NCBI GenBank assembly: GCA_016841525.1
Contig: JAENYZ010000001.1
Coordinates: 682,001 to 746,000 of the forward strand
Direction of reading: 5' to 3'
DNA: 64,000 nucleotides
From: Anaerolineaceae bacterium
Lineage (GTDB): Bacteria > Chloroflexota > Anaerolineae > Anaerolineales > Anaerolineaceae
Notes under the pieces: model-generated
What the model saw: only the letters and a program-made list of their open reading frames with translations
The model's database searches: none
What the model was told of the DNA's origin: nothing
Position numbers and translations under genes: made by a program
In this document: piece after piece, positions 1-64,000 of the stretch
Position numbering within the stretch: the stretch's first letter is position 1
Layout of the letters: every line of letters begins with the position of its first letter

Positions 1-445
1 CCGCAATAAGCAATACAGACGATCCTTTTGCTGAACGCTCCAGGACTGCTTCTTCCGGTTTTGCCGGATTGTAAAACACGGTTACCTTTGATCCATCGGG
101 ATATTTCGCCGCGATCAACTCAGCTTTCTCTGCTTTAGAATAGGATGATTTCCCGGCAAATGAAACCCTATCAGAGGTGTACAGCATATTATCAACCTGG
201 TAGGTATAGCTGATCTCTGGGGAGTACATTGGCTGGCTCTGACCTTGCTCATCGTCACCCCCAAACACACTTTCATCAACCGCCACGCCTGACTTAACAA
301 TCGTACCCCCTATCTCGTGCCAGGACATACTCTCCTGGGCTTTTTTCTTGTTTCGTTGATGAAGCAGGATCAGCAAAATACCAATCCCTGAAAACAAAAC
401 CACAAAAACAATCATCAAAATCAGACCTAATGTGCTCGTTGCCAT
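1..445 (-). CDS. DUF3592-type membrane protein, cut by window edge
   Basis: The reading frame opens at an ATG whose first base is 445 and stays open for 148 codons to the window start, so the C-terminus is missing. An N-terminal membrane helix (residues about 5-28, rich in L, I, V, F) is followed by a basic stretch (RNKKKA) and a domain with SYTYQVD, a GGDD acidic loop and VFYNP near residue 127. This order is typical of DUF3592 proteins, whose function is unknown. The end of the visible part starts a second hydrophobic segment. It is a close paralogue of the interrupted gene at 12220-12723, with matching motifs throughout. No conserved operon partner is visible. Confidence 0.75.
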   Translation of the reverse strand, partial: MATSTLGLILMIVFVVLFSGIGILLILLHQRNKKKAQESMSWHEIGGTIVKSGVAVDESVFGGDDEQGQSQPMYSPEISYTYQVDNMLYTSDRVSFAGKSSYSKAEKAELIAAKYPDGSKVTVFYNPAKPEEAVLERSAKGSSVLLIA

Positions 446-829
446 TTATTCCTCTAACTTTCTTATGTTAATAGCGCCGCTAATTTGTTCTTCTTTCATG
501 ATAATATACTGCCAAGTATACAAAATTCCTTGATAGAAAATCAATATATAAAATAATCTTTTTATACAAATGTTCTGACATTAGGTATGTATGCCAGTTA
601 ACTGCATACAAGCATCACCCTGGATACGGATCTAGGTACAGGCAAAACTGATATTTTGATCATGTAAACAATTCTCCACAATTGGGAATATCTCATTAAT
701 TATGGATTTAGTCATATTTTACTAATATCAAATATCATCAAATAAGGAATTTCCTCAGATTTTCTCTGCCCTAAAAATTAGAGTTAAATTAAGTTGTATA
801 ATTGAAAAAAATTATTAAGGAGGCTGTAA
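446..829. other. AT-rich divergent intergenic region
   Basis: This separates the leftward DUF3592 gene from the rightward flavoprotein gene, so it should hold both promoters. A TATAAT lies at 797-802 with TG directly before it, but no good -35 box is at the right distance. AAGGAGG at 817-823 is the flavoprotein ribosome binding site. No gene-like content was seen. Confidence 0.4.
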
Positions 830-2179
830 GTGATTCAATCAGATGTTTTAATTTTAGGTGGTTTATCAGGTATTACTGCTGGCATAAGCTGTCGTCGTCA
901 CTATCCAGACAAAAAGGTTGTATTGGTGCGCAAGGAAGGCACCATCCTTATCCCCTGTGGGATTCCATATATCTACGGGACTGTAGGTGGACCGCAGTAC
1001 AATGTCATTCCCGACGGCTTACTGGAAAGCAATGATATCCAGCTTGTTAAAAATGAAGCGGTTGATGTTGATCGTGAAAAGAAGATCGTCACTCTTGCCG
1101 ATGGTGAAACCATAAGCTATGACAAGTTAGTGTTTGCAACCGGCTCTCTCCCGGCAGTGCCGCCAATACCCGGGGTTGACAAGAAAAATGTTTACCCAAT
1201 CCGGAAAGATTATCACTACCTCGAAGATGTGTTTGAGGAGATGAAATCTGTCAGGGATATTGTGATCATTGGTGGCGGGTTTATTGGCGTCGAGTTTGCG
1301 GACGAATGCAGAAAAGGGCGAGATGTCAACATCACCGTCGTTGAAGCCCTGCCGCACTGCCTTCAAATGGCATTAGATGACGAATTTTGCGCTGAAGCAC
1401 AGGAAAAATTATCCGAAACCGGCGTGAAAATTTTAGTTAACACCAAAGTTGAATCCATTATAGGTGATGATGCTGTTAGCGGCGTTCGATTATCCGATGG
1501 GAACGAGCTTAAAGCAGACATGGTTATCCTCGGAATTGGAGCAAAACCCAATACAAGCCTTGCCGAAAAATCAGGAATTGAGTTGGGTTACAACAAAGCT
1601 ATCAGGGTTGATGCCCACATGCAGACTTACACAGACCCGAATATCTTTGCCTGTGGTGATTGTGCAGAGAAACAATCCTTTTTTACGGGGCGACCAATAA
1701 ACGTGATGCTGGCATCCATTGCTACAGCAGAAGCGCGTATTGCAGGCGCAAACCTATATTCTCCAGTGCACCATCATACTGGTGCGATCAGTGTGTTTTC
1801 GAGCGTTGTGGACGGCCGCGCCTTTGCTGTTGCCGGGTTAACAGAGCGACAGGCGAAAGAATATGGCATGAACATTGTTATCGGCAGAGCACAAGCACCT
1901 GATACTCACCCCGGCGGCATGCCCAATTCAACAATGACAAAGGTCAAGTTGATGTTTGCGAAAGAAACAGGCGTTATTCTGGGTGGGTCCATTTCAGGAG
2001 GTCGATCTGTCGGCGAAATGATCAATGTCGTGAGCGCCTGCATCATGCACAGGATGACTGCGAACGACATCGTCCAATTCCAGATGGGTACGCACCCTGC
2101 GTTGACCTCTTCCCCGATCGTTTATCCTATCGTCAATGCGGCGTGCAAGGCAGTGCTTCCTATTCGAAATTGTCAATAA
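830..2179 (+). CDS. CoA-disulfide reductase / NADH oxidase-like flavoprotein
   Basis: 449 residues, the usual length for this class of pyridine nucleotide-disulfide oxidoreductases. The GTG start at 830 is fixed by AAGGAGG six bases upstream. An N-terminal FAD-binding strand with LILGGLSG (residues 7-14) is followed by a single redox cysteine at Cys43 in IPCGIPY, the position of the active cysteine in CoA-disulfide reductases and related NADH oxidases and peroxidases. ATGS near 105 and the second dinucleotide fold IVIIGGGFIG (about 146-155) bind NAD(P)H, and IFACGDCAE closes the FAD site. The second half matches the family dimerisation domain. It probably uses NAD(P)H to reduce CoA disulfide, persulfides, peroxide or oxygen; the sequence does not decide which. 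It stands alone and ends in a strong terminator. Confidence 0.85.
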   Translation: MIQSDVLILGGLSGITAGISCRRHYPDKKVVLVRKEGTILIPCGIPYIYGTVGGPQYNVIPDGLLESNDIQLVKNEAVDVDREKKIVTLADGETISYDKLVFATGSLPAVPPIPGVDKKNVYPIRKDYHYLEDVFEEMKSVRDIVIIGGGFIGVEFADECRKGRDVNITVVEALPHCLQMALDDEFCAEAQEKLSETGVKILVNTKVESIIGDDAVSGVRLSDGNELKADMVILGIGAKPNTSLAEKSGIELGYNKAIRVDAHMQTYTDPNIFACGDCAEKQSFFTGRPINVMLASIATAEARIAGANLYSPVHHHTGAISVFSSVVDGRAFAVAGLTERQAKEYGMNIVIGRAQAPDTHPGGMPNSTMTKVKLMFAKETGVILGGSISGGRSVGEMINVVSACIMHRMTANDIVQFQMGTHPALTSSPIVYPIVNAACKAVLPIRNCQ

Positions 2180-2198
2180 GCACAGTTTTTCCCTGTTA

Positions 2199-2245
2199 AG
2201 AAAGCAGTTGAGTTGTGATTTCTCTCAACTGCTTTCTGGTTTTTC
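2199..2245 (+). terminator. Rho-independent terminator of the flavoprotein gene
   Basis: A perfect 14-bp stem (AGAAAGCAGTTGAG paired with CTCAACTGCTTTCT) around an 11-base loop, followed by a run of T. It begins about 20 bases after the stop at 2179. Confidence 0.9.
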
Positions 2246-2506
2246 ATATTTCTAAAAAATGTATAGCTCCAAAACCACTAACCGTCAGATGTCCCGAGTT
2301 TAAATCGGAGAAGTAATAAGCACAAAGATTTTTATGGGTAAATCTAAATACTGGTTATCATCACCTGGATCATCAGGTTATTTTCATTAGAACAATAATC
2401 TCAAAGTTTAAGATCCGGATAGGTAAAAGTTTACTTCTTCCTATATTTTTTTTTATAAATCATATAATAAACTCAGACTTTTACAATCTACCAGTGTAAA
2501 TTATTC

Positions 2507-2515
2507 TGCTATAAT
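2507..2515 (+). promoter_or_regulatory. Extended -10 promoter element for the lipoprotein gene
   Basis: TGCTATAAT is a perfect extended -10 (TGnTATAAT), about 115 bases before the start at 2630. No convincing -35 box accompanies it, as is common with extended -10 promoters. The rest of 2246-2629 is AT-rich and without genes. Confidence 0.45.
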
Positions 2516-2629
2516 TGTCTCATATTTTATCAATTTCTCATAATCGCTTTCCTTACGAGAAAAATCCATTTGATCCGTGTACACAAGAACCTTTGAAAAT
2601 TAGTTATTATCCAATGATGAGGAGAAATC

Positions 2630-3448
2630 ATGCAAACTTTAAAACCAATACTTTTTATTATCAGTTTAATTATTTTAGTCGGGTTAGCCTGCGGTATTTC
2701 CGGACAAAGTGATCCTACGGCTACACCTGTGGTTATCACCGCAACAGAACAGTTTGTCGAACCAGTTATCGAGGAATCTGCACCTACTTTCACAGCAATC
2801 TCAACTGAAATCCCCGCTTCTACAGCAACGACGCAGCCATCCCCAACAGAAACGATCATAGAAGAGATGCCTGAGGATGAGCCTCCTGCTTATTACGTGG
2901 AAGAGTTTGATGGCGACATTTCCTCCTGGTCTTATTTTATGATGAACGGTGATGAAACCAAAATGGACCTCTACACAGAAGATGGTTACCTTGTATTTGA
3001 TTTACAGGGTGAAAATCAATGGGTTTATTTACTTTATGACGAATACTATTATCCTGAGGTTCGCATCGATGTGTTGGCAGATAACCGGGGAAAAAACACA
3101 AACAATGTCAGCCTGATCTGCAATTATTCTGATAGCGAAGGCTGGTATGAATTCAATATTACCAATGGTGGATTATATGATATTCTGGTTTATTCAGAGA
3201 TTGATCAAGACTATTACTCATTAGCCAGTGGTGGCTCTGCCAGAGTAGTTACCGGACGCGCTCAAAATACGTATTCGGTAATTTGCCAGGGAAATCAATT
3301 AGCGCTTTATATCAATGGTTACTTAGAGCGAGAATATACGGATAATAAATACAATTTACGAGAAGGACAGGTTGGCATTTCGGTATCATCATTTGATGTT
3401 CTCCCGATTTTGGTTAATATCGATTATTTTTCGATAAGTCTGCCCTGA
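2630..3448 (+). CDS. Lipoprotein with C-terminal lectin-like (LamG/DUF1080-type) domain
   Basis: 272 residues. A signal peptide of about 20 residues ends in a lipobox (VGLAC), so the mature protein should be lipid-anchored outside the membrane. A low-complexity Thr/Pro/Glu linker (about 25-85) leads to one globular domain of about 185 residues, beginning with the EEFDGDISSW pattern and rich in beta-strand residues (YSVICQGNQLALYING near 220). That pattern is seen in concanavalin-like jelly-roll domains that bind carbohydrate or act as spacers. The same domain type forms the C-terminus of the protease directly downstream (3572-5467), so the two probably act at the same surface. The start follows a good AGGAG site. 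The ligand cannot be told from sequence. Confidence 0.7.
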   Translation: MQTLKPILFIISLIILVGLACGISGQSDPTATPVVITATEQFVEPVIEESAPTFTAISTEIPASTATTQPSPTETIIEEMPEDEPPAYYVEEFDGDISSWSYFMMNGDETKMDLYTEDGYLVFDLQGENQWVYLLYDEYYYPEVRIDVLADNRGKNTNNVSLICNYSDSEGWYEFNITNGGLYDILVYSEIDQDYYSLASGGSARVVTGRAQNTYSVICQGNQLALYINGYLEREYTDNKYNLREGQVGISVSSFDVLPILVNIDYFSISLP

Positions 3449-3571
3449 CATTACTAAATTCAAGTTGGAAGAGTCAATTACTTAAAATTGAAAAAATCAC
3501 ACCTGAACAAAGTGCAAATAGATTTTGATGAAATAATTTAAAAGAACCTGAAAATATAAAGGTAAAAAGAT

Positions 3572-5467
3572 ATGTCAACTCAAAAAAACAAAAATACTGG
3601 CAATGGAAAAAACCGGACAATTTGGATTATTGGCTGCAGCAGCTTGATAATTATTGGTTTATGCCTGGTATTTTTTGCCCTTTTAGGTGGTTTTGCCAGT
3701 ATAAGAAATATCCTTGGCAGCGCTAACGAGAGTGTGAGTATTGAAGTAAAAACATCCCCAGCCGTAATTAATGTTGGCGATCCATTTAATATCTCTGTGC
3801 TTATTTCGAACAATGGAAATAGAAACCTGACCCTAACAGGTATCCATTTGCCAGATGAAATTGCTGAAATTGCCAGCATAAAAAACGTAAATACCGCTGA
3901 CAAATCAGTAAGACTAGATGGAAGTTCTACAAATTACACTTTGGATTTAATTATTGCCCCAAATGGCAAACAAACCATCGAATTTTTCTTTGATGCAACA
4001 AACCCCGGTGAGGTTAATTCAAATATTGATGTGGTCACTTCAAACGAGACCTCCCAGATTGAATTAACCTTGGCAGTCTCCTCAGAAAACAGCGCAGTTA
4101 TAATGAAGGAAGCAACCCCCACAGCAACGATTGTAAGTGAGATTATCCCCTATAGATCGGTGGTTCAAATTGTTGCCTTGATCGAAATGGATGGTGAAAT
4201 TGCTGAAGGTTGGACGGGCTCAGGCACAATTATTTCTAAAGACGGCTTGATCCTAACCAATGCGCACGTCGTCCTATCAGATCATTATTACCATGTGACA
4301 GACCTGATTGTGGCAATCACAGTAGCCCAGGACGAACCGCCAGTGAAGATGTTTTATGCAGACATTCTACAAGCTGATGCCAACCTGGATCTCGCTGTCA
4401 TCAAAATCCGATCGGATATCGAAGGTGGACCAGCAAATTTCGCTGATTTGGATATTCCTCTCGTTCCTTTGGGTGATTCTCAGTCGCTCGGACTAGGTGA
4501 CGAATTAATTATCATCGGGTATCCGGGTATTGGTGGAGAAACCATTACCCTTACCAGGGGTGAAGTAAGTGGTTTTACATCCCAAGAGGAATATGGCAAC
4601 CGGGCATATATTAAAACCTCAGCGACATTTGCTGGTGGAAACAGCGGGGGATTAGCAGCCTCACAACAAGGAGAAATCATAGGCGTCCCAACCCAATTAG
4701 GGTCTGGAGGTATCAATGTTGATATCGTCGACTGCCGGCGTCTCGCTGACACCAATCGTGATGGCATTATAGATGAAAACGATAATTGTGTTCCAACCGG
4801 CGGCTTTATAAATGCGCTTCGCCCAATAAATTTAGCCATTCCCATGATAGATGCAGCAAAAGCCGGGCAAGTCAATATCGTTGAAAATCGTCCAACCACA
4901 GAGCAAGAGGAATACAAACAAGAAGGAGAAATCGTTCTATTTGATGAATTTAATAATAATTTGAATAATTGGTCTTTAGGTGAATTGCCAGATGCTTACG
5001 TTGAAATTAATAACGGGCAATTAACTATCGATAGTTATATAGATAATTATTTAGTCTATTCAACGCTCCCTGATGTTTATGACAATGTCGGACTTTCGGT
5101 CGATATCTCATTAATTAACCCTGCCTATGATGGTGATTTTGGATTTATCTGTGGTTACCAGGACATTTACAATTTCATTGGCGTTGAAATCAGTGAGGAT
5201 AGTTTTTATACGATCTGGGCATATGAAGATGACCAGTACATATCCTTAGTCGATTGGACCTACACTGATATCATCCCACCAAAAGGACCCTTTGGTTTAA
5301 CAGCTTACTGCGGGTCAGAACTTATCGCTCTGGGCGTGAACGGGATACTCTTAGGGGAAACGGTTTATGAAGATTACCAGCCTGGATTGGTTGGTTTGGT
5401 TTCCGGAACCTTTGAGAATCCAAACCTCAGTGTCGGTTTTGATAATTTTTTAATTATGCGGCCATAA
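3572..5467 (+). CDS. Membrane-anchored trypsin-like serine protease with C-terminal lectin-like domain
   Basis: 631 residues. A short basic N-terminus and one membrane helix (about 15-42) place the rest outside the cell. Residues about 55-170 look like an Ig-like/CARDB-type beta domain. A trypsin-like protease follows at about 195-430, with the full triad visible: His232 in LTNAHVV, Asp273 in NLDLAVI and Ser358 in GGNSGG, as in the HtrA/DegP group, but no PDZ domain follows. A calcium-loop-like segment (DTNRDGIIDENDN) interrupts the domain just after the active serine region. A concanavalin-like domain (about 450-631) matches that of the upstream lipoprotein. It probably cleaves exported or surface proteins. 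The gene lies 123 bp after its neighbour and ends in a terminator hairpin. Confidence 0.8.
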   Translation: MSTQKNKNTGNGKNRTIWIIGCSSLIIIGLCLVFFALLGGFASIRNILGSANESVSIEVKTSPAVINVGDPFNISVLISNNGNRNLTLTGIHLPDEIAEIASIKNVNTADKSVRLDGSSTNYTLDLIIAPNGKQTIEFFFDATNPGEVNSNIDVVTSNETSQIELTLAVSSENSAVIMKEATPTATIVSEIIPYRSVVQIVALIEMDGEIAEGWTGSGTIISKDGLILTNAHVVLSDHYYHVTDLIVAITVAQDEPPVKMFYADILQADANLDLAVIKIRSDIEGGPANFADLDIPLVPLGDSQSLGLGDELIIIGYPGIGGETITLTRGEVSGFTSQEEYGNRAYIKTSATFAGGNSGGLAASQQGEIIGVPTQLGSGGINVDIVDCRRLADTNRDGIIDENDNCVPTGGFINALRPINLAIPMIDAAKAGQVNIVENRPTTEQEEYKQEGEIVLFDEFNNNLNNWSLGELPDAYVEINNGQLTIDSYIDNYLVYSTLPDVYDNVGLSVDISLINPAYDGDFGFICGYQDIYNFIGVEISEDSFYTIWAYEDDQYISLVDWTYTDIIPPKGPFGLTAYCGSELIALGVNGILLGETVYEDYQPGLVGLVSGTFENPNLSVGFDNFLIMRP

Positions 5468-5490
5468 TAATATTTTGACATATTCACACA

Positions 5491-5535
5491 AAAGGGTTGG
5501 TTAATACTATTAAACTATCCAACCCTTTCATTTAA
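5491..5535 (+). terminator. Terminator hairpin after the protease gene
   Basis: AAAGGGTTGG pairs perfectly with CCAACCCTTT around an 18-base loop, 24 bases after the stop, followed by a short T-rich tail. Confidence 0.75.
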
Positions 5536-5761
5536 TCAATCATCAACAAAATCACTTGATTCCCCCTCAATTCTTAAATACCTGAAATCCCCATCTCGAA
5601 CCCGTCAGATGATTACCCTGTTGTTCATTGTTTTCCCCAGTGCATATTCAATTGAAAGGGGCTAAAAAAACAGGATCTCTGGAGATTTAATAATCAAAAT
5701 CTCATAATAATAATGATAAACTTGTAATAAATAAACCACAATTCTTAAGAAGAAAGCCTTT

Positions 5762-6553
5762 ATGATGAAATCAATTGTTATTACTGGAAGCACACGCGGG
5801 ATTGGCTATGCTATGGCGAAAGCTTTCCTTGAACGGGATTGCTGTGTCATGCTCAATGGGCGCAGCGAGGAGTCCACCCGGGGAGCCCTGGATGCCTTAT
5901 TGCAATTATTCCCTTCTGACCGAATGGCTGGTGCAGCAGCGGATGTTTCGAATTATGAATCTATCAAACATCTTTGGGATGATAGCCTTGAAGCCTTCGG
6001 AAAAATCGACATCTGGATCAACAATGCGGGTATCTCCCATGAACAAGCCACACCCTGGCAGATCCCGGTGAACGAACTCCAATCAGTAATCCAAACGAAT
6101 ATTTTAGGGGAGCTGTATGGGACACGGGTTGCCATGCAGGGTTTCATGTCCCAAGGTTTCGGGGCCCTTTATAACGTGGAGGGAATGGGTGCTGATGGAA
6201 AAACACACGGGGTCAAAGGCTTATCGGTTTATGGGATGACCAAAGCAGGTTTACATTATTTTAACCGCTGCCTTGCCGGAGAGGTGGACCATCCTCACAT
6301 TATCACAGGTGCCCTGCAGCCTGGCATGGTTCTCACGGACATGATCATGGACCGCTATAAAGACCGCCCTGAAGATTGGAAATCAGACCAGAAGGTCCTG
6401 AGGATGATTGCCAGCCCAGTGGACGATGTCGCAGTATGGATGGCTGATAAAATCCTTGAAAACGATAAAAATGGGGTGTATTTCAAATATTCGAATCCAT
6501 GGCGAATGCTTAAAAGAATGGCACGTTCATTTTTCCACAGGAATGTTACCTGA
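5762..6553 (+). CDS. Short-chain dehydrogenase/reductase resembling the chlorophyll(ide) b reductase (NYC1/NOL) group
   Basis: 263 residues, full SDR length. The Rossmann motif TGSTRGIG (about 8-15) and NNAG (near 90) bind NAD(P), and YGMTK holds the catalytic Tyr and Lys. The serine normally about 13 residues before the Tyr is not visible; the stretch instead reads NVEGMGADGKTHG, like the NMxGxGxxG stretch of NYC1/NOL-type SDRs. The substrate is unknown, and a chlorophyll role is not implied. Tandem ATGs at 5762 and 5765 are both possible starts. A decayed copy of its last quarter lies at 9390-9663, on the far side of the next gene, so this locus has been duplicated. Confidence 0.75.
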   Translation: MMKSIVITGSTRGIGYAMAKAFLERDCCVMLNGRSEESTRGALDALLQLFPSDRMAGAAADVSNYESIKHLWDDSLEAFGKIDIWINNAGISHEQATPWQIPVNELQSVIQTNILGELYGTRVAMQGFMSQGFGALYNVEGMGADGKTHGVKGLSVYGMTKAGLHYFNRCLAGEVDHPHIITGALQPGMVLTDMIMDRYKDRPEDWKSDQKVLRMIASPVDDVAVWMADKILENDKNGVYFKYSNPWRMLKRMARSFFHRNVT

Positions 6554-6828
6554 AATTGATCTAATCAATAGCTTCACTGCGTAATATCAGAGCAAAGTTC
6601 CAATCCATCAACACTTGAAAGGTAGCAAAGTATGGCAGCTAACGGGGCCGCCAGTGCAAAACGATCAATGTAAAAAATAAAAAGCTTGGAAGAGTCTCGT
6701 TCTTGTTTGCATCCCCAATGCACAGCCTCCAATAAGGAGTGTAAAACCTTCTTTCTGCAAAGCGACATTAAGGGAAAAATACTGCATGTAACCCAACTAT
6801 CACAATTATTCTCCATGTTATCAGTTTT

Positions 6829-6856
6829 TTCTCGTTGGTGATAACACCAACGAGAA
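6829..6856. repeat. Palindrome, GGTG/CACC hairpin family (ATAA loop)
   Basis: A perfect 12-bp stem TTCTCGTTGGTG / CACCAACGAGAA around ATAA. The inner end GGTG/CACC matches the palindromes at 24975, 46218 and 49620, while the outer stem differs but still pairs. Confidence 0.75.
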
Positions 6857-6970
6857 CCTGATACGTTTCTATCTAAAATAAAAATCGAGCAATTAATGAC
6901 ACCAATTTTGGGTCAATATCGGAAAACCACTTTGATTTGCATTTTTTGACCAGCATCGTACCATTTCAAT

Positions 6971-7036
6971 CTCGCTGGTCCTTTCCTTAGAGGAGGCTTT
7001 GTCGCCAGAAGCCTGCATACTTAGCACACCAGCGAG
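6971..7036. repeat. Interrupted inverted repeat (CTCGCTGG ... CCAGCGAG)
   Basis: Eight-base arms at 6971-6978 and 7029-7036 with about 50 bases between. The arms resemble the outer part of the palindrome at 6829, so this may be a family member split by extra sequence. The rest of 6554-7190 shows no convincing gene. Confidence 0.4.
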
Positions 7037-7196
7037 TTCATGTAGAAAAGTAAAAGTACAGCAAATGTTATCGAGAGTTAAAGTCCCAAAAAGAAAGGTT
7101 CCGATATTTCATGTTAAATCGCCACCTTCGAAAAATTATGCAATCCATAATATGTTTGATCACAGGGCTCTAACTATTGTCATAAAAAAATTTATT

Positions 7197-7225
7197 TTGA
7201 CTTGGTCCGGTACTTATTCTATAAT
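7197..7225 (+). promoter_or_regulatory. Consensus sigma-70-type promoter for the BTRD1 serine hydrolase
   Basis: TTGACT at 7197-7202 and a perfect TATAAT at 7220-7225 are separated by exactly 17 bases. Transcription should begin near 7232, ruling out the upstream ATG-type start at 6999 and leaving a leader of about 200 bases before the GTG at 7440. Confidence 0.75.
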
Positions 7226-7439
7226 TTTAACAAGACAAACTCTACATGCCATTAACGCCTATAAAAACATCCATTTGGCTCAAAACCTCACACATCTTAG
7301 TAATGAATTCTTAATCGGGTCAAATTCTAATTCTCGGTTTCCGGTGAGGTTTATGACATCTCTGGATAATAAAGGCCAATCAATTCCCTTTCCAAGGCAG
7401 CTTAAGCTTCCATCAAGAGACCCAAGAGAGGAAAATTCG

Positions 7440-9386
7440 GTGGATCGAAAATGGTTTACTTGTCTAAGGACCACCCTTATTGTGGTGATCTTTATCGTAT
7501 TGATGGGTTCAATACAGTCTTCTTATGCGCAAGATCCCCAACCGTCACCAAATCCCGACTTTCTTCCAAGAAACAGTCTGCAGGATCCTGTTGCTGCTTT
7601 GGAAGATCTGCCTAACCCAATGATCGAATCTGGACTAATCGGCGAGGCTCTGAGGCCCTTAGCTTTTGAGTTAATTCCCAGAGATGATCGGGACAATTCT
7701 TATCCCACTGACTGGAAAATTTTATACCACCAAACAGCAGAGGATGTGAACAATACAATTAGAGGTTATCGACTGGTAGACATTTATGTGGAGTCCATTT
7801 CTCCTCACATTTTTACCGGAGTATATGTGAAAAATTCGGACTCTTATCAGAAAACCTGGTGGTGGTATTATGGCGTCGACGAAGCTACATTGAACCAGCA
7901 TCTCGAAGACAACAACGCGCGGCTGATTGCTTTGAAAGCTTATGATAACGGTTTGGGTCAAATTCGTTTTACTGCCATTATGATCGAAAATACAGGAAAA
8001 GATGCAACTGCCTGGTGGTGGTATTACAATGCAACCGATGAAGATATTAACACTCTGATCGATAATAACGAAGCCCGTCTGACCCAGATCAATGCTTATG
8101 AGACCGGTGGCAATGTCCGCTATGCAGTCGTCATGGTTGATAACACGGGCGACAATGGCAAAGCCTGGTGGTTGTACTTCAATGCAAATCCATCCACCGT
8201 GTCTACCCTCCTTCAAACAAATAACGCACGGCTGGTGGATATGGACATCGATCCGGATACCGGAAATCTCAACGTCATCATGACCTCCTGTGCATCAGGC
8301 TGCCCTTATTGGTGGTGGTATGTGAACGTTCCAGAGGATCAGCTGCTTCATATCGTGAATCAAAATGGGGCACGCGTGATCGATGTGAATGACCATCCTG
8401 GATGCGGCAGCACCTGCTATGATATCATCCTGATTAACAATTCCAATGCCATTACTACTCGGGTTGGTGAAATGCTACGCTCTGGCACGGACGGCACCAA
8501 GGGGCTGTACCTCGAACGGGTAGATGGGTCTGTGCTTGCCAACCTGATGAATGACACTATATTTGAGCCAGCCAGCACGCTCAAGGTCGGTGTGCATCTG
8601 CACACCATCTTACAGATCAGGGACAACCCAGATGTCAACCACTTAACCCTCATCCCCGCCTATCCACCGTTGATTCCGCCCGATTCTTGCCCGGACGATC
8701 CTGCAGCGGGTACGGAGACAATCTATGATGCTGACAGAAAGATGATGCGGTATTCGGACAACGCAACCACACGTGAGCTGGTCGATTTCTTCAACCAGCT
8801 TGAAGGTCAACCCGACATCAACACCACCATGGCATCGATCGGTATGACGGACTCAAGCATCAACCATGTTTTTGGCTGCGGCGGTCCACCCGCTAACGAA
8901 ACCACACTGGATGACCTGGCAACCCTGTACCGGGGGGTGGTCAATGGCAGCTTGATTGATTCTTATGATCGGGAACTCTTTTTCGTCCAGATGGCAGGCA
9001 CTTACATGTTTAACCAAGAAGGCTGGGACTTTACCCACCTGGTCGACACTGACATCCCGCTTATTATCACCCAAGAAGCACCCACAGGGATGCCGACGAT
9101 GTTGAAAGATGCGTATCAGGATGACATCTTCCTAGCCTACAAGGCTGGCGGTTACGACATCAGCGGTATGTACTACAGATCAATATTTGGCTACGCTGAG
9201 ATTCCTTTCTGCCATGCTGAGGAACCAAACCAGTACGTCTTTGGAATTTTTATTGCTGACGCTACGAATAAAGATAATGCAAACGACACCTTTGATATCA
9301 CCAAAACTGAATTGCTGCGTGAACAGATTCGGGCTGGTCTTGCATCCTGTTTTAACCAAAACTACCTGCCGCTGATTGTTCATTAA
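7440..9386 (+). CDS. Secreted serine hydrolase with BTRD1 (polyglycine-hydrolase-like) repeats and class A beta-lactamase-like domain
   Basis: 648 residues from the GTG at 7440. That start has a purine-rich site (AGAGAGGA) upstream and opens directly on a signal peptide with a long hydrophobic core ending SYAQ; the frame is open back to 6999, but that part lies before the promoter and looks random. After a linker, four to five tandem units of about 50 residues (about 90-300) carry WWWYY or WWLYF signatures and NNARLxxxxAY, the pattern of bacterial tandem repeat domain 1, also found in fungal polyglycine hydrolases. The C-terminal half is a beta-lactamase-like domain with Ser379 and Lys382 in PASTLK and an SDN-like motif (RYSDNATT). 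It probably cuts a peptide or ester bond outside the cell; the substrate is unknown. Confidence 0.75.
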   Translation: MDRKWFTCLRTTLIVVIFIVLMGSIQSSYAQDPQPSPNPDFLPRNSLQDPVAALEDLPNPMIESGLIGEALRPLAFELIPRDDRDNSYPTDWKILYHQTAEDVNNTIRGYRLVDIYVESISPHIFTGVYVKNSDSYQKTWWWYYGVDEATLNQHLEDNNARLIALKAYDNGLGQIRFTAIMIENTGKDATAWWWYYNATDEDINTLIDNNEARLTQINAYETGGNVRYAVVMVDNTGDNGKAWWLYFNANPSTVSTLLQTNNARLVDMDIDPDTGNLNVIMTSCASGCPYWWWYVNVPEDQLLHIVNQNGARVIDVNDHPGCGSTCYDIILINNSNAITTRVGEMLRSGTDGTKGLYLERVDGSVLANLMNDTIFEPASTLKVGVHLHTILQIRDNPDVNHLTLIPAYPPLIPPDSCPDDPAAGTETIYDADRKMMRYSDNATTRELVDFFNQLEGQPDINTTMASIGMTDSSINHVFGCGGPPANETTLDDLATLYRGVVNGSLIDSYDRELFFVQMAGTYMFNQEGWDFTHLVDTDIPLIITQEAPTGMPTMLKDAYQDDIFLAYKAGGYDISGMYYRSIFGYAEIPFCHAEEPNQYVFGIFIADATNKDNANDTFDITKTELLREQIRAGLASCFNQNYLPLIVH

Positions 9387-9389
9387 GCT

Positions 9390-9663
9390 GCTGCCTGAAA
9401 AGAGCTGGACCATCTCCGCGTAATCACAGATGCACTGCAACCTGTCATGGTTCCCAAAGACATGATTACAGATTGTCATCAAGACCAAGCTGATGATTTT
9501 AAATCGGACCAGAAAATCCTGAGTATAATCGCCAACCCGGTCAACACTGTTGCAGTCTGGATGGCGGATAAAATACTTCATTATCAAAAGAATGGGGCTA
9601 ATTATAATGTCTTCAGCACTTTGTGAATCCTCAAAAAATGCTCAGAATGAAAGCCCTCTGAAA
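9390..9663 (+). pseudogene. Decayed copy of the 3' end of the SDR gene
   Basis: Translating this stretch gives residues that line up with the last third of the SDR at 5762-6553: ALQPVMVPKDMI against ALQPGMVLTDMI, then KSDQKILSIIANPV and VAVWMADKIL. Frame breaks lie near 9400 (a missing base and a TGA) and near 9620, after which homology continues as NPQKMLRMKA. Homology begins within a few bases of the stop of the preceding hydrolase gene. It is a non-functional duplicate with no upstream part. Confidence 0.8.
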
Positions 9664-9916
9664 ATCAATTAACCAGCCTCAGACCAAATAAGCTTTACCA
9701 GTATCAGTATAAAATTCGGCAATTTCGAAATTTTTTGGATTATTAAAATTATCTTCGACTTCTCCTGAATAAATCACTGTACCTCTTTCAACGACAGTTA
9801 GATTGTACAAACAATTTCAACCATTGAAATTAAGGGTATATTTGAAATTAGTTGAGAGAAAACAAGTATGATTGTATATCTATTGGAATCTGTCGTATGT
9901 TTATGTGGATTGTTAG
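9664..9916. other. Intergenic region with possible tiny reverse-strand remnant and weak promoter
   Basis: On the minus strand 9679-9815 translates without stops into about 45 residues (VVERGTVIYSGEVED, then AEFYTDTG), faintly like an ABC-transporter ATPase C-terminus, but too short to assign. On the plus strand TTGAGA at 9852 and TATATC at 9875, 17 bases apart, may be the MFS gene promoter. Confidence 0.3.
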
Positions 9917-11140
9917 ATGAAAAAACCTGAGAATAAACAATTTATTTTAATTTTTGCTTTTGTATTTTTGGATCTTTTGGGCTACAGCTTAATTCTGCCT
10001 CTGCTCCCATACTATGCAAGTGATTTTGGGGCAACATTGACCCTGGTTGGGCTATTGGGGACAGTTAATGGCTTGGGTCAGCTAATCGCTGCACCGGTCA
10101 TTGGACGGCTTTCAGACCGATACGGAAGACGCCCGCTCCTGATCCTGGCAGTATCTGGTACGATACTTGGCTTTCTTCTTTTGGGATTTGCTAGAAGCCT
10201 CTGGATGATTTTTCTAAGTCGGGCTGTGGATGGGCTATTAGGCGGCAATACCGCATTAGCCCGAGCATATATCACTGATATAACAGCACCCAAAGATAGA
10301 GCCAAAAGATTGGGTTTGATTGGGGCAGCTTTTGGCCTTGGTTTCATCATCGGACCGGTTATGGGAGGCGTTTTGAGCCTTGCCGGCCTCAATGTGCCTG
10401 CACTGGTTGCGGCAGGCCTATCAATAATCAACCTGATAGCGATATTGATCTGGCTGCCAGAGTCCTTACCACCTGAAGAACGAAAACAAATGCGCAATAA
10501 TCCCCATACAGCATTTAACTTATCTAATCTCATTGATGAATTACGACGGCCCTGTGTTGGCCCCTTATTACTTATCAGCCTCTTCTACAGTTTCGCATTC
10601 ACATTATTTCAATCAAATTTCTCCTTATACGCCAAGGACGTATTACAACTTAGTGTACAGAGTACAGGGTTCATTTTGACATACGTTGGCCTGCTTTCTG
10701 TGATTGTCCAAGGATTTGCCATTGGCAAATTAACCAATAAATTTAAAGAACGTATTCTTATCATCACAAGTATCGTCTTACTCACAATTACCCTCTTCAT
10801 ATGGGGTTTTACCAGACAGGTATGGCTTTTACTGATTATTCTGGCTCCGATAGCATTGAGTGCGGGGATTCTCAACACTCTGATCACCAGCCAAATCACA
10901 AAGGCAGTATATAAAGAAGATGTTGGCGGAACACTGGGTTTAGCGAACTCCATGCAAACCGTTGCACAAATGGCAACTCCCGGAATAGGGGGTTTAATCC
11001 TTTCCAGCCTGGGACCATGGGCACTGGGTGCAGCATCCAGCATCTTCATGGCAGCCGCGTTTATTAGTGCGCTGGGAAAGAAGACAGGGCTTTCTGATTT
11101 GGATGATCAACAACCCTGTTATCAGCAAACTTCTAATTGA
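9917..11140 (+). CDS. Major facilitator superfamily exporter, TetA/DHA1-like
   Basis: 407 residues with about 12 membrane helices, the standard size for 12-helix drug:proton antiporters. GRLSDRYGRRP (about 63-73) is the loop 2-3 signature, and the helix 5 stretch GAAFGLGFIIGPVMGG near 136-151 matches antiporter motif C of exporters. Helix 1 carries the acidic residue typical of the group (FLDLLGYSLILPLLP). The order of motifs resembles TetA-type tetracycline exporters, but that does not prove the substrate. The ATG has no clear Shine-Dalgarno sequence, so translation may be weak or the transcript leaderless. The gene is not in an operon. Confidence 0.8.
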   Translation: MKKPENKQFILIFAFVFLDLLGYSLILPLLPYYASDFGATLTLVGLLGTVNGLGQLIAAPVIGRLSDRYGRRPLLILAVSGTILGFLLLGFARSLWMIFLSRAVDGLLGGNTALARAYITDITAPKDRAKRLGLIGAAFGLGFIIGPVMGGVLSLAGLNVPALVAAGLSIINLIAILIWLPESLPPEERKQMRNNPHTAFNLSNLIDELRRPCVGPLLLISLFYSFAFTLFQSNFSLYAKDVLQLSVQSTGFILTYVGLLSVIVQGFAIGKLTNKFKERILIITSIVLLTITLFIWGFTRQVWLLLIILAPIALSAGILNTLITSQITKAVYKEDVGGTLGLANSMQTVAQMATPGIGGLILSSLGPWALGAASSIFMAAAFISALGKKTGLSDLDDQQPCYQQTSN

Positions 11141-11492
11141 TCACATCTTTAATGAGTTCTTGGATACCATTAATTCTCAAAATAGCCATTTCTAATTCTT
11201 TACGCTCCCAAAGCACTTTAACGAATTAGGAATTCCTCGAGGTGCACCCCTTGAATATATGGATCCATCCACTTGCCTCAGGTGCATTTTTTAAATTATT
11301 CCCTCTTTATGTGAAAATCGATTTTTGATGAGAATGAAATAATAAAAAATTCTACTGAAGGTGATTGGTAAAACGATCTGTTAATATGGAAAATTTCACC
11401 TTGGTTGATACCAGAGATCATCTTCCTTTTCTCCCCGGTATCAACAGCATATCGTCAAGAGCCTGGCCTTAGGTTAATGTTAACGTAAGAAT
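11141..11492. other. Convergent intergenic region with one inverted repeat
   Basis: It separates the convergent MFS and PRC-barrel genes. GTTGATACC (11404-11412) and GGTATCAAC (11437-11445) form a 9-bp stem with a 24-base loop, possibly a shared transcription end, though no T run follows on either side. No gene is visible. Confidence 0.4.
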
Positions 11493-12080
11493 TCAATCTG
11501 ATATCTGCGTATCAATCTGATTTTTGCTGAGTTTTAGATAAATAGTACTCTCTTCAACATGGTCAATCGCAGAAACAGGAATTGATACATCTATTTTACC
11601 AAACAGGTGACCCTCTCGCATTACCAGGTGAGTAATCCGTTTAGTTTCCTCATCAACAAGGAATTCATCCACACGACCTATATGCCCATCAGTAGCCTCC
11701 ACTCGGGCGCCTTTTCGGACATCAACTTCATCTTCGGGAATTTGCTCATGTTCAACGGCCACATACTCATGGTCTAAATAGAGATTTCCATGCAGAGTGT
11801 AAGCGCCATTTGCATACTCTGGTATATTCATTTCTACATATTCACGTTCAATAAAAGGATCTTGTTTAGCCAATTCTCTTGAAGTCATGGAGATATTGAT
11901 CGAATCAGGAGTCGTTTCCGATACAACAGTCACAGGCACGATATATTCCGTGTGAGGAAAAGCTTTCTCCCTGACAATAAGATGCGTCACTTCTTCTGTC
12001 TTAGGTTTCAGGATCACTCTTGTAGACCGACCATAAAGACCGTCTTTACAAAATACTTCAACACCTAAAGGAAAGTTCAT
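11493..12080 (-). CDS. Two-domain PRC-barrel protein
   Basis: 195 residues, no signal peptide. Two beta-barrel units occur, at about 1-75 and 110-190. Each holds the PRC pattern: an opening strand (GVEVFCKDGLYGRS; GARVEATDGHIGRVDEF) followed by VTHLIVRE or ITHLVMRE and a final strand with IPVSAIDHVEE. PRC-barrels bind RNA-processing factors or photosynthetic and other partners; in Chloroflexota such double-PRC proteins are common and uncharacterised, often linked to stress. The start follows AGAGGTGAA. A single-gene unit. Confidence 0.75.
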   Translation of the reverse strand: MNFPLGVEVFCKDGLYGRSTRVILKPKTEEVTHLIVREKAFPHTEYIVPVTVVSETTPDSINISMTSRELAKQDPFIEREYVEMNIPEYANGAYTLHGNLYLDHEYVAVEHEQIPEDEVDVRKGARVEATDGHIGRVDEFLVDEETKRITHLVMREGHLFGKIDVSIPVSAIDHVEESTIYLKLSKNQIDTQISD

Positions 12081-12219
12081 GTTTCACCTCTTTTGGAATT
12101 CTTCAAAATGTAAACTTTTATCAAATCCAATTTCATATCATCATCTGATAATAATTTACTATCTATTTGTTATTATTACATAAGAGAAAATATGATCAGT
12201 CTTAGAAAAGTTATTTTGA

Positions 12220-12723
12220 TCAGAAAAGAATTATGGCTCCAACAATCAGTGAAATCAAACTAATGCTAAGAAAAATGATCCCCGCTACCAGCAATTCACC
12301 GGACCCTTTTGCCGAACGCTCAAACACTGCAACTTCCCTCTTTTCAGGATCATAAAAAACCCTGACCGTTGATCCCTCAGTATATTGTCTGATGACCGCT
12401 TTGGCTTTATCCGGTTATGAATAGGAAGTTTTGCCAGCGAAGGATATCCGCTCGGATGTGAAAACCATATCATCTACCTGGTAAGTATAGTCAACCACTG
12501 CAGAATATATGGTATGACTCTGACCATCATCATCGCCTCCAAAAACGCTTTCCCCAACTACAACCTCGGATTTAATGATAGTACCCTTAGTCTCCAGCCA
12601 GGATAGGCTTTTTTTCGCTTTTTTCTTATTCTTTTGCTGCAATAAAATTAACAAAATCCCAATTCCGGAAAATAATATGAAAAACGAAACGGTTAATAAA
12701 ATAGTTAATGTATTTGTTTCCAT
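12220..12723 (-). pseudogene. DUF3592-type membrane protein gene interrupted by an in-frame TAA
   Basis: Paralogue of the gene at 1-445. The frame from the ATG at 12723 is stopped after 102 codons by a TAA at 12415-12417. The same frame then continues with recognisable family sequence (VRVFYDPEKREVAVFERSAKG and a second membrane helix) to a TGA at 12220-12222, 167 codons in all if the stop is read through. The intact paralogue has TCT AAA where this copy has TCA TAA, so one A-to-T change explains the loss. The N-terminal helix, GGDDD loop and VDYTYQVDD are intact, so a truncated membrane protein could still be made. The break could also be a sequencing error. Confidence 0.8.
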
Positions 12724-12832
12724 TCTAATCCTTTCTTCTTGATTATGAGGTTATTTTCCAAGAAATAAATTAGAGAAATTGAATACAGTATATTCAGGTT
12801 AGTCAATTATGAAAACTATCGATTACTATCCT

Positions 12833-13551
12833 CTATTCAAAGGCACCAATTTCTACATAATTATCCTGCTCCCCTTTATAGGCAAATAAAGCAACCATTT
12901 TCGCAGCAGACTGGGGGTTAAAAGCGGCGCTGCTGCAGCATTGATAATGCGGGATTTCGGTATATTATAAGACGGTTTCCTGTCCACAATAATAAAAACC
13001 AATTTCACCCGATTTGCTGAAGAAAAAGAATGGCTTGCCGTTTAATATTTGGAAGTTGAAGGCCTCGTCAAATCCCTCTTATTAATTTTGAGACTCCCCA
13101 TCCTGATATATCTCACCCCAAACATTAAAGGCAGCATTTGGTCAACTGGATTTTCCTCAACATGAGCAACTTTAAGGAACCACTGGTCATCCATAACCCA
13201 AATGCCTCTGAAATTATTAATGGGGCTGATAACGCTGGCTTCAATGGACATTTCCAGGCTGTCATTACGATATACTTCTATAGAAGCCAGATCATCCTCA
13301 TAATCATCAATAACATTCAGGGAATCACCACCCACCTCTACTGGTGGGGAGAACATTACGGCTGGTTGGCTTCGTTCATTCGCATGTTTTGCAAGTATTT
13401 CCTCCCTATTACCCTCCATGGGTTCAAAAATGAGGCCTTCACCATCCCAATCAATCGATTTTTTTGGGTGCTCTTCAATGGCTAATGCTGTTTTGAGGGA
13501 ACAGGCTGATATGCTGATTAGAAAGATCGTCAAAGCCGTTATGTTTAACAA
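12833..13551 (-). pseudogene. Frameshifted lipoprotein gene
   Basis: The open part (13042-13551, 169 codons) begins with a short hydrophobic signal and SISAC, a likely lipobox. Near 13120-13130 the family-like sequence moves to another frame (VWGEIYQDGES), which meets two adjacent TAA codons and then resumes as EGFDEAFNFQILNGKPFFFF. A further shift leads to IPHYQCCSSAAFNPQS and ends DNYVEIGAFE before a TAG at 12833. Thus the 3' half is broken at least twice. I recognise the C-terminal pattern as recurrent in secreted proteins of this bacterial group, but know no function for it. Confidence 0.75.
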
Positions 13552-13903
13552 TTATTTCTGTCTCATTTTTACTCATGTTTGATTTTAATAATCAAGTAAT
13601 GAAAATTATAAAATTCTCGACTTTCATTATAAAACCTCCATTGTTTATGTGTACATGAGACTTCAATTTGATTGGTAATCTTTGTTATTCATCGAGATGA
13701 AAAAAATCTTCTCTGAAAGTTTATTTGGAAAGCAATTAATCAGCAACCGCTCCGTTTATATTGATATCTGATTAAAGAAGTAAATAAAATGAGTAATGAT
13801 AATATTGACCTTAATGGTTACCTCATTATATTGAGCTATGTTATAGCATTGGCTTGATCTGGTTTTAGGTGAAATGTAAACCTTACCCTTTGATATTTCA
13901 GAT
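13552..13903. other. AT-rich region without genes
   Basis: Upstream of the broken lipoprotein gene. No reading frame with protein-like composition, no strong hairpin and no recognisable promoter was found. Confidence 0.4.
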
Positions 13904-14050
13904 CTCATCAAACCCAGCTTAGATCGGTGCTATAGTGTTTCGCCAAGGTGAGCATTAGTGATCACCGCGACCTCCGCAAAATCTGGAATCTTACAGCTTT
14001 CTTTAATAAAATAATAGACTCTTGCAAGCAATGGCATCCAGCGCTTATCG
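13904..14050 (-). pseudogene. comM: Degraded comM 3'-end fragment (copy 1)
   Basis: Base-by-base comparison with the good copy at 53912 shows matches over about 145 bases: CCAGCTT-AGATCGGT against CCAGCTTCGGTCGGT, then the stretch for the QVHLAEAL region. It covers the last 40 or so codons. No open frame remains. The neighbouring fragment at 15871-16012 carries the adjoining part of the gene, so the phosphatase gene between may have been inserted into one fragment. Confidence 0.6.
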
Positions 14051-14094
14051 GTTCCAAAAGACGAATAGTTATTATTCAGCACAATTTCCATCCA

Positions 14095-15501
14095 TCAGTA
14101 TCGTTTCACAATCACAGTTGTGAAGTCATCCTGGTGGGGAATTTCTTTATTAAAGTCCTCTACTGCCGTCCAAAGATTTTTACAAATGGTTTTTGCATTT
14201 TCTTGACGATTAGCGACCAAGAGTTCTTTGACACGCTCAATTCCGAAAGCATGACCGGATGGGTCAAACGCCTCATACAAGCCATCACTGAAAAATAACA
14301 CCAATCCACCGTGGGGTATGGTACACTGCTGTTGATCAAGAATTAAATTATCAAATATTCCCAGTGACTTACCGGTCGTAACGGGCAAATCGATGATCTT
14401 TCCATTCTTTTTTACCAGAATCGGCGGTAGGTGACCAGCTCGAGAATAATCCAGGGTACCATTTTTCAAATCGAGTATGCAGTACAGTAAGGTAACAAAC
14501 ATGTTCGCGTTCATCTTAAGAAAAAACTTGTTTATATTTTCTAATATTTTTCGCTGATCATTGTTCCGACCTGTTTCTACTCTTGTCAAACTTAGTGTAA
14601 TTGCCATAAATAACGCAGCAGGTAAGCCTTTATCCGAAACATCCCCTATGACAATACAAACACGTTGATCATCCAAAGGGATAAAATCATAGAAGTCTCC
14701 CCCAACCGCTCTTGCAGGAATAATCAATGAGCCAAAATCATAACCCGGATATCTTGGCGGATGAGTTGGCAGAATACTCTTCTGTGCCTGGAGAGCCAAT
14801 GCCATTTCACTTTCCACCTGGTTGAACATGCGCTGTGTCTCATTAAATAGACGAGCATTTTCCAGCGATTGGCTCATGCTGTTAGTTAAAGTGGTTAACA
14901 GGTCAATATCAGATTTGGAAAATGCATTTTCAATATCCAAATTCTGTAAACTTACAATCCCTCTAGCCACGTTTCCTACAAGTAATGGCACTCCCAACCA
15001 TGTTTTCGGCACCTCTGTACCCGGAACGACCTTCATTTTTTCGGTTTCAAGCAGATCAAGAATTTCCTGTGCATTAATCATCACCGGCTTTTTCGTACGG
15101 ACAACCTTCGCCCGGGATGCGTCAATAGGGGCCCATCCCGGGATATGAAGGTGTTGTCCCCGCTCAATCGCATAATGATGAAATACCCTGTCGGTATGGG
15201 CATCATATTGAGAAATCATCACAATCTGCGCGTTGAAAGTATCGCGAAGCTTATCCCCAACCAGATCGTAAATCGCTTGCATCTCATATTTTGAAGATAA
15301 ACCCTCTTGAACGCTGTTGATCAAAGCTAATTCAACAGACCTTTGTTCTAAACATTGCTCCAAATATTCTGCAGCTTCCTCCCAATTGCCTTGCGCCTTA
15401 GCTTTCATCACCAATGAAATATAATCCTGGGGTAGATAATCTTCTCTTGGGATTTCCTTGGATTTGGTAATTCTTTCAGTGCGTTCTATTTCAGAAGTCA
15501 T
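14095..15501 (-). CDS. GAF-domain PP2C-type serine phosphatase (RsbU/SpoIIE-like)
   Basis: 468 residues from the ATG at 15501, chosen because GGGAAGAAGGA lies just before it; an ATG eight codons upstream overlaps that site. A helical N-terminus (about 1-60) precedes a GAF sensor domain (about 62-215), then a linking helix and a PP2C/SpoIIE phosphatase domain (about 235-468). Metal-binding motifs are visible: AVGGDFYDF, GDVSDKGLPAALFMA, AGHLPP, FSDGLYEA and QDDFTTV. Such proteins dephosphorylate anti-sigma-factor antagonists in partner-switching pathways in response to a GAF-sensed signal. No anti-sigma or antagonist gene is adjacent, so the partner is elsewhere. The gene stands between two comM fragments. 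Confidence 0.85.
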   Translation of the reverse strand: MTSEIERTERITKSKEIPREDYLPQDYISLVMKAKAQGNWEEAAEYLEQCLEQRSVELALINSVQEGLSSKYEMQAIYDLVGDKLRDTFNAQIVMISQYDAHTDRVFHHYAIERGQHLHIPGWAPIDASRAKVVRTKKPVMINAQEILDLLETEKMKVVPGTEVPKTWLGVPLLVGNVARGIVSLQNLDIENAFSKSDIDLLTTLTNSMSQSLENARLFNETQRMFNQVESEMALALQAQKSILPTHPPRYPGYDFGSLIIPARAVGGDFYDFIPLDDQRVCIVIGDVSDKGLPAALFMAITLSLTRVETGRNNDQRKILENINKFFLKMNANMFVTLLYCILDLKNGTLDYSRAGHLPPILVKKNGKIIDLPVTTGKSLGIFDNLILDQQQCTIPHGGLVLFFSDGLYEAFDPSGHAFGIERVKELLVANRQENAKTICKNLWTAVEDFNKEIPHQDDFTTVIVKRY

Positions 15502-15870
15502 AAAGTCCTTCTTCCCAAATATCAACCTTGCAGGATTTACCTCAAAGAATTGGAATTAACTTTTTCTTTATGGGGTTTTGTTCATTCATCTCTAAATAGG
15601 TTTTTAATTTACAGACACACCAGGTTGTAGTAAGGAAAAATATACGGAAGGCACCCATGGTAGCAATAATATTTAACATACATATCTGCTAATCATGGAA
15701 AACAATCATTTCAATATTATTTTCCATTTTAGCACAGTTCTTTTGTGTTTTGATCGTACTATTTAATAAAGTTTCTCAAAAAGTCCAATAAAGAGAACAA
15801 AGCTCTCAAGCCTACTACGTAATACCCAGGAAATCACAATATTTCAGCAGAATTTATTTAACTAATGAAA
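15502..15870. other. AT-rich intergenic region
   Basis: Upstream of the phosphatase gene; should hold its promoter. No clear -35/-10 pair, gene or repeat was identified. Confidence 0.35.
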
Positions 15871-16012
15871 TCGTCGGGCTGTAAGATACAGCCGGTTCAT
15901 AGTTGTATTCATCAATAGCTGATAGGAATCATCCAGAGTGCTGTACTTGCGTAATTGCGCAATGCACATATTGGCGTTGTTAGGAATATCCGCCAATTCA
16001 AAACGATGCTGC
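15871..16012 (-). pseudogene. comM: Degraded comM 3'-region fragment (copy 2)
   Basis: About 140 bases align with the part of comM encoding the SARAYHR to CxLDDPCQ to NADM region: TCGTCGGGCTGT, TTCATCA, ATCATCCAG and GTACTTGCG stand at the expected spacing against the copy at 53912. It carries the part of the gene just upstream of that in copy 1 and lies the right way round to be the other half of it. Many substitutions, no open frame. Confidence 0.65.
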
Positions 16013-16046
16013 TAGCATTCACAATTTTCTTTCATACATATTAATA

Positions 16047-18092
16047 TCAGGAATGCTGTCGTCGCTTATGAAGAAGAAAGTACAATATTAATCCAAATGG
16101 ACCGGTAACAGCAGTCAACAACAACCAAAATCTTCTGGAGCGATGGATTATTGATTTCCTCTTTATTGAATGCAGAAAAACGATAACCATTGAGATTATT
16201 GTTAACACAATCCACAACAAAAACAAATAATTTATTTTCAGATTCGTGCTCAAACTTTCAGGAATTAACCAAATACCTCTCTTCACGAGCAGTAAGCCAA
16301 GGTGAACCCCTTGACCTGGAAAAGCTCGTATTGCTTCAGCAACAGAGGGACAGTTAAGACTATAGGAATCCATTCCATAGTCGGTAAAGACAAATGTAGA
16401 GACATCATTTGGGGCGATAAATATTGTATTTCCACCAGCGCCTGACATGAAAGGGATTTGGAAATAATTTCCAGATCTGGTCTTGTGAGGGATGCTCCAA
16501 AACGACAAATTATATCCCTGGTCACCATAACGAAAGGTTTTTCCTGAAGGTAAACCAATAACCTCCCCAGTTTGGTAAAGCGCTTCAGATAATTTATTGG
16601 CACTCAAGATCTGTTGACTTTTGTATTTGCCATTATTCTGCAAGAGAGTAACGATCTTGCCAATATCGTCTACTGTAACACGCAATCCTGAGGCCATTAA
16701 TGGAATGCCGGGGTTACCAGACCCATTAGGCACATGTATCATAGTCATATGATAAACACCAATCGGGTGAAAAACTTCTTTCATCATCATCTCCCATAGA
16801 TGGGCATCTTTGCCTTCCTGACTCTTCAGAAAGGCGTCCATCGCTGCTGAAAGAATAAAAGTCTGAGAAGACGTATAGCGAAATATTTCACCTGGACCCC
16901 AAGAGTAGTTATTAAGGGCAAATGCATAGTTTAACTTTTTTGCAGTCGTATTTGCCAAATACCAATTTACGTAATTAGGGCCTGTTTCATTTGCATCTGG
17001 ATTAAATGGTCTGCGTGATGGGGCGTAATCACCAACGCCTGTCGCCATGTTCAACACGTCACCAAATGTTACTTCATTCCAGCCATCGTGATTGGCTGTG
17101 ACATCAAGATAGTCAATAATTTTAAGGTCAAATACCTGCTCACCATATTTCTGAGCTAGCCACAACATGCCAATACCAGCACCAATGGATTTACTGATCG
17201 ACATAGCTGCATGATGCATATAGCGAGGATAGGGGTATTCTCCATAGCGTGTTGAACATAGTTTGAGATAAATAACGCCATCAACAACAATGCCTGCTGC
17301 ACTAATTTCATCCGGCGGCAGTCCATCAGTGAGAGATTCCAATCTGTCAAGATCATAATTCAATGCCAGGTCTGACCAGGGAACAATGGGCATTTGCCTG
17401 GCTACTTCCTCAGTAAACTCAGCTTCCAGTAGTTCTCGATTGGGTATTGAGCCGGGAAAGTATTCCATCGCTATCTGCCCCCACATATCATAAATATCCC
17501 CATCAGGTGCAACTTCTTGTGTGATCTGGTAACGGAATGATGAGACTTTCGCATTATCAAAAAGGAAAGTTGCAACCCCGTTATGTGCTTCACCCCCTGC
17601 TGTAAGCCTGTCGGGGGGACTCCCCAATGTAAAAGGGAAAGAAGCACGTGACATTCCATTATCACCAGGCTCTGACCATACCTTACCAGGTGAGATTATC
17701 AGCGACCAATTTCCAGGATTTACTATTAGTGTTCGGGTTGTTGGAACAAGGTAATCCTCATAGGTAAGGAAATCAACCGAGAATCCAGGAAAATATCGAT
17801 ATTCTCTGTATTTAGAAGTACTCTTTTGCATCTCTGTGCGGGGAACGGACAGTGTGCCTTGAAACTTATGTAAGGCTGGTGCAGAATCGCCAAATGGTAA
17901 AAAATAACGATTGTCGATAGGACTGTCAATTTTTTCATCATTGTTCATTAATTCGCCGTAAAGCAGTTGGTCTCTTGAATTTGGATCAAATGACCGTTCG
18001 TTTTTCATCATCATCTGTGCTTCTGTCCGGCCATTTATTGATAATAGAACAAGAAGCAATGAGCATAAAGAAAGAATTCTATTTTTTACCAT
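16047..18092 (-). CDS. Exported beta-lactamase-fold (class C-like) serine hydrolase with C-terminal membrane helices
   Basis: 681 residues. A signal peptide (about 1-26) leads to a unique N-terminal domain of about 210 residues (FPGFSVDFLTYEDYLVPTTR, then YQITQE). A class C-type serine hydrolase domain follows, with the nucleophile in SISK near residue 300, a YTSSQTF motif in the Tyr position and a glycine-rich motif near the end. Two hydrophobic segments near 615-675 may anchor the protein. The gene at 26076-27824 has the same N-terminal domain and hydrolase but no C-terminal helices. Members of this superfamily are peptidases, esterases or penicillin-binding-protein relatives; which applies is not visible. 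The start follows GGAAAGGA. Confidence 0.75.
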   Translation of the reverse strand: MVKNRILSLCSLLLVLLSINGRTEAQMMMKNERSFDPNSRDQLLYGELMNNDEKIDSPIDNRYFLPFGDSAPALHKFQGTLSVPRTEMQKSTSKYREYRYFPGFSVDFLTYEDYLVPTTRTLIVNPGNWSLIISPGKVWSEPGDNGMSRASFPFTLGSPPDRLTAGGEAHNGVATFLFDNAKVSSFRYQITQEVAPDGDIYDMWGQIAMEYFPGSIPNRELLEAEFTEEVARQMPIVPWSDLALNYDLDRLESLTDGLPPDEISAAGIVVDGVIYLKLCSTRYGEYPYPRYMHHAAMSISKSIGAGIGMLWLAQKYGEQVFDLKIIDYLDVTANHDGWNEVTFGDVLNMATGVGDYAPSRRPFNPDANETGPNYVNWYLANTTAKKLNYAFALNNYSWGPGEIFRYTSSQTFILSAAMDAFLKSQEGKDAHLWEMMMKEVFHPIGVYHMTMIHVPNGSGNPGIPLMASGLRVTVDDIGKIVTLLQNNGKYKSQQILSANKLSEALYQTGEVIGLPSGKTFRYGDQGYNLSFWSIPHKTRSGNYFQIPFMSGAGGNTIFIAPNDVSTFVFTDYGMDSYSLNCPSVAEAIRAFPGQGVHLGLLLVKRGIWLIPESLSTNLKINYLFLLWIVLTIISMVIVFLHSIKRKSIIHRSRRFWLLLTAVTGPFGLILYFLLHKRRQHS

Positions 18093-18709
18093 GGTAATTC
18101 CTTTCCACTACGGATGATAAATTCATTGGTCAAACAAGACACTGGATTACAAGGTTCCCAACTTGCTTTGAAAAACAGACACAAACAATTGCTGGCTTCA
18201 AATCTTTGATATTGAACAATTGGTTCCCAATTCACCAAATTATGATTGAAAATGATTGTTTATCCGATTTTTACCGGACATCCTGATCCTTTCCAAACTG
18301 CTCGTAATGATTTTTCGTAATTAATCCCGTTTCATCTCCACCCTTCTTTCTATGCTAATCAATTATTCAATTTACCTTTTATTTTCTCCTTTCGTTTCGT
18401 TGAAGAATTTATTAAGACTATTTGATCTTCTGCTAGTATTTAATCAATAAATGGCCTTGGTTCGTATCATGATCCTTTGACGGTGTGTTGGAATATAGAA
18501 TTTTGAAGTCAATAACAGTGAGAACACAACTAATTTTTGGAAATTTTTCTATCTAAAAAGAAATTTTATAAGCTCAATAATACCTTAATTTCCACATGGA
18601 AACTCACATTCTGAAAATCCTCAGATTGTGATACAGGATTATTTCCAAGAGTGTTTTACTCACAGGAATAAACCCGATATTAGAACGAAGAAACCAATTG
18701 CAGGGCATC
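18093..18709. other. Intergenic region of about 600 bp without identified genes
   Basis: Holds the upstream region of the hydrolase gene (reading left) and the sequence downstream of the polyferredoxin gene. AT-rich, with no long frame, hairpin terminator or repeat family member recognised. Confidence 0.4.
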
Positions 18710-20248
18710 CTACCAGGGTAGGCTAATGCCTAAATCTGTGGGTGTGTAGACCTGGATGGCAGCCTGCCCGGAAAGCGGACAGTTGTTTTCGCAGATGCCG
18801 CAACCGATGCAGCGATCTTGAATCACATACGGCCGTTGGAGGGTTGTAAGTTGTCCATCAGATGACAAAACCTCTACCTCCTCCAGTTGAATGGCTTTAT
18901 CGGATACCGGACACATCTCTTCACAAGTGATACAACTTCGGCCGCTTGCCCATGGTAGGCAGCGATTACGGTCGACATATGCGTGGCCAATCACTCTCTG
19001 GCGTTTTTCTTCAAGCGTAAGTTTCGGTATTGCACCTGTTGGGCACACCTGGCCGCAAGCGTTACATGAATAATCACAATACCCAAGACGCGGCACAAGA
19101 ACTGGTGTCCAAATGCCAGCCCAGCCGGCTTCTGTCAGGCTGGGCTGCAATCCTGAAGTTGGGCAGACCTGGATGCACATCCCGCAGCGTATACACTGAG
19201 ACAGGAATTCAGGGTCAGCCGCTCCAGGTGGGCGCAGCAGAAACGGCTGCGTTCGTTTGTTTTGTGGGAGCACCTTGCTCAAACCGACAACCGTTACAGC
19301 GGCACCGGCTGAGAGAAGAAACTGGCGAAACGAGGGGTCATAGGGCTGCCAGAGCGCTGGAGCCAGATAGCCGTGGAACTCTTGAGCATTCTTATCACAT
19401 GCCGGAGCACATTCAAGACACATGATGCATTCGGATGGATCGCTGGCATAGTCCTTTTTTGGGTCAATCGTTCCAGTTGGGCAAACCCGGGCACATTTTG
19501 CACAGGCAATACAATGATTATTCGTTGAGCGACGCAGCCATGAAACCTTGCTGAGCAATCCTAGCAGACCCCCAAGCGGGCATAAGTAACGGCACCAAAA
19601 GCGTGAGCGTACAGCATTTAGAACAAGCACAACCACAAACAGTAGTACAGCTAAGCCGCTAAGACGAAAAACCGGTTGATAAATTGGGAACACTGTGCTA
19701 CGTAGAAAATTATCAAACCTTACGACAGCGTCCAGCAATCCAGGCAAAGGCAACCCAACCAATGCTTGTTCAGCTCCAGAGACGATTGCCACCAGCGATG
19801 GCCAGATTGCAGTGATCACTGTTCTATAAATCAAGGTGATGGGATCAAGGATTATTAAACTGAGATTTCCCAACAAAGCCAATAAAACAATCAATCCCAA
19901 CAGGAAATACTTGACCTTTCGCCAACGTGAATCCAGTTCCGCTTCTTTCGGCTTTGGTTTGTGAGAAGGCACCCAATCAATCACGGTTCCCAACGGACAA
20001 AGCCAGCCACACCAGACCCTTCCCAAGATAAGGGTCAGTACCAGCACGATCAGTCCACCAATAAACATTGACAGAACAAAGCGCCTTGCAGCCAGCATCC
20101 CTGCCAGTCCCACTAGGGGATCAAGGCGAAAAAAAAGATCGGATGGCAAGAAATTAATCCGCCCGGCAGCCACCAGGAGAACAACAAAAAGAATGAACAC
20201 CAGTGCTTGCACCCATGGGCGAAACTTACGTATGGTACTCGCTTTCAT
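18710..20248 (-). CDS. Membrane polyferredoxin (NapH/NosR-like 4Fe-4S protein)
   Basis: 512 residues. Four to five membrane helices in the N-terminal half include two CxxxCPLG motifs (CGWLCPLG near 80, CRYLCPLG near 223), typical of NapH/NosR/CcoG-type proteins. Ferredoxin-type cysteine clusters follow: CIACAKCARVCP, CIMCLECAPAC, CIRCGMCIQVCP, CNACGQVCP, CITCEEMCP and CIGCGICENNCP, enough for several 4Fe-4S centres. It should pass electrons between the quinone pool and an outside or inside acceptor. It lies 21 bp behind the DUF362 gene, so the two are an operon. The partner redox enzyme is not in the window. Confidence 0.85.
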   Translation of the reverse strand: MKASTIRKFRPWVQALVFILFVVLLVAAGRINFLPSDLFFRLDPLVGLAGMLAARRFVLSMFIGGLIVLVLTLILGRVWCGWLCPLGTVIDWVPSHKPKPKEAELDSRWRKVKYFLLGLIVLLALLGNLSLIILDPITLIYRTVITAIWPSLVAIVSGAEQALVGLPLPGLLDAVVRFDNFLRSTVFPIYQPVFRLSGLAVLLFVVVLVLNAVRSRFWCRYLCPLGGLLGLLSKVSWLRRSTNNHCIACAKCARVCPTGTIDPKKDYASDPSECIMCLECAPACDKNAQEFHGYLAPALWQPYDPSFRQFLLSAGAAVTVVGLSKVLPQNKRTQPFLLRPPGAADPEFLSQCIRCGMCIQVCPTSGLQPSLTEAGWAGIWTPVLVPRLGYCDYSCNACGQVCPTGAIPKLTLEEKRQRVIGHAYVDRNRCLPWASGRSCITCEEMCPVSDKAIQLEEVEVLSSDGQLTTLQRPYVIQDRCIGCGICENNCPLSGQAAIQVYTPTDLGISLPW

Positions 20249-20269
20249 AAGGCTTCCTTTGCACTCAGC

Positions 20270-21292
20270 TTATGCGTCAATCGTCTCGATATTGAGGGAT
20301 TTAAGATCCATGCTGCCCAGTCCCAGTTCATCCGCTAACCTGATATATTCAATGTCAGCGCCAGTCATGTTGAACAGGGTTGCTGCATAAGCATCAGCTG
20401 CGACCACATCTGCACTGGCAATGACAGTATCCATCTGCCTAACATCGTTCAGGCTGCCGCCGGTCGGACCGTTGGCGACCAGAATGCTTGTTGCATCAAT
20501 AACAGTAAGCTGCGGCTTAACCACAGTTGACAGATCGACGATGGATTGGTGGAGTCCGTTGGCATGGAGGGTACCACGATTCAGGATGACCCCCATCAAA
20601 TTCTTAAGACCAAGTGTAAGTTTCGCTCCGCTGTGATGTTTGGCGATAGGAACATTGATGACCGTATCAGCATTTAGGATATCGCCATAGATCTCAGTCT
20701 TTTTCAACGCCATTGGATTGGGGATCTCTACTTTTTTGTACTTCAACAAATTCATCAGCTCCATCTCACCACCGACAGATTCAACAGCCTGAGCGATCCC
20801 GCTTGTTTCATAGGCATTTTGTGCTTTCCCACCAAAGGGGAAATCCATCACACGAACCCTTCCAGCGCCAGCATCCAGACACAATGCAACGATTGCAGCC
20901 ACCACCGCTGGGTTTGTAGTGCTTGCATACTCTGGACTGTGATAGGCGTTGCAGATGTTCGGCTTAACGATCACATCTGCACCTTTCTTAACATAGCGCT
21001 CGATACCGCCAACAGCAGCAATTGCCCGCCGTGTAAGTTCATCCGGACCGGCAGCCTTGCCGCGAGCTACAGCCAGGTAGGCACCTTCAGTTGAAATTAG
21101 TTCCGAATCAGTTGATTCTGCAGTAGGTGGAGTTGACGCTCTTGGCGCCTCAGTTGGAAGATTAGCCCCCTCTGTGGGTATCTCAATTAAAGTTGGCTCA
21201 AGCCTTCTACAACTGCTCAGATAAGTCGATATCCCAGCTGCAGATAAGGTCATTAGATATCGTAAAAAATCACGCCGAGATAGATTGGACAT
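20270..21292 (-). CDS. Exported DUF362 (iron-sulfur-associated) protein
   Basis: 340 residues from the ATG at 21292, preceded by GGAAAGGA; upstream in-frame codons lack such a site. The N-terminus has a twin-arginine motif (LSRRDFLRY) and a cysteine at LSSC after the hydrophobic stretch, so it is probably Tat-exported and lipid-anchored. After a Thr/Pro/Glu linker, the DUF362 domain spans about 85-340, with VIVKPNICN near 125, IAKHH near 230 and LGLKNLMG near 245. DUF362 proteins are often encoded with polyferredoxins; biochemical function is not established. The pairing with the downstream gene suggests they work together in a redox step outside the membrane. Confidence 0.8.
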   Translation of the reverse strand: MSNLSRRDFLRYLMTLSAAGISTYLSSCRRLEPTLIEIPTEGANLPTEAPRASTPPTAESTDSELISTEGAYLAVARGKAAGPDELTRRAIAAVGGIERYVKKGADVIVKPNICNAYHSPEYASTTNPAVVAAIVALCLDAGAGRVRVMDFPFGGKAQNAYETSGIAQAVESVGGEMELMNLLKYKKVEIPNPMALKKTEIYGDILNADTVINVPIAKHHSGAKLTLGLKNLMGVILNRGTLHANGLHQSIVDLSTVVKPQLTVIDATSILVANGPTGGSLNDVRQMDTVIASADVVAADAYAATLFNMTGADIEYIRLADELGLGSMDLKSLNIETIDA

Positions 21293-21779
21293 TAGATATT
21301 CCTTTCCCATTGTTAAAACCACTAAACAACACTCGTAATAACAACATAACAAAAAAGACAGGCGTAGAAATGTGTTGCGCTTTCAACCTAAAATCGCGAC
21401 ATATTCAGAGTGCATTGTTCAACAACGCACATACTTCGCGATGCATAACAAACAGCTCACTATTGAAAAAAGTATTAAATTTTCAACTTTTTGAAGATTG
21501 AATGAAGACATAATAGTAATCACCAATATTAACAATATCAATAAATTTACCACAATTCATAAAGTACATTGTGAAAAAGATCAAGTGGAATATCACCTTT
21601 TAGGGATCCATCAGCAAGACATCAAGCGATACAGTGATTCTAAGAATAAAATTGGGAGATTAGGTCAAATTCAACCAAGCAGTCTAATAAAGCCAGGTTT
21701 GTTGATCTTAATCATATATTTGTTTCCGCTTTCGGTTGTTAAGATTCTATTTCTACCAGATTAGTTTGACAAAAATCAA
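21293..21779. other. Intergenic region upstream of the DUF362 operon
   Basis: Expected to carry the operon promoter on the minus strand. Two plus-strand frames of 88-102 codons overlap here but have no ribosome binding site, odd composition and no family resemblance, so I do not call them. Confidence 0.35.
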
Positions 21780-21947
21780 TCACTCTTCTTTTACCATAGC
21801 TTGTTGATAAAATTTAATATTCATAATTGGCGCTAAAATAACAGCGTTTATACCCCCCTGAGGCTTCCAACCTCTGGATAACAATAAAGCTACTTTTTCT
21901 TCAAGCTTATCGATGTCCCTCTCCTCAACAACACAATACTTCATCAT
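21780..21947 (-). CDS. Small DUF1737-family protein
   Basis: 55 residues. The ATG pair at 21947 and 21944 is preceded by TGAGGATA. The sequence MKYCVVEERDIDKLEEKV, then LLSRGWKPQGGI, ending QQAMVKEE, follows the DUF1737 pattern (a strand, a helix of E/K-rich heptads, a GW-PxGG turn, a strand and a YxQAM end). This short family occurs widely in bacteria, sometimes encoded next to other small genes, and its function is unknown. No partner gene is close: the DUF362 operon is 490 bp away. Codon use and composition match the neighbours. Confidence 0.75.
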   Translation of the reverse strand: MMKYCVVEERDIDKLEEKVALLLSRGWKPQGGINAVILAPIMNIKFYQQAMVKEE

Positions 21948-22067
21948 CTTATCCTCACATTCGTGGATTTTCTATACATCCATTATAAATAAGCACCCCT
22001 TATAAATCAACAACTTGGAAACGCCTTCACTTTGACTTGTATCTGACACATAGTGGTTTTAATGAAC

Positions 22068-22148
22068 CCTTTCCACCGGTTTAATGTCAAGCAGTTTCTG
22101 GGATTGCATCCTAGATACCTAAATGAAGATGTTGATCCAATCCATGTA
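22068..22148 (-). pseudogene. comM: Degraded comM fragment (copy 3)
   Basis: About 70-80 bases match the comM segment for DRIDIHMQVPRVEYQKL: GCAGTTTCTGGGATTGCATC against the copy at 57984 (GAAGCTTCTGGTATTCCACC), then GATGTTGATCCAATCCATG against GATGTCGATCCGGTCCATC. Only the central part of the usual unit is left. The flanks, 21948-22067 and 22149-22440, hold nothing recognisable. Confidence 0.6.
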
Positions 22149-22453
22149 GTTCATCAATGTCTTAACCAACCCCAACCAAAATCAATTGAACTTTAGAGTC
22201 AATTTGAGACTTGAACCCTCTCATATTCAACCCTTAAAACGGCAATATAAAAAACCGGCAGAACAATTTTTTCCACAACATGCGTGAATTGTGAGTATTT
22301 ATAAAATTATTAAATTCCCACGTCAGCAATAATAATTTCCTTCAAACCTCTTGTTTCCATAATTTTTATTATTGTGGTATCCTCATACAGTCTTAGTTGA
22401 ACCATATAAGATTTCAACAGGCTGGGATTTTATCCCGGTTTTATTTTTTAAAC

Positions 22454-22530
22454 GCCGCTCCTGCTCATTTAATGGTGTTACCGCAATGTCGGGTGAGGGA
22501 GCGGACACGGATGTGAAGTCACAACCGTGC
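22454..22530 (+). promoter_or_regulatory. Possible structured 5' leader of the DEAD-box helicase mRNA
   Basis: CCGCTCC (22454-22460) pairs with GGAGCGG (22498-22504), and CACGG with CCGTG just downstream, giving two stacked hairpins before the GTG at 22560. Cold-induced helicase messages often have structured leaders. This is an inference with no family match. Confidence 0.3.
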
Positions 22531-22559
22531 ACCCAATCACACCCATTAAGGAAAATTTT

Positions 22560-23777
22560 GTGAATTTCAATACTTTTTCATTCCATCCGCAGATCAACGC
22601 GGGAATATCCAGGGTTGGATACGAAACCCCAACCCAAATCCAATCCAGGACCATTCCACCCATTCTGGAAGGTTCTGATGTGCTGGGTCTCGCCCAGACT
22701 GGTACAGGCAAGACAGCCGCGTTTGTGTTGCCAATGTTACAGCACCTGATGAAAGGCCAGCGTGGGAAACTTCGTGCATTAATACTGGCACCTACTAGAG
22801 AATTGGCTGAACAAACCCATGTTGCCATCAAGGAGCTTGGCGGGCAAACAGGTTTACGCAGTATTTCAATCTATGGCGGTGTCAGTATCAAGCCGCAGAA
22901 AAGTCGTTTACGCAACGGTGTTGATATTGTTGTTGCCTGCCCGGGAAGGCTGCTCGACCTGAAAAACCAAGGTGCCATTGATTTAAGCGGCATCGAAATC
23001 TTGATCCTGGATGAAGCAGACCATATGTTTGATATGGGTTTCCTGCCAGACATTAAGCGGATCATCAGTGCCGTACCACAAAAACGCCAGACACTGCTTT
23101 TTTCAGCCACCATGCCGGCAAAAATCAATGATCTTGCAAGGAAAATAATGGATCATCCGGTCACGGTTGAAATTGATATTGCCAAACCCATAGACGCGAT
23201 TGATCATGCAATCTATCCCGTGGACCAGGTCCAAAAACTGGATATGCTCTTATATCTATTGGAGAAACACAGAAGCAACCAGGTACTGGTTTTCACACGC
23301 ACCAAACGCCGGGCTGCAAAACTCGCTGTGCAATTGAGCGAGGCAGGCGTATCCTCAACGGCAATTCAAGGCAATCTGTCACAATCCAAACGACAATCAG
23401 CTATGAACGCATTTCGAAAAGGGAAGGTCAAAGTCCTGGTGGCAACGGATATCGCCGCCCGGGGGATTGATGTGATGGAAGTTTCACATGTGATCAACTA
23501 CGACGTCCCCGATACTGCTGATGCCTATACCCACCGGATCGGCCGCACCGGTCGCATGGAACAAACCGGAACAGCATTTTCACTGGTAACGCAGGAAGAT
23601 TTGTCGATTGTTTATTCGATTGAACGGACCCTGGGAAAAGGTTTGGAACGCCGGCGTGTCAATGGCTTTGAGACGGTCTTGAAGGAATCAAAGAAGAATA
23701 AGCTTGTGAATAAAAACAGCAGGATGTCCAGATCGAGAAATCAAAACCGCTACCGGTCTCCTGCAAAGCAGAGCTAA
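22560..23777 (+). CDS. DEAD-box ATP-dependent RNA helicase
   Basis: 405 residues from the GTG at 22560, which begins VNFNTFSFHPQIN, the usual family opening, and has AAGGAAAA upstream; a GTG 11 codons earlier has no site. All core motifs are visible: Q motif (YETPTQIQ), AQTGTGKT, PTRELAEQ, GG, CPGRLLDL (Ia/Ib), DEAD, SAT, then the second RecA domain with VFTRTKRRA, ATDIAARGID and HRIGRTGR. The C-terminal tail is short, basic and Ser/Asn/Arg-rich, like RhlE-type helicases. It should unwind RNA in ribosome assembly or decay, often at low temperature. A terminator follows. Confidence 0.9.
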   Translation: MNFNTFSFHPQINAGISRVGYETPTQIQSRTIPPILEGSDVLGLAQTGTGKTAAFVLPMLQHLMKGQRGKLRALILAPTRELAEQTHVAIKELGGQTGLRSISIYGGVSIKPQKSRLRNGVDIVVACPGRLLDLKNQGAIDLSGIEILILDEADHMFDMGFLPDIKRIISAVPQKRQTLLFSATMPAKINDLARKIMDHPVTVEIDIAKPIDAIDHAIYPVDQVQKLDMLLYLLEKHRSNQVLVFTRTKRRAAKLAVQLSEAGVSSTAIQGNLSQSKRQSAMNAFRKGKVKVLVATDIAARGIDVMEVSHVINYDVPDTADAYTHRIGRTGRMEQTGTAFSLVTQEDLSIVYSIERTLGKGLERRRVNGFETVLKESKKNKLVNKNSRMSRSRNQNRYRSPAKQS

Positions 23778-23785
23778 CCACCTGA

Positions 23786-23817
23786 AAGTGTCCATTCAAT
23801 TTGAAGGGCACTTTTTT
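23786..23817 (+). terminator. Terminator of the helicase gene
   Basis: AAGTGTCC pairs with GGGCACTT (one G-T pair) around a 12-base loop, followed by TTTT, nine bases after the stop. Confidence 0.8.
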
Positions 23818-24046
23818 GATTCCCTGCTAATTTTCTTACAGGAGGCTTCGGATACAGGCGGTTACACACAAAGGACATCAATGTAAGTGGTTTGTAATCT
23901 AAATATATTTTTATTGAAACCTTTCTTTAGATTATAATAGTCATATCATTACCCAAGTTAATCACTATTTTGCTCAAATCCCAACTAAACTGAAAGACAC
24001 ATTCTCAAACAATTGTCTTGAAGAAATAATAGAAAAGGAGGTCCCT

Positions 24047-24871
24047 GTGCGAACTCGAATTACAGTCTTAATGTCTTTCGTTTTACTGCTGCTTGTCTTG
24101 AGCGGCTGCGGATTGCTCTCCAATCAACAAGAGATCGACAACGAAGATGCTGTCAGCACCTCTGTAGCTGAGACTTTTGCAGTGATGAACGCTGCTGAAA
24201 CCATTGCAGCCCAAACATTAGCTGCTCCTGAAGAAACCGAAGAGACAGTGATCACAGAAGAAGAATCCACGCCGCTCCCCCCCTCCGGAACACCTACGGA
24301 AACACCTACTTCAACTATCGCTCTCACAGCCACCAGCGCCGTCCCATTGGTTCAGGTCAGCATGAATACCAATTGCCGTACAGGACCTGGTTCAATTTAC
24401 GATTGGGTCAGTGCCCTTCTCGTCGATCAGGAGGCTGAAGTCGTCGCCCGAAATGCCGATAGCAGTTACTGGGTCATCCAAAACCCGGGTGGCGCTGGCA
24501 CGTGTTGGTTGTGGGGGTTCTATGCAACGGTGGAGGGACCGACGGAGAATTTGCCAGTATGGGAGGCCCCACCCACGCCTACACCTTTGCCGACAAATAC
24601 ACCCACACACACACCTACCCCAACGATCCCACCCCTGACGAGAACGCTGCGCCTGGATTCACCCTATATGAGCGGCGATGACGTTTTACTGCTTCAGCAG
24701 CGCTTGTTGGCTTTAGGTTATTCAGTAATTGGCACAGCAGATGGAACTTTCGGCCCGCTGACAGATCAGGCTGTACGATCCTTCCAGACCTCAAATGGAT
24801 TAACCGTTGATGGGATTGTTGGCCAGACGACATGGAATACAATTTTTAGCAGCACAGCTGTGGGACCCTAA
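24047..24871 (+). CDS. Lipoprotein with SH3-like and peptidoglycan-binding domains
   Basis: 274 residues; the GTG start is set by a full AAGGAGGT site. The signal peptide ends in a lipobox (VLSGC). An acidic Ala/Thr/Glu linker is followed by a bacterial SH3-type domain (about 100-165; NTNCRTGPGSIYDWV is its signature), then a Pro/Thr linker of about 20 residues, then a PG_binding_1 domain (about 205-268; LLQQRLLALGYSV, GTFGPLTDQAVRSFQ, GLTVDGIVGQTTW). It should be anchored in the membrane and bind cell-wall material or its analogue. Chloroflexota have unusual envelopes, so the ligand is uncertain. It is a single-gene unit; a perfect hairpin and a comM fragment lie behind it. Confidence 0.8.
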   Translation: MRTRITVLMSFVLLLLVLSGCGLLSNQQEIDNEDAVSTSVAETFAVMNAAETIAAQTLAAPEETEETVITEEESTPLPPSGTPTETPTSTIALTATSAVPLVQVSMNTNCRTGPGSIYDWVSALLVDQEAEVVARNADSSYWVIQNPGGAGTCWLWGFYATVEGPTENLPVWEAPPTPTPLPTNTPTHTPTPTIPPLTRTLRLDSPYMSGDDVLLLQQRLLALGYSVIGTADGTFGPLTDQAVRSFQTSNGLTVDGIVGQTTWNTIFSSTAVGP

Positions 24872-24974
24872 TCGGGACCTTGCATGCGAAAACAAAATGA
24901 CCAACATAAGCAAGTTGATTTTTTACTGGTCATTGATAATTTCCCAAACCTTTATTCAGCTGCGGGAAATTCGA

Positions 24975-25014
24975 CCATTGATACCACAGGTGTCCTCACC
25001 TGTGGTATCAATGG
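24975..25014. repeat. Perfect 18-bp palindrome, GGTG/CACC hairpin family (TCCT loop)
   Basis: CCATTGATACCACAGGTG pairs perfectly with its complement around TCCT. It lies between the lipoprotein stop (24871) and the comM fragment stop (25076), so it could serve as a two-way terminator. Confidence 0.85.
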
Positions 25015-25036
25015 CGTAAACTGCTCTTTGATTTTG

Positions 25037-25052
25037 CTGGTGTCCCCACCAG
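25037..25052. repeat. Short palindrome, same family (TCCC loop)
   Basis: CTGGTG / CACCAG around TCCC, flanked by T and A runs, 24 bases before the comM fragment stop. Read on the minus strand it is a stem with a GGGA (GNRA-type) loop. Confidence 0.7.
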
Positions 25053-25075
25053 AAAAACCGCAAAACTCAATAGAT

Positions 25076-25407
25076 TTACATCAAATCCAGCTTGGGCCGG
25101 TACTGCAGCGCCTCCGCTAAATTAAACTGGGGGAAGCATCCGACCCAGACAAATCAGCAATCGTCCTTGAGAGTCTCAGAACCCGGTGATAAGCCCGCGC
25201 AGTCAGCTGCAGCTGGCGCATAGCGGTCTTCATCAACGCCTGGCAAGGGTCATCCAACACGCAGTATTTCCAGATTTGTGCATGCCGCATATCGGCGTTG
25301 CTGGCTATGTACGTACATGCAAATCGATTCCGCTGATGCTGCCGCACAACTTCCACACGTGTACGCATTTGTGCTTAGGATTCCCCCTGACGCATATATC
25401 GCAGTGA
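25076..25407 (-). pseudogene. comM: comM 3'-end fragment (copy 4)
   Basis: The central part reads open for 83 codons (NADMRHAQIWKYCVLDDPCQ, then MRQLQLTARAYHRVLRLSRT), clearly the ComM/YifB C-terminus. The last 15 codons, including LQYRPKL and a TAA at 25076, are in a different frame after a small indel. Similarity to other copies stops near 25407, where a dead IS256-type transposase begins. The N-terminal three quarters of ComM are absent. Confidence 0.85.
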
Positions 25408-25424
25408 ACACCGGGTTCACTCCC

Positions 25425-25955
25425 ACAAGGGGATACTTGGCGATGGAGAGATTTCCTTCAAAGCCTAAGAGATCGGGGCGTGAGAGGTGTCAAACTGATC
25501 ACCAGTGATACTCACGAAGGCTTCGGAGCTAATAGAAGATGTGTATTTGGGTAGAGATTATCAATTTCATCTCCAGCAGAATGCGGGTGCTTATGTCCCT
25601 CGCCAGAGCGTGCAAACTGAAGTGGCAGAAGATATCCGGAATATCTTCAATGCACCTGATAAGGCAACAGCCCAAAAGTATTTGCAAATGATCGTTCAGA
25701 AGTATGCCATATCAGCTCCTCAACTTTCTGCCTGGTTGGAAACAAATTTAGCAGAAGGGTTCACTGTCTTTTTTTTCCAATCAAACACAGACGCTTTATT
25801 CGGACAACTAAGAGTTAGGAACGGGTTAATCGGGGAATCCGAAGACGAACCAGGGTTGTTGGAATCTTTCCAAACGAGGATTACTATCTGAGATTAATTT
25901 TTGCTATCTTGATGGAAACGAGTGAAAAAGGGCAAATTGGAAAACGATATTGCAT
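25425..25955 (+). mobile_element. Remnant of an IS256-type (mutator) transposase
   Basis: Three frames are needed to read it. First SLRDRGVRGVKLITSDTHEG (about 25450-25510). Then, after a shift near 25540, QFHLQQNAGAYVPRQ, IRNIFNAPDKATAQKYL and APQLSAWLETNLAEGFTVF. Then, after a shift near 25868, FPNEDYYLRLIFAILME. These are the C-terminal motifs of IS256-family transposases. The catalytic N-terminal half is missing, as are recognisable ends, so it is dead. It abuts the upstream edge of comM copy 4. Confidence 0.8.
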
Positions 25956-26075
25956 AATCCTAAAAGTTGTGGCTTTTTGTTTATATCTTGATCATGAATC
26001 TTGAAATCATATGTGGAGTTTGCATAATTGAGATTTTGAGGAATCTGATGATCATGAAAAAACTAATCTCTTGTG

Positions 26076-27824
26076 TCAGGGGCAAAAGGGATGGATGAAA
26101 TCAGCAGCAATAACTGCCGGGGATAAAACGAAATCCTGGCTATCACTGAAGTAGTAATAAATGATACCGTTGGGCATCAGAACAACGACATTCCCACTTA
26201 TGCCTTGCCAATCCACAACCCAGAAATCACAGCTAAAGCCTTGCTCAGAACCGAATCGCTGAGCCCAAAAGGCATTGTTGTATGAGTCATTAGAACCGAT
26301 GGGGACACCACGATCCGTTGGGTCCTGCTGAAGAGTTGCTGCCAACATACCAGGATGTAGTATTTGCTCATCGTTGATCTTTCCTCCCTGCAGAAGGAGG
26401 AAGGTTGTCAGTTTTGCGATATCATCCGGGATAAACCATAATCCATAACCACCTTCAGCCTGTCCATGCCAGTTGTCATCAGAAGTACGCATGGTAGTGA
26501 AAGTGCCGGGGCTAAGCCCTAGGGGTTGATAGACCTGGTCAACAACATATGTGAAGATGTCATCATCTCCACCGGTTTGAGACTTTAGGTAATTTTGCAT
26601 AGCACGTGTGACGATAAAAGTATCGCTGGTCCTGTAGACCCAGATCGTACCTGGCTCAGCTTGATTAGCCCAGTCAAACGCATTGAAGATGCGATCTGCA
26701 TAAAGTTTGCTGCCAAAGAATTCATCCATTTTTGGGCCGGTGTCATCTGCCATAAATGCATCAGATTCGTAATTGCCCGTTGCCATGTCAAGAGCGTTGT
26801 TGAAAGTGACGTTCTCCCAATCACCGATACTGTGTGCAGCTTCAGGCACGTAATCCCTGATCAGCAGGTCAGCCACATTCGGTCCGTAAACTTGAGCAAG
26901 ACGCATGAGAGCTAAAGAGGGGAAAGTCGATTTGGCAACTGAGTAGGAAGGCTGACGCATCCACTCACAATAAGTGTAAGTGCCGGCGCGAGTATTACAG
27001 CCACCCAGGTAATTGACTCCATCCACAATCACGCCATACCATGCCAGATCTTCAGGAGTCACACCTGAACCAAAGGCAGAGAGATCCACGCCTGGATATT
27101 TCTCGGACAGGGTTGCGATGGGTTGGGTAGGGAAGCGCAGTGCCAGCTCTTGTTGAAAAGCATCACGGATCTGACCGACTTCTGGTATAGATTCGGGGTG
27201 GTATTCCGCATCTAAAAGGCCCCATAGGTTTGCCCTTGTATTAATAGTTGTCTCCTGGGTGATCTGATACCAGACCTTTGAGACGGTTTCCCCATTAAAG
27301 AGGAAGGTTAGGGTGCCATTAAACAAAGCGTTATTGCCTTTGGACACAAGGGCAAAGGGTAGAGAGGCACGTGAAAAACCCTGATCACCATCTTCCAACC
27401 AAATGTGCCCCGGTTCAATGATATAGTCAAAAGTTGATTCATCTGTGATGATCAGCCCACGTTGAGTGGGAATCAGATAATCATCCGATTGGATAAATGA
27501 GAAGTTAAATTCGGGTAGATGATGATAAGCATCCGGCAGCGAACCGCGTAAAACAGTCGCATCCCCGTTTGCAGATTCGCCCAACAACTCAAGGCGACCT
27601 TGAAAAACATGGGGGGAAGGGGCAGCATCATCAGGCATTCTTAGGACGTCCTCACTGATAATGCCTTCCGAATCAAACCCGTTGATAAGGTTGGAATAAG
27701 TGAGGGACATGCGAATAGTTGGGTTATCTGATGAAGATCCTGTGTCAGTCAAACCAATATCTCGGCAGGCGGTCAATATAACGAGAAATGACAAAATTAT
27801 GATCGTTGATCTTTTATTTCGCAC
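26076..27824 (-). CDS. Lipoprotein serine hydrolase, beta-lactamase class C-like
   Basis: 582 residues from a GTG. The signal peptide has a lipobox (VILTAC). The N-terminal domain of about 210 residues (LPEFNFSFIQSDDYLIPTQRG, SRASLPFALV, WYQITQE) is shared with the protein at 16047-18092. The hydrolase domain has its nucleophile in SVAK (about residue 300), YRTSD at the Tyr position, and ends ISGNVVVLMPNG. It should act outside the membrane on a peptide or ester; the substrate is unknown. It lies between a dead transposase and a comM central fragment, so it may have arrived with mobile DNA. No operon. Confidence 0.75.
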   Translation of the reverse strand: MRNKRSTIIILSFLVILTACRDIGLTDTGSSSDNPTIRMSLTYSNLINGFDSEGIISEDVLRMPDDAAPSPHVFQGRLELLGESANGDATVLRGSLPDAYHHLPEFNFSFIQSDDYLIPTQRGLIITDESTFDYIIEPGHIWLEDGDQGFSRASLPFALVSKGNNALFNGTLTFLFNGETVSKVWYQITQETTINTRANLWGLLDAEYHPESIPEVGQIRDAFQQELALRFPTQPIATLSEKYPGVDLSAFGSGVTPEDLAWYGVIVDGVNYLGGCNTRAGTYTYCEWMRQPSYSVAKSTFPSLALMRLAQVYGPNVADLLIRDYVPEAAHSIGDWENVTFNNALDMATGNYESDAFMADDTGPKMDEFFGSKLYADRIFNAFDWANQAEPGTIWVYRTSDTFIVTRAMQNYLKSQTGGDDDIFTYVVDQVYQPLGLSPGTFTTMRTSDDNWHGQAEGGYGLWFIPDDIAKLTTFLLLQGGKINDEQILHPGMLAATLQQDPTDRGVPIGSNDSYNNAFWAQRFGSEQGFSCDFWVVDWQGISGNVVVLMPNGIIYYYFSDSQDFVLSPAVIAADFIHPFCP

Positions 27825-27962
27825 CGTTATGCCTTTTTACTTACAAATCACTGGGTTGATTGGGGTGATCCCAATAAGATATTCACCGCATTATGGATGT
27901 GGAAATTGAAAACGCATTCGGTTTCATTATATAAAAGGAAGGAGTTAGTTGTCAACAGGCTG

Positions 27963-28345
27963 GTGTGCGGTGTCCAGGAAATATTATACACTCTGGTTAT
28001 CAAGAATATATCAGGTTGATCTCCCCCGTGTGCGTCCAGTTACCCCCGCCCACCAGACCGGCATGGCTGATGGTGTGGTGCGGGGCGCGGAATAGCTGGG
28101 GGCGCACTAGCGACACATCAGATGACAGCAGATCCGCTACGCTCTAGATGTGCGGGGCACATCCAGAGTTTCGTCGTTCGTCATCGTCGGGAGGATTGAA
28201 GGCAATGCGCGTGCCATTCGAGTTTTACCGGCGCTGGGTGGACCTATCATCATTACGTTTTTCCTGCACACGTGAGGGTGTACCAGTATGGCGCACTCTT
28301 AGCCTGTCTTCAAACGCATTTTCCTCACATCAAAAGGGAGTATAC
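27963..28345 (-). pseudogene. comM: comM central AAA-region fragment
   Basis: Read leftward, this gives MMIGPPSAGKTRMARALPSI (the Walker A region of ComM), ILPTMTNDETLDVPR, then in another frame FRAPHHTIS with LVGGG and GEIN, the order found in YifB/ComM. Several stops and frame changes are present. It is the only piece of the central region in the window. With copy 4 (25076) downstream it is the right way round to be part of one comM gene split by the transposase and hydrolase. Confidence 0.8.
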
Positions 28346-28479
28346 CTGTAGCGGCTCTATCTGGCACGAGAGATAAGCCGTGTTTCTAACACATGGGAAG
28401 GAATTAAATAGTGTGACCCATAATTATTTCCCTATGCCTACCTAGATAAAATAAGGCATTTAAAAATTTTTTCTCACTT

Positions 28480-29055
28480 TTACTTTCTTCTTAACCAATA
28501 CCAATTTGCCGGATATCGCCAATAACTGTGGTTTGAAGTCCGTTCTAATTCAAAATCGGGGCTAAAAAGATTCTTTACGGTTTCCGAGTCTAAACCAACA
28601 GTCTTTTTACCTTGCTGTCGAGGTGTGAATGCGTTTAGGAGGAATACCCCTCCACTCACAATAATTTTATTTAATCCAACAATATAACACTCCATTTGAT
28701 CGGGATTCAGCAAATGGAAGCAGCCAATGTCATAAGCGAAATGGATCGGTGGTAATTTCAATAAGGATAACTTGCTTACATCTGCCGAAATAAAGAGGGT
28801 TCGATCCAGAACATTGGCTGCATTTGCTGCCTTATTTGCCTTGTGAATGGCATAAATAATAAAATCAATTCCAATGACTCGCCACCCTTGTAAAGCCAAA
28901 AAAACACTCTCTTTTCCAATCCCACAGCCAAGATCAAGGATTTGAGATTCATTTTTATCAAATTCCATAAGAGTGTCCAGTATTTCATGTGGCACTTTAT
29001 CAAGTTTCCAATTATCTGCCCCTATAATGAAAGCCAAAGAATAGAGAAATTTCAT
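28480..29055 (-). CDS. SAM-dependent class I methyltransferase
   Basis: 191 residues. Motif I is ILDLGCGIGKES (about 39-50), followed by the acidic end of strand two (IGIDFI), an ISADVSKL motif near 90 and YDIGCFHLLN at motif IV. The fold is the standard small methyltransferase without a recognisable substrate domain; relatives include thiopurine and tellurite-type methyltransferases, so the substrate is open. GAGGTT precedes the ATG. It lies 63 bp after the readthrough end of the lipoprotein gene upstream, so the two may be co-transcribed. No attC was seen at its 3' side, so it is probably not a cassette. The 3' flank (28346-28479) is empty. Confidence 0.75.
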   Translation of the reverse strand: MKFLYSLAFIIGADNWKLDKVPHEILDTLMEFDKNESQILDLGCGIGKESVFLALQGWRVIGIDFIIYAIHKANKAANAANVLDRTLFISADVSKLSLLKLPPIHFAYDIGCFHLLNPDQMECYIVGLNKIIVSGGVFLLNAFTPRQQGKKTVGLDSETVKNLFSPDFELERTSNHSYWRYPANWYWLRRK

Positions 29056-29265
29056 AATAACCTCTACGTAAAATTTTTCGTTGATTGAAATGTAAGGATT
29101 CTCACTTTTTTAATACTTCTACTTGGCAATGTCCCAAACAATGTTAAAATATCCTTCAGCTTGACCTCTGGGCATAAGCTTCACGCCGGGTTTGCTCAAA
29201 ACACCACTCTCACCCTCTACCACAGGCGGGTCAGGCTTCACTCCGGGTTGGGTTGCAAGATATCT

Positions 29266-30729
29266 TCAGTCAGATGTTAGAACAACATCTGTTCCTTCAA
29301 TAGTTTTTTCTGTTCCTTTGTAAACTATTTGCCATCGTCCATCAATAACTATGCGTTCATATTTTTCGATATTTTCAACGCGTATCCCCGCATCCCAGAG
29401 TCGTAATGCAAGAGCGATTTCTTCAGATAAGATATCAGACCGATAGACATCGGCAAGATTTTCTAATTGAATATCCACAAGTATGAAACGAGTAAGTGAT
29501 AAATTTGTCGTTGCAGGGGTAAAGGAAATTAATTCTAATCCATATTCCGTTTGAAAACTCCTATACTGATGTATGCCAGTATGTGAAGTGTGAGAATAAA
29601 TTAAACCAATTCCACATGCATACCATTCGCTTGTCGAAATTGAGCCTTGGTGGGATCTATGCGGATTAGGATGGATGTAATTCTGAATAGAATCCAATTT
29701 TTCTGCATTATATGTTCCGAATGCCACTGTTTTTTTCTCAACACCCCCAAAGGTAATTGAAACACTACCAGATGGTCTTGAATGATCAAACTCACAGAAA
29801 TCATAGTACAGGAAGGTTTGACCATCCATTTCGGGGGATTCGAGTAAACTATTTCCAAAATCTGGCCAAGGCATTTTACATTGATCGTCATTCGGTGCCA
29901 TCAATACAGATTCTTTTTCCACGGTAACATAATAGTTTTCACCATTCTGGTTTGTCACTTTATAAAGATAAGTTCCGGGTAAACCCCACATATAAATCGG
30001 TTTCCCTTCACACGAGATATGATTGTTGTCCCAAATTGGAGAAATAGATTTTTCTGATAATTCTTGTGGAAAAATTGCTGTTTGTATTGAAGGTGGAGTT
30101 TCAATAACAAGAGATTCTGCAGATGGGGTAACATCTTCATACCTACTTGCACCTTTACTGTTTTCAGTTTCAATCTTGAAAGATGAAATATTAATATCTC
30201 TTAACTTCCCCTGAATGATAACCAGATCATCATAACCTGAGCGAACCAAATCATTGTCGAACCTGGAAAGCTGTGATACTTTCCCTTCAAAATCATAAGC
30301 ATTCCCTACCTGAATCGGTTTAATATTATTGACAAAAAATAAACCTTCCTTTTCTCCCAGAGAATAAGAGTCAGCATCTTCTACTAAAAAAACAAGTTGT
30401 GTTGAAATTAATTGTGAGAGGTTATCTTGGTCATAAATGGAGATAATCAAGAAAAACTTGCCTTCATTTGGATATACGATTATTGCATCGATTCTTCCGA
30501 TTCCTCTTACAAGCTTCCCTTCATACTTCTCCGCCCCGTGTGCCCAACCTTTGTTATCAATTACGTTGGTTGGGAAATTTTTGTATAGTTCTTCAAGTTT
30601 GACATAGCTTGAATTGAATGCTTCATCCTTTGTCGGAAATTGAGGTGGTTCGGGAATTCTAACGTCACACGCAGAAAGGATTAACCCAAAGAGTAATACA
30701 ATTGCTAACTGCATTCTGCTTTTTTTCAT
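29266..30729 (-). CDS. Uncharacterised lipoprotein (cassette gene) with in-frame TGA and conserved-looking extension
   Basis: 487 residues to the TGA at 29266. The ATG at 30729 (or the GTG just before) follows AAAGGGGAG. A signal peptide ends in a lipobox (LILSAC). No known domain was recognised: there is a beta-rich region about 40-200, a Ser/Thr linker and a second domain from about 235 with several cysteines. After the TGA the same frame runs 48 more codons (QPGVKPDPPVVEGESG, then KPGVKLMPRGQAEG, ending VWDIAK) to a TAG at 29119. That looks like coding sequence, so the TGA may be a recent mutation or sequencing error. It is the last cassette before the methyltransferase. Confidence 0.6.
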   Translation of the reverse strand: MKKSRMQLAIVLLFGLILSACDVRIPEPPQFPTKDEAFNSSYVKLEELYKNFPTNVIDNKGWAHGAEKYEGKLVRGIGRIDAIIVYPNEGKFFLIISIYDQDNLSQLISTQLVFLVEDADSYSLGEKEGLFFVNNIKPIQVGNAYDFEGKVSQLSRFDNDLVRSGYDDLVIIQGKLRDINISSFKIETENSKGASRYEDVTPSAESLVIETPPSIQTAIFPQELSEKSISPIWDNNHISCEGKPIYMWGLPGTYLYKVTNQNGENYYVTVEKESVLMAPNDDQCKMPWPDFGNSLLESPEMDGQTFLYYDFCEFDHSRPSGSVSITFGGVEKKTVAFGTYNAEKLDSIQNYIHPNPHRSHQGSISTSEWYACGIGLIYSHTSHTGIHQYRSFQTEYGLELISFTPATTNLSLTRFILVDIQLENLADVYRSDILSEEIALALRLWDAGIRVENIEKYERIVIDGRWQIVYKGTEKTIEGTDVVLTSD

Positions 30730-30786
30730 CACTTGGACTCCCCTTTATTGTTTCCTTCTTCCCAAATAATTTTACTTTATATTGCT

Positions 30787-30918
30787 ACCAAACGGTTTGC
30801 GTTACCTGCGCTGGGGCGGGGACGGCGAAGCCGTCTAACCACAGAAAAAGGCTGATGGGTAGAAAAATACCTGAAAACGGCGCAGATTCTCCAGTGTTGG
30901 ATGCACGCTTTGTTGGGC
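30787..30918 (-). other. attC site (of the 30943-31473 cassette)
   Basis: Minus strand: GCCCAAC core at 30918-30912 and the degenerate partner GTTTGGT at 30793-30787. Next to the second core is GCAAACC, shared with the sites at 36291 and 37323. 132 bp, about the length of VCR-like sites. Confidence 0.6.
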
Positions 30919-30942
30919 TGCAATTTTTTTATTTTTGAACCG

Positions 30943-31473
30943 TCATTTCCTCTCTAAAATAAATGATTTTACAATATTGTCGTAAATGATTTCCTTTTTA
31001 CTTACTTCAGCATCATCAGGTCTTCCTTCTCCACGAGAAACGTTCGCAAGAATAGCTGTTATAAGGTACTCTAATCTCTCGATATATAAACAATACTTTT
31101 TTATCAACTGGGCTCCCGTAGGACTTGTTCGATAATATTTAGCCGTAAATTGATCCTTTGATAATATCTTGATTTTACATGTTGACTCTTCGAAAAGATG
31201 TTGTCGATATGCAAACCCCTCATAATATTTGTTTGTGTCCTCCATTGGTGGTTCTGGCTCATCTTGTTTCAATGGGGTCACAACAATATTAATAAACATT
31301 TGATTTGGGCCAATTATTGACTTTGTTAGTGAAGTATCATTCTGTGCCTTTGAAAATACACCACCAATATTGAATGCCCATGAAGAAATGTGACGCAATA
31401 CTCCATACCAGTCTTCTGGAAGGAAGATATATGACTTATATACATCTGTTTGACAAATAAAATATTTTTTCAT
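30943..31473 (-). CDS. Hypothetical cassette protein
   Basis: 176 residues, no signal peptide or membrane helix, no family recognised. It is Tyr/Phe/Ile-rich at the start (KKYFICQTDVYKSYIFLPEDWY), with a central acidic Pro-rich stretch (KQDEPEPPMEDTN) and a helical C-terminus (LIKKYCLYIERLEYLITAILANVS). The gene ends 25 bp from its attC and is preceded by another, so it is a complete single-gene cassette. There is no clear ribosome binding site, as is common in cassettes transcribed from outside. It is probably a cytosolic protein of unknown role. Confidence 0.55.
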   Translation of the reverse strand: MKKYFICQTDVYKSYIFLPEDWYGVLRHISSWAFNIGGVFSKAQNDTSLTKSIIGPNQMFINIVVTPLKQDEPEPPMEDTNKYYEGFAYRQHLFEESTCKIKILSKDQFTAKYYRTSPTGAQLIKKYCLYIERLEYLITAILANVSRGEGRPDDAEVSKKEIIYDNIVKSFILERK

Positions 31474-31506
31474 TTTGTGTTCATTAGTTCCGCATAAGGT
31501 TCAGCT

Positions 31507-31634
31507 GCCTAACGATGGAGCTGAGCCACAGAGCGGCCCATGCCCGATACCTACTTGAACTCTCAAAGTAGCTACCCAACTACTCGCGGCTTCATCGCTG
31601 CGACAGCCGCGTCGGCTCCAGTGATTTATTAGGC
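31507..31634 (-). other. attC site (of the PH-like cassette)
   Basis: Cores GCCTAAT (31634-31628, minus strand) and GTTAGGC (31513-31507), 128 bp. The gene stop codon TAA lies inside the first core, the arrangement seen in compact integron cassettes. Inner arms TGGAGCCGA and TGGCTCAGCTCCA are near complementary. Confidence 0.75.
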
Positions 31635-32138
31635 GGCTTCTTTTGCAGATACTGCTTCTTGAATGAGCCGTAGCACATCATCCGGTCGGCGCGTCGAAAA
31701 GGAAATGTCCCGCACAGGTCCTACTTTTCTCTTGAACGCGATTACAACCCTGGGATACTCCAGAAAATTGAACAAGGCGCGGTATCTCTTACGTATGGAC
31801 ATAAAGTGAATCCCGGCTCCTCCCATCTTCATCAACACAGGCATATCATCGAGACGGCTCTCCTCGATGTTATCCAATGGAACTGCCCATGTGAAGATCC
31901 CAAATGTGAGCTTCAGAGATTCTGCTGTGAGACAGATAACGAGTGTTCTGTAATTCACCAAGTAGAAAAGGAAAAAACCGAAAAGGCAGAGGAAAACAGC
32001 TGCAAAGATATCTAGATCACCTGCGATCACACGCCAGATAAATAGCACGAGGAAGAGGATCGTAAGCGCCAAGAATAGCACTTCTGTCTTTTTCGAAGTA
32101 ACTCTCTCCTCGTATACGAGATCGTCATTTATTATCAT
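31629..32138 (-). CDS. Small membrane protein with PH-like domain (cassette gene)
   Basis: 169 residues from the second ATG (32138). The frame is open five codons further to a TTG in the attC core, but AGGTGA of that core gives a good ribosome site for 32138. Two close membrane helices (about 20-65: ALTILFLVLFIWRVI and FAAVFLCLFGFFLFYLV) are followed by a beta-rich domain (YRTLVICLTAESLKLTFG, then DNIEESRLDD and VVIAFKR), the pattern of bacterial PH (YdbT/DUF304-like) domains. Function is unknown. The stop codon is within its own attC, so translation and cassette ends are tightly packed. Confidence 0.65.
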   Translation of the reverse strand: MIINDDLVYEERVTSKKTEVLFLALTILFLVLFIWRVIAGDLDIFAAVFLCLFGFFLFYLVNYRTLVICLTAESLKLTFGIFTWAVPLDNIEESRLDDMPVLMKMGGAGIHFMSIRKRYRALFNFLEYPRVVIAFKRKVGPVRDISFSTRRPDDVLRLIQEAVSAKEAA

Positions 32139-32144
32139 CATTTC

Positions 32145-32239
32145 ACCTGACAAGCGATCCGCTCAGCACCCAAGAGTATCAGCCTATCTATACCGCTCAC
32201 CTGCCGCCATAGGCAGATCTGCTTCACACAGGGTTAGGC
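32145..32239 (-). other. Degenerate attC site (of the ELWxxDGT cassette)
   Basis: Minus strand: GCCTAAC at 32239-32233 and GTCAGGT at 32151-32145, which keeps the core pattern except at one base. 95 bp. The second core overlaps the start region of the next gene and doubles as its ribosome site. Confidence 0.5.
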
Positions 32240-32274
32240 GCAAGTTGAAGATTGACAGCTACACTCTTGCAGGT

Positions 32275-35037
32275 CTATGGGATATTATTTGCAAGCAAAG
32301 GTAGATAAATATTGTAATAGATGGGCAAAGCCCACAGCTCCTTGCCGTGACTACCATCATTTGCGCTAAAGAAAAGGTGCCCATCGGCAAACAAAATATT
32401 CTCGGGCAAGGCACCCTCACTTCCAGGAAAAATGTCATTCACCAACCGCGTTCCAATTTCTGTACCATTGCTTTGCCACAGTTCTCTCCCATGCACACCG
32501 TCTTCCGCTGAGAAGAAAACCAGACCGCCAGCATGAGTCAGATCTGTTGGATTCGAGCTAAAAGTTCCTGAGTAGATGTCACTGACCCGCACTGTTCCAG
32601 TGAAAGTACCATCACTTTTCCACAACTCTCTTCCACTAACACTATCTTCCGCGGTGAAGAAAAGCGTTCCATTGACGTTGAGCAGATACATTGGGCCAGA
32701 TTCTTCGCCTGGAGAGATATCCTTAACGATAACCGTGCCTTCCTCCGTCCCATCACTTTTCCATAATTCATACCCATATTCTTCGGTATAAGCGCTGAAA
32801 AAAAGCAGACCGTTCATGGCTGTCAGATACTCTGGGTCTGAAAACTCTGGCCCAGGCATTATATCCTTAACGAGATAGGTTCCTGCTTCTGTGCCGTCAC
32901 TCGCCCATAACTCACGACCATTGTCCCCGTCATCCGCTGTAAAGAAAAGCATCCCGTCTACGTTCGTAAGGTGCATGGGTTTTGAACTGCTGAGTCCGGT
33001 GTTGATATCGCTAACCCGGGCAGTCCCCGTCTCGGTACCATCACTCACCCATAACTCACGACCATTATTCCCATCGTCCGCGGTAAAGAAAAGCGTTCCA
33101 TCTACATCGGTCAGATTTTCTGGATCTGAAGCATTTATTCCGGAGTTGATATCTTTAACGGGCACAGTACCCATTTCGGTGCCATTACTCATCCATAGTT
33201 CTTCACCCAGAATGTCATTGTAGGCGCTCATAAAAAGCATTTCTCCAGCAATCGTCAGGTATTTAGGTTCCGAACTATTTGCCCCACTATAAATGTCTTT
33301 CAGCAACACTGTGCCAGCCTCCATACCATCACTCATCCATAATTCATTTCCGAAAGATTCATCACTGGCGCTGAAATAGAGAGCGCCATTGAATGATGTC
33401 AGGAAATTCGGGCTCGAATTTCTGCTACCCATTTGAATATCTTTGACCCGCAATGTGCCAGTCAGCTTGCCATCACTCTTCCATAATTCAATACCGCTCA
33501 CTTCGTCGTCCGCCCTAAAGAAGAGCATTCCGTTCACGTCTACGAAATGAGATGGGAGCGATCCGGTGCCCTTGGTATTAATATCCAGAACACGTACAGT
33601 ACCCGTTGCAGTCCCATCGCTGACCCACAACTCGCGCTGAGCAGTGAAATCCACCGCACTAAAAAAGAGCCTTCCACCCACACCAGCCAGCATCCTGGGG
33701 TTTACCCCTGTCTCACCGGGAATAATATCTTTGACCATTTCAGTGCCGGATTCGGTGCCATCACTGATCCACAGTTCACTCCCATAAATTTCGTCGTAAG
33801 CGCTGAAATAGAGCGAGTCTGAAACTTTGGTAAGATATGAGGGACCTGATGAGTCACTACCTGGGGCAATATCCTTGACCATTTCGGTGCCGAGTTCGGT
33901 GCCGTCACTCTTCCACAATTCAATACCGTTGACTCCGTCGGTGGCCGCGAAGAAGAGTGTGCCATTGAAATTTGTGAGGTAACCGACACTGGATTGCGCT
34001 GGGCCAAGCCAGATATCCTTGACCATTTCGGTGCCGAGTTCGGTGCCATCGCTCTTCCACAATTCGTAGTTGTTACCACCACTAGTTGCGCGAAAGAATA
34101 GCACACCTTCCACATCCATAAGCCAGGTTGGATAAGAGCTTTCTGCGCCACTAACAATGTCTTTTACTAGCACTGTTCCTGACAATGTTCCATCGCTTTT
34201 CCATAGTTCATCGCCGCTCAAGCCATCCGTGGCACGGAAGAAGAACAGGCCACCAGAAGCAGCTTGCCAGTTAATATTGGAGTTTGAGGTACCAGGATAG
34301 ATGTCCTTTATCAGGGTCGTACCGGCCATCGTACCATCACTCGTCCATAATTCTGCGCCATGATCGGAATCACGCGCACTAAAAAATAGCGTACCATCGA
34401 CATTGGTAAGATAATTTGGATACGAGCCCTCTGTGCCAGGATAAATATCCTTTACCATAATGGTGCCACCCGGTGTGCCATCGCTCTTCCAAAGCTCATA
34501 GCCGCCGATACCGTCTCTGGCACTGAAGAAGAAATGATCGTTGACCTGGGTCAGGTATCTTGGGTCTGATCCAGCGATTAAATATAGTTCAGCGACCATT
34601 GTAGTTCCGTTCTCAGTACCATCGCTGCACCACAATTCGCTACCATGGATGCCATCGTTCGCCTGGAAGTAAAGGATGCCATTCATATTCAGAAGATAGT
34701 TGGGGTCAGCATCACCGGTCGCATGGATATCCTTTACCATCATGGTGCCACCCGGTGTGCCATCGCTCTTCCACAATTCAAGACCGTGGACGCCGTCGTC
34801 TGCTACAAAGAACAATACGCCACCGACATCGACCAACCGCATCGGATCCGACGGCTCAGTAGCAATATTGATGTCTTTTACAAGGTAAGGTAACGCCGGT
34901 GTACGCTGTTCTGCTCCAAATACTACGATGGTACTCAAACCTACCCCCATTAGCAGCAACATCAAGATCAGACCAAGGCTAAAGAAATGTTGAGAAAACA
35001 CAATTTGAGATTCCCGCCCCATATTTCTGCTGTTCAT
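32275..35037 (-). CDS. Large exported ELWxxDGT-repeat protein (cassette gene)
   Basis: 920 residues. A signal segment (about 15-40, LILMLLLMGVGLSTIVVFG) is followed by about eighteen tandem repeats of 45-48 residues through to about 900, each with the core LFFxAxDGxxGxELWxSDGTxxGT and ending MVKDI or VKDI. The repeat is the ELWxxDGT type, predicted to fold into a beta-propeller or similar. A hydrophobic tail (YNIYLPLLANNIP) resembles a surface-sorting signal of this group. It is probably an exported adhesin or structural protein. The start follows GGAGGTGA. At about 2.8 kb it is far larger than usual cassette genes, and its own upstream region (35038-35243) may carry a promoter. Confidence 0.85.
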   Translation of the reverse strand: MNSRNMGRESQIVFSQHFFSLGLILMLLLMGVGLSTIVVFGAEQRTPALPYLVKDINIATEPSDPMRLVDVGGVLFFVADDGVHGLELWKSDGTPGGTMMVKDIHATGDADPNYLLNMNGILYFQANDGIHGSELWCSDGTENGTTMVAELYLIAGSDPRYLTQVNDHFFFSARDGIGGYELWKSDGTPGGTIMVKDIYPGTEGSYPNYLTNVDGTLFFSARDSDHGAELWTSDGTMAGTTLIKDIYPGTSNSNINWQAASGGLFFFRATDGLSGDELWKSDGTLSGTVLVKDIVSGAESSYPTWLMDVEGVLFFRATSGGNNYELWKSDGTELGTEMVKDIWLGPAQSSVGYLTNFNGTLFFAATDGVNGIELWKSDGTELGTEMVKDIAPGSDSSGPSYLTKVSDSLYFSAYDEIYGSELWISDGTESGTEMVKDIIPGETGVNPRMLAGVGGRLFFSAVDFTAQRELWVSDGTATGTVRVLDINTKGTGSLPSHFVDVNGMLFFRADDEVSGIELWKSDGKLTGTLRVKDIQMGSRNSSPNFLTSFNGALYFSASDESFGNELWMSDGMEAGTVLLKDIYSGANSSEPKYLTIAGEMLFMSAYNDILGEELWMSNGTEMGTVPVKDINSGINASDPENLTDVDGTLFFTADDGNNGRELWVSDGTETGTARVSDINTGLSSSKPMHLTNVDGMLFFTADDGDNGRELWASDGTEAGTYLVKDIMPGPEFSDPEYLTAMNGLLFFSAYTEEYGYELWKSDGTEEGTVIVKDISPGEESGPMYLLNVNGTLFFTAEDSVSGRELWKSDGTFTGTVRVSDIYSGTFSSNPTDLTHAGGLVFFSAEDGVHGRELWQSNGTEIGTRLVNDIFPGSEGALPENILFADGHLFFSANDGSHGKELWALPIYYNIYLPLLANNIP

Positions 35038-35243
35038 TCTTCACCTCCATTTACTATGCACAATAACATAAGCTATGCTGAGCCAGGTAGGACACCTTTT
35101 CATTTGATAACAAATTTGTTTTTTATACTTAGATATTACAGCTTTTTAATAACAAATTCAAATTTACAAAGGTTTTCTGAAACATCCGTGCGACCTTGAA
35201 GTCTGCTTGACATCATCCATATTCTTCGATTCAGCTTCACTGC

Positions 35244-35370
35244 GCCTAACGGCTTGGCTCAGCGGCAGCGGCGGCAGCAGCAAGACTCTTTCTAAATTAT
35301 GTACAATTTCTGGCAAAACAAACCTGAGCGGAGCAGCGAAACCTCTGTCCGGATGGAGTCGGTGTTGTGC
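35244..35370 (-). other. attC site (of the second CPBP cassette)
   Basis: Cores GCACAAC (35370-35364, minus strand) and GTTAGGC (35250-35244), 127 bp. Inner arms ACCGACTCC and GAGCCAAGCC are partly complementary. The CPBP gene stop is 18 bases beyond. Confidence 0.7.
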
Positions 35371-35387
35371 GTCTTTAATAGAATAGC

Positions 35388-36257
35388 CTATGAGAGATTC
35401 GAGAAAATGCCAAGCATGATCGGGATATCCATTCCGGCATGGAGCAATATCGAGCCCCACACACTATCGGTTTTTTGCATGATGTATCCAAGAGCAAGCG
35501 CAAGTGGAAAGGTAACTGCGATAAATAATCTCTGATCTGCAGTATAGGACACCCAATAATGCAGCCCAGTAAATACAAAAGCGATTAGGAAACTCGATAA
35601 AAATTTTCCGAAGAATGGTTCTAGCTTGCGTAGGAACAATCCGCGGAACAGGAGCTCTTCCAAGGTGCCGTTTGCCAGGACAAAGATCAATATCCAGGGT
35701 ATCCATGGGATGATTCTGGCAAAGCTCAGGTTTTGCGCGTTGAACAGGCTAGCCATAGGGATGGCACCTGCTACAAAGATGAAGAAGGTGGTAAATCCGA
35801 TGACGAGTCCCAGTTTCAGATTACCCTTCTGGATGTAGATCGAGCCCAGACTGCCGCCCGATAACAAGGTAAAGATAATGATCACACTTACGACTACGAA
35901 GCACTCATTCAGCTTAGGGAGAGCCCAACCGGCCGGAGTGGCGTCAGTCACACCCAGGTATGAGCGCATATATCTACCGAATACCAAGTCTAAGGAGACT
36001 GCCATAGTCATGATAAATAAGGCAAATAACAGCTGCCAGTATTTTTCAAAGCGTCTGCTCTTGCGCACCAGCAGCGCTGCTGCCAGTAAAAAGATGCTCA
36101 CACTGATCTTGGCCAGGTAGTCATCTATCCTTCCAAGCTTAGGGCCATCTCCCCATGGCGTGAAAACGATCAAAATAAACGCCGCACTGGCTATGAACAG
36201 AATGGCCAAAATGATACGCTCCCCCCATTCTTTTGCCGACAGATGATTAGTTTTCAC
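35388..36257 (-). CDS. CPBP-family intramembrane protease (cassette gene)
   Basis: 289 residues from the GTG at 36257, which follows AAAGGAGA; the frame is open further, to a TTG inside the attC core. About eight membrane helices. The conserved CPBP motifs are present: EELLFRGLFLRK (EExxxR, near residue 207) and FTGLHYW (metal-binding His, near 240), then a third helix with LHAGMD. CPBP (Abi/CaaX) proteins cut substrates in the membrane or give immunity to bacteriocins; the substrate is not known. It is similar to the next gene upstream (36437-37288), with matching motifs, so the two cassettes are paralogous. Confidence 0.8.
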   Translation of the reverse strand: MKTNHLSAKEWGERIILAILFIASAAFILIVFTPWGDGPKLGRIDDYLAKISVSIFLLAAALLVRKSRRFEKYWQLLFALFIMTMAVSLDLVFGRYMRSYLGVTDATPAGWALPKLNECFVVVSVIIIFTLLSGGSLGSIYIQKGNLKLGLVIGFTTFFIFVAGAIPMASLFNAQNLSFARIIPWIPWILIFVLANGTLEELLFRGLFLRKLEPFFGKFLSSFLIAFVFTGLHYWVSYTADQRLFIAVTFPLALALGYIMQKTDSVWGSILLHAGMDIPIMLGIFSNLS

Positions 36258-36290
36258 AATCAATCTCCTTTGATCACATTGAATTAAGCT

Positions 36291-36419
36291 GCCCAACGGT
36301 TTGCGTTACCCACAAGTTGGTGTGACAGGATTCTGTTTGGAACCAGGATAAACCCGAAGCTAGAAAAATACCTGCAAAATGCGCCGAATCCCACTTGTTA
36401 GTTGCAAGCCGTGTTGTGC
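36291..36419 (-). other. attC site (of the first CPBP cassette)
   Basis: Cores GCACAAC (36419-36413, minus strand) and GTTGGGC (36297-36291), 129 bp. It shares GCAAACCGTTGGGC with the next site (37323). The inner complementary arms include ACACGGCTTGC and ACGCAAACCG. Confidence 0.75.
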
Positions 36420-36436
36420 TGGAAGTGGGATATTTT

Positions 36437-37288
36437 TCACATACTGGCAAATGCACCGAATATGATTAAACAATCTCCTGCGGCATGGAATAGAACAGCC
36501 CCCCATAGACTATCCGATTTTTGTATGAGAAAACCCCAAATCAGCGACAATATCAAAACGATCATCAGGAACTGGATCATTTGCGCTGCATACGTTACCT
36601 GAGTATGCATGATTGCAAAGACGATGGCCGTCAAAATATTCGCCATGCCTTTACCCAGGAAAGGCTCATACTTTTGGAGGAATAAACCTCGATAAAGTAA
36701 CTCTTCCATAAACCCGTTGGAAAGCACAAACAGTAATATCCATGGCCATTGTGGTAGCAACTTCTCCAACACTCCTGCTTGGCTGCTGCTAATGGTAAAA
36801 TAGGCAAAGGTAGGGAAAACGATAACGGCAGCAATGGCAATGGGAAGCCAAATGCGAATCTTGCCTCTCTTGAGATACATGGAACGCCAGTCAAAACCCA
36901 TGACAGGCATCAACACCAAAATGGGAATCAATCGTAAGATGCTTTCAGAGAACTTGGCTGTAGCAATTCCCTGGGGGGTTTTTACAGTTTGTCCAAACAA
37001 TCTCAGCAAATCGTTACTAAAAAAAACACTTGTGAGAATTGCTGCCCCAGCCACAAAAAAGATGTAAAACACAGGCCAGTATGTTTCCCCTCTTTCGCTC
37101 CTTTTCAAGAACAAAGCAATGATCAAGAGTACCGCTGTGAGACCAGCGTGAAAGCCAAGAAGTGTGGTTCGCGGCAGATACGGTGACAAAGTGATTATGG
37201 AAAACACTAGTGACTCCACGATGAAGAATAACAGAAAAACGCTACTCTTTTTAAGCCAGCCAGGGAGGGGTTTGCTGATTTTGTTCAT
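36437..37288 (-). CDS. CPBP-family intramembrane protease (cassette gene)
   Basis: 283 residues from the ATG at 37288, set by AAAGGAGAG seven bases upstream; an in-frame ATG six codons earlier overlaps that site. About eight membrane helices, with EELLYRGLFLQKYEPF (EExxxR) and FAIMHTQV (His) as the catalytic motifs, and FHAAGD near the end. The two CPBP genes share the same length, motif order and ribosome site layout, so one probably arose by cassette duplication and divergence. Possible roles are bacteriocin self-immunity or processing of prenylated or membrane proteins. Neither can be assigned. Confidence 0.8.
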   Translation of the reverse strand: MNKISKPLPGWLKKSSVFLLFFIVESLVFSIITLSPYLPRTTLLGFHAGLTAVLLIIALFLKRSERGETYWPVFYIFFVAGAAILTSVFFSNDLLRLFGQTVKTPQGIATAKFSESILRLIPILVLMPVMGFDWRSMYLKRGKIRIWLPIAIAAVIVFPTFAYFTISSSQAGVLEKLLPQWPWILLFVLSNGFMEELLYRGLFLQKYEPFLGKGMANILTAIVFAIMHTQVTYAAQMIQFLMIVLILSLIWGFLIQKSDSLWGAVLFHAAGDCLIIFGAFASM

Positions 37289-37322
37289 TTTTTTCTCTCC
37301 TTTCATCCATTACCATGTCGCT

Positions 37323-37452
37323 GCCCAACGGTTTGCGTAACCGGCTCGAGGGCGAAACTTAGACAATGTCATTATTTCGGTATTCCCATCTCCCAGAATC
37401 AATTAATTTTATCGGTGCAAATCCCTTGAGTCTGGTGCACGCCGTGTTAGGC
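37323..37452 (-). other. attC site (of the decarboxylase-like cassette)
   Basis: Cores GCCTAAC (37452-37446, minus strand) and GTTGGGC (37329-37323), 130 bp. Beside them CGGCGT faces ACGCAAACCG: the pairs continue after an AAA bulge, as expected for the extrahelical bases of attC. Confidence 0.8.
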
Positions 37453-37469
37453 GAAAATAAAGACATCTT

Positions 37470-38270
37470 CTATACTAAACGGCGTGATAAATCATATCGC
37501 AAAACAGCAGAACCTTGAAAATGCAATGCTTGCTTTACTTGCTTAACTGGCAATGTCTTTAGCGCATCCATGAGGATAATTAATTGTCCAATTTCTTTGC
37601 TGGTTGCATTTCCAAATTGTACTGTCCCTGATTTGGCAAACCATAATTCATTGATATTTGTATCATTATATGAAATGGTTGGATATTCCGCATCAGGAGG
37701 GCCATCCAAAGATGGAATATATTTGTAACCTAACCATGGTCGAGAATTGACCCTTTTGTTTGCCGCAAACTTTACGATTCTGTTCTGTCTCTTGGGTGGA
37801 GATAACTCCAAACTAAACAGTAAATGTCCCCAATATGATGCTTCACATCGTAAGCTCCCATCTTGATAGACTTTAATTGGAGATACGTCTGCAAATAATT
37901 TGGGTATTCCAAGGTCTTCTCTACCACAGATCATTGGCCAAGCCTGGTTTTCAAACATGACAAGGATATAGTCGCCTTCAACATGATCCTTATCGCCATC
38001 GAAACGAGCTGAAACTTGAAATGCAGCTAATATGTACCCGCCTCCAGCCATAAAATCTAAACCATTGTTGTAACCAAACAAAACTGTAACTTGCGGTTCT
38101 TTTCCTACCTTATAACAATTTGGCAGCATAGCTGAGATTGCTTCGGAATCAGTTAGATATTGCAAAGATATAATTTCTGTTTGCTGATAAAGGAAGTTAG
38201 GAGGTTTTCCCTCCCACTGTGGACCCATTATTAGTGGCATACGGAAATAGTTGTTGGGATTAATTTCCAT
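37470..38270 (-). CDS. Acetoacetate decarboxylase-family protein (cassette gene)
   Basis: 266 residues, close to the family length of about 250. AAAGGA precedes the ATG. Features of the ADC-like fold are visible: GREDLGIPK near residue 120 (family GRExxGxPK with the reactive Lys, here a single Lys followed by Leu instead of KK), an upstream acidic site and a final strand (QALHFQGSAVLRYDL). Family members decarboxylate acetoacetate or work as dehydratase-aldolases on related keto acids. Since only one of the two Lys is present, the reaction cannot be given. This is the first cassette by transcription order. A lone core (GTTAGGC) lies upstream at 38316-38322. Confidence 0.7.
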   Translation of the reverse strand: MEINPNNYFRMPLIMGPQWEGKPPNFLYQQTEIISLQYLTDSEAISAMLPNCYKVGKEPQVTVLFGYNNGLDFMAGGGYILAAFQVSARFDGDKDHVEGDYILVMFENQAWPMICGREDLGIPKLFADVSPIKVYQDGSLRCEASYWGHLLFSLELSPPKRQNRIVKFAANKRVNSRPWLGYKYIPSLDGPPDAEYPTISYNDTNINELWFAKSGTVQFGNATSKEIGQLIILMDALKTLPVKQVKQALHFQGSAVLRYDLSRRLV

Positions 38271-38315
38271 TTTGTTGTCCTTTCAATCGCAAATCCAAAC
38301 AGTTTTACTTTTTGC

Positions 38316-38322
38316 GCCTAAC
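38316..38322 (-). other. Lone attC/attI-type core site at the cassette cluster edge
   Basis: GTTAGGC on the minus strand, 46 bases before the first cassette gene. Its partner core is not found within 150 bp upstream, so this is the scar of a truncated site or an attI-like end. The 38323-38640 stretch is otherwise AT-rich and without genes. Confidence 0.45.
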
Positions 38323-38663
38323 TATAATTTGCACGGACTCTTGATACGTTACAATTTTCCACTATAGCCAACTGAAAGAAGTATTTTTTATTGCAATTAC
38401 ACTTGATTATTTCAAATATGAAACTGCAACCCAATCTTAAAAATATTATACACCACCAATCTTTCGGAACAAAAAATCTTTGGGCGATCAATCAATTCCA
38501 AAATCAAGAAGACCACTCCACTAGATTCGCAATGCAATCCGTCTGAAGCATTATTCTTATAGGACTGAGAAAATCTAAGTTAACTGGGCTAGGCGCTAAA
38601 TTCTCTTTCACAACAAACGCCACACGGCTGAAATGGGCGTCGCAGAGGCCGAAGCTTTTATTC

Positions 38664-38687
38664 CCCACAAGTGTCTTCACCTGTGGG
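38664..38687. repeat. Palindrome, GGTG/CACC hairpin family (TCTT loop)
   Basis: CCCACAAGTG / CACCTGTGGG around TCTT with one mismatch in ten. Nearly the same as the perfect one at 46218. It lies 59 bases before the stop of comM copy 5. Confidence 0.65.
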
Positions 38688-38745
38688 AAACCTTACCCCT
38701 AGGAAGTATCATTCTCGTCGGGGAAGACACCAAAGAGAAAATCTC

Positions 38746-39235
38746 TTATATCAACTCCAACTTTGGCCGGTACTGCAGTGCATCCGCCAAATGCACCTGC
38801 GTGATTGCCTCCGACCCCCCCAGATCAGCAATGGTCCAGCTGAGCTTCAGCACCCGGTGATAAGCCCGGGCGGTTAGCTGCAGCTGGCGCATGGCGGTTT
38901 TCATTAATAATTGACAGGGTTCATCCAACACGCAGTATTTCCGGATCTGGGCTGGGCGCATATCTGCATTGCTGGCGATGTCCGTACCCTCAAATCGGTT
39001 CCACTGATGCTGGCGGGTGACTACCACTCTTGCCCACACTTTCGCTGAGGATTCCCCTTGGTGTATATCTCATAATTTCTGGTATTCCACTCTCGGCACC
39101 TGCATAAGGATGTCAATCCGGTCTATAAGCGGTTCTGAAATACACTTCTGGTAGCGCGTGACCTAAGAAGAAGAGCAGGTACAGGGTCGTGCCGGGTCCC
39201 CAAAGTATCCGCATGGACAAGCGTGTAGTTGAATA
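38746..39235 (-). pseudogene. comM: comM 3'-end fragment (copy 5)
   Basis: Near full-length unit. The open part reads NADMRPAQIRKYCVLDEPCQ, LTARAYHRVLKLSWT and LADALQYRPKLELI with a TAA at 38746. Upstream, beyond a stop and frame changes, are the DRIDIHMQ equivalent (near 39115) and CPCGYFGDP (39195-39225). The upstream edge reads into CTACACG, then a conserved AATATAAAGGCAAAATA, also seen in copy 11. Confidence 0.85.
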
Positions 39236-39338
39236 TAAAGGCAAAATATACCTGACTATGAAGTTAGTTCTTCAAAAAAAAATAAACTGGATCAGTAAAT
39301 ATGGAAAATCTTTTCACATACCATTAAATAAAGGTTTT

Positions 39339-39368
39339 TTGCAATATTTATGCAAATTATGATATAAT
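39339..39368 (+). promoter_or_regulatory. Promoter of the giant secreted protein gene
   Basis: TTGCAA (39339-39344) and TATAAT (39363-39368) with an 18-base spacer, 130 bases before the ATG at 39500. Confidence 0.55.
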
Positions 39369-39499
39369 ATTCATATCCCAAACTTCGAAGTTATCAAAAT
39401 AATATGGGCTGCTTTTCTGATTACGGCATATTTTGAACCCAAAACCTGTAAATTTCCCTTTAGCTTATTATTCGGAAAATTGAAGAAAGAGGAGAACAG

Positions 39500-42400
39500 A
39501 TGAACTCCCAAGATATCTTCCTAAAACGAAAACTTTCTCGTCGTCTTTCGTTGCTGTTTATTTTAAATTCAGCAAAATTTCGATCTCAGCTTGTTAGATT
39601 GCTCCCAGTTTTAATTAAATTGATCGCCCTGGTGAGTCTCATCAGTCTGGCAGCCACATTCCACGCTCAACTCACTCCTGCGCAAACCGCCAACCTGCCC
39701 AGCAGTGGTCCTGCCAACAACCTTACCAGCAAGTCGGAGATTATCGAATTACGCAGCGCGTACGCCAACCACTATGATCTGGGTGACGACCGGTACATGG
39801 CCTTCGTCGGTGCTGACCCGCTCAACTACCAGGATGCGAATGGCAACTGGCAGCCCATCCAACCCAATTTTTCCGCCGTAGAAGGCGGCTGGCAGGTCAC
39901 CCACAACACCCTGCGCAGCGCCTTTACCAACAACAGCACCGCCTTCCAAATCGAAAGCGGTGGCTATGGATTTATCTGGCAGCCCGTAGCCCTTGAGATC
40001 AACGACGACAGCGGTCGTGCATGGCAGCTTGCCACGCCCCAACCGGGAAGTGAGGTCCAGGTTGAGGCGGAGGACAGCCTGCTGCTCTATGCAAGCGCAT
40101 GGAGCGATCCAAGCCTGGTGGAGCAGTTCAGGAGCGCATCCGACAGCCTGGAGCAGGAGCTGGTCCTCGCCAATCCGCCCGCAGCCGTGGGGGAAGGTGA
40201 ATGGCTTAGCCTGCGCGTTGACCTGAGCCTTCCAAACAGTGTGCTGCTCCTGGCAGACGGGGAGGTCCAGACGGGTGAATTCACGACCCACAGCGCTTTG
40301 CAGCTCCAGGGTGCGGACGGAACCACTCTGCTGACACTCCTGCCGCCGCGAGCGTACGAGGAGAAAGATCCCATGGCTGCCACCGGCGGTCGCTACCGCG
40401 TCCTGCCCCAGACTAACGGTTTGACCCTGTGGGTGCAGACCCCCCTGGACTGGTGGTTAGCCCCCGAACGTGACTACCCGGCAGTGCTCGACCCTACCAT
40501 GCAGGTGCTGCGTCCGTTAGAAGTCGCCACCATCGCCTATCCGTATGACTCGCTGGATCCAAATGCAGGGGTGATTAATGAATACGCCTGTGTTGGATTC
40601 CATGACAATCACCTTGGCCCAACTGTTTTCGTAGAGGATAGATGGTCCGATCGTGGCTATGTCAAGTTCAAGCTGCCCAACTTGCCCGATGGTGCGGAGG
40701 CTGACCAGGCGACATTGGTCGCCGCACCCGAACCCAGCAAATTAACAGCGGTCTGGTCACCAGGTGGGAGCTATGAAGACACGCTTGTATACCGCGTGAC
40801 GCAGGATTGGAGCTTCCTAGAGGGGCTTGACACCGTGCCAATCACAACAGTCATTGCACATGCACCCACGGAAACCGATCGGGCACAGATACCCTACGTT
40901 TTCTCCAGTGAATTTGATCCCGCCAAACGCCCCGTGGCCCAATGGGATGTGACCAGTGATGTCCAGGGGTGGTACCAGAACCCCACTTCAAACTATGGCT
41001 TTGCCCTGGTATCAGAGTACGACGGTCACCACCTGGATGATCAACCACTGGGACAAGATCCAATCAACTTCTACCTGAACTGCTTCCCCAAAACCTCTAT
41101 GGGTATGCTGGACGATGTGCTGGCAAACCCCAGCAACCCGACCGTGGGCGAAGCGGGAATCGGCTTGTTGATCGAGTACACCTCGCCCCAGCTGGCTGCG
41201 AACGATTTTCGCACGGTCAAGGTGCCATCGGCATACCCCGGAGATACCTATGAAAATCAGCAACACGAGTACGTCCCGCCGGCAACAAGCGGATGGCAGC
41301 TCATGGCGGCTCGAGGGGTGCGAGGCGAAAAACCTCCTCAAACGAGGCTGCAGCTGACCCAAGCGGTGCCCACGGACCCTGATCTGGATGATCTGGTCTC
41401 CAATAATGCAGACCTCGAGAACGAGATCATTCAATTCAAGTCTGAGTACGTGGTCGCCAATGGTCACCAGTCGCTGCCCGCGGACCTGCGCCTGCACGTG
41501 CTGGAAGACACCTATGTCGAAGAATTGACGGACGACAACCGCATGTACCACCTGCAGACAGCTGAAGCCGCACCCTCCCCGGAGATCGTGGTGGAGACCA
41601 CCACGACGATACCCATGCCTCTGGCCAGCGGCTTCATCGTTGGCCAGGAGCTTGACCTATCGGCCTCAACCACGGTCGAGATCAAGGTGCCCTACGGCGA
41701 ACTGCCCGCTGAGATGTTTAACCTGCAGCTCTTTCCTCCCAGTTTTAAATACGGCAGCCGTAATATGCCGGGCATCCAGCTCACGGAGGGCCCTGACGCC
41801 TGGGAGATCGAGATGGTGGTGCCCACGGGGCAGGCGGGGACCTGGCTCCTGGCGGCGATCAACGATGGGGAGTTTTCGCCTCCGGGTCCTACTCTGAACG
41901 CTGAGGTGTTAACCTGCCAGAACACCGCTGAAGTGATCAAATATCCGGTGAACGGCTTCTGCGTGGAACTGCAGACGCCGCCGTCTCCGCTACCGAGTGA
42001 CCCCTCTGTGGTCTACCAGAACGGCAACGTGCGCATCTACAGCCCATTAGGCTTCACGGAATCCTGCGATAACGGCACATGTACCACCGTAGAACAGGGC
42101 GGCGGGGGGCAGATGGTTATGGCACTGATCGGATACGTTGGCGATGACGACAATTGGGTAGCAGTCAAAGGGGGGCAGTTCGATATCGTAAATAACGTGA
42201 TCCAGACCACCCCGGATGTGCGCCTGATCATGGCCCGTTTCAACGAGGGGCCGCCGATAACCCTGCCTGTGCTGCGCGGCCAGTTCCAGGTGAATAACGC
42301 TAACGGTGTGATCAGCAGCATTGGGGCTGACCTCTATCCCCTGGTCAAGACGCCGCTGCCCGAGGGGGACATGAAAAACGGCGGCTGGACTTACACCATC

Positions 42401-45400
42401 GAATTATCCAATGCGGTAATGCGGGCACAAGGGCCGCTGCAGCGGCTCATCGAACCAACACAGAGCCTGGGTCAGACAACCTTTAATTTCAACGCCCATT
42501 GGACGATCACAGCCCGCGGCGGACAGGACCTGGCAGGTGAGACAAGCCTGGCGAACAGTCCAGGGGAGTTCAACGTGGGCACGCTGATCGTCGACCCAGC
42601 CTCGGTTGATGCTTATTCGCTGGAGTACAACCCTGCTGATATACTACCTGGTATCCCGCAAGCAATCCCCGAATTCTTACATATCCGCTTGACCGACGCC
42701 ACACTAAAGCAGCCAGCCAACACGGGAGGGACGCAGGTCCCTGTCCAGGCGCTGATCCTGAACCCCGGCAAGTCGGTTATGGATGATGAAGGAAAAAGCG
42801 TGGTGCTGTACTGCGGCACAGCAGCAACCTGCTTCGACCTGCGCGGGGAGGCAGATACCATGACCCCGAGCAAGCAGGTTGTGCGAGGGTACCGCATGCC
42901 AGACTTGATCATCCAGGACCAGGCCGGTACGGTGATGATCAACACGCCACAGGGCGTCGAGATATACAGCAAGGATCACCCCATGTCGCAGCTGCGTGAG
43001 GACGAGAGCCACGGCTTTAGCTATGAAGCTTTTGGTGCCACCATCAAAACGTATCAGGGTGTGTGTCCTCCACCACGCGACCCGCTTAACCCCGAGAAGA
43101 TCCTGCCCGGAACCGGTCAAATCACGACGGTGGTCGAGGGTTCTGCCACCCTGTCCGTGCCAAACGCTGAATCGACAAGCGGGGGGCCGGAGATCGGGGT
43201 CAGCTTCACGCTGTGCGAGAACTCGTTGCGGGAGATGGGGTTCATTTTTAGCACCGGCGACCAGACGGCTTTGCCCCTGGGCAACAGCGGCTTGTTCATG
43301 AACCTGATTGAGGGAAGGATCAGCCTGGCACCCGAGCAAGGCCCGCAACCGGGCTACACGACGGTTACGATGGCGGTGGGTATCCGCGGCATGTCGGCCA
43401 TGTCGGACGCATCAAATATATTCGTGAAGGGCACGGTGACCATCGACACCCGCGGTCTGTTCGACATGCAGCTGCAAGCCGGACTGAAGGTGGTGGGCGG
43501 CTACGGGGTGGGCGTGGACGGTCACTTCTGGGTGGCGTGGTCACCCCTGGACCTAGGTTTCGATGTACAAGCCTGTGCGCCGTACAGCAAGGGTTTCGAC
43601 GCGGTGGACTGGTCCGGCAAACGGTGTTCTGGCAATGAGCTGCTCTTTGGAAGCCTGCGGGCACATATCTGGCAGGGACAGGGATGGCAGCATAAATATA
43701 ATTGGCTGCCCGACAATGACGACATGCATATCGCCGCAAGATACACAGTGAGTATCAACATCGCGACGGGTATGATCGTCGACACTGCTTTTGTTGTCAT
43801 TCCCCCTACTGACATCCAGCTCTTCAGCTTTACCATGGCTTTTGGCGAGTTCTGTACCAACAATGCTTGCACGAGTTACGAATGGGGCGTGACTGGCGCT
43901 TATACCATTTTGGGTTATGACTTCGGCATCTACTATGGGTTCGACAGCGGGCTGGACTTCATCCTTGGCAGCGGGGACTACCTGCTGATTGACGAGGCGG
44001 GCGGGGCTTCCAGCGCCAGCTCGATGTTCGAGACGGACATCGCAGATAGATCGCCCTACACGGTCACGATCCCCCCAGGCACGCCGAGCGCCATGTTCAC
44101 CCTGGGCTGGGACCCGGGCTCTGATATGGTGCAGATAGACCTCTCGCTCCAAAGCCCATCCGGGATAGTCATAGATCAGTACACCTCAGACCCCGCGGTT
44201 ACGGTTACCACCACACCCACTCCCCGGGGTTTGCAGACAGTGATCGTGGTCGAGGACCCGGAGGACGGCGATTGGCAAATCCATACGGACGGCAGCACGC
44301 CGCTGCCCCCACACACATTGCTGTATGTGGCGAATAAGCCCGAGCCGACGCTCCAACTGGCGGATATCCCCGCTGTGATCCATCCCGGCGACGTTATCGA
44401 TATCGAATGGGTGAGCAACATCGGCGAACAGGACACCGCCTGGCTGAGCCTCTATTACACGACCACCAATGCTATAATGGCCACAGACCAGGAGATCGCC
44501 GGTCCGATTGTGGAGCGCTTGCCGCTAACGGCCAACGGCAGCTACGAGTGGCACGTCAAGGGCCTGGCTTATGTTGACAACGACTATCGTATCTTCGCCC
44601 GCATCGACAGCGAGGCCACAGCCGAAATCAACGCCTGCGGCGAGAGCTACGAGTACAACCCCGATCCAGCCTCCAGCGAAGCCAGCTGCGCTATGCTCAA
44701 CCCCAAGCTGGTGCTGCCTGCAGCGCACATCCCCGACCTGGCTACTTTTTGGTATGAGGACTGGGAAGCACCGGCAAGCCCGACACTAGTTGGTGCCCAG
44801 GCGGTGGATTGGACGAGCATCATGGTGCTCTGGGAGCCAAACACGGAGGTGGACATCGCCGGCTACCTGGTGCGCTGTACGCAAGCGAGCGAGATTCGCA
44901 CGGCGCGCGTCCCAGCGCAGCACATGGCTGGAACCCAGGAATACGAATCGGCGCAGGTGAACGGTTTGCGACCGTACCAGATCTCCACCTGCAGCCTTCG
45001 GGCGTACGACACCAGCGGCAACGTCAGCGGCGACTCATCCAGCGCGGTGGTCGTGCCGGATGTTGTGATCAGCGAGGCGGCGATCAGCCCGGATAAAGGT
45101 GCCACCCTGACGTCGGTTGACGAAAAAATCACGGCGGTCTTCCCGCCGGGCATCGTCGATGGGGATACGCGCATCAAGCTGGTCACGCGCAGCCTGCCGC
45201 CGCATCCCATATCGCCGCTGGCGTTCACCGGTACCGCCTTCAACCTGTCGGCCTACGGTCCCAATGGGATCCCTGTAAATCAATTCCTGGCAGAATTCAC
45301 CCTCGAGGTGAGTTACGGTGATTTGAGCGATACTTCAGCGGGAAGGGTGGAGACACTCAACCTGTACTGGTGGGACGGGGAAACCTGGGAAGGGGTACTG

Positions 45401-46111
45401 CCTTGTGAGGGCTGCTATCATGACGTAGAAGAACAGCGCTTTGTGGTTATACTTGATCACCTGACTGAGTTTGCCGTATTGGCTGGAGAACAGCCAGACA
45501 GCACCATAACGATAGCGGATATTCCTGGGGTGACGCCGCCTGCGACGGGTGGGACGCCAGTGATGGTGATTGCAGAGACTGCCCAATACACAGGGACGGT
45601 CAGTTGGTTACCGGCAGATTCGCCATTCTTAGAAGATACAATTTATACTGCGACGATCACGTTGATGCCTAAAGCGGGATACACGCTTATGGGTGTGACT
45701 GCGGACTTTTTCAAAGTATCTGGGGCGACGACGGTGAGCAATGCTGCGAACTCGGGTGTGGTCACGGCGTCATTTCCGGCGACGGACAGCACCATAACGA
45801 TAGCGGATATTCCTGGGGTGACGCCGCCTGCGACGGGTGGGACGCCAGTGATGGTGATTGCAGAGACTGCCCAATACACAGGGACGGTCAGTTGGTTACC
45901 GGCAGATTCGCCATTCTTAGAAGATACAATTTATACTGCGACGATCACGTTGATGCCTAAAGCGGGATACACGCTTATGGGTGTGACTGCGGACTTTTTC
46001 AAAGTATCTGGGGCGACGACGGTGAGCAATGCTGCGAACTCGGGTGTGGTCACGGCGGCATTTCCGACGACGGACAGCTTCTTTCAATATCTGCCAATAA
46101 TCATGAAGTAA
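39500..46111 (+). CDS. Giant multidomain secreted protein
   Basis: 2203 residues; AGAGGAG precedes the ATG. A long N-terminal signal with a hydrophobic core (about 33-52) is followed by an exported region. About residues 355-515 look like a DNRLRE domain (VINEYACVGFHD, then VKFKLPNLP and WDVTSDVQGWY). Long beta-rich stretches without a known match follow. A fibronectin type III domain lies at about 1755-1855 (VQAxDWTSIMVLWEP, then NGLRPYQISTCSLRAYDTSG), then a ZU5-like segment. The C-terminus has two nearly identical 96-residue repeats (TITIADIPGVTPP to TAAFPTT) and the ending FFQYLPIIMK. Codons are clearly richer in G and C than those of neighbours, suggesting transfer or a different history. 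Likely an adhesin or surface protein. Confidence 0.75.
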   Translation: MNSQDIFLKRKLSRRLSLLFILNSAKFRSQLVRLLPVLIKLIALVSLISLAATFHAQLTPAQTANLPSSGPANNLTSKSEIIELRSAYANHYDLGDDRYMAFVGADPLNYQDANGNWQPIQPNFSAVEGGWQVTHNTLRSAFTNNSTAFQIESGGYGFIWQPVALEINDDSGRAWQLATPQPGSEVQVEAEDSLLLYASAWSDPSLVEQFRSASDSLEQELVLANPPAAVGEGEWLSLRVDLSLPNSVLLLADGEVQTGEFTTHSALQLQGADGTTLLTLLPPRAYEEKDPMAATGGRYRVLPQTNGLTLWVQTPLDWWLAPERDYPAVLDPTMQVLRPLEVATIAYPYDSLDPNAGVINEYACVGFHDNHLGPTVFVEDRWSDRGYVKFKLPNLPDGAEADQATLVAAPEPSKLTAVWSPGGSYEDTLVYRVTQDWSFLEGLDTVPITTVIAHAPTETDRAQIPYVFSSEFDPAKRPVAQWDVTSDVQGWYQNPTSNYGFALVSEYDGHHLDDQPLGQDPINFYLNCFPKTSMGMLDDVLANPSNPTVGEAGIGLLIEYTSPQLAANDFRTVKVPSAYPGDTYENQQHEYVPPATSGWQLMAARGVRGEKPPQTRLQLTQAVPTDPDLDDLVSNNADLENEIIQFKSEYVVANGHQSLPADLRLHVLEDTYVEELTDDNRMYHLQTAEAAPSPEIVVETTTTIPMPLASGFIVGQELDLSASTTVEIKVPYGELPAEMFNLQLFPPSFKYGSRNMPGIQLTEGPDAWEIEMVVPTGQAGTWLLAAINDGEFSPPGPTLNAEVLTCQNTAEVIKYPVNGFCVELQTPPSPLPSDPSVVYQNGNVRIYSPLGFTESCDNGTCTTVEQGGGGQMVMALIGYVGDDDNWVAVKGGQFDIVNNVIQTTPDVRLIMARFNEGPPITLPVLRGQFQVNNANGVISSIGADLYPLVKTPLPEGDMKNGGWTYTIELSNAVMRAQGPLQRLIEPTQSLGQTTFNFNAHWTITARGGQDLAGETSLANSPGEFNVGTLIVDPASVDAYSLEYNPADILPGIPQAIPEFLHIRLTDATLKQPANTGGTQVPVQALILNPGKSVMDDEGKSVVLYCGTAATCFDLRGEADTMTPSKQVVRGYRMPDLIIQDQAGTVMINTPQGVEIYSKDHPMSQLREDESHGFSYEAFGATIKTYQGVCPPPRDPLNPEKILPGTGQITTVVEGSATLSVPNAESTSGGPEIGVSFTLCENSLREMGFIFSTGDQTALPLGNSGLFMNLIEGRISLAPEQGPQPGYTTVTMAVGIRGMSAMSDASNIFVKGTVTIDTRGLFDMQLQAGLKVVGGYGVGVDGHFWVAWSPLDLGFDVQACAPYSKGFDAVDWSGKRCSGNELLFGSLRAHIWQGQGWQHKYNWLPDNDDMHIAARYTVSINIATGMIVDTAFVVIPPTDIQLFSFTMAFGEFCTNNACTSYEWGVTGAYTILGYDFGIYYGFDSGLDFILGSGDYLLIDEAGGASSASSMFETDIADRSPYTVTIPPGTPSAMFTLGWDPGSDMVQIDLSLQSPSGIVIDQYTSDPAVTVTTTPTPRGLQTVIVVEDPEDGDWQIHTDGSTPLPPHTLLYVANKPEPTLQLADIPAVIHPGDVIDIEWVSNIGEQDTAWLSLYYTTTNAIMATDQEIAGPIVERLPLTANGSYEWHVKGLAYVDNDYRIFARIDSEATAEINACGESYEYNPDPASSEASCAMLNPKLVLPAAHIPDLATFWYEDWEAPASPTLVGAQAVDWTSIMVLWEPNTEVDIAGYLVRCTQASEIRTARVPAQHMAGTQEYESAQVNGLRPYQISTCSLRAYDTSGNVSGDSSSAVVVPDVVISEAAISPDKGATLTSVDEKITAVFPPGIVDGDTRIKLVTRSLPPHPISPLAFTGTAFNLSAYGPNGIPVNQFLAEFTLEVSYGDLSDTSAGRVETLNLYWWDGETWEGVLPCEGCYHDVEEQRFVVILDHLTEFAVLAGEQPDSTITIADIPGVTPPATGGTPVMVIAETAQYTGTVSWLPADSPFLEDTIYTATITLMPKAGYTLMGVTADFFKVSGATTVSNAANSGVVTASFPATDSTITIADIPGVTPPATGGTPVMVIAETAQYTGTVSWLPADSPFLEDTIYTATITLMPKAGYTLMGVTADFFKVSGATTVSNAANSGVVTAAFPTTDSFFQYLPIIMK
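45497..46072 (+). repeat. Tandem 288-bp repeat within the giant gene
   Basis: Units 45497-45784 and 45785-46072, identical by eye except two bases near the ends (TCATTTCCGGCG against GCATTTCCGACG). The encoded 96-residue unit is a recurrent exported-protein repeat (TADFFKVSGATTVSNAANSG). The near identity implies recent duplication or gene conversion. Confidence 0.9.
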
Positions 46112-46217
46112 TGAAGTTTCATTGCAGGGTATTGCACAGTATTCAGCAGGTTGCGTTACGTTTCAGGAATGCTTCGATAATTTTGCGGCTCAACTCATTA
46201 GATCCTGTCTATTCAGG

Positions 46218-46243
46218 TCCCACAGGTGTCCCCACCTGTGGGA
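46218..46243. repeat. Palindrome, GGTG/CACC hairpin family (TCCC loop)
   Basis: An 11-bp perfect stem TCCCACAGGTG / CACCTGTGGGA. It lies between the giant gene stop (46111) and comM copy 6. Confidence 0.8.
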
Positions 46244-46272
46244 TTATCCATACCAATACTCCGTAGATTTTA

Positions 46273-46288
46273 CTGGTATCCCCACCAG
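46273..46288. repeat. Short palindrome, same family (TCCC loop)
   Basis: CTGGTA / CACCAG with one mismatch around TCCC, 30 bases after the previous one. The pair repeats the arrangement at 24975/25037. Confidence 0.6.
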
Positions 46289-46316
46289 CAAAAACGTTAA
46301 ACGCAATGGATTAAAA

Positions 46317-46605
46317 ACAAATCCAACTTTAGCTGGTACTGCAGTGCTTACGCTAAATGCACCTGGGTGATCGTCTCCGACTTCGCTAAATCTGCAATCG
46401 TCCGGCTCAATTTCAGCACTCGGCGATAGGCCCGGGCTGTTAGCTGCCGCTGGCGCATGGCGGTCTTCATCAATGCCTGGCAAGGGTCATCCAGTGCATC
46501 AAAGGTCCCGAGATGCGTTTCTGGTAGCGCGTTACCGCTGAGGAAGAGCAGGTACAGTTTCGAGCCGGGTCTCCAAAGTACCCACACGGGCTAGCGTGTG
46601 ATTCA
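46317..46605 (-). pseudogene. comM: comM 3'-end fragment with internal deletion (copy 6)
   Basis: Reads [20 protein letters not shown] and MKTAMRQRQ, then jumps from CATCCAGTGC (near 46497) to the segment for RISGPL/YQKR (near 46510), so the middle, about 215 bases compared with copy 10, is gone. The stop codon at the end is lost by mutation. The upstream CPCGYFGD equivalent and the CACACGCT edge are still present at 46580-46605. Confidence 0.85.
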
Positions 46606-46752
46606 CTATCAAGAAAAGCTTAAAATAGTGATAAAATAAACTAAATTATGGGAACAAGATCATTCCAAAACCTGATTCCAGGCATTTATGATCATGGTGT
46701 ACAAATCCCACCACAGATTTGAAATCAACTTTTATTAAGAGAAGGTGTCGTT

Positions 46753-48207
46753 ATGATCGAAAAGATACAGCAAGAAATTACGCGTCTCAAGGGGTTGGGT
46801 GCCACCTACGTGGATACCCGCTGGTATCCCCTCGAAGAACAGAACTACCTTTTGATGTGGAACGGCAATCTCAAGACAACCGCATCCTCACGCGAAAGCG
46901 GTGTCGGCATTCGGGTGCTCTACAAGGGGGCTTGGGGTTTTTCGGCATCGTCTGACCTGAGCAACTTGAGTGCTCTCTACGAAAAGGCTTTCGATAACGC
47001 CCGAATAGCCGCTGAACGCGTTACTTTCCCGGTACGGCTGGCTGAGAAGGATGAGATTCAAGCTCAATTCGAGAGTCCCTGCCAGATTAATCCCTTTGAT
47101 ATTTCGCTGGCGGATAAAGTTGAATTTCTTAGGACGATGGATGAGAAGCTTAACCAGGAAGGTGTGGAGCAACGTATCAGCAACCTGAACTTCATGCGCA
47201 AAAAGATCGTTTTTCTGGATTCCGAAGGCAGCCAGATCGAGAAATTGATCACCGAGGTATTTTCATCTTTGCAGGTTACAGGGCGAGACGCTGATGGCGA
47301 CTCTCATGAACGCAAGTTTAACCTAGGCCGTCAGGGAGAAAGCCGCGGCTGGGAATCGATTGACATGAACATCTTCAGCGAAAACGCTGAACGGATTGTA
47401 AAAGAGTTGAACCAGGTCTTAGTGGCAGATAATTGTCCTAAGGATGACCGTTCCGTGATACTCCTACCAGGTATTATGTACTTACAAACGCACGAAACCA
47501 TTGGCCACGCTCTGGAATTGGATCGAATTTTAGGGTACGAATTGGCTTATGCAGGTGGTTCTTTTGTCACACTGGATGATTTTGGTAAATTGCGCTATGG
47601 GTCCGAGAAGTTAACCGCCCGCGCCGATGCGACCCTGCCCAATTCCCCAGGAAGCTTTGGCTATGATGACGATGGCATTCCTGCCAAAGATATCATTTTG
47701 ATCGATAAAGGTATTTTGGTGGGTGCTATTACCGGTCGGCAGATGGTCGAGGAAGCCAACGCCAGAGCGAGAAAACGCATCTTCCAAGAGAGCGGTGGTG
47801 CCAACCGGGCTACCACTTTCTACCGAGTGCCAATTGAACGCATGACCAATATCAATATCGATCCCGGAGATGATGGTACGCTTGATGACATTGTCGCTGA
47901 TACCGAAAAAGGCATCATCCTGGATGGCGACCGGAGCTGGTCGATCGGCTCAAACCGAGAGCAATTTCATTTTGGAGAGGAGATCGGCTGGCTGGTTGAA
48001 AATGGCGAGATCACCGACGTGGTCAAGAATCCCACTCACAAAGGTAACACCGTCAAATTCTGGAATTCACTCTCTGCTGTGGGTAATGAATCTACCTGGC
48101 AGGTCAAATACGTCGACAACTGCGGCAAGGGTCAGCCCAACCAGATCATGCAGCTCGGGCATGGCGTGCCAGCCTGCCGCTTCGATAATGTCAGGATAGG
48201 AGAATAA
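46753..48207 (+). CDS. tldD: TldD-family metalloprotease
   Basis: 484 residues, family length. It forms an operon with TldE two bases downstream. The zinc motif HExxxH is at His247-Glu248-His252 (HETIGHALELD), followed by the family glycine-rich patterns (NSPGSFGYDDDG near 298, and GGANRATTFYR). The N-terminal half holds the substrate-clamping domain (NYLLMWNGNLKTTASSRESGVGIRV). TldD is the catalytic subunit of a heterodimer that degrades unfolded peptides and processes peptide precursors such as microcins. Partner genes for a peptide product were not found nearby. The start ATG follows a purine-rich stretch (AAGAGAAGG). Confidence 0.9.
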   Translation: MIEKIQQEITRLKGLGATYVDTRWYPLEEQNYLLMWNGNLKTTASSRESGVGIRVLYKGAWGFSASSDLSNLSALYEKAFDNARIAAERVTFPVRLAEKDEIQAQFESPCQINPFDISLADKVEFLRTMDEKLNQEGVEQRISNLNFMRKKIVFLDSEGSQIEKLITEVFSSLQVTGRDADGDSHERKFNLGRQGESRGWESIDMNIFSENAERIVKELNQVLVADNCPKDDRSVILLPGIMYLQTHETIGHALELDRILGYELAYAGGSFVTLDDFGKLRYGSEKLTARADATLPNSPGSFGYDDDGIPAKDIILIDKGILVGAITGRQMVEEANARARKRIFQESGGANRATTFYRVPIERMTNINIDPGDDGTLDDIVADTEKGIILDGDRSWSIGSNREQFHFGEEIGWLVENGEITDVVKNPTHKGNTVKFWNSLSAVGNESTWQVKYVDNCGKGQPNQIMQLGHGVPACRFDNVRIGE

Positions 48208-48209
48208 CC

Positions 48210-49595
48210 ATGAAAGAGCGAATCTTACAAACCTTACGGGCGCTGAATGCCTATGCTGTGGAAAAAGGCTATGAAGTAGTGATATTCTTTCACGAAGAGG
48301 ATAGCTACCTGATGCGTTTTGCCAATTCAGCCGTTTCCTTAAATACCAACGAACATCTCATCCGCCTGGAAGCGACCGCCTACGAGGGCCGGAAGCGCGC
48401 CACTTATGAGATGATCACAGATTTAAACCAAATCGAGGCTATGAAACAGGGCATCGACTTCGCTGCAGAGATGGTGCATCACGCTATGCCATTGAGTTAC
48501 GACCCAACCATCCCAACCTTGAAAGCAGATTTCATCGATGAGAACGGTTATGATGCTGAACTTGCCAAACTCAGCAATGAAGAACGGTTGGCATACTTCA
48601 ACCAAGTTTCCCGGAATCTGGAAACAGAGGACCTTAAATTAGGTGGAATCTTCTCCAACGGCACCAACATTTTGGCTCAGATTAATACCAAATCGGAGTA
48701 CGCTCAATATTTCAAAACATCTGATTCACAAGTAACAGCGGTTTTATCACACCAGAAACTCAAATGGGAAGTAATTGCTGAGCAATCTGCGCAAAAAAAG
48801 ACCGATCTCGATCCAGAAAAATTAAACCGCGACCTGACTTTTCTGATCGAACACTATCAAAATGACGCTCCACAGCAACTACCCCTGGCTAGTTACGATA
48901 TTGTCTTTGGCCATGCTGCTACTGCTGAAATGGTGCGGTTCATGAACTGGATTGGCTTCAACGGCGGATTGATGAAACGTGGTTATTCATTTTTAACCGA
49001 AGAGGAAATTGGGCAAAAGATACTTTCTGAGAAAATCACACTCAAAGACGATCCTACAATACTTGAAACTTTTCCTCAAAAGCAAGATTTTATGGGGATA
49101 GATAGAAATCCTTACCCACTTTTCATGGATGGTGTATTCCAAGGTTTTATTTGGAACCAGGATGATGCAGATGAGTTTGGTGCAGAACCAACCGGCCACA
49201 CCGTAATGCACAATAGCTTAGTACTGGAAGGTGGCGAACAAGAAATTGATTCATTGCAAGATCTGGTCAAGCAGCCGCGCGAGAAAGATATTCTCTACAT
49301 TCCCTATTTGCACTATATGAACATTGTCAATCCTTCGCAAGGATTGATCACAGGTAGCTCGCGCTTCGGATCTCTTCTGCTTAAAGCTGATGGTTCTGTA
49401 GTGGTCCCTTACAATGTACGTCTAACCCAGAGCTTACTCGAAATTTTTGGCGAAAAAGTAGCGTGGCTTTCTAATAAAACCATTCCTTACAATGTATCCA
49501 ACAGTTACGGGGCACGTAACCCCATAGCATTAATAGTACCGAAATTCATTCGCGTTAACGATCTAGAAATCTCCCACGCCAACGATTCTTACTAA
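48210..49595 (+). CDS. tldE: TldE/PmbA-like partner subunit
   Basis: 461 residues, starting two bases after the tldD stop, with GGAGAATAAC as ribosome site. It has the TldE/PmbA fold pattern: N-terminal FHEEDSYLMRFANSAVS, a conserved central stretch (GTNILAQINTKSEYAQYF) and a C-terminal domain with HNSLVLEGG and ITGSSRFG. The zinc-binding HExxxH motif of TldD is absent, as expected for the non-catalytic partner. Together they form the TldD/E protease. A perfect hairpin begins 25 bases after the stop, likely the transcription end. Confidence 0.85.
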   Translation: MKERILQTLRALNAYAVEKGYEVVIFFHEEDSYLMRFANSAVSLNTNEHLIRLEATAYEGRKRATYEMITDLNQIEAMKQGIDFAAEMVHHAMPLSYDPTIPTLKADFIDENGYDAELAKLSNEERLAYFNQVSRNLETEDLKLGGIFSNGTNILAQINTKSEYAQYFKTSDSQVTAVLSHQKLKWEVIAEQSAQKKTDLDPEKLNRDLTFLIEHYQNDAPQQLPLASYDIVFGHAATAEMVRFMNWIGFNGGLMKRGYSFLTEEEIGQKILSEKITLKDDPTILETFPQKQDFMGIDRNPYPLFMDGVFQGFIWNQDDADEFGAEPTGHTVMHNSLVLEGGEQEIDSLQDLVKQPREKDILYIPYLHYMNIVNPSQGLITGSSRFGSLLLKADGSVVVPYNVRLTQSLLEIFGEKVAWLSNKTIPYNVSNSYGARNPIALIVPKFIRVNDLEISHANDSY

Positions 49596-49619
49596 TAATT
49601 GCGCAAAATAGAAACCTTA

Positions 49620-49649
49620 ATTATCTCTGGTGTCCCCACCAGAGATAAT
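49620..49649. repeat. Perfect 13-bp palindrome, GGTG/CACC hairpin family (TCCC loop)
   Basis: ATTATCTCTGGTG-type arm (49620-49632) pairs with its complement around TCCC. It lies between the tldE stop and the comM fragment stop at 49666, with the same order as at 24975 and 46218. Confidence 0.8.
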
Positions 49650-49665
49650 ATTTAACTTGCCAGAT

Positions 49666-49778
49666 TCACATCAACGCCAGCTTAGGCCGGTACTGCAGCA
49701 CCTCCGCTAGATGCACCTGGGTGATCGCCTCAGACCCTGCCAGATCTGCGGTAGTGCGGCTCAATATCAGCACCTGGT
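49666..49778 (-). pseudogene. comM: comM 3'-end fragment (copy 7)
   Basis: Only about 113 bases: LAEVLQYRPKLALM with a TGA at 49666, AITQVHL, then similarity ends at the AYHR segment near 49778. The rest to 50295, upstream of the regulator gene, is AT-rich and empty of genes. Confidence 0.75.
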
Positions 49779-50295
49779 GTATCTATGACGCTCATCTTTA
49801 CTCTGAAAAGGTCTGTGACCTTCCAGAGTTCTTTTGTGATCAACATATCCTGATCAAACTTTATAACAAGTTATTATCAATTTAAAAAATAAGGACTCGC
49901 TTTGGAAGTCTTCATACGCCACTTCTACGTATTCCATCAAGATCAACTTACAAGAACACTTCTGACAAAATTTTTGGTATCCTTGAATACAGAAATAAAC
50001 AAAATTACTCAGATCAATATAAGATCCCAACACTTACGATTTATCCTGAATTATTGACCATAAATGACGATATTATCCCAATATCTAGTAGACATTGACC
50101 TGAGTGTTAAAGTTGTATCTCCCTTATAATCGTTCAAAGATTGGAGTTGAGTACGCTGAACTAAGAAAGCTGGCAGCATTGAAGGATGCCCGAATAAATC
50201 AGGTGTAAAAATAAATTATACTTACAGGTAGGTCTTTCAGTTCTTTACTTGGCTCATTTTATTGACATCACCAGTCTCTACAGAATTCTGATAAG

Positions 50296-53112
50296 ATGAC
50301 TCCTACACTATTGAAAATTAAAATCTGCTCTCCCCAACTTCGGCGAAGTCTGGTTCCGCGACCCCAATTAATTGAGCAGCTTAACTTAGCCCTTCAACGA
50401 AAATTAACATTGATTTCAGCGCCTGCTGGTTTTGGCAAAACGACACTAGTAGGAATGTGGCTCAAACAGGCCAGCCTTTCTGCTGCCTGGTATTCGCTTG
50501 AAGATAGTGATAATGAACCATTAAGATTTCTAGATTACCTTGTGACTGCTTTGCAAAATATTGACCAGGGTCTGGGAAGGCAAACACAAGCACAGCTTTG
50601 GTGTGGCCAACCTCCAACTTTTGATCAACTCCTGACAGTCTTGCTGAATGAAATTCTAGAATACCAGAATGAAATAATCATCGTTTTAGATGATTTCCAT
50701 CATATAAATTCATTAGTGATCCAAGATGGTTTGGACTATTTGCTGAAGCATTTTCCACCCAACGTTCACCTGATTGTTGTGACCCGCTCGGACCCCCCAT
50801 TGCCTATTAGCCGCTTAAGAAGCTTGGGACAGCTGGTAGAATTGCGCGCTGCTCAACTTCGGTTTTCGCCACAGGAGGTCAGGCATTTTCTCACCCGGTT
50901 ACAGAAGCTTGATCTTGACCCTCAGCAAATTAATATGCTTGATCAGCGCACAGAAGGTTGGATCAGCGGTTTACAGCTTGCAGCACTTTCTTTGCAGGAT
51001 CGAAATACAGAAAGCGCAGCGGCGTTTATCACTTCATTTTCTGGTTCACACCGTTTTATTCTGGATTATTTATTAGAAGAAGTTCTACTTCAGGAAACTC
51101 CGGATGTACAGCATTTCATGCTTCAAACATCCATATTAACGCGATTTAATGCATCATTGTGTGATGCTGTCACAGGAAGGACCAATAGTCAGGAGCTAAT
51201 CGAAAGTTTGGAACGAAGTAATCTGTTCGTTTTCTCTCTGGATAATGAGAAGTGCTGGTATCGTTTCCATGCATTATTTGCTGATTTACTCCAAAAACAC
51301 CTTCATCAATTGGGTATTGAAGAAATTCAAGATCTTCATTTAAAGGCTAGTAATTGGCATCAAACGCATGGATCGCTCAATGACGCGATTGACCATGCTT
51401 TACACGCGGGCAGTTCAGAAAGGGCCGTTGACTTGATTGAGCTCAATACGATGAATGGTTTTGCCCAAGGTGAGTTTTATCCATTTCAATATTGGATAGA
51501 AAAGATACCTCCAACGCTTGTTAAAGAACGCCCATTGCTTTGCATTGCAGCTGCCTGGGCAGAAATTTGGACCAGCAGCCATTCAATCAGCCGGGGAGAT
51601 TTATGGATGCAGCGAGCTAACACTGCTCTATCTACCATAGATCCCGATGTGAAACCAGCATGGCACAACCTCCAAACCGGTGGAAAAACCTTCAACTTGA
51701 CAATCCGCCAGATTGCCAATAGCTACCAGTATGCATACGAGGCGCTCAGCGTTGCGTTGCGAAGTAAACCAAATCAGAGCTGGATTGATAAGGCAAAAGA
51801 TGCGCTTAAAATCATCCCTGATGAGCTTCAGGTTTTACGTGGGGTGGTTTTTGCGCAACTAGGCATAACACAAATGGCAATAGGCAATTTGCAAGACGCT
51901 ATGAAGGCTTTCGACAAGGCCCAACATCTAGGCAGAAGCGGTGGTAACAATTATGGGGCATTATTGGCAACATATATTCAGGCTGGGATTGTTCGTCTCA
52001 ATGGTGAGTTGGATCATGCCGAATCGCTTCTTCGCCAGGCAATTACGGAACAGGTTACCCCGATGGATCCCATCAGCCGTCACCCCCCTATTATGGGCGC
52101 AATCTTCGCCGCATTGGGTGATATCTTGCGTGAACGCGGGCAACTTGACACTGCCCTTGATTTTCTGGAAAGTGGTCTGGAAACCTGTAAACCGGCTGTA
52201 ATGGGAGACCTTGGGATTGGAACAAACCAGACTATTGAGGAAGAAGGCTATGTTTTAGCAGCTGTTGCTCTGGCAAGGTTGAAATATGTAAGTGACTTTA
52301 ATTGTCAGGATACAATTTTAGAGGCTTTGGCAAATCGTTGTTCCTCCGGCCTCAAGCGGTATGTCCGGTTACATCAAGTTCGATTATGGTTATCTGAACT
52401 AGGATTGACTTCAGGTGGGCTGCAAAAGGCACTAAGCTGGACGAGAAACCAGGAGCTACAAGTAGTGAACCCTGTCTGGGATTGGGATTACGAGATTCTA
52501 ACCCGCCTCACATTGGTACGAGTTAAACTGGCCCAAGCCAGACTTGACTCGCTGCCAGGAGATCACCCCCAATGGCAGGAAATACTGGGGTTTTTAGAAG
52601 ATCAAAGCAAGGTGTGCCTTGATCGGGATTGGATTGAAAGATCCTTTGAAGCCCAAATCCTCAAAGCGATTGCATATCACGAGTCAGGAAAGGTAGATTT
52701 GGCTCTTGAAGAATTCGGGCAAGTTTTATTATTAGCACGCAACAAGGGATATCAAAGGGTTTTCTTAGATGAAGGCCCTCAAATGCTGGCTCTGCTCACT
52801 GAAGCACTCAAGAAAGGTGTCGCACCTGATACTGTTAAGGCGTTGCTCTCAGCGAGTTCAGAAAAGTCTTTTCTATATAATCGAACCGTATCTGGAACTG
52901 CAAATACAGAGTTGCCGCTAACGAGGCGGGAAATTGAAGTCCTCAAGTTGATCGCAGCAGGTTTGACGAATGCGGAAATTTGCCGAGAGTTATCGATTGC
53001 AATGGGAACAGTCAAACGCCACGCAGCTAATATTAATCTCAAGCTCGATACGCACAACCGGACTCAAGCAATTGCTCGTGCACGTGAGCTTGGTGTGTTG
53101 ATAAAGGACTGA
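50296..53112 (+). CDS. MalT-like LuxR-family ATP-dependent regulator
   Basis: 938 residues, the size of large MalT-type (STAND) regulators. Walker A is SAPAGFGKTT (41-50) and Walker B IIIVLDDFHHI near 130; NB-ARC-like motifs continue to about 320. The middle (about 350-840) is TPR-like helical repeats. The C-terminal LuxR HTH is at about 872-935 (LTRREIEVLKLIAAGLTNAEICRELSIA and GTVKRHAANI). Such proteins bind an inducer and ATP, oligomerise and activate promoters. The inducer is not known. The downstream small genes at 53231 and 53483 could be targets or an operon. The ATG has no strong ribosome site. Confidence 0.85.
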   Translation: MTPTLLKIKICSPQLRRSLVPRPQLIEQLNLALQRKLTLISAPAGFGKTTLVGMWLKQASLSAAWYSLEDSDNEPLRFLDYLVTALQNIDQGLGRQTQAQLWCGQPPTFDQLLTVLLNEILEYQNEIIIVLDDFHHINSLVIQDGLDYLLKHFPPNVHLIVVTRSDPPLPISRLRSLGQLVELRAAQLRFSPQEVRHFLTRLQKLDLDPQQINMLDQRTEGWISGLQLAALSLQDRNTESAAAFITSFSGSHRFILDYLLEEVLLQETPDVQHFMLQTSILTRFNASLCDAVTGRTNSQELIESLERSNLFVFSLDNEKCWYRFHALFADLLQKHLHQLGIEEIQDLHLKASNWHQTHGSLNDAIDHALHAGSSERAVDLIELNTMNGFAQGEFYPFQYWIEKIPPTLVKERPLLCIAAAWAEIWTSSHSISRGDLWMQRANTALSTIDPDVKPAWHNLQTGGKTFNLTIRQIANSYQYAYEALSVALRSKPNQSWIDKAKDALKIIPDELQVLRGVVFAQLGITQMAIGNLQDAMKAFDKAQHLGRSGGNNYGALLATYIQAGIVRLNGELDHAESLLRQAITEQVTPMDPISRHPPIMGAIFAALGDILRERGQLDTALDFLESGLETCKPAVMGDLGIGTNQTIEEEGYVLAAVALARLKYVSDFNCQDTILEALANRCSSGLKRYVRLHQVRLWLSELGLTSGGLQKALSWTRNQELQVVNPVWDWDYEILTRLTLVRVKLAQARLDSLPGDHPQWQEILGFLEDQSKVCLDRDWIERSFEAQILKAIAYHESGKVDLALEEFGQVLLLARNKGYQRVFLDEGPQMLALLTEALKKGVAPDTVKALLSASSEKSFLYNRTVSGTANTELPLTRREIEVLKLIAAGLTNAEICRELSIAMGTVKRHAANINLKLDTHNRTQAIARARELGVLIKD

Positions 53113-53230
53113 TAGGGAATTCCCTTACAAAATACAACCGAAATACAACTTATGGCTGATGCAACTACACCCAATGTCCTGCTATTATGGGGGTGTCAAT
53201 CTGAGACTATTTAATAAGGAGTATGAAATA

Positions 53231-53419
53231 ATGAAAAAAGGTCTGTTAATTTCAGGTGCGGTTTCGTTGGTATTGGCTGTTGTTATCTTCCTCTTGGATC
53301 TGACTAAATTCAAGTTCTTCGTTGGAGCGACGAATGTCAAGATTTATCCAGCGGCTTTCTTTGGCTTGCTGGGGTTGATCCTAATTATTCGAGGTGTTTG
53401 GAAACAGTCTGCTGTTTGA
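53231..53419 (+). CDS. Small two-helix membrane protein
   Basis: 62 residues from the ATG at 53231, with AAGGAG nine bases upstream (a second ATG between is too close to the site). Two hydrophobic segments (about 4-22, LISGAVSLVLAVVIFLLD, and 38-56, AAFFGLLGLILIIRGVW) separated by a basic loop. No family recognised. It lies 118 bp after the regulator stop and 63 bp before the next small gene, so the three could be transcribed together. Confidence 0.65.
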   Translation: MKKGLLISGAVSLVLAVVIFLLDLTKFKFFVGATNVKIYPAAFFGLLGLILIIRGVWKQSAV

Positions 53420-53482
53420 TGGTTATTCTCTCGGGAGAATCCAAACTGTGGAATCCTCAGTTTGGACCAGAAGGCCGATTAT

Positions 53483-53698
53483 ATGTCCAATCAGCAGATC
53501 TTATACGAAATAACTGTCCGGGGTGTACTGGATATGAGCTGGCAAGATTTTCTGGATGGTCTATCAACAACGATCGAGGGCGAGAACACTATCCTGTCAT
53601 GTAGTGTTCCAGATCAGTCAGCTCTGTATGGGATTATCAATCGACTGCGAGATCTAGGCCTGGAGTTGATCGCAATAGAGCGAAAGGAATCTGAATAG
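53483..53698 (+). CDS. Small conserved hypothetical protein
   Basis: 71 residues from the ATG at 53483, with AGAAGG upstream; an ATG seven codons earlier is less likely. A pattern of YEITVRGVLDMSWQDFLDGLSTT, then SCSVPDQSALYGIINRLRDLGLELIAIER, suggests a small alpha/beta fold, with a strand pair and the helix LYGIINRLRDLGL. I recognise this motif from small uncharacterised proteins of this bacterial phylum, often near regulators. Function unknown. A hairpin terminator begins right after the stop. Confidence 0.6.
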   Translation: MSNQQILYEITVRGVLDMSWQDFLDGLSTTIEGENTILSCSVPDQSALYGIINRLRDLGLELIAIERKESE

Positions 53699-53741
53699 AA
53701 TAAGCCTGGATTTGAGAAGAAAACTCAAGACTAGGCTTATT
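53699..53741 (+). terminator. Terminator-like hairpin after the small genes
   Basis: AATAAGCCT pairs with AGGCTTATT, and inside TTGAG pairs with CTCAA. There is no T run afterwards, so efficiency is uncertain. Confidence 0.55.
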
Positions 53742-53911
53742 GCTTAATCACAACCATTGGGAAAAATGGTGAGTTGTGAATCTTCACATTTATCACCAAT
53801 CTATATTTCCCCAAAAACGAAGCGGAGAGGGTTCAGATCAAGCAAAGAATTAGCCGAAAGGGCTTTGTTCTCACTAGTGAAGATGCCAACGAGTGGTCAT
53901 GTTCTGTCAAC

Positions 53912-54152
53912 TCACATCAGCTCCAGCTTCGGTCGGTACTGCAGTGCCTCCGCCAGGTGCACCTGGGTGATTGCTTCGGAGCCCGCTAAATCTGCAATCG
54001 TACGGCTCAATTTCAGCACCCAGTGATAGGCCCGGGCTGTCAACTGAAGCTGTCGCATGGCGGTTTTCATCAGTGCGTGACAGGGATCATCCAGGGCGCA
54101 GTACTTGCGAACTTGCCTTGGGTGCATGTCGGCGTTGCTAGCAATATCCGAA
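53912..54152 (-). pseudogene. comM: comM 3'-end fragment (copy 8)
   Basis: The 71-codon open frame reads NADMHPRQVRKYCALDDPCH, LTARAYHWVLKLSRT and ITQVHLAEALQYRPKLELM with TGA at 53912. Similarity to the other copies is high and breaks off near 54152. The 54180-54383 stretch behind it has nothing else. Confidence 0.85.
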
Positions 54153-54165
54153 GCGCAATTCTCTT

Positions 54166-54179
54166 AGGTGTCCTCACCT
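54166..54179. repeat. Short palindrome, GGTG/CACC hairpin family (TCCT loop)
   Basis: AGGTG / CACCT around TCCT, directly beyond the upstream edge of comM copy 8. An outer arm could pair with wobble. Weaker than other members. Confidence 0.45.
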
Positions 54180-54383
54180 GTGGGAAACCCTACACCCGTG
54201 GGCATCAGAAAATTTTTACATTATTAATAAATGAGTTGTGCGCTGAGACACCTTAATTTAATTTGTTCTTCTTCCCAAATTAAGATTCAATCCCTCCTTT
54301 TTCAGGCAATACAAAACATAACCCTTGATTTTGTTTATTCGGAATATAACTAACTACATAATTGTAGTGTAATTATCAAATCT

Positions 54384-54758
54384 TTATTTTGCACCTTGGA
54401 AGTAAAGGTATCCAAACCAAATGGCCAGTCCCAAGTGACCGAGGAATGGGATCCACATCATCCAATTTCCCATTCCCTGGAAAAGTGCGATGATCCAAAA
54501 AATTGACGCAATCCCGGAATGGACCGTTTCACCAAGAATGACGTTGCGTCGTGCTTCTGAAGGCATATCCTGTCTGACTTGCCAAAAAATGACAGCCCAA
54601 CCAATCAACGATGCACCAAAAATCCTGGCGATAAGAATGCCATCTTCGTTCAATGTTATGTTAAAGATTCCTGGCAATGTATTGGGGAGGAATGCCAACC
54701 AAATCCCAAAAATGATCGCAAATATTGCACCGGCAATAAATGCAGCCTTAATTTTCAT
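54384..54758 (-). CDS. Small four-helix membrane protein
   Basis: 124 residues with four membrane helices (about 5-25, 45-62, 75-92, 98-118). The pattern of short loops, with a few charged residues (QVRQDMPSEARR between helices 2 and 3), resembles DUF4345-type or similar four-helix proteins, without a firm match. The start follows GAAAGGA. It is isolated: a comM fragment lies on one side and 300 bp of empty sequence on the other. It is likely a membrane protein of unknown function. Confidence 0.6.
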   Translation of the reverse strand: MKIKAAFIAGAIFAIIFGIWLAFLPNTLPGIFNITLNEDGILIARIFGASLIGWAVIFWQVRQDMPSEARRNVILGETVHSGIASIFWIIALFQGMGNWMMWIPFLGHLGLAIWFGYLYFQGAK

Positions 54759-55061
54759 TTTGATTTCCTTTCGAAATAATTCGATTTATGAAAATTGAGC
54801 TTGGAAAATGAAATTACCGATGGCTCATAAACAGGTTGTTATTATTCTTTTTCCCTATATTTCCTCCTTTCAAAAAAAATTCCACTGATAAGTCAATGAA
54901 ATTCTATTTATCATCTTCAATGTAGCAAATTAACATCAAAAATACAATACTGACTTTTTCCTGAAAACCGAGCAAGAATTTTCTTATTTAGCGTTGTATA
55001 ATATAGATGACTCGCCTCATCACTTTCATCACTTTCAACACCCATTTTAAGAAAATATCAA
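54759..55061. other. AT-rich divergent promoter region
   Basis: Between the leftward membrane protein and the rightward dehydrogenase. A TATAAT at 54997-55002 has no good -35 partner. No gene or repeat was recognised. Confidence 0.35.
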
Positions 55062-56099
55062 ATGACGAATGGATGGTTTGATATGGAAAATACAATGAAT
55101 ATTGGTTATGCAGCCTTGACGAAAGGCGCACAACTTACTCGTTTCATCTATAAGGCACCACCTTTGAAACAAAATGAGGTACGCATTGCGATTACTCACT
55201 GCGGATTATGCGGAACAGATATCCAGGGAATTGATAATTATTACCAGATCGTTGACTACCCGTTTGTCCCCGGGCACGAGATCGTTGGGATTATTACAGA
55301 GGCCGGGTCAGCTGTCTCACCCAGTCGGATAGGAGAACGGGTCGGTGTTGGATGGCAGGGGAGATCTTGCATGCAGTGTGAATGGTGTCTTAAGGGAGAT
55401 GTTCACCTATGTATGGAAGTGGCTGAAAATGGCTCGTGGACGCCTTATGGCGGCTTTTCTTCCTCGATCACAGTGGAAGATGGGTTTGCATACCCCCTTC
55501 CTCCAGAGATCCCGTCAGAAGTAGCGGCCGTGTTGATGTGTGCAGGGATAACGGTCTATACAGCATTGAAAAAATTTTACGCATCACCCTCGCTAAACAT
55601 CGGTATCATTGGAATTGGCGGTCTGGGTCATCTTGCTATAACTTTTGCTAAAGCGATGGGATACAAAGTTACTGCCATCTCATCTTCCCCTCACAAGTGT
55701 GAAGAAGCCCTCACACTGGGTGCCGATTGGTTCATAGATTCCTCCGACAGGGCTGCTCTCGGAAAAATGGAATTTTCATTTGATTTGTTGTTCGTCACTG
55801 CACATGGCGGCTTTGTATGGGAGAGAATGCTAAAAATCCTGAAGAAGAAAGGCAAGGTGGTCCTTTTAGGGTTCCCTGACATCAATGTTGATTCCGTTGA
55901 CCTGGTCGCGCATGAATTGAGCATAGAGGGCTCATTTGTTGGCAATCAGAATAATATGCGCGATATGCTCCAGTTTGCCCAGAAACATGCGATAAGACCA
56001 ATGATTGAGGTGATGCCCATGTCACATGTCAACGAGGCTATTAAAAGGCTTAAACAAAACCAGGCGCACTATCGAATTGTTTTGCAAAACGACTTTTAG
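55062..56099 (+). CDS. Zinc-dependent alcohol dehydrogenase (cinnamyl-alcohol-dehydrogenase-like)
   Basis: 345 residues as drawn, but later starts at 55083 or 55095 (MNIGYAALTKG) are more like family members, and none has a strong ribosome site. The catalytic zinc ligands are visible in HCGLCGTDI and PGHEIVG, and the structural zinc site is SCMQCEWCLKGDVHLC, four cysteines. The Rossmann motif is GIGGLGHLAI (near residue 187). The mixture matches the YahK/CAD group of medium-chain dehydrogenases, which reduce aldehydes with NADPH. The substrate is unknown. No operon partner. Confidence 0.85.
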   Translation: MTNGWFDMENTMNIGYAALTKGAQLTRFIYKAPPLKQNEVRIAITHCGLCGTDIQGIDNYYQIVDYPFVPGHEIVGIITEAGSAVSPSRIGERVGVGWQGRSCMQCEWCLKGDVHLCMEVAENGSWTPYGGFSSSITVEDGFAYPLPPEIPSEVAAVLMCAGITVYTALKKFYASPSLNIGIIGIGGLGHLAITFAKAMGYKVTAISSSPHKCEEALTLGADWFIDSSDRAALGKMEFSFDLLFVTAHGGFVWERMLKILKKKGKVVLLGFPDINVDSVDLVAHELSIEGSFVGNQNNMRDMLQFAQKHAIRPMIEVMPMSHVNEAIKRLKQNQAHYRIVLQNDF

Positions 56100-56245
56100 T
56101 ATTATTTGATCCTACAACAACGCATTAATTATTATTTTACGAGATTGTGATTTTCAAAATTACAAAATACTTTGACTTCGCTGGTATCCACATTGCGGAT
56201 CGTCCAGTAAGGGAAGGACCAGTGAAAATAATGCACTCGCTAACT

Positions 56246-56385
56246 TTACATTAGCTCCAATTTGGGACGATACTGCAGCTCCTTAGCCAGATGTTCCTGG
56301 GTGATCGCCTCCGACCCTGCCAGATCCGCGATCGGGCGGCATAACTTTATTACCCGATGATACGGCCGGGCGGTCAATCTAAGCC
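56246..56385 (-). pseudogene. comM: comM 3'-end fragment (copy 9)
   Basis: About 140 bases: LQYRPKLELM with TAA at 56246, EHLAKEL, ITQEHL and the AYHR equivalent, broken by substitutions. A degenerate split hairpin precedes it (TTCGCTGGTATCC at 56171, GGACCAGTGAA at 56217). The stretch 56386-56573 shows no genes. Confidence 0.75.
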
Positions 56386-56573
56386 TATAGCAGACTTATA
56401 CAAGCGGGCTTTTTTCGGTGGAAATAAGCCATATTCTTGTTATATAATAAATCTATACCCTGTATACAGCTAAAATTGTCGCAAGGTGGTGTGGAATGCA
56501 CTCGTAAGGCGGCTGAATATTTTTGGATAAGCCTTTGGAAAAAAGACTCCATATCCTTATCGGGAGGTGAAAT

Positions 56574-57767
56574 ATGAAAAATAAATTATTCGTATTTATG
56601 ATCATCCTGACAATTGGATTGACATTATCTGCATGTAGCCCTCAAGAGATAAAATATACACCAACGACAACATACACTATTGAGCCTGCTAATGCACCGC
56701 TAGCTACTGCCACTTTACCGCTAGCAACTGCAATAATCCCACTTGGCACACAGGAACCAATTTCTTTCCCGCTCTCAGAGCCTGGTCCTTACTGGGTGGG
56801 CAAATGGGAACACACAATTTTTGATGGGAGCCGCAGTGATCGTCAGATAGAACTCACCATTTGGTATCCAGCATTGAAGAAAAAAGATGATGAGGGACGG
56901 TTAGTTACGGTAAATGCCGAACCTGATTTGAGCGGTGCACCCTTTCCATTGATCCTTACCGATCATGATTCGGGTTCGTATTTATTCCAATCCCATCTTG
57001 CATCACATGGGTTTGTCATGGCAATTATAGATCCTCAAGGTTTTTCAAATGAAATGCCATGGAATAATTATGTGATAGATGTGCCACTTGATTTTCTTTT
57101 CGTTTTGGACATGTTAACCTCCAATCCTCCCGAAGGTTTGATTGATGTTCTGGACACCAATCGGGTGGGAGTAGGGGGATATTCCTCTGGTGGTTTATTT
57201 TCATTGGCTCTTGGCGGAGCTAGAATAAACCCTGAGTATTATCTCTCCCAATGTACTCAGGCTCCTAGCCTTGATTTCCTACCTAGGTTGACACCCGTAG
57301 AATATTTCTGCAATTTATCGGAAAGATGGGATGAATTTTCTTCACAGATGGCTGCCGAAATCTCGACGACTTCCGAGGGATTGTGGCAGCCAACAACGGA
57401 TGATCGCATCCTGGCAATTATGCCTATGGCACCTGATTCTGCCTGGTTATACGGCGCTGAGGGATTGGCTGCAATCAATTTGCCTTCCCTGATTATTGCA
57501 GGAACAAACGATCAGATGATTTCATATGAGTTGTCTCCCTGTTATATTTATGAACACCTCGTTAATTCTGACAGGATTTTAATTTCCTTTATCGATGAGC
57601 AGCACATGATGGTACTGAAACAAGAAATAATAAGTCGCATAAATCATTTTGCGGTGGCGTTTTTTGGATATTATCTGCAAGGGCACAAAGAATATGCTGA
57701 CTATTTTTCTGAAGATTTCGTTTCGCAGTTTGACGATTTGTATTGGGGAGTGTATCCAAAAGAGTGA
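56574..57767 (+). CDS. Lipoprotein alpha/beta hydrolase, PAF-acetylhydrolase-like
   Basis: 397 residues. GGGAGGTG precedes the ATG. Signal peptide with lipobox (LTLSAC), then a Thr/Pro/Ala-rich linker (about 25-65) with a short repeated ATLPLATA. The hydrolase domain (about 75-397) shows RQIELTIWYPA, LILTDHDSG (oxyanion side), nucleophile GYSSGG near residue 205, and a possible catalytic His at DEQHMM near 342. The layout follows platelet-activating-factor acetylhydrolase-type enzymes, which cut short ester chains. It should act on the outer face of the membrane. No operon partner. Confidence 0.75.
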   Translation: MKNKLFVFMIILTIGLTLSACSPQEIKYTPTTTYTIEPANAPLATATLPLATAIIPLGTQEPISFPLSEPGPYWVGKWEHTIFDGSRSDRQIELTIWYPALKKKDDEGRLVTVNAEPDLSGAPFPLILTDHDSGSYLFQSHLASHGFVMAIIDPQGFSNEMPWNNYVIDVPLDFLFVLDMLTSNPPEGLIDVLDTNRVGVGGYSSGGLFSLALGGARINPEYYLSQCTQAPSLDFLPRLTPVEYFCNLSERWDEFSSQMAAEISTTSEGLWQPTTDDRILAIMPMAPDSAWLYGAEGLAAINLPSLIIAGTNDQMISYELSPCYIYEHLVNSDRILISFIDEQHMMVLKQEIISRINHFAVAFFGYYLQGHKEYADYFSEDFVSQFDDLYWGVYPKE

Positions 57768-57869
57768 TTTATATAAGTTGGTGATTGCTTGTGGCAGCTT
57801 ACCCCCGCTCTATCACACCGATTGCGTCGGTTTTCGCAGCCTAATGTTTTAGTGTAAAACTTTGTTCTT

Positions 57870-57887
57870 GCAGGTGTCATCACCTGC
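57870..57887. repeat. Short palindrome, GGTG/CACC hairpin family (TCAT loop)
   Basis: GCAGGTG / CACCTGC around TCAT, 103 bases after the hydrolase stop and 97 before the comM copy 10 stop. Confidence 0.6.
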
Positions 57888-57983
57888 GATTGCGTGTCAC
57901 TAGAGGTTTCCTTGATACGCCCGAACGACCCCCACACCGCTTCGCTTAGTGGAACATTATGATTGGCGTGTTTGGAGAAATAG

Positions 57984-58472
57984 CTACATCACATTCAGCT
58001 TCGGTCGGTACTGCAGTGCCTCCACCAGGTGAATCTGGGTGATCGCCTCTGACCCCGCCAGATCCGCAATCGTGCGGCTCAACTTCAGCACCCGGTGATA
58101 GGCGAGAGCTGTGAATTGGAACTGGCGCATGGCGATCCTCATCAACGCCTGGCAGGGGTCATCCAGTGCGCAGTACTTGCGAATTTGTCTTGGGCGCATG
58201 TCAGCATTGCTGGCAATATTGGTACCCTCAAACCTCTTTCGCTGGCCTTCGCGGGAAGCCTCCACCCGTTGACGCACCTCGGCCGAGGATTCCCCCTTGC
58301 GCATGTCCCGAAGCTTCTGGTATTCCACCCGCGGCACCTGCATGTGGATGTCGATCCGGTCCATCAGGGGACCCGAGATGCGTTTCTTGTACTGAGTAAT
58401 TGAAAATGATGAGCAGGCGTAGAGGCGCTCTGGGTCGCCAAAATAGCCGCAAGGGCAAGCGTGTAGTTCAAT
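57984..58472 (-). pseudogene. comM: comM 3'-end fragment, most complete copy (copy 10)
   Basis: 163 codons without a stop, from [20 protein letters not shown] (58472) through [54 protein letters not shown] and LALAYHRVL-type sequence to KLNVM and TAG at 57984. This is the last third of ComM/YifB. An in-frame TAA lies directly before ATTGAACTACACG, so translation cannot come from further upstream. There is no plausible start or ribosome site at the edge. Confidence 0.9.
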
Positions 58473-58742
58473 TTAAAGGGAGATAGTGCACCAATAAAAA
58501 GTGGATTTTGGATTGCTTTTTTATAATGCAGTTTAATACCTTGGTAATATCTTGAAAGCATGCCAATATCTCGCGTAATTCTGTCTTTCATCGATTGTCA
58601 TATCATTTTTTAGGACATCACTAGCTCGAGTTAAATTATCATCTGAGCAGACGGAACTATTTCAGTAACATTTTGTATGGATTAACACGATAAATTACAT
58701 ACTGGGAAGCTTTGAGTGTATAATTAGGTTTATCTTTTACCC

Positions 58743-58756
58743 AGGAGAACAAAATA
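58743..58756 (+). promoter_or_regulatory. Shine-Dalgarno sequence pointing to an ATA codon
   Basis: AGGAGA at 58743-58748 lies five bases before ATA at 58754, which is in frame with the membrane protein that follows. The next NTG codon (TTG at 58781) is 33 bases from the site, too far. Confidence 0.55.
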
Positions 58757-59662
58757 AAACTTAAAAATATACTTCCGTATTTGTGGAAAATCCCCATCTG
58801 TGCGCTTTCGTTTTACCTCGGTACTATTTTGGGAGGAATGCTGGCGACTATGACGGGCTTTCCCGCCCCCGCAATGCCTGCTGGCGCTGATCAGATGGTG
58901 TTGGGTCAATATCTGCTGCTGGTGAGCTTAATTTTAGCGATCGTTCTGGCAATCCTTGCCCGTAATCTGTCGGGGGGCTTCCTTTCCCGATGGCTAACGC
59001 TCTCTTTTTTGGTCTGGATTACCCATGCTGTCAATAACATCATCGAAGGGGCCATCTTCACCTCAATGGCTTCGGTTTCGATGTTCACAGTGGTGCTGTA
59101 TGGCGCAGCCAGCCTTTTATGCGGTGCTGCAGCTACCTGGCTCTTTCCGTCCCAAATTTGTGGGGATGGATTTATCGACAGTGCCAAAAAATTCTTTGCC
59201 CGTTACAATTTAGCGGGTTGGCTTTGGCGCACCCTGGCTGCGGTGCTAGCCTTCCCACTGATCTACCTTGCCTTTGGACGATTGATCGCCCCCATTGTGG
59301 CCCCGTATTACGAACAGGGCTTATCGAGCCTCTCGCTGCCGGCTTGGAATCAAATCTTGCCGATTTTATTTTTTCGTTCTCTGCTCTTCCTGATTGCCTG
59401 TCTGCCTGTTCTGATTTTATGGCAGGCTTCAGAGCGGCGGTTATTCTGGGTGCTTGGGTTAACACTCTTTCTGCTTGTCGGCGGGTTGAATATGCTGCAA
59501 GCCTATTGGATGCCAAACGTGCTGCGGGTAACCCACAGCCTGGAAATCTTAGCTGATGAGCTGGTGTATGCAGGTGCCCTCATTCTTTTATTCAACCGGG
59601 CAAGCAGCATAAAATTTGAGCTTTTTCAGGGAAGGTATTGGTTCAAACCTAAAACCAGGTAA
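58754..59662 (+). CDS. Multi-helix membrane protein of unknown function, possibly with ATA start
   Basis: 302 residues if started at the ATA (MKLKNILPYLWKIPICALSF), 293 from the TTG at 58781. About seven or eight membrane helices are visible, with a short loop containing FARYNLAGW between the fourth and fifth. No family is recognised with confidence. The Shine-Dalgarno sequence fits only the ATA, so either a rare start is used or ATG has mutated to ATA. It lies alone after comM copy 10. The stretch 58473-58742 upstream is AT-rich, without genes. Its C-terminal basic tail (KPKTR) follows the last helix. Confidence 0.65.
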   Translation: MKLKNILPYLWKIPICALSFYLGTILGGMLATMTGFPAPAMPAGADQMVLGQYLLLVSLILAIVLAILARNLSGGFLSRWLTLSFLVWITHAVNNIIEGAIFTSMASVSMFTVVLYGAASLLCGAAATWLFPSQICGDGFIDSAKKFFARYNLAGWLWRTLAAVLAFPLIYLAFGRLIAPIVAPYYEQGLSSLSLPAWNQILPILFFRSLLFLIACLPVLILWQASERRLFWVLGLTLFLLVGGLNMLQAYWMPNVLRVTHSLEILADELVYAGALILLFNRASSIKFELFQGRYWFKPKTR

Positions 59663-59779
59663 ATCCAGTGTTAAAGGCAAATCCCAGGAATTATTAGCTG
59701 ATCAACCTCTTAAATCACAAGAGAATCTATAGATATCAAGATCTATACACATGGCGTGAAATATAAATAATCGATATTA

Positions 59780-60493
59780 TTAGATCATCAAATAGACCAG
59801 CACTGTGCTGATATCCAGAAGTGCATGTCCAATGACAACATAGGGCAAAAGCCTCGGGCGAAGTTTGAGCGTAAGACCTATGGCGAGGGAAAATGGCAGG
59901 AACATCCCAAAACGCCAGAGTAAATATCCCCCGTTGAAGATCAAAGGTAGAAACATATGCTGTGCTGCAAGGAATAGGGAGGAAAGAATCCAGGCAAGCC
60001 AGGTATTTTTAAGTTGATCTGCAATTCTTGGCATGCAATAGCCAAAGTATGTGGGTAATTCTGCAAACCAAATTGTGAGAGGAAAGAGGAAACTTGCCCA
60101 AAATGCCCAGGTAGGTATGGGACTAAAGAGCAGGTTTGTGCTAATATCAGCATTTCCAAATATGGCGTTAGCTAAAGGCACCCTCGGTATAGCAGCAATA
60201 GGCATTGCTAACAGGCTGAAGCCGAAAAACCAGAGCAGATCGTTCTTCCAGGTTTCGCGAGAGAAGCGAAGGGTATCCCAGAAATGCTTATTTTCCGCCT
60301 TGTACAATCGTAAAAGCAAATAGAGTGAAACAAGATTAGCTGGGAATACCACGATCGGCCACCATCGAGTGGATTCATGCCAGGGGGATTGAACACCTGA
60401 TACCAAAAAGAACATTGCAATCAGACCCTGGAACAAAACAAAAAATAAAGAACGTGAAAAGAGCATAAGCCAGGGGTTTACTTTTGAGTTCAT
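59780..60493 (-). CDS. CPBP-like membrane protein with degenerate motifs
   Basis: 237 residues and about six to seven helices. The arrangement of late motifs resembles the CPBP family: a helix with AELPTYFGYCMPRI where EExxxR is expected, AAQHMFLPL with a His, and GHALLDIS near the end. The second Glu and the Arg of the first motif are not conserved, so protease activity is doubtful. Role unknown. No ribosome site stronger than AAAGGATAAG. It is convergent with the membrane gene at 58754, 117 bp away. Confidence 0.6.
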   Translation of the reverse strand: MNSKVNPWLMLFSRSLFFVLFQGLIAMFFLVSGVQSPWHESTRWWPIVVFPANLVSLYLLLRLYKAENKHFWDTLRFSRETWKNDLLWFFGFSLLAMPIAAIPRVPLANAIFGNADISTNLLFSPIPTWAFWASFLFPLTIWFAELPTYFGYCMPRIADQLKNTWLAWILSSLFLAAQHMFLPLIFNGGYLLWRFGMFLPFSLAIGLTLKLRPRLLPYVVIGHALLDISTVLVYLMI

Positions 60494-61100
60494 TGAGCTT
60501 ATCCTTTCGGGTCATAATTCGACTAAGAAAACTATCCGGATTAAGGATTCATGCTTCGGAAATATTGACCGAAATATTTAAAATTCATATCTACTATCAT
60601 CTTCTTACTGTTAACAAAAAACACGAAGTTATCTTAAAAAAAATAAAAAATCCTTAAGATAATGTAATATTATTGGTGAAGAGAGAGATTATATCATCAT
60701 AGATGAATAAATGCTTATAGAAAAGTTCACTCAAAATCCAAAAATGATGTTCACAACATGCCTTATGACAAGGAACATTCACTACAAAGAATTTCCGTTC
60801 TTAGACCAAATAAGTAACGATATTATTGGTTATTTCAATGCTAAAATTTGCAACTTTCGATGATCATGGGTAGCCACCACCCTTTTCTACAACTCGAAAG
60901 AATCCTCAGTATTGCGAATTTTTGATTAAAGTTTGAGCATAAAAATATTTGATATGGAGCTTAAAAACTAACTTTGCAACCAATAAAACTAGATTGAGTT
61001 TCTGAAATTTTGTCATTAATCTAAATCTATTCGATTTGGAAATATCCAAAAAACTTTCTCGCTAGAAAATTCACTTTCGATCATGTCAGTGAGCTATCAC
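60494..61100. other. AT-rich intergenic region of about 600 bp
   Basis: No reading frame with protein-like composition, no hairpin family member and no comM fragment recognised. It should hold the promoter of the leftward CPBP-like gene. Confidence 0.4.
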
Positions 61101-62558
61101 CTATGCAGGTTTTGTCCTTCCCGTCGCGACCCAGGTTAATTTGATGATTCCCTGGACGTAATCTGGGATCGTCCCTACCAGCATCAAGATAAAAATATCA
61201 GGTAATCCAAGGCGACAATAAGCCAGGGTGGTAAGAATGTTAAATCGATATCCGTAAAAAGCCTTAATCTGTGAAAAGACAACTATCATAATGATAGTAG
61301 GGATGATAAAACTGATTGCTACATCCCAAGTTTTCTTCTTCGGAGTCCATTCAGATGCCCTTTGGCGCCATCCTTTGAAAAGGTTGTAGAAATTGCGAAT
61401 GTGGAAAAGGATCAAAGCGACCACCAGGATCCCAATCCCCCAACCAATCCAGCGCACCGACCAACCCTGTGAAACTGGTGGAGGAGTCTGACCCAATACA
61501 ACTGCCTCGACGGTCTTCATCAACTGATCACTTGAGATGAAATGATCTACTTGGTGGCCCTCGTTGATTAGAAGCACAAAAGCCCTGTCAGCTTTTGGAT
61601 AAATGTTGACACGGGTGGCAAAAGTTTCATTTGCACCGCCGTGAAAGATTTTTGCACCGTTATCAACAATATGCCAGCCCATGCCATATGCACCTAAGCC
61701 AGGATTCATCATCAAGCGATACATTTCCGGGGAGACTAAGCCATTAGCCTCGCTTTTCATTGCCAGGGCATATTTAGCGATATCTTCGACAGTTGAAACA
61801 ATAAATCCAGAGCCGATCTCATAATCGCGCACCTGCTGCGCCATGGGTAGGGCAAACCCAAATAGGCGAGTATGACCTCTTGCCAGGTCTGCAGCCGTTG
61901 CTGGATCTCCAGTTGTGAGAGTCATACCGAGTAGGTTCAGAATGTTGGTTTGGAGATAATCGGCATAGCGTTCACCAGTAACCCTTTCGATGATATAAGT
62001 CAAAACATCATAGCCAAGGTTGAAATATTGGAACTCCTTACCAAGCGGAGCGGTTGGATGCGCCTGGGCAAGTGAACGGGTCGCCTCTTCTAAGGTGCTG
62101 TTGGCGCTCAACATCACGCTGTAACCCGACTCAGATAATCCACTGGTATGGTGGAGTAAATGATTTATTGTTATTTTGGCTGAATAGGATTGATCTGCGA
62201 CCTCAAACCAAGGAATAAACTGCTGAACAGGAGCATTCAACTTAATTTTGCCCTGTTCAGCAAGTTGGGCGATAATCAAGGCTGTAAACGACTTGCTCTG
62301 CGAACCAATGAACATCTGGGTTTGGGGCGTCATGCCGCGTTTGCCGGCAGTGCCATACCCGTTGAGATACACAACCTCATCCCCTTCAATTACCGCCACA
62401 GCCACGCCTGGCAGTCCGTGTTTATCCATCTGAGCAGTGATAGCGGCGTCCAGAACTTCGGAATCAAAGGGATTGGCAGGCATTGGTTCTGCCAATGTTA
62501 GTGTAATTGGACCAGCGAAAAATATAATTAAGAACAGAGTAGTCAACAGTTTTTTCAT
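61101..62558 (-). CDS. Exported class C beta-lactamase-like serine hydrolase with C-terminal membrane helices
   Basis: 485 residues. Signal peptide (about 1-23, ending LTLAEP). The hydrolase domain is at about 32-365, with the nucleophile SxxK motif in GSQSKS (about 85-90), YFN at about 175-180 (Tyr catalytic motif) and HGG near 315. The C-terminal 120 residues contain three or four membrane helices, as in many membrane-bound hydrolases of this superfamily. It lacks the N-terminal domain of the proteins at 16047 and 26076, so it is a more typical member. Substrate unknown; related enzymes act on peptides or esters. No operon. Confidence 0.75.
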   Translation of the reverse strand: MKKLLTTLFLIIFFAGPITLTLAEPMPANPFDSEVLDAAITAQMDKHGLPGVAVAVIEGDEVVYLNGYGTAGKRGMTPQTQMFIGSQSKSFTALIIAQLAEQGKIKLNAPVQQFIPWFEVADQSYSAKITINHLLHHTSGLSESGYSVMLSANSTLEEATRSLAQAHPTAPLGKEFQYFNLGYDVLTYIIERVTGERYADYLQTNILNLLGMTLTTGDPATAADLARGHTRLFGFALPMAQQVRDYEIGSGFIVSTVEDIAKYALAMKSEANGLVSPEMYRLMMNPGLGAYGMGWHIVDNGAKIFHGGANETFATRVNIYPKADRAFVLLINEGHQVDHFISSDQLMKTVEAVVLGQTPPPVSQGWSVRWIGWGIGILVVALILFHIRNFYNLFKGWRQRASEWTPKKKTWDVAISFIIPTIIMIVVFSQIKAFYGYRFNILTTLAYCRLGLPDIFILMLVGTIPDYVQGIIKLTWVATGRTKPA

Positions 62559-63375
62559 TATTTATCATCCTCAAATTGATTTATTCTCCCATGCTTAGGG
62601 GCAAGGAAGATGTCGCTATAATAATTAGGAGCAATAAAATTGCATTACATAGTAAACAAAAAATAATGAAACCAAAACTTCTATTTTGTTTTGTGATCAA
62701 TTTTCAAATCCAAGTTCCTGTGGTTAGGCAAATTCCTGCGTGTGACTTTCTAAACCAGCAAATAACTAAACCTCAAAATCCTTACCACCTTAGAATTATC
62801 AAAGACAAATTTTTGACCGGATCGGCTGGCGGGGTTTAGTAGACGGACAACCAAACTTCATTTGAGATTTAGGATAAAAAGTTCCTTTTTGAAAAACTAT
62901 AAAGAGGATGACTTCATCTTGAATCCCACCGCACAATAAAGGCATATTTTTATTTCTATCCTGAAAATTGTAACAAGATGTTTGTTTTAAGGTGAATAAA
63001 ATAATAACAATATCTCATTAAAGGGAATTTAGCAATGTAATTGAGGATTCTCTCCAGAAATGGAAAAATTAGAAATAAAAATTTGTGAGATTCTGGCTGA
63101 TCCTTCCTGATAGAGGAATTTCAACAAAATACCTTACACATAACTTATATCTTCATTTTTTCAGCAGTCATAAATAAGTTGCGTATCTTTAACTGAGTCA
63201 ATGCCCGGCTGATTAATCGACATCACTGAAATCACTTCAATTGGTAAACAACTGCAGATCCTACTTTTAACCTCGATATCGAAGAAAGGATTAAAAGATT
63301 GGAAGAATTCCCAAAATATTTCATAAATATCTAATGTTTAATGTTCGCTCTCGTTTAGGATTCCGGAAATATCTT
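62559..63375. other. AT-rich region of about 800 bp without genes
   Basis: An 87-codon plus-strand frame (62576-62839) has no ribosome site and no family resemblance, so it is not called. No repeat or terminator was recognised. Confidence 0.4.
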
Positions 63376-63855
63376 TTACATCAATTCCAACTTGAAGGGG
63401 TCCAGCAGCATTTACGCCAGGAATATCTTTAGGATAGCCTCCAAGCCTGCCACGATAGCAAATGTCTGGCTCAACTTCAGCACCCGGTGATAGGCCCGGG
63501 CCGTCAACTGAAACTGCCGCATGGCGGTTATCATCATCACCTGGCTAGCGTCATCCAGTGCACTGTATTTACGAATTTGTCTTGGTCGCATTTCTGCATT
63601 ACTGGCGATATCCATGCCCTCAAACCGCATGCGCTGGCGTTCCCGGGCTACCTCCACTCTTGCCCGTACTTCCGCTGAGGATTCCCCCTGTCGCATATCC
63701 CGCAGCTTCTGGTATTCCACCCTCGGCACCTGCATGTGAATATCAATCCGGTCCATCAGGGGTCCCGAAATTCGCTTTTGGTACCTGGTCACCGATGATG
63801 ATGAACAGGTGCCGGGTCCCCAAAGTACCCACAGGGGCAGTCGTGTAGCTCAATA
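63376..63855 (-). pseudogene. comM: comM 3'-end fragment (copy 11)
   Basis: 126 codons read open (63412-63792): [70 protein letters not shown]. Before it, CPCGYFGDP is in another frame with the edge ATTGAGCTACACGACTGCCC. The last 12 codons and TAA (63376) follow after a frame change. The flank beyond shares AATAT-A-GGCAAA with copy 5. The stretch 63856-64000 is empty. Confidence 0.9.
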
Positions 63856-64000
63856 TTAGGGCAAATACCCTAAAATTAAGAAGATATATTGTAATGACCT
63901 CAAATGAATTATCGATCGATAAATAAGGATTTCTTAATTGGGACATTTTTTGACTAAAATTTCCTCAACTTTAAATTCAACATCACAATAAAAATTTCAC

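Follow-up and report, generated by a model that had tools for sequence, protein, structure and literature searches.

How did a hydrolase gene come to lie between an intact short-chain dehydrogenase/reductase (SDR) gene and a second piece of SDR sequence? This question is raised by a locus of an Anaerolineaceae bacterium, which we studied in a window comprising the whole stretch of 64,000 nucleotides analysed (G000:C5:682001-746000, where G000 is the bacterium's own genome). Positions are counted from the first base of the window, and the features of the locus are collected in Table 1.

Table 1. Features of the SDR-hydrolase locus, in window positions
Feature	Position	Strand	Remarks
Intact SDR gene	5762..6553	+	263 aa; PF00106 E 3.2e-34
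Spacer	6554..7439		no gene identified; self-complementary stretch 6829-6856; promoter-like site 7197-7225
Secreted-type serine hydrolase gene	7440..9386	+	BTRD1-like repeats and Beta-lactamase2 domain; ends YLPLIVH
SDR pseudogene remnant, secure part	9401..9597	+	follows SDR codons 174-238 in order, without indels
Possible remnant continuation	9598..9663	+	indistinguishable from chance; TGA 9624-9626 against an SDR arginine codon

The 3' part of the SDR gene is repeated behind the hydrolase gene

An earlier note on this DNA had read the first gene as an SDR, and its Pfam match bears this out; the gene is intact (Table 1). The protein carries TGSTRGIG, NNAG and YGMTK stretches, which we take to be SDR motifs, and among the matches listed its orthologue-like genes are those of G011 (72% amino acid identity) and G013 (54%). 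When the whole of the own genome was searched with the SDR protein, the gene itself (E 2.5e-182) was followed by the tail behind the hydrolase gene (E 6.1e-21) and by a next match at E 2.4e-9. Positions 6280-6476 of the SDR gene and 9401-9597 are identical at 147 of 197 bases (75%), ungapped and on the same strand. The local score of this repeat was 145, while the maximum in 500 dinucleotide shuffles of 9387-9663 was 31, and none of the shuffles came near it. No gap interrupts the match of SDR codons 174-238 to 9402-9596, and amino acid identity to the own SDR is 53%. Thus the hydrolase gene is indeed bracketed by SDR sequence in direct orientation, as had been described.

The earlier note had drawn the copy from 9390 to 9663, as the last third of the SDR gene, and had called it frameshifted. 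The core at 9401-9597 stands, but neither of these ends is supported and the frameshift is not needed: the secure part lies in a single frame that is open from 9399 to 9623, after TGA 9396-9398 and up to TGA 9624-9626, and this is also the frame of the hydrolase gene. Gaps, and hence a frameshift, are required only in flanking stretches that match no better than chance. On the 5' side, a gapped alignment moves the start back to 9387 for a gain of one score unit, and in a separate homology test (9341-9401) 71 of 1000 shuffles scored at least as high. On the 3' side, 745 of 1000 shuffles did so in a test from 9598, and 703 of 1000 in a test from 9627. Over codons 239-247, 11 of 27 bases agree with the own SDR and 15 of 27 with that of G011; because of this poor match, 9598-9626 is assigned to the remnant by colinearity only. 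The secure part begins 14 bases past the hydrolase stop, so the copy does start close behind that stop, with 9390 and 9663 as possible ends. Nothing resembling codons 1-173 of a second SDR copy was found in the window.

Further sequence matches were observed for parts of the window. Positions 3-527 are 91% identical to G006:C39:22423-22944, against 65-79% for the other matches in other genomes of the genus, and hold a minus-strand frame (2-445) that by eye resembles the frame at 12415-12723. Positions 14104-15430 have a paralogue of 78% nucleotide identity outside the window (G000:C5:764652-765990), and 1991-2182 have an 80% match at C5:770213-770401.

The hydrolase gene probably keeps its own end and appears lineage-restricted

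The hydrolase frame is open from 6999 to its stop at 9386, with the probable start at a GTG at about 7440. Its protein joins BTRD1-like WWWYY repeats to a Beta-lactamase2 domain (PF13354, E 2.7e-9), matches PF17660 ('Polyglycine hydrolase-like, structural repeat') weakly (E 2.7e-7), and shows by eye STLK, SDN and KAG stretches, which we assume to be motifs; the nearest solved chain by sequence is TLL2115 (E 1.6e-4). LPL-type C-termini were found in four of the six BTRD1/hydrolase relatives that were read (FLPLIIR in G1019, FLPVVVR in G193, YLPFVLNQ in G293 and YLPLLVR in G286) and not in the G174 and G864 proteins. Since the YLPLIVH of the window protein resembles these ends, the C-terminal end is probably native and the gene probably complete, so that hydrolase and SDR remnant would meet between 9387 and 9401. 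We also considered that the hydrolase had been truncated by SDR sequence or borrowed its stop from it; this is unlikely, given the LPL-type ends of four of these six relatives and the non-significant 5' extension of the homology.

With the own genome counted, the hydrolase is present in one of 41 relatives, in one of 147 genomes of the family and in four of 400 of the phylum, the other three being G1019 (E 6e-112; 36-40% identical), G864 (E 7e-74; 33-38%) and, as a weak match, G834 (E 7e-6). PF17660 occurs in five of 298 class genomes, the own included, and a further search of genome contigs returned no hydrolase relative. We regard the gene as lineage-restricted.

The promoter that had been described as consensus was confirmed as a promoter-like TTGACT-17-TATAAT in the spacer, with 11 of 12 positions matching; a scan of the region gave 17 sites, against 10.4 ± 3.2 in shuffles. 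The spacer also contains a 28-base stretch that is 93% self-complementary (6829-6856), between the SDR and the hydrolase gene. The minus-strand ORF 6574-6816 had no match in Pfam or PHROG, and a sub-threshold PF10322 match in the antisense ORF 7722-8216 (E 0.0039) was taken as chance. Two further candidates were set aside: the spacer as a mobile element, as it is not clearly repeated elsewhere in the own genome, where the best match was the palindrome itself (E 3.7e-4) and all others had E of at least 0.03; and tRNA-linked integration, as the window holds no tRNA.

The order SDR, spacer, hydrolase and SDR 3' end would also result from a partial tandem duplication of the SDR 3' end together with the spacer and the hydrolase gene, if the second spacer and hydrolase were then lost. 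However, no copy of either was found behind the tail, where 9664-9916 scored no better than shuffles (scores reached by 282 and 173 of 300), and we consider this course of events improbable.

The repeat appears to be a dead fragment of an old second SDR copy

Homologous to the SDR gene and colinear with it, the remnant lacks codons 1-173, within which the cofactor and active-site motifs presumably fall. Moreover, among the 11 positions of codons 174-247 that are invariant in the six SDRs compared, four are changed in it (183, 188, 192 and 234). On these two grounds we call it dead, in agreement with the earlier reading of the piece as the dead tail of a duplicate. In a protein tree of 47 rows, the tail has a branch of 0.88 and the own SDR one of 0.097; the best match of the tail among the other 46 rows is the own SDR (53%), followed by the G011 SDR (47%), and tail and own SDR are sisters with support of 99/70. 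Homology beyond chance (9401-9597), truncation with disabling lesions and moderately relaxed constraint all point to a pseudogene. A functional small ORF in the tail was rejected, since in addition to the missing codons and changed residues the frame has no ATG, GTG or TTG at its head and Pfam returned nothing for the tail at E 0.01. As judged from these features, 9401-9597 is a dead fragment, of about 70 codons, of an old second SDR copy, and is probably without function today.

To describe age and constraint we used pairwise codon likelihood. Over the 65 secure codons, omega was 0.34 and t 0.68 between the own SDR and the tail, and 0.18 and 0.93 between the own and the G011 SDR; over 74 codons the values were 0.32 and 0.89, and 0.18 and 0.94. 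The own-G011 pair gave 0.11 and 1.67 over 259 codons. These estimates supersede a Nei-Gojobori comparison of the own SDR and the tail (dS 1.09, omega 0.25, 73 codons), which ignores transition bias. The 74-codon likelihood, like the distance test and the 75-codon topology below, took in eight or nine codons of doubtful homology beyond 9597, and the 65-codon likelihood and topology runs leave them out.

The dead fraction of the tail's history was then fitted with the own branch fixed at a functional omega of 0.106 or 0.177. Among the fractions tried, the best fit over 65 codons (lnL -415.1) was a tail that had been dead during 25-50% of its history. A tail dead from birth gave -416.25 and -416.62, which is 1.1-1.5 below the best (1.6-2.0 with 74 codons), and a tail never dead gave -419.2 and -416.3, which is 1.2-4.1 below. 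These values indicate some period of death and weakly favour a second copy that worked and then died over one dead from birth; the reruns without the codons past 9597 slightly lower our confidence in a once-working copy. If the tail has been dead for at least a quarter of its history, neutral change would amount to about 0.25-0.45 per site per branch, while the split from the congener G011, for comparison, corresponds to about 0.46 neutral changes per site. At 75% nucleotide and 53% amino acid identity, the duplication would thus be an old event, about as old as the species split, and not a fresh one.

The same fits bear on another origin of the repeat, in which the hydrolase insertion, as a Campbell-type or insertion-duplication event, copied the SDR 3' end so that the tail was dead from birth. 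Such an event predicts the layout seen here, with an intact gene, an insert and then a 3' end in direct orientation; the secure part begins 14 bases behind the hydrolase stop, and over the secure codons the cost in likelihood is small (1.1-1.5 lnL). However, the fit is worse than that of a partly dead history in both the 65- and the 74-codon run, the three other ORFs of at least 80 aa between 6554 and 9587 gave no recombinase match in Pfam or PHROG, and the spacer is not clearly repeated in the own genome. An ordinary target-site duplication is, moreover, far shorter than a repeat of about 200 bases. We regard such an insertion as less likely, and a particular form of it, in which the hydrolase belongs to a recombinase-less cassette that enters gene 3' ends by copying them and leaves the target whole with the displaced tail as its far border, as hardly credible. 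The earlier note had left tandem duplication and target-end-copying insertion side by side; the data lean weakly to the former, as an old duplication.

AU tests did not separate the three possible branching orders of own+tail, own+G011 and tail+G011 (p 0.18-0.77). With 75 codons, p for the three orders was 0.335, 0.74 and 0.20 at all sites, 0.495, 0.544 and 0.386 at codon positions 1 and 2, and 0.70, 0.373 and 0.291 for protein; with 65 codons it was 0.557, 0.544 and 0.182 for DNA and 0.771, 0.230 and 0.232 for protein. In a four-point distance test own+tail received a bootstrap of 31%, at odds with the support in the protein tree. With the orders unseparated, the tail might also be a xenologue brought in together with the hydrolase from a different bacterium, a reading with which the restricted distribution of the hydrolase agrees, as do T196, I215 and N218, common to the tail and the G013 SDR against the own and G011 SDRs. 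On the other hand, M194, K207 and V220 are common to the tail and the own SDR against G011 and G013, the own SDR is the best match of the tail, and neither G1019 nor G864 has an SDR of this kind beside its hydrolase (the SDR about 2.4 kb from the G1019 hydrolase is a different one, 22% identical). Foreign origin of the tail thus seems to us a poor prospect. The earlier note had named hydrolase-bearing relatives without a duplicated SDR end as evidence against its reading; G1019 and G864 are such relatives, but at 33-40% identity their divergence is too great for them to disprove a local duplication.

SDR loci of relatives

An intact tandem SDR pair, which the earlier note had suggested looking for, was not found nearby in any of 400 sampled genomes of the order at E ≤ 1e-50, a search in which at most the six best candidates per genome were scored and the cut-off would hide tails. 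At this threshold the SDR is present in 47 of the 400, with two matches in one genome, G468, where they lie on separate contigs. A pair of distantly related genes does exist: in L134, a Rhodospirillaceae MAG, SDRs of this kind (36-37% amino acid identity) stand in tandem at 5001-5768 and 5824-6612. Three such genes lie side by side at L134 4079-6612, the third on the other strand. Within the genus, a close SDR was seen in three of 16 genomes (own, G011 and G013), among the matches listed.

A separate tail fragment beside the SDR was sought in 34 SDR loci, which represent 33 distinct contigs (10 loci belong to the order and 24 are among 34 named loci, one contig being in both), and in seven SDR neighbourhoods (L069, L070 and L072-L076). 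In the 34 loci there was none, the tail matching only inside the SDR gene, and the hydrolase was absent from all seven neighbourhoods. The gene for an MFS protein downstream has an orthologue-like match in G013 (80% amino acid identity, among the matches listed), about 123 kb from the G013 SDR; the MFS and trypsin searches covered 17 genomes each, G011-G015 being left out. Comparison with relatives lacking the hydrolase, as had been proposed, was thus possible in part: these genomes keep the SDR in other neighbourhoods, and because the neighbourhood is not conserved no empty site was found.

Duplication, decay and replacement as the proposed origin of the locus

With confidence that is about evenly balanced, we propose that a second SDR copy once worked and decayed, and that the hydrolase took the place of its lost part. 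The SDR gene would have been duplicated, most simply in tandem, which is plausible given the tandem SDRs of this kind in L134. The second copy may have been functional for a while before it lost its 5' two-thirds and decayed, with 9401-9597 (perhaps to 9663) as the leftover 3' part. Either an insertion or a rearrangement, with its breakpoint between 9387 and 9401, would have brought the hydrolase gene into the vacated place. Counted against this proposal are the lack of a nearby pair in the 400 order genomes at E ≤ 1e-50, of any other tail fragment in the 33 distinct SDR loci and of any trace of codons 1-173 in the window, the branching-order tests that do not separate, a functional period that depends on 1.1-1.5 lnL, and the differing ends of the G174 and G864 hydrolases.

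Annotators should label the remnant a pseudogene, and neither an ORF nor a part of the hydrolase gene; beyond annotation the locus has little importance. It would be a single instance in which a hydrolase gene of secreted type and restricted distribution settled where a redundant gene decayed.

The hydrolase, as distinct from the repeat, resembles the polyglycine hydrolases (fungal CMPs; PMC9912923), which have the same PF17660 repeats before a beta-lactamase-like domain. That C-domain is likened in PMC9912923 to class C beta-lactamases, whereas the domain of the window protein is Beta-lactamase2 (PF13354). For the repeat, the closer comparison is with bacterial pseudogene remnants left after gene duplication, with which it shares truncation, colinearity, a long branch, an in-frame stop and changed conserved residues. 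Read in this way, the locus appears to be an ordinary case of bacterial gene duplication and decay, differing from the usual remnants in that the truncated end adjoins a lineage-restricted gene.

Follow-up and report, generated by a model that had tools for sequence, protein, structure and literature searches.

A cassette array beside the remnant of an integrase gene, very probably a chromosomal integron of Anaerolineaceae

Six genes at positions 30787-38322 of the window (the whole 64,000-nucleotide stretch of DNA analysed here, bases 682001-746000 of contig 5 of an Anaerolineaceae genome) very probably form a sedentary chromosomal integron of this family that has lost its integrase, a reading drawn from sequence comparisons. 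The genome measures 3.2 Mb and is represented by 9 contigs that are 97% complete. All six genes are encoded on the minus strand, and each has one attC-type site at its 3' side on the same strand (Table 1). A stump of intI reads rightward (+) while the genes and attC sites read leftward (-), and this divergent arrangement is the standard integron layout. A preliminary description of this DNA had proposed integron cassettes, marked by six attC-like sites, in a probable Chloroflexota genome, and these proposals are upheld. All six sites are present on the minus strand just 3' of minus-strand ORFs. The integron assignment is supported by an independently trained attC model as well as by the attI junction and the stump of intI, and the assignment to Chloroflexota by relatives within the family, namely Anaerolinea sp., Flexilinea flocculi and Bellilinea.

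Table 1. Coordinates (window numbering) of the array, its attI region and the adjoining gene remnants. Bit scores and E-values of attC sites are from the covariance model (R1).
Feature	Coordinates	Strand	Evidence
attC of cassette 6, array end	30787-30918	-	17.8 bits, E 0.05; 3' arm matches the type seen at 36291 and 37323
Cassette 6 gene: hypothetical protein, 176 aa	30943-31473	-	ORF
attC of cassette 5, R'' GCCTAAT	31507-31634	-	21.5 bits, E 0.006; folds
Cassette 5 gene: hypothetical protein, 174 aa	31629-32153	-	ORF
attC of cassette 4, R' core broken (GTCAGGT)	32145-32239	-	Sequence; missed by the model
Cassette 4 gene: ELWxxDGT repeat protein, 920 aa, 18 repeats	32275-35037	-	TIGR04534, 1120 bits, 18 stretches
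attC of cassette 3, arms degraded	35244-35374	-	14.1 bits, E 0.44; no attC fold
Cassette 3 gene: CPBP/CAAX-type intramembrane protease, 290 aa	35388-36260	-	PF02517, E 1e-16
attC of cassette 2	36291-36419	-	20.8 bits, E 0.009; bottom strand folds, arms paired
Cassette 2 gene: CPBP/CAAX-type intramembrane protease, 289 aa	36437-37306	-	PF02517, E 2e-17
attC of cassette 1	37323-37452	-	26.7 bits, E 3e-4
Cassette 1 gene: acetoacetate decarboxylase (ADC) family, 266 aa	37470-38270	-	PF06314, E 9e-30
attI region	38316-38480	+	Alignment of relatives' intI upstream regions
intI remnant, N-terminal ~61 codons, 3 in-frame stops, Anaerolineaceae type	38480-38662	+	TIGR02249, tblastn, DNA identity, tree
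comM 3'-terminal fragment (codons 341-506) and downstream flank, fused to the intI stump	38670-39246	-	tblastn with sister-genome comM

A bare scan for RYYYAAC and GTTRRRY motifs combined with arm pairing scores the sites no better than shuffled sequence. Therefore, a covariance model was built from 17 attC sites, none of them from the window: 3 from class 1 plasmid cassettes, 4 from the cyanobacterium Kovacikia and 10 from same-family relatives, with the loops of some sites entered as N in the training alignment. An unfiltered search of the 64 kb with this model, covering both strands, ranked five of the six sites first to fifth, each on the minus strand, and missed only the site at 32145. 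Control searches at 21 named intI loci outside the training set yielded 24 matches, and all 24 fall on the expected strand and side of intI, which indicates that the model is specific. The array thus carries same-orientation attC sites, one per gene, of which five are recovered by an independent model and the sixth has a mutated core. A genome-wide search with the model, in which 150 of 422 candidates were scored, returned no matches but also missed the window's own sites and so carries no weight against attC sites elsewhere; the family-wide search, limited in the same way, provides a lower bound only. An Rfam search yielded no match.

The paired RYYYAAC/GTTRRRY cores attributed to all of the sites are present in most of them. 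The exceptions are the R' core at 32145, which departs from GTTRRRY, and the R'' core at 31507, which does not end in AAC. At 36291, the model places the 5' end of the site at 36403, whereas R'' was read at 36419. The 3'-arm motif TWACGCAAACCGTTKGG has three zero-mismatch copies in the 3.2-Mb genome, found only at 30787, 36291 and 37323. In addition, 30860-30936 and 36361-36437 have 77 nucleotides in common at 73% identity, extending into the loop, so cassettes 6 and 2 probably carry attC sites of a single family.

Failure to fold into attC hairpins had been named at the outset as grounds for rejecting the sites, and this check gives a mixed result. On folding the bottom strand, the arms pair in 31507, 36291 and 37323 (11-16 expected arm pairs) as in known attC sites and pair weakly in 30787, but those of 32145 and 35244 remain unpaired. 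Most of the 17 control sites also pair, and g035a, g035b and kov5 hardly do so; the first two lie beside the intact intI of a relative, where some sites thus fail this check as well. Some attC sites of the array look partly decayed, as would suit a dead integrase. It is exceedingly improbable that the repeats are palindromes arisen by chance or serve as transcription terminators between genes that read the same way. Such an origin would account for the result of the bare motif scan and for the two sites without a fold, but a model trained elsewhere selects these same sites, and the adjoining attI and intI remnant refute it.

The attI region was delimited by aligning the sequences upstream of intI in relatives, although one locus in this alignment begins at its contig end and another (G065) is shifted. 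In these relatives, a block is conserved from the AAC of the junction to the intI start, and the sequences on the cassette side are unrelated. In the window, the junction with the first cassette is the GCCTAAC at 38316-38322; attI lies beside the intI remnant, and the first cassette is joined at GTTRRRY. An edge of conservation at the junction is the pattern expected if cassettes entered there. Judged from this alignment, the attI pattern speaks more strongly than any other single line of evidence for assembly of the array by this integron.

The preliminary description reported no visible integrase gene and advised looking for intI elsewhere in the genome. There is indeed no intact gene, but a decayed fragment adjoins the array. 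A genome search with TIGR02249 detected this fragment at 38516-38668 (+), interrupted by three stops and matching model positions 2-52 (E 8e-8), and tblastn with the IntI that the MAG Anaerolinea sp. Tomsk_49_42 encodes (identity of 62% across 61 amino acids, E 9e-19) set its extent at 38480-38662. At the DNA level, the remnant is 81-87% identical to the intI genes of relatives. Phylogenetic analysis of 75 IntI proteins together with remnants places it inside the Anaerolineaceae IntI clade with support of 0.997, a placement that holds at the level of the clade only. The C-terminal four fifths are missing, including the part where the IntI-specific patch falls, so the locus retains a remnant and not an active gene and is an integron derivative, as opposed to a cassette cluster of obscure source. 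Elsewhere in the 97%-complete genome the search found no full IntI, the best TIGR02249 matches reaching 30-41 bits against a cut-off of 265; the matches other than the remnant are weak and correspond to ordinary tyrosine recombinases. Beyond the stump lies the flank of the comM 3' fragment, whose similarity to the downstream flank of another comM copy begins at 38670, and the remainder of intI was thus lost at that junction.

With no intact intI, the array formally falls under the definition of a CALIN (two or more attC sites spaced by less than 4 kb, with no intI; PMC9668308), and automated detection that relies on an intact intI would give it this label. CALINs are common among bacterial genomes (PMC9668308), and an IntI from elsewhere might have placed the cassettes in trans at a locus that never held an integron, in keeping with the lack of an intact adjoining intI. 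However, this is highly improbable for an array whose leading end is abutted by an intI stump and a conserved attI in standard geometry. These two features set the array apart from a CALIN and describe the locus better than that term does.

On the reading of an integron that lost its integrase, the integron's own IntI would have inserted the cassettes one by one at attI. The intI gene would then have gained stops and lost its C-terminal four fifths at the junction with comM-downstream DNA, where the relative order of the stop codons and the truncation is one that we infer. Shuffling in cis would have ceased, the six genes would act like any other fixed genes, and part of the attC sites would be decaying after the loss of the integrase. 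The broken intI stump suggests that the six cassette genes are probably locked in place, although an outside IntI could still use the better attC sites. Indeed, the sites at 37323, 36291 and 31507 score and fold like functional attC sites, and an IntI encoded in a gap of the assembly (97% complete, 9 contigs) or on an unassembled replicon might be moving the cassettes that carry them. We consider such a still-dynamic array quite unlikely, given that no IntI in the genome exceeds the cut-off and that the decay of the other attC sites suggests relaxed selection.

The ADC gene of cassette 1 has a single homolog among 147 genomes of the family, 75% identical and located in the sister species, such that ADC occurs in 2 of 147 genomes including this one. 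Comparison of these two genes yields a dN/dS of 0.10, which indicates a maintained gene. In the sister species, ADC lacks an attC site and resides between thrS and the infC-rplT genes. An origin of the cassette gene in the thrS-infC spacer was considered; in this genome the spacer (within contig 5, 966800-970300) holds an unrelated ORF and no relic of ADC, and the gene may have moved in either direction. This ORF (182 amino acids, 2004-2552 within that region) is flanked on both sides by short palindromes and, by eye only, resembles a REP-associated transposase.

The two proteases of cassettes 2 and 3 are 35% identical to each other, and the 920-amino-acid gene of cassette 4 is big by cassette standards. 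The 174-amino-acid protein of cassette 5 has no match in Pfam, NCBIfam or PADLOC. The protein of cassette 6 likewise matches no family, and its 176-amino-acid gene has no relative among the 147 family genomes. Models of defence systems gave no match. The sporadic occurrence of the ADC and 176-amino-acid genes in these genome comparisons fits cassette cargo.

The array sits within a run of about 65 kb that contains about twelve 3'-terminal fragments of comM in a single orientation. Nearly all of these fragments end at codon 506, the last codon of the gene, and several begin near codons 334-343. Those in the window lie at 25079-25404, 38749-39246, 46315-46589, 49669-49779, 53915-54154, 56249-56386, 57987-58505 and 63379-63816; others follow in contig 5 at 745500-776000, and an intact comM is located at the far end of the run (contig 5, ~770771-772288). 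To the left of the array, an internal comM piece (codons 213-295) at 28012-28262 is out of the usual order. A 2203-amino-acid ORF (39500-46111) contains two tandem 288-nucleotide copies at 45497-46072 that are 99% identical.

This run looks like the product of repeated integration at comM, a gene into which Tn6022 and Tsy elements are known to insert (PMC10293859). Tandem insertions there would produce a series of fragments of this kind, comparable to the one left by ssrA islands in Dehalococcoides (PMC3146451). No recombinase was found among ten ORFs scanned in the run. A similar cluster of comM fragments is present in a genome of the same genus (G025). The possibility that comM fragments are general companions of intI was discarded; they are absent beside intI in relatives, and the association of comM with intI is therefore particular to this genus.

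Integrons in Chloroflexota and intI pseudogenes in general are both already published. Integrons were reported in this phylum in 2008 (PMC2426708), with later listings in PMC8618304 and PMC9668308, and pseudogenes make up about one third of intI genes (PMC2426708). The earlier impression that integron cassettes are uncommon in the phylum must be qualified by these reports and by the counts within the family. IntI scores exceed the cut-off in 4 of 147 family genomes, one of which, Flexilinea flocculi, is frameshifted, and at least 8 more genomes besides this one carry IntI fragments, some of them cut by contig ends. Contig JAAYUP010000036.1, titled Candidatus Atribacteria, encodes an IntI with 84% identity to the Anaerolineaceae type, reflecting either transfer or mis-binning.

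The closest counterparts are the integrons of Anaerolinea sp. Tomsk_49_42, Chloroflexi HGW-Chloroflexi-3 and Anaerolineae A05DMB-I-30, which have an IntI of the same clade; the first two also share the attI block, the geometry and the attC side with the array described here. In contrast to the stump in the window, all three have a full-length IntI, and their cassette contents differ. Integrons with a pseudogenised intI (PMC2426708; Xanthomonas examples cited in PMC8618304) resemble this locus in having a dead integrase and retained cassettes, but here most of intI is gone and the flank of a comM fragment takes its place. The class 1 integron of pEC14I, which served as a control, has the same divergence of intI and cassettes from attI and the same GTTRRRY junctions. 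However, its IntI1 is 52% identical to the Anaerolineaceae IntI, and this integron is mobile and carries resistance cassettes.

We give an even chance to a broader interpretation, in which Anaerolineaceae possess a chromosomal integron particular to their lineage, with many independent losses of the integrase (among about a dozen family genomes that bear intI, 3 keep it intact) and with cassettes that persist as fixed genes, the loss here having been completed by rearrangement at a hotspot of comM fragments. The locus extends integron anatomy (attI, attC and the intI lineage) to a Chloroflexota family that had been listed before but little described, and it offers a clean case of an array left over after the loss of its integrase. 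The clade-specific IntI together with the attI block is a usable probe for gains and losses of integrons in the phylum.
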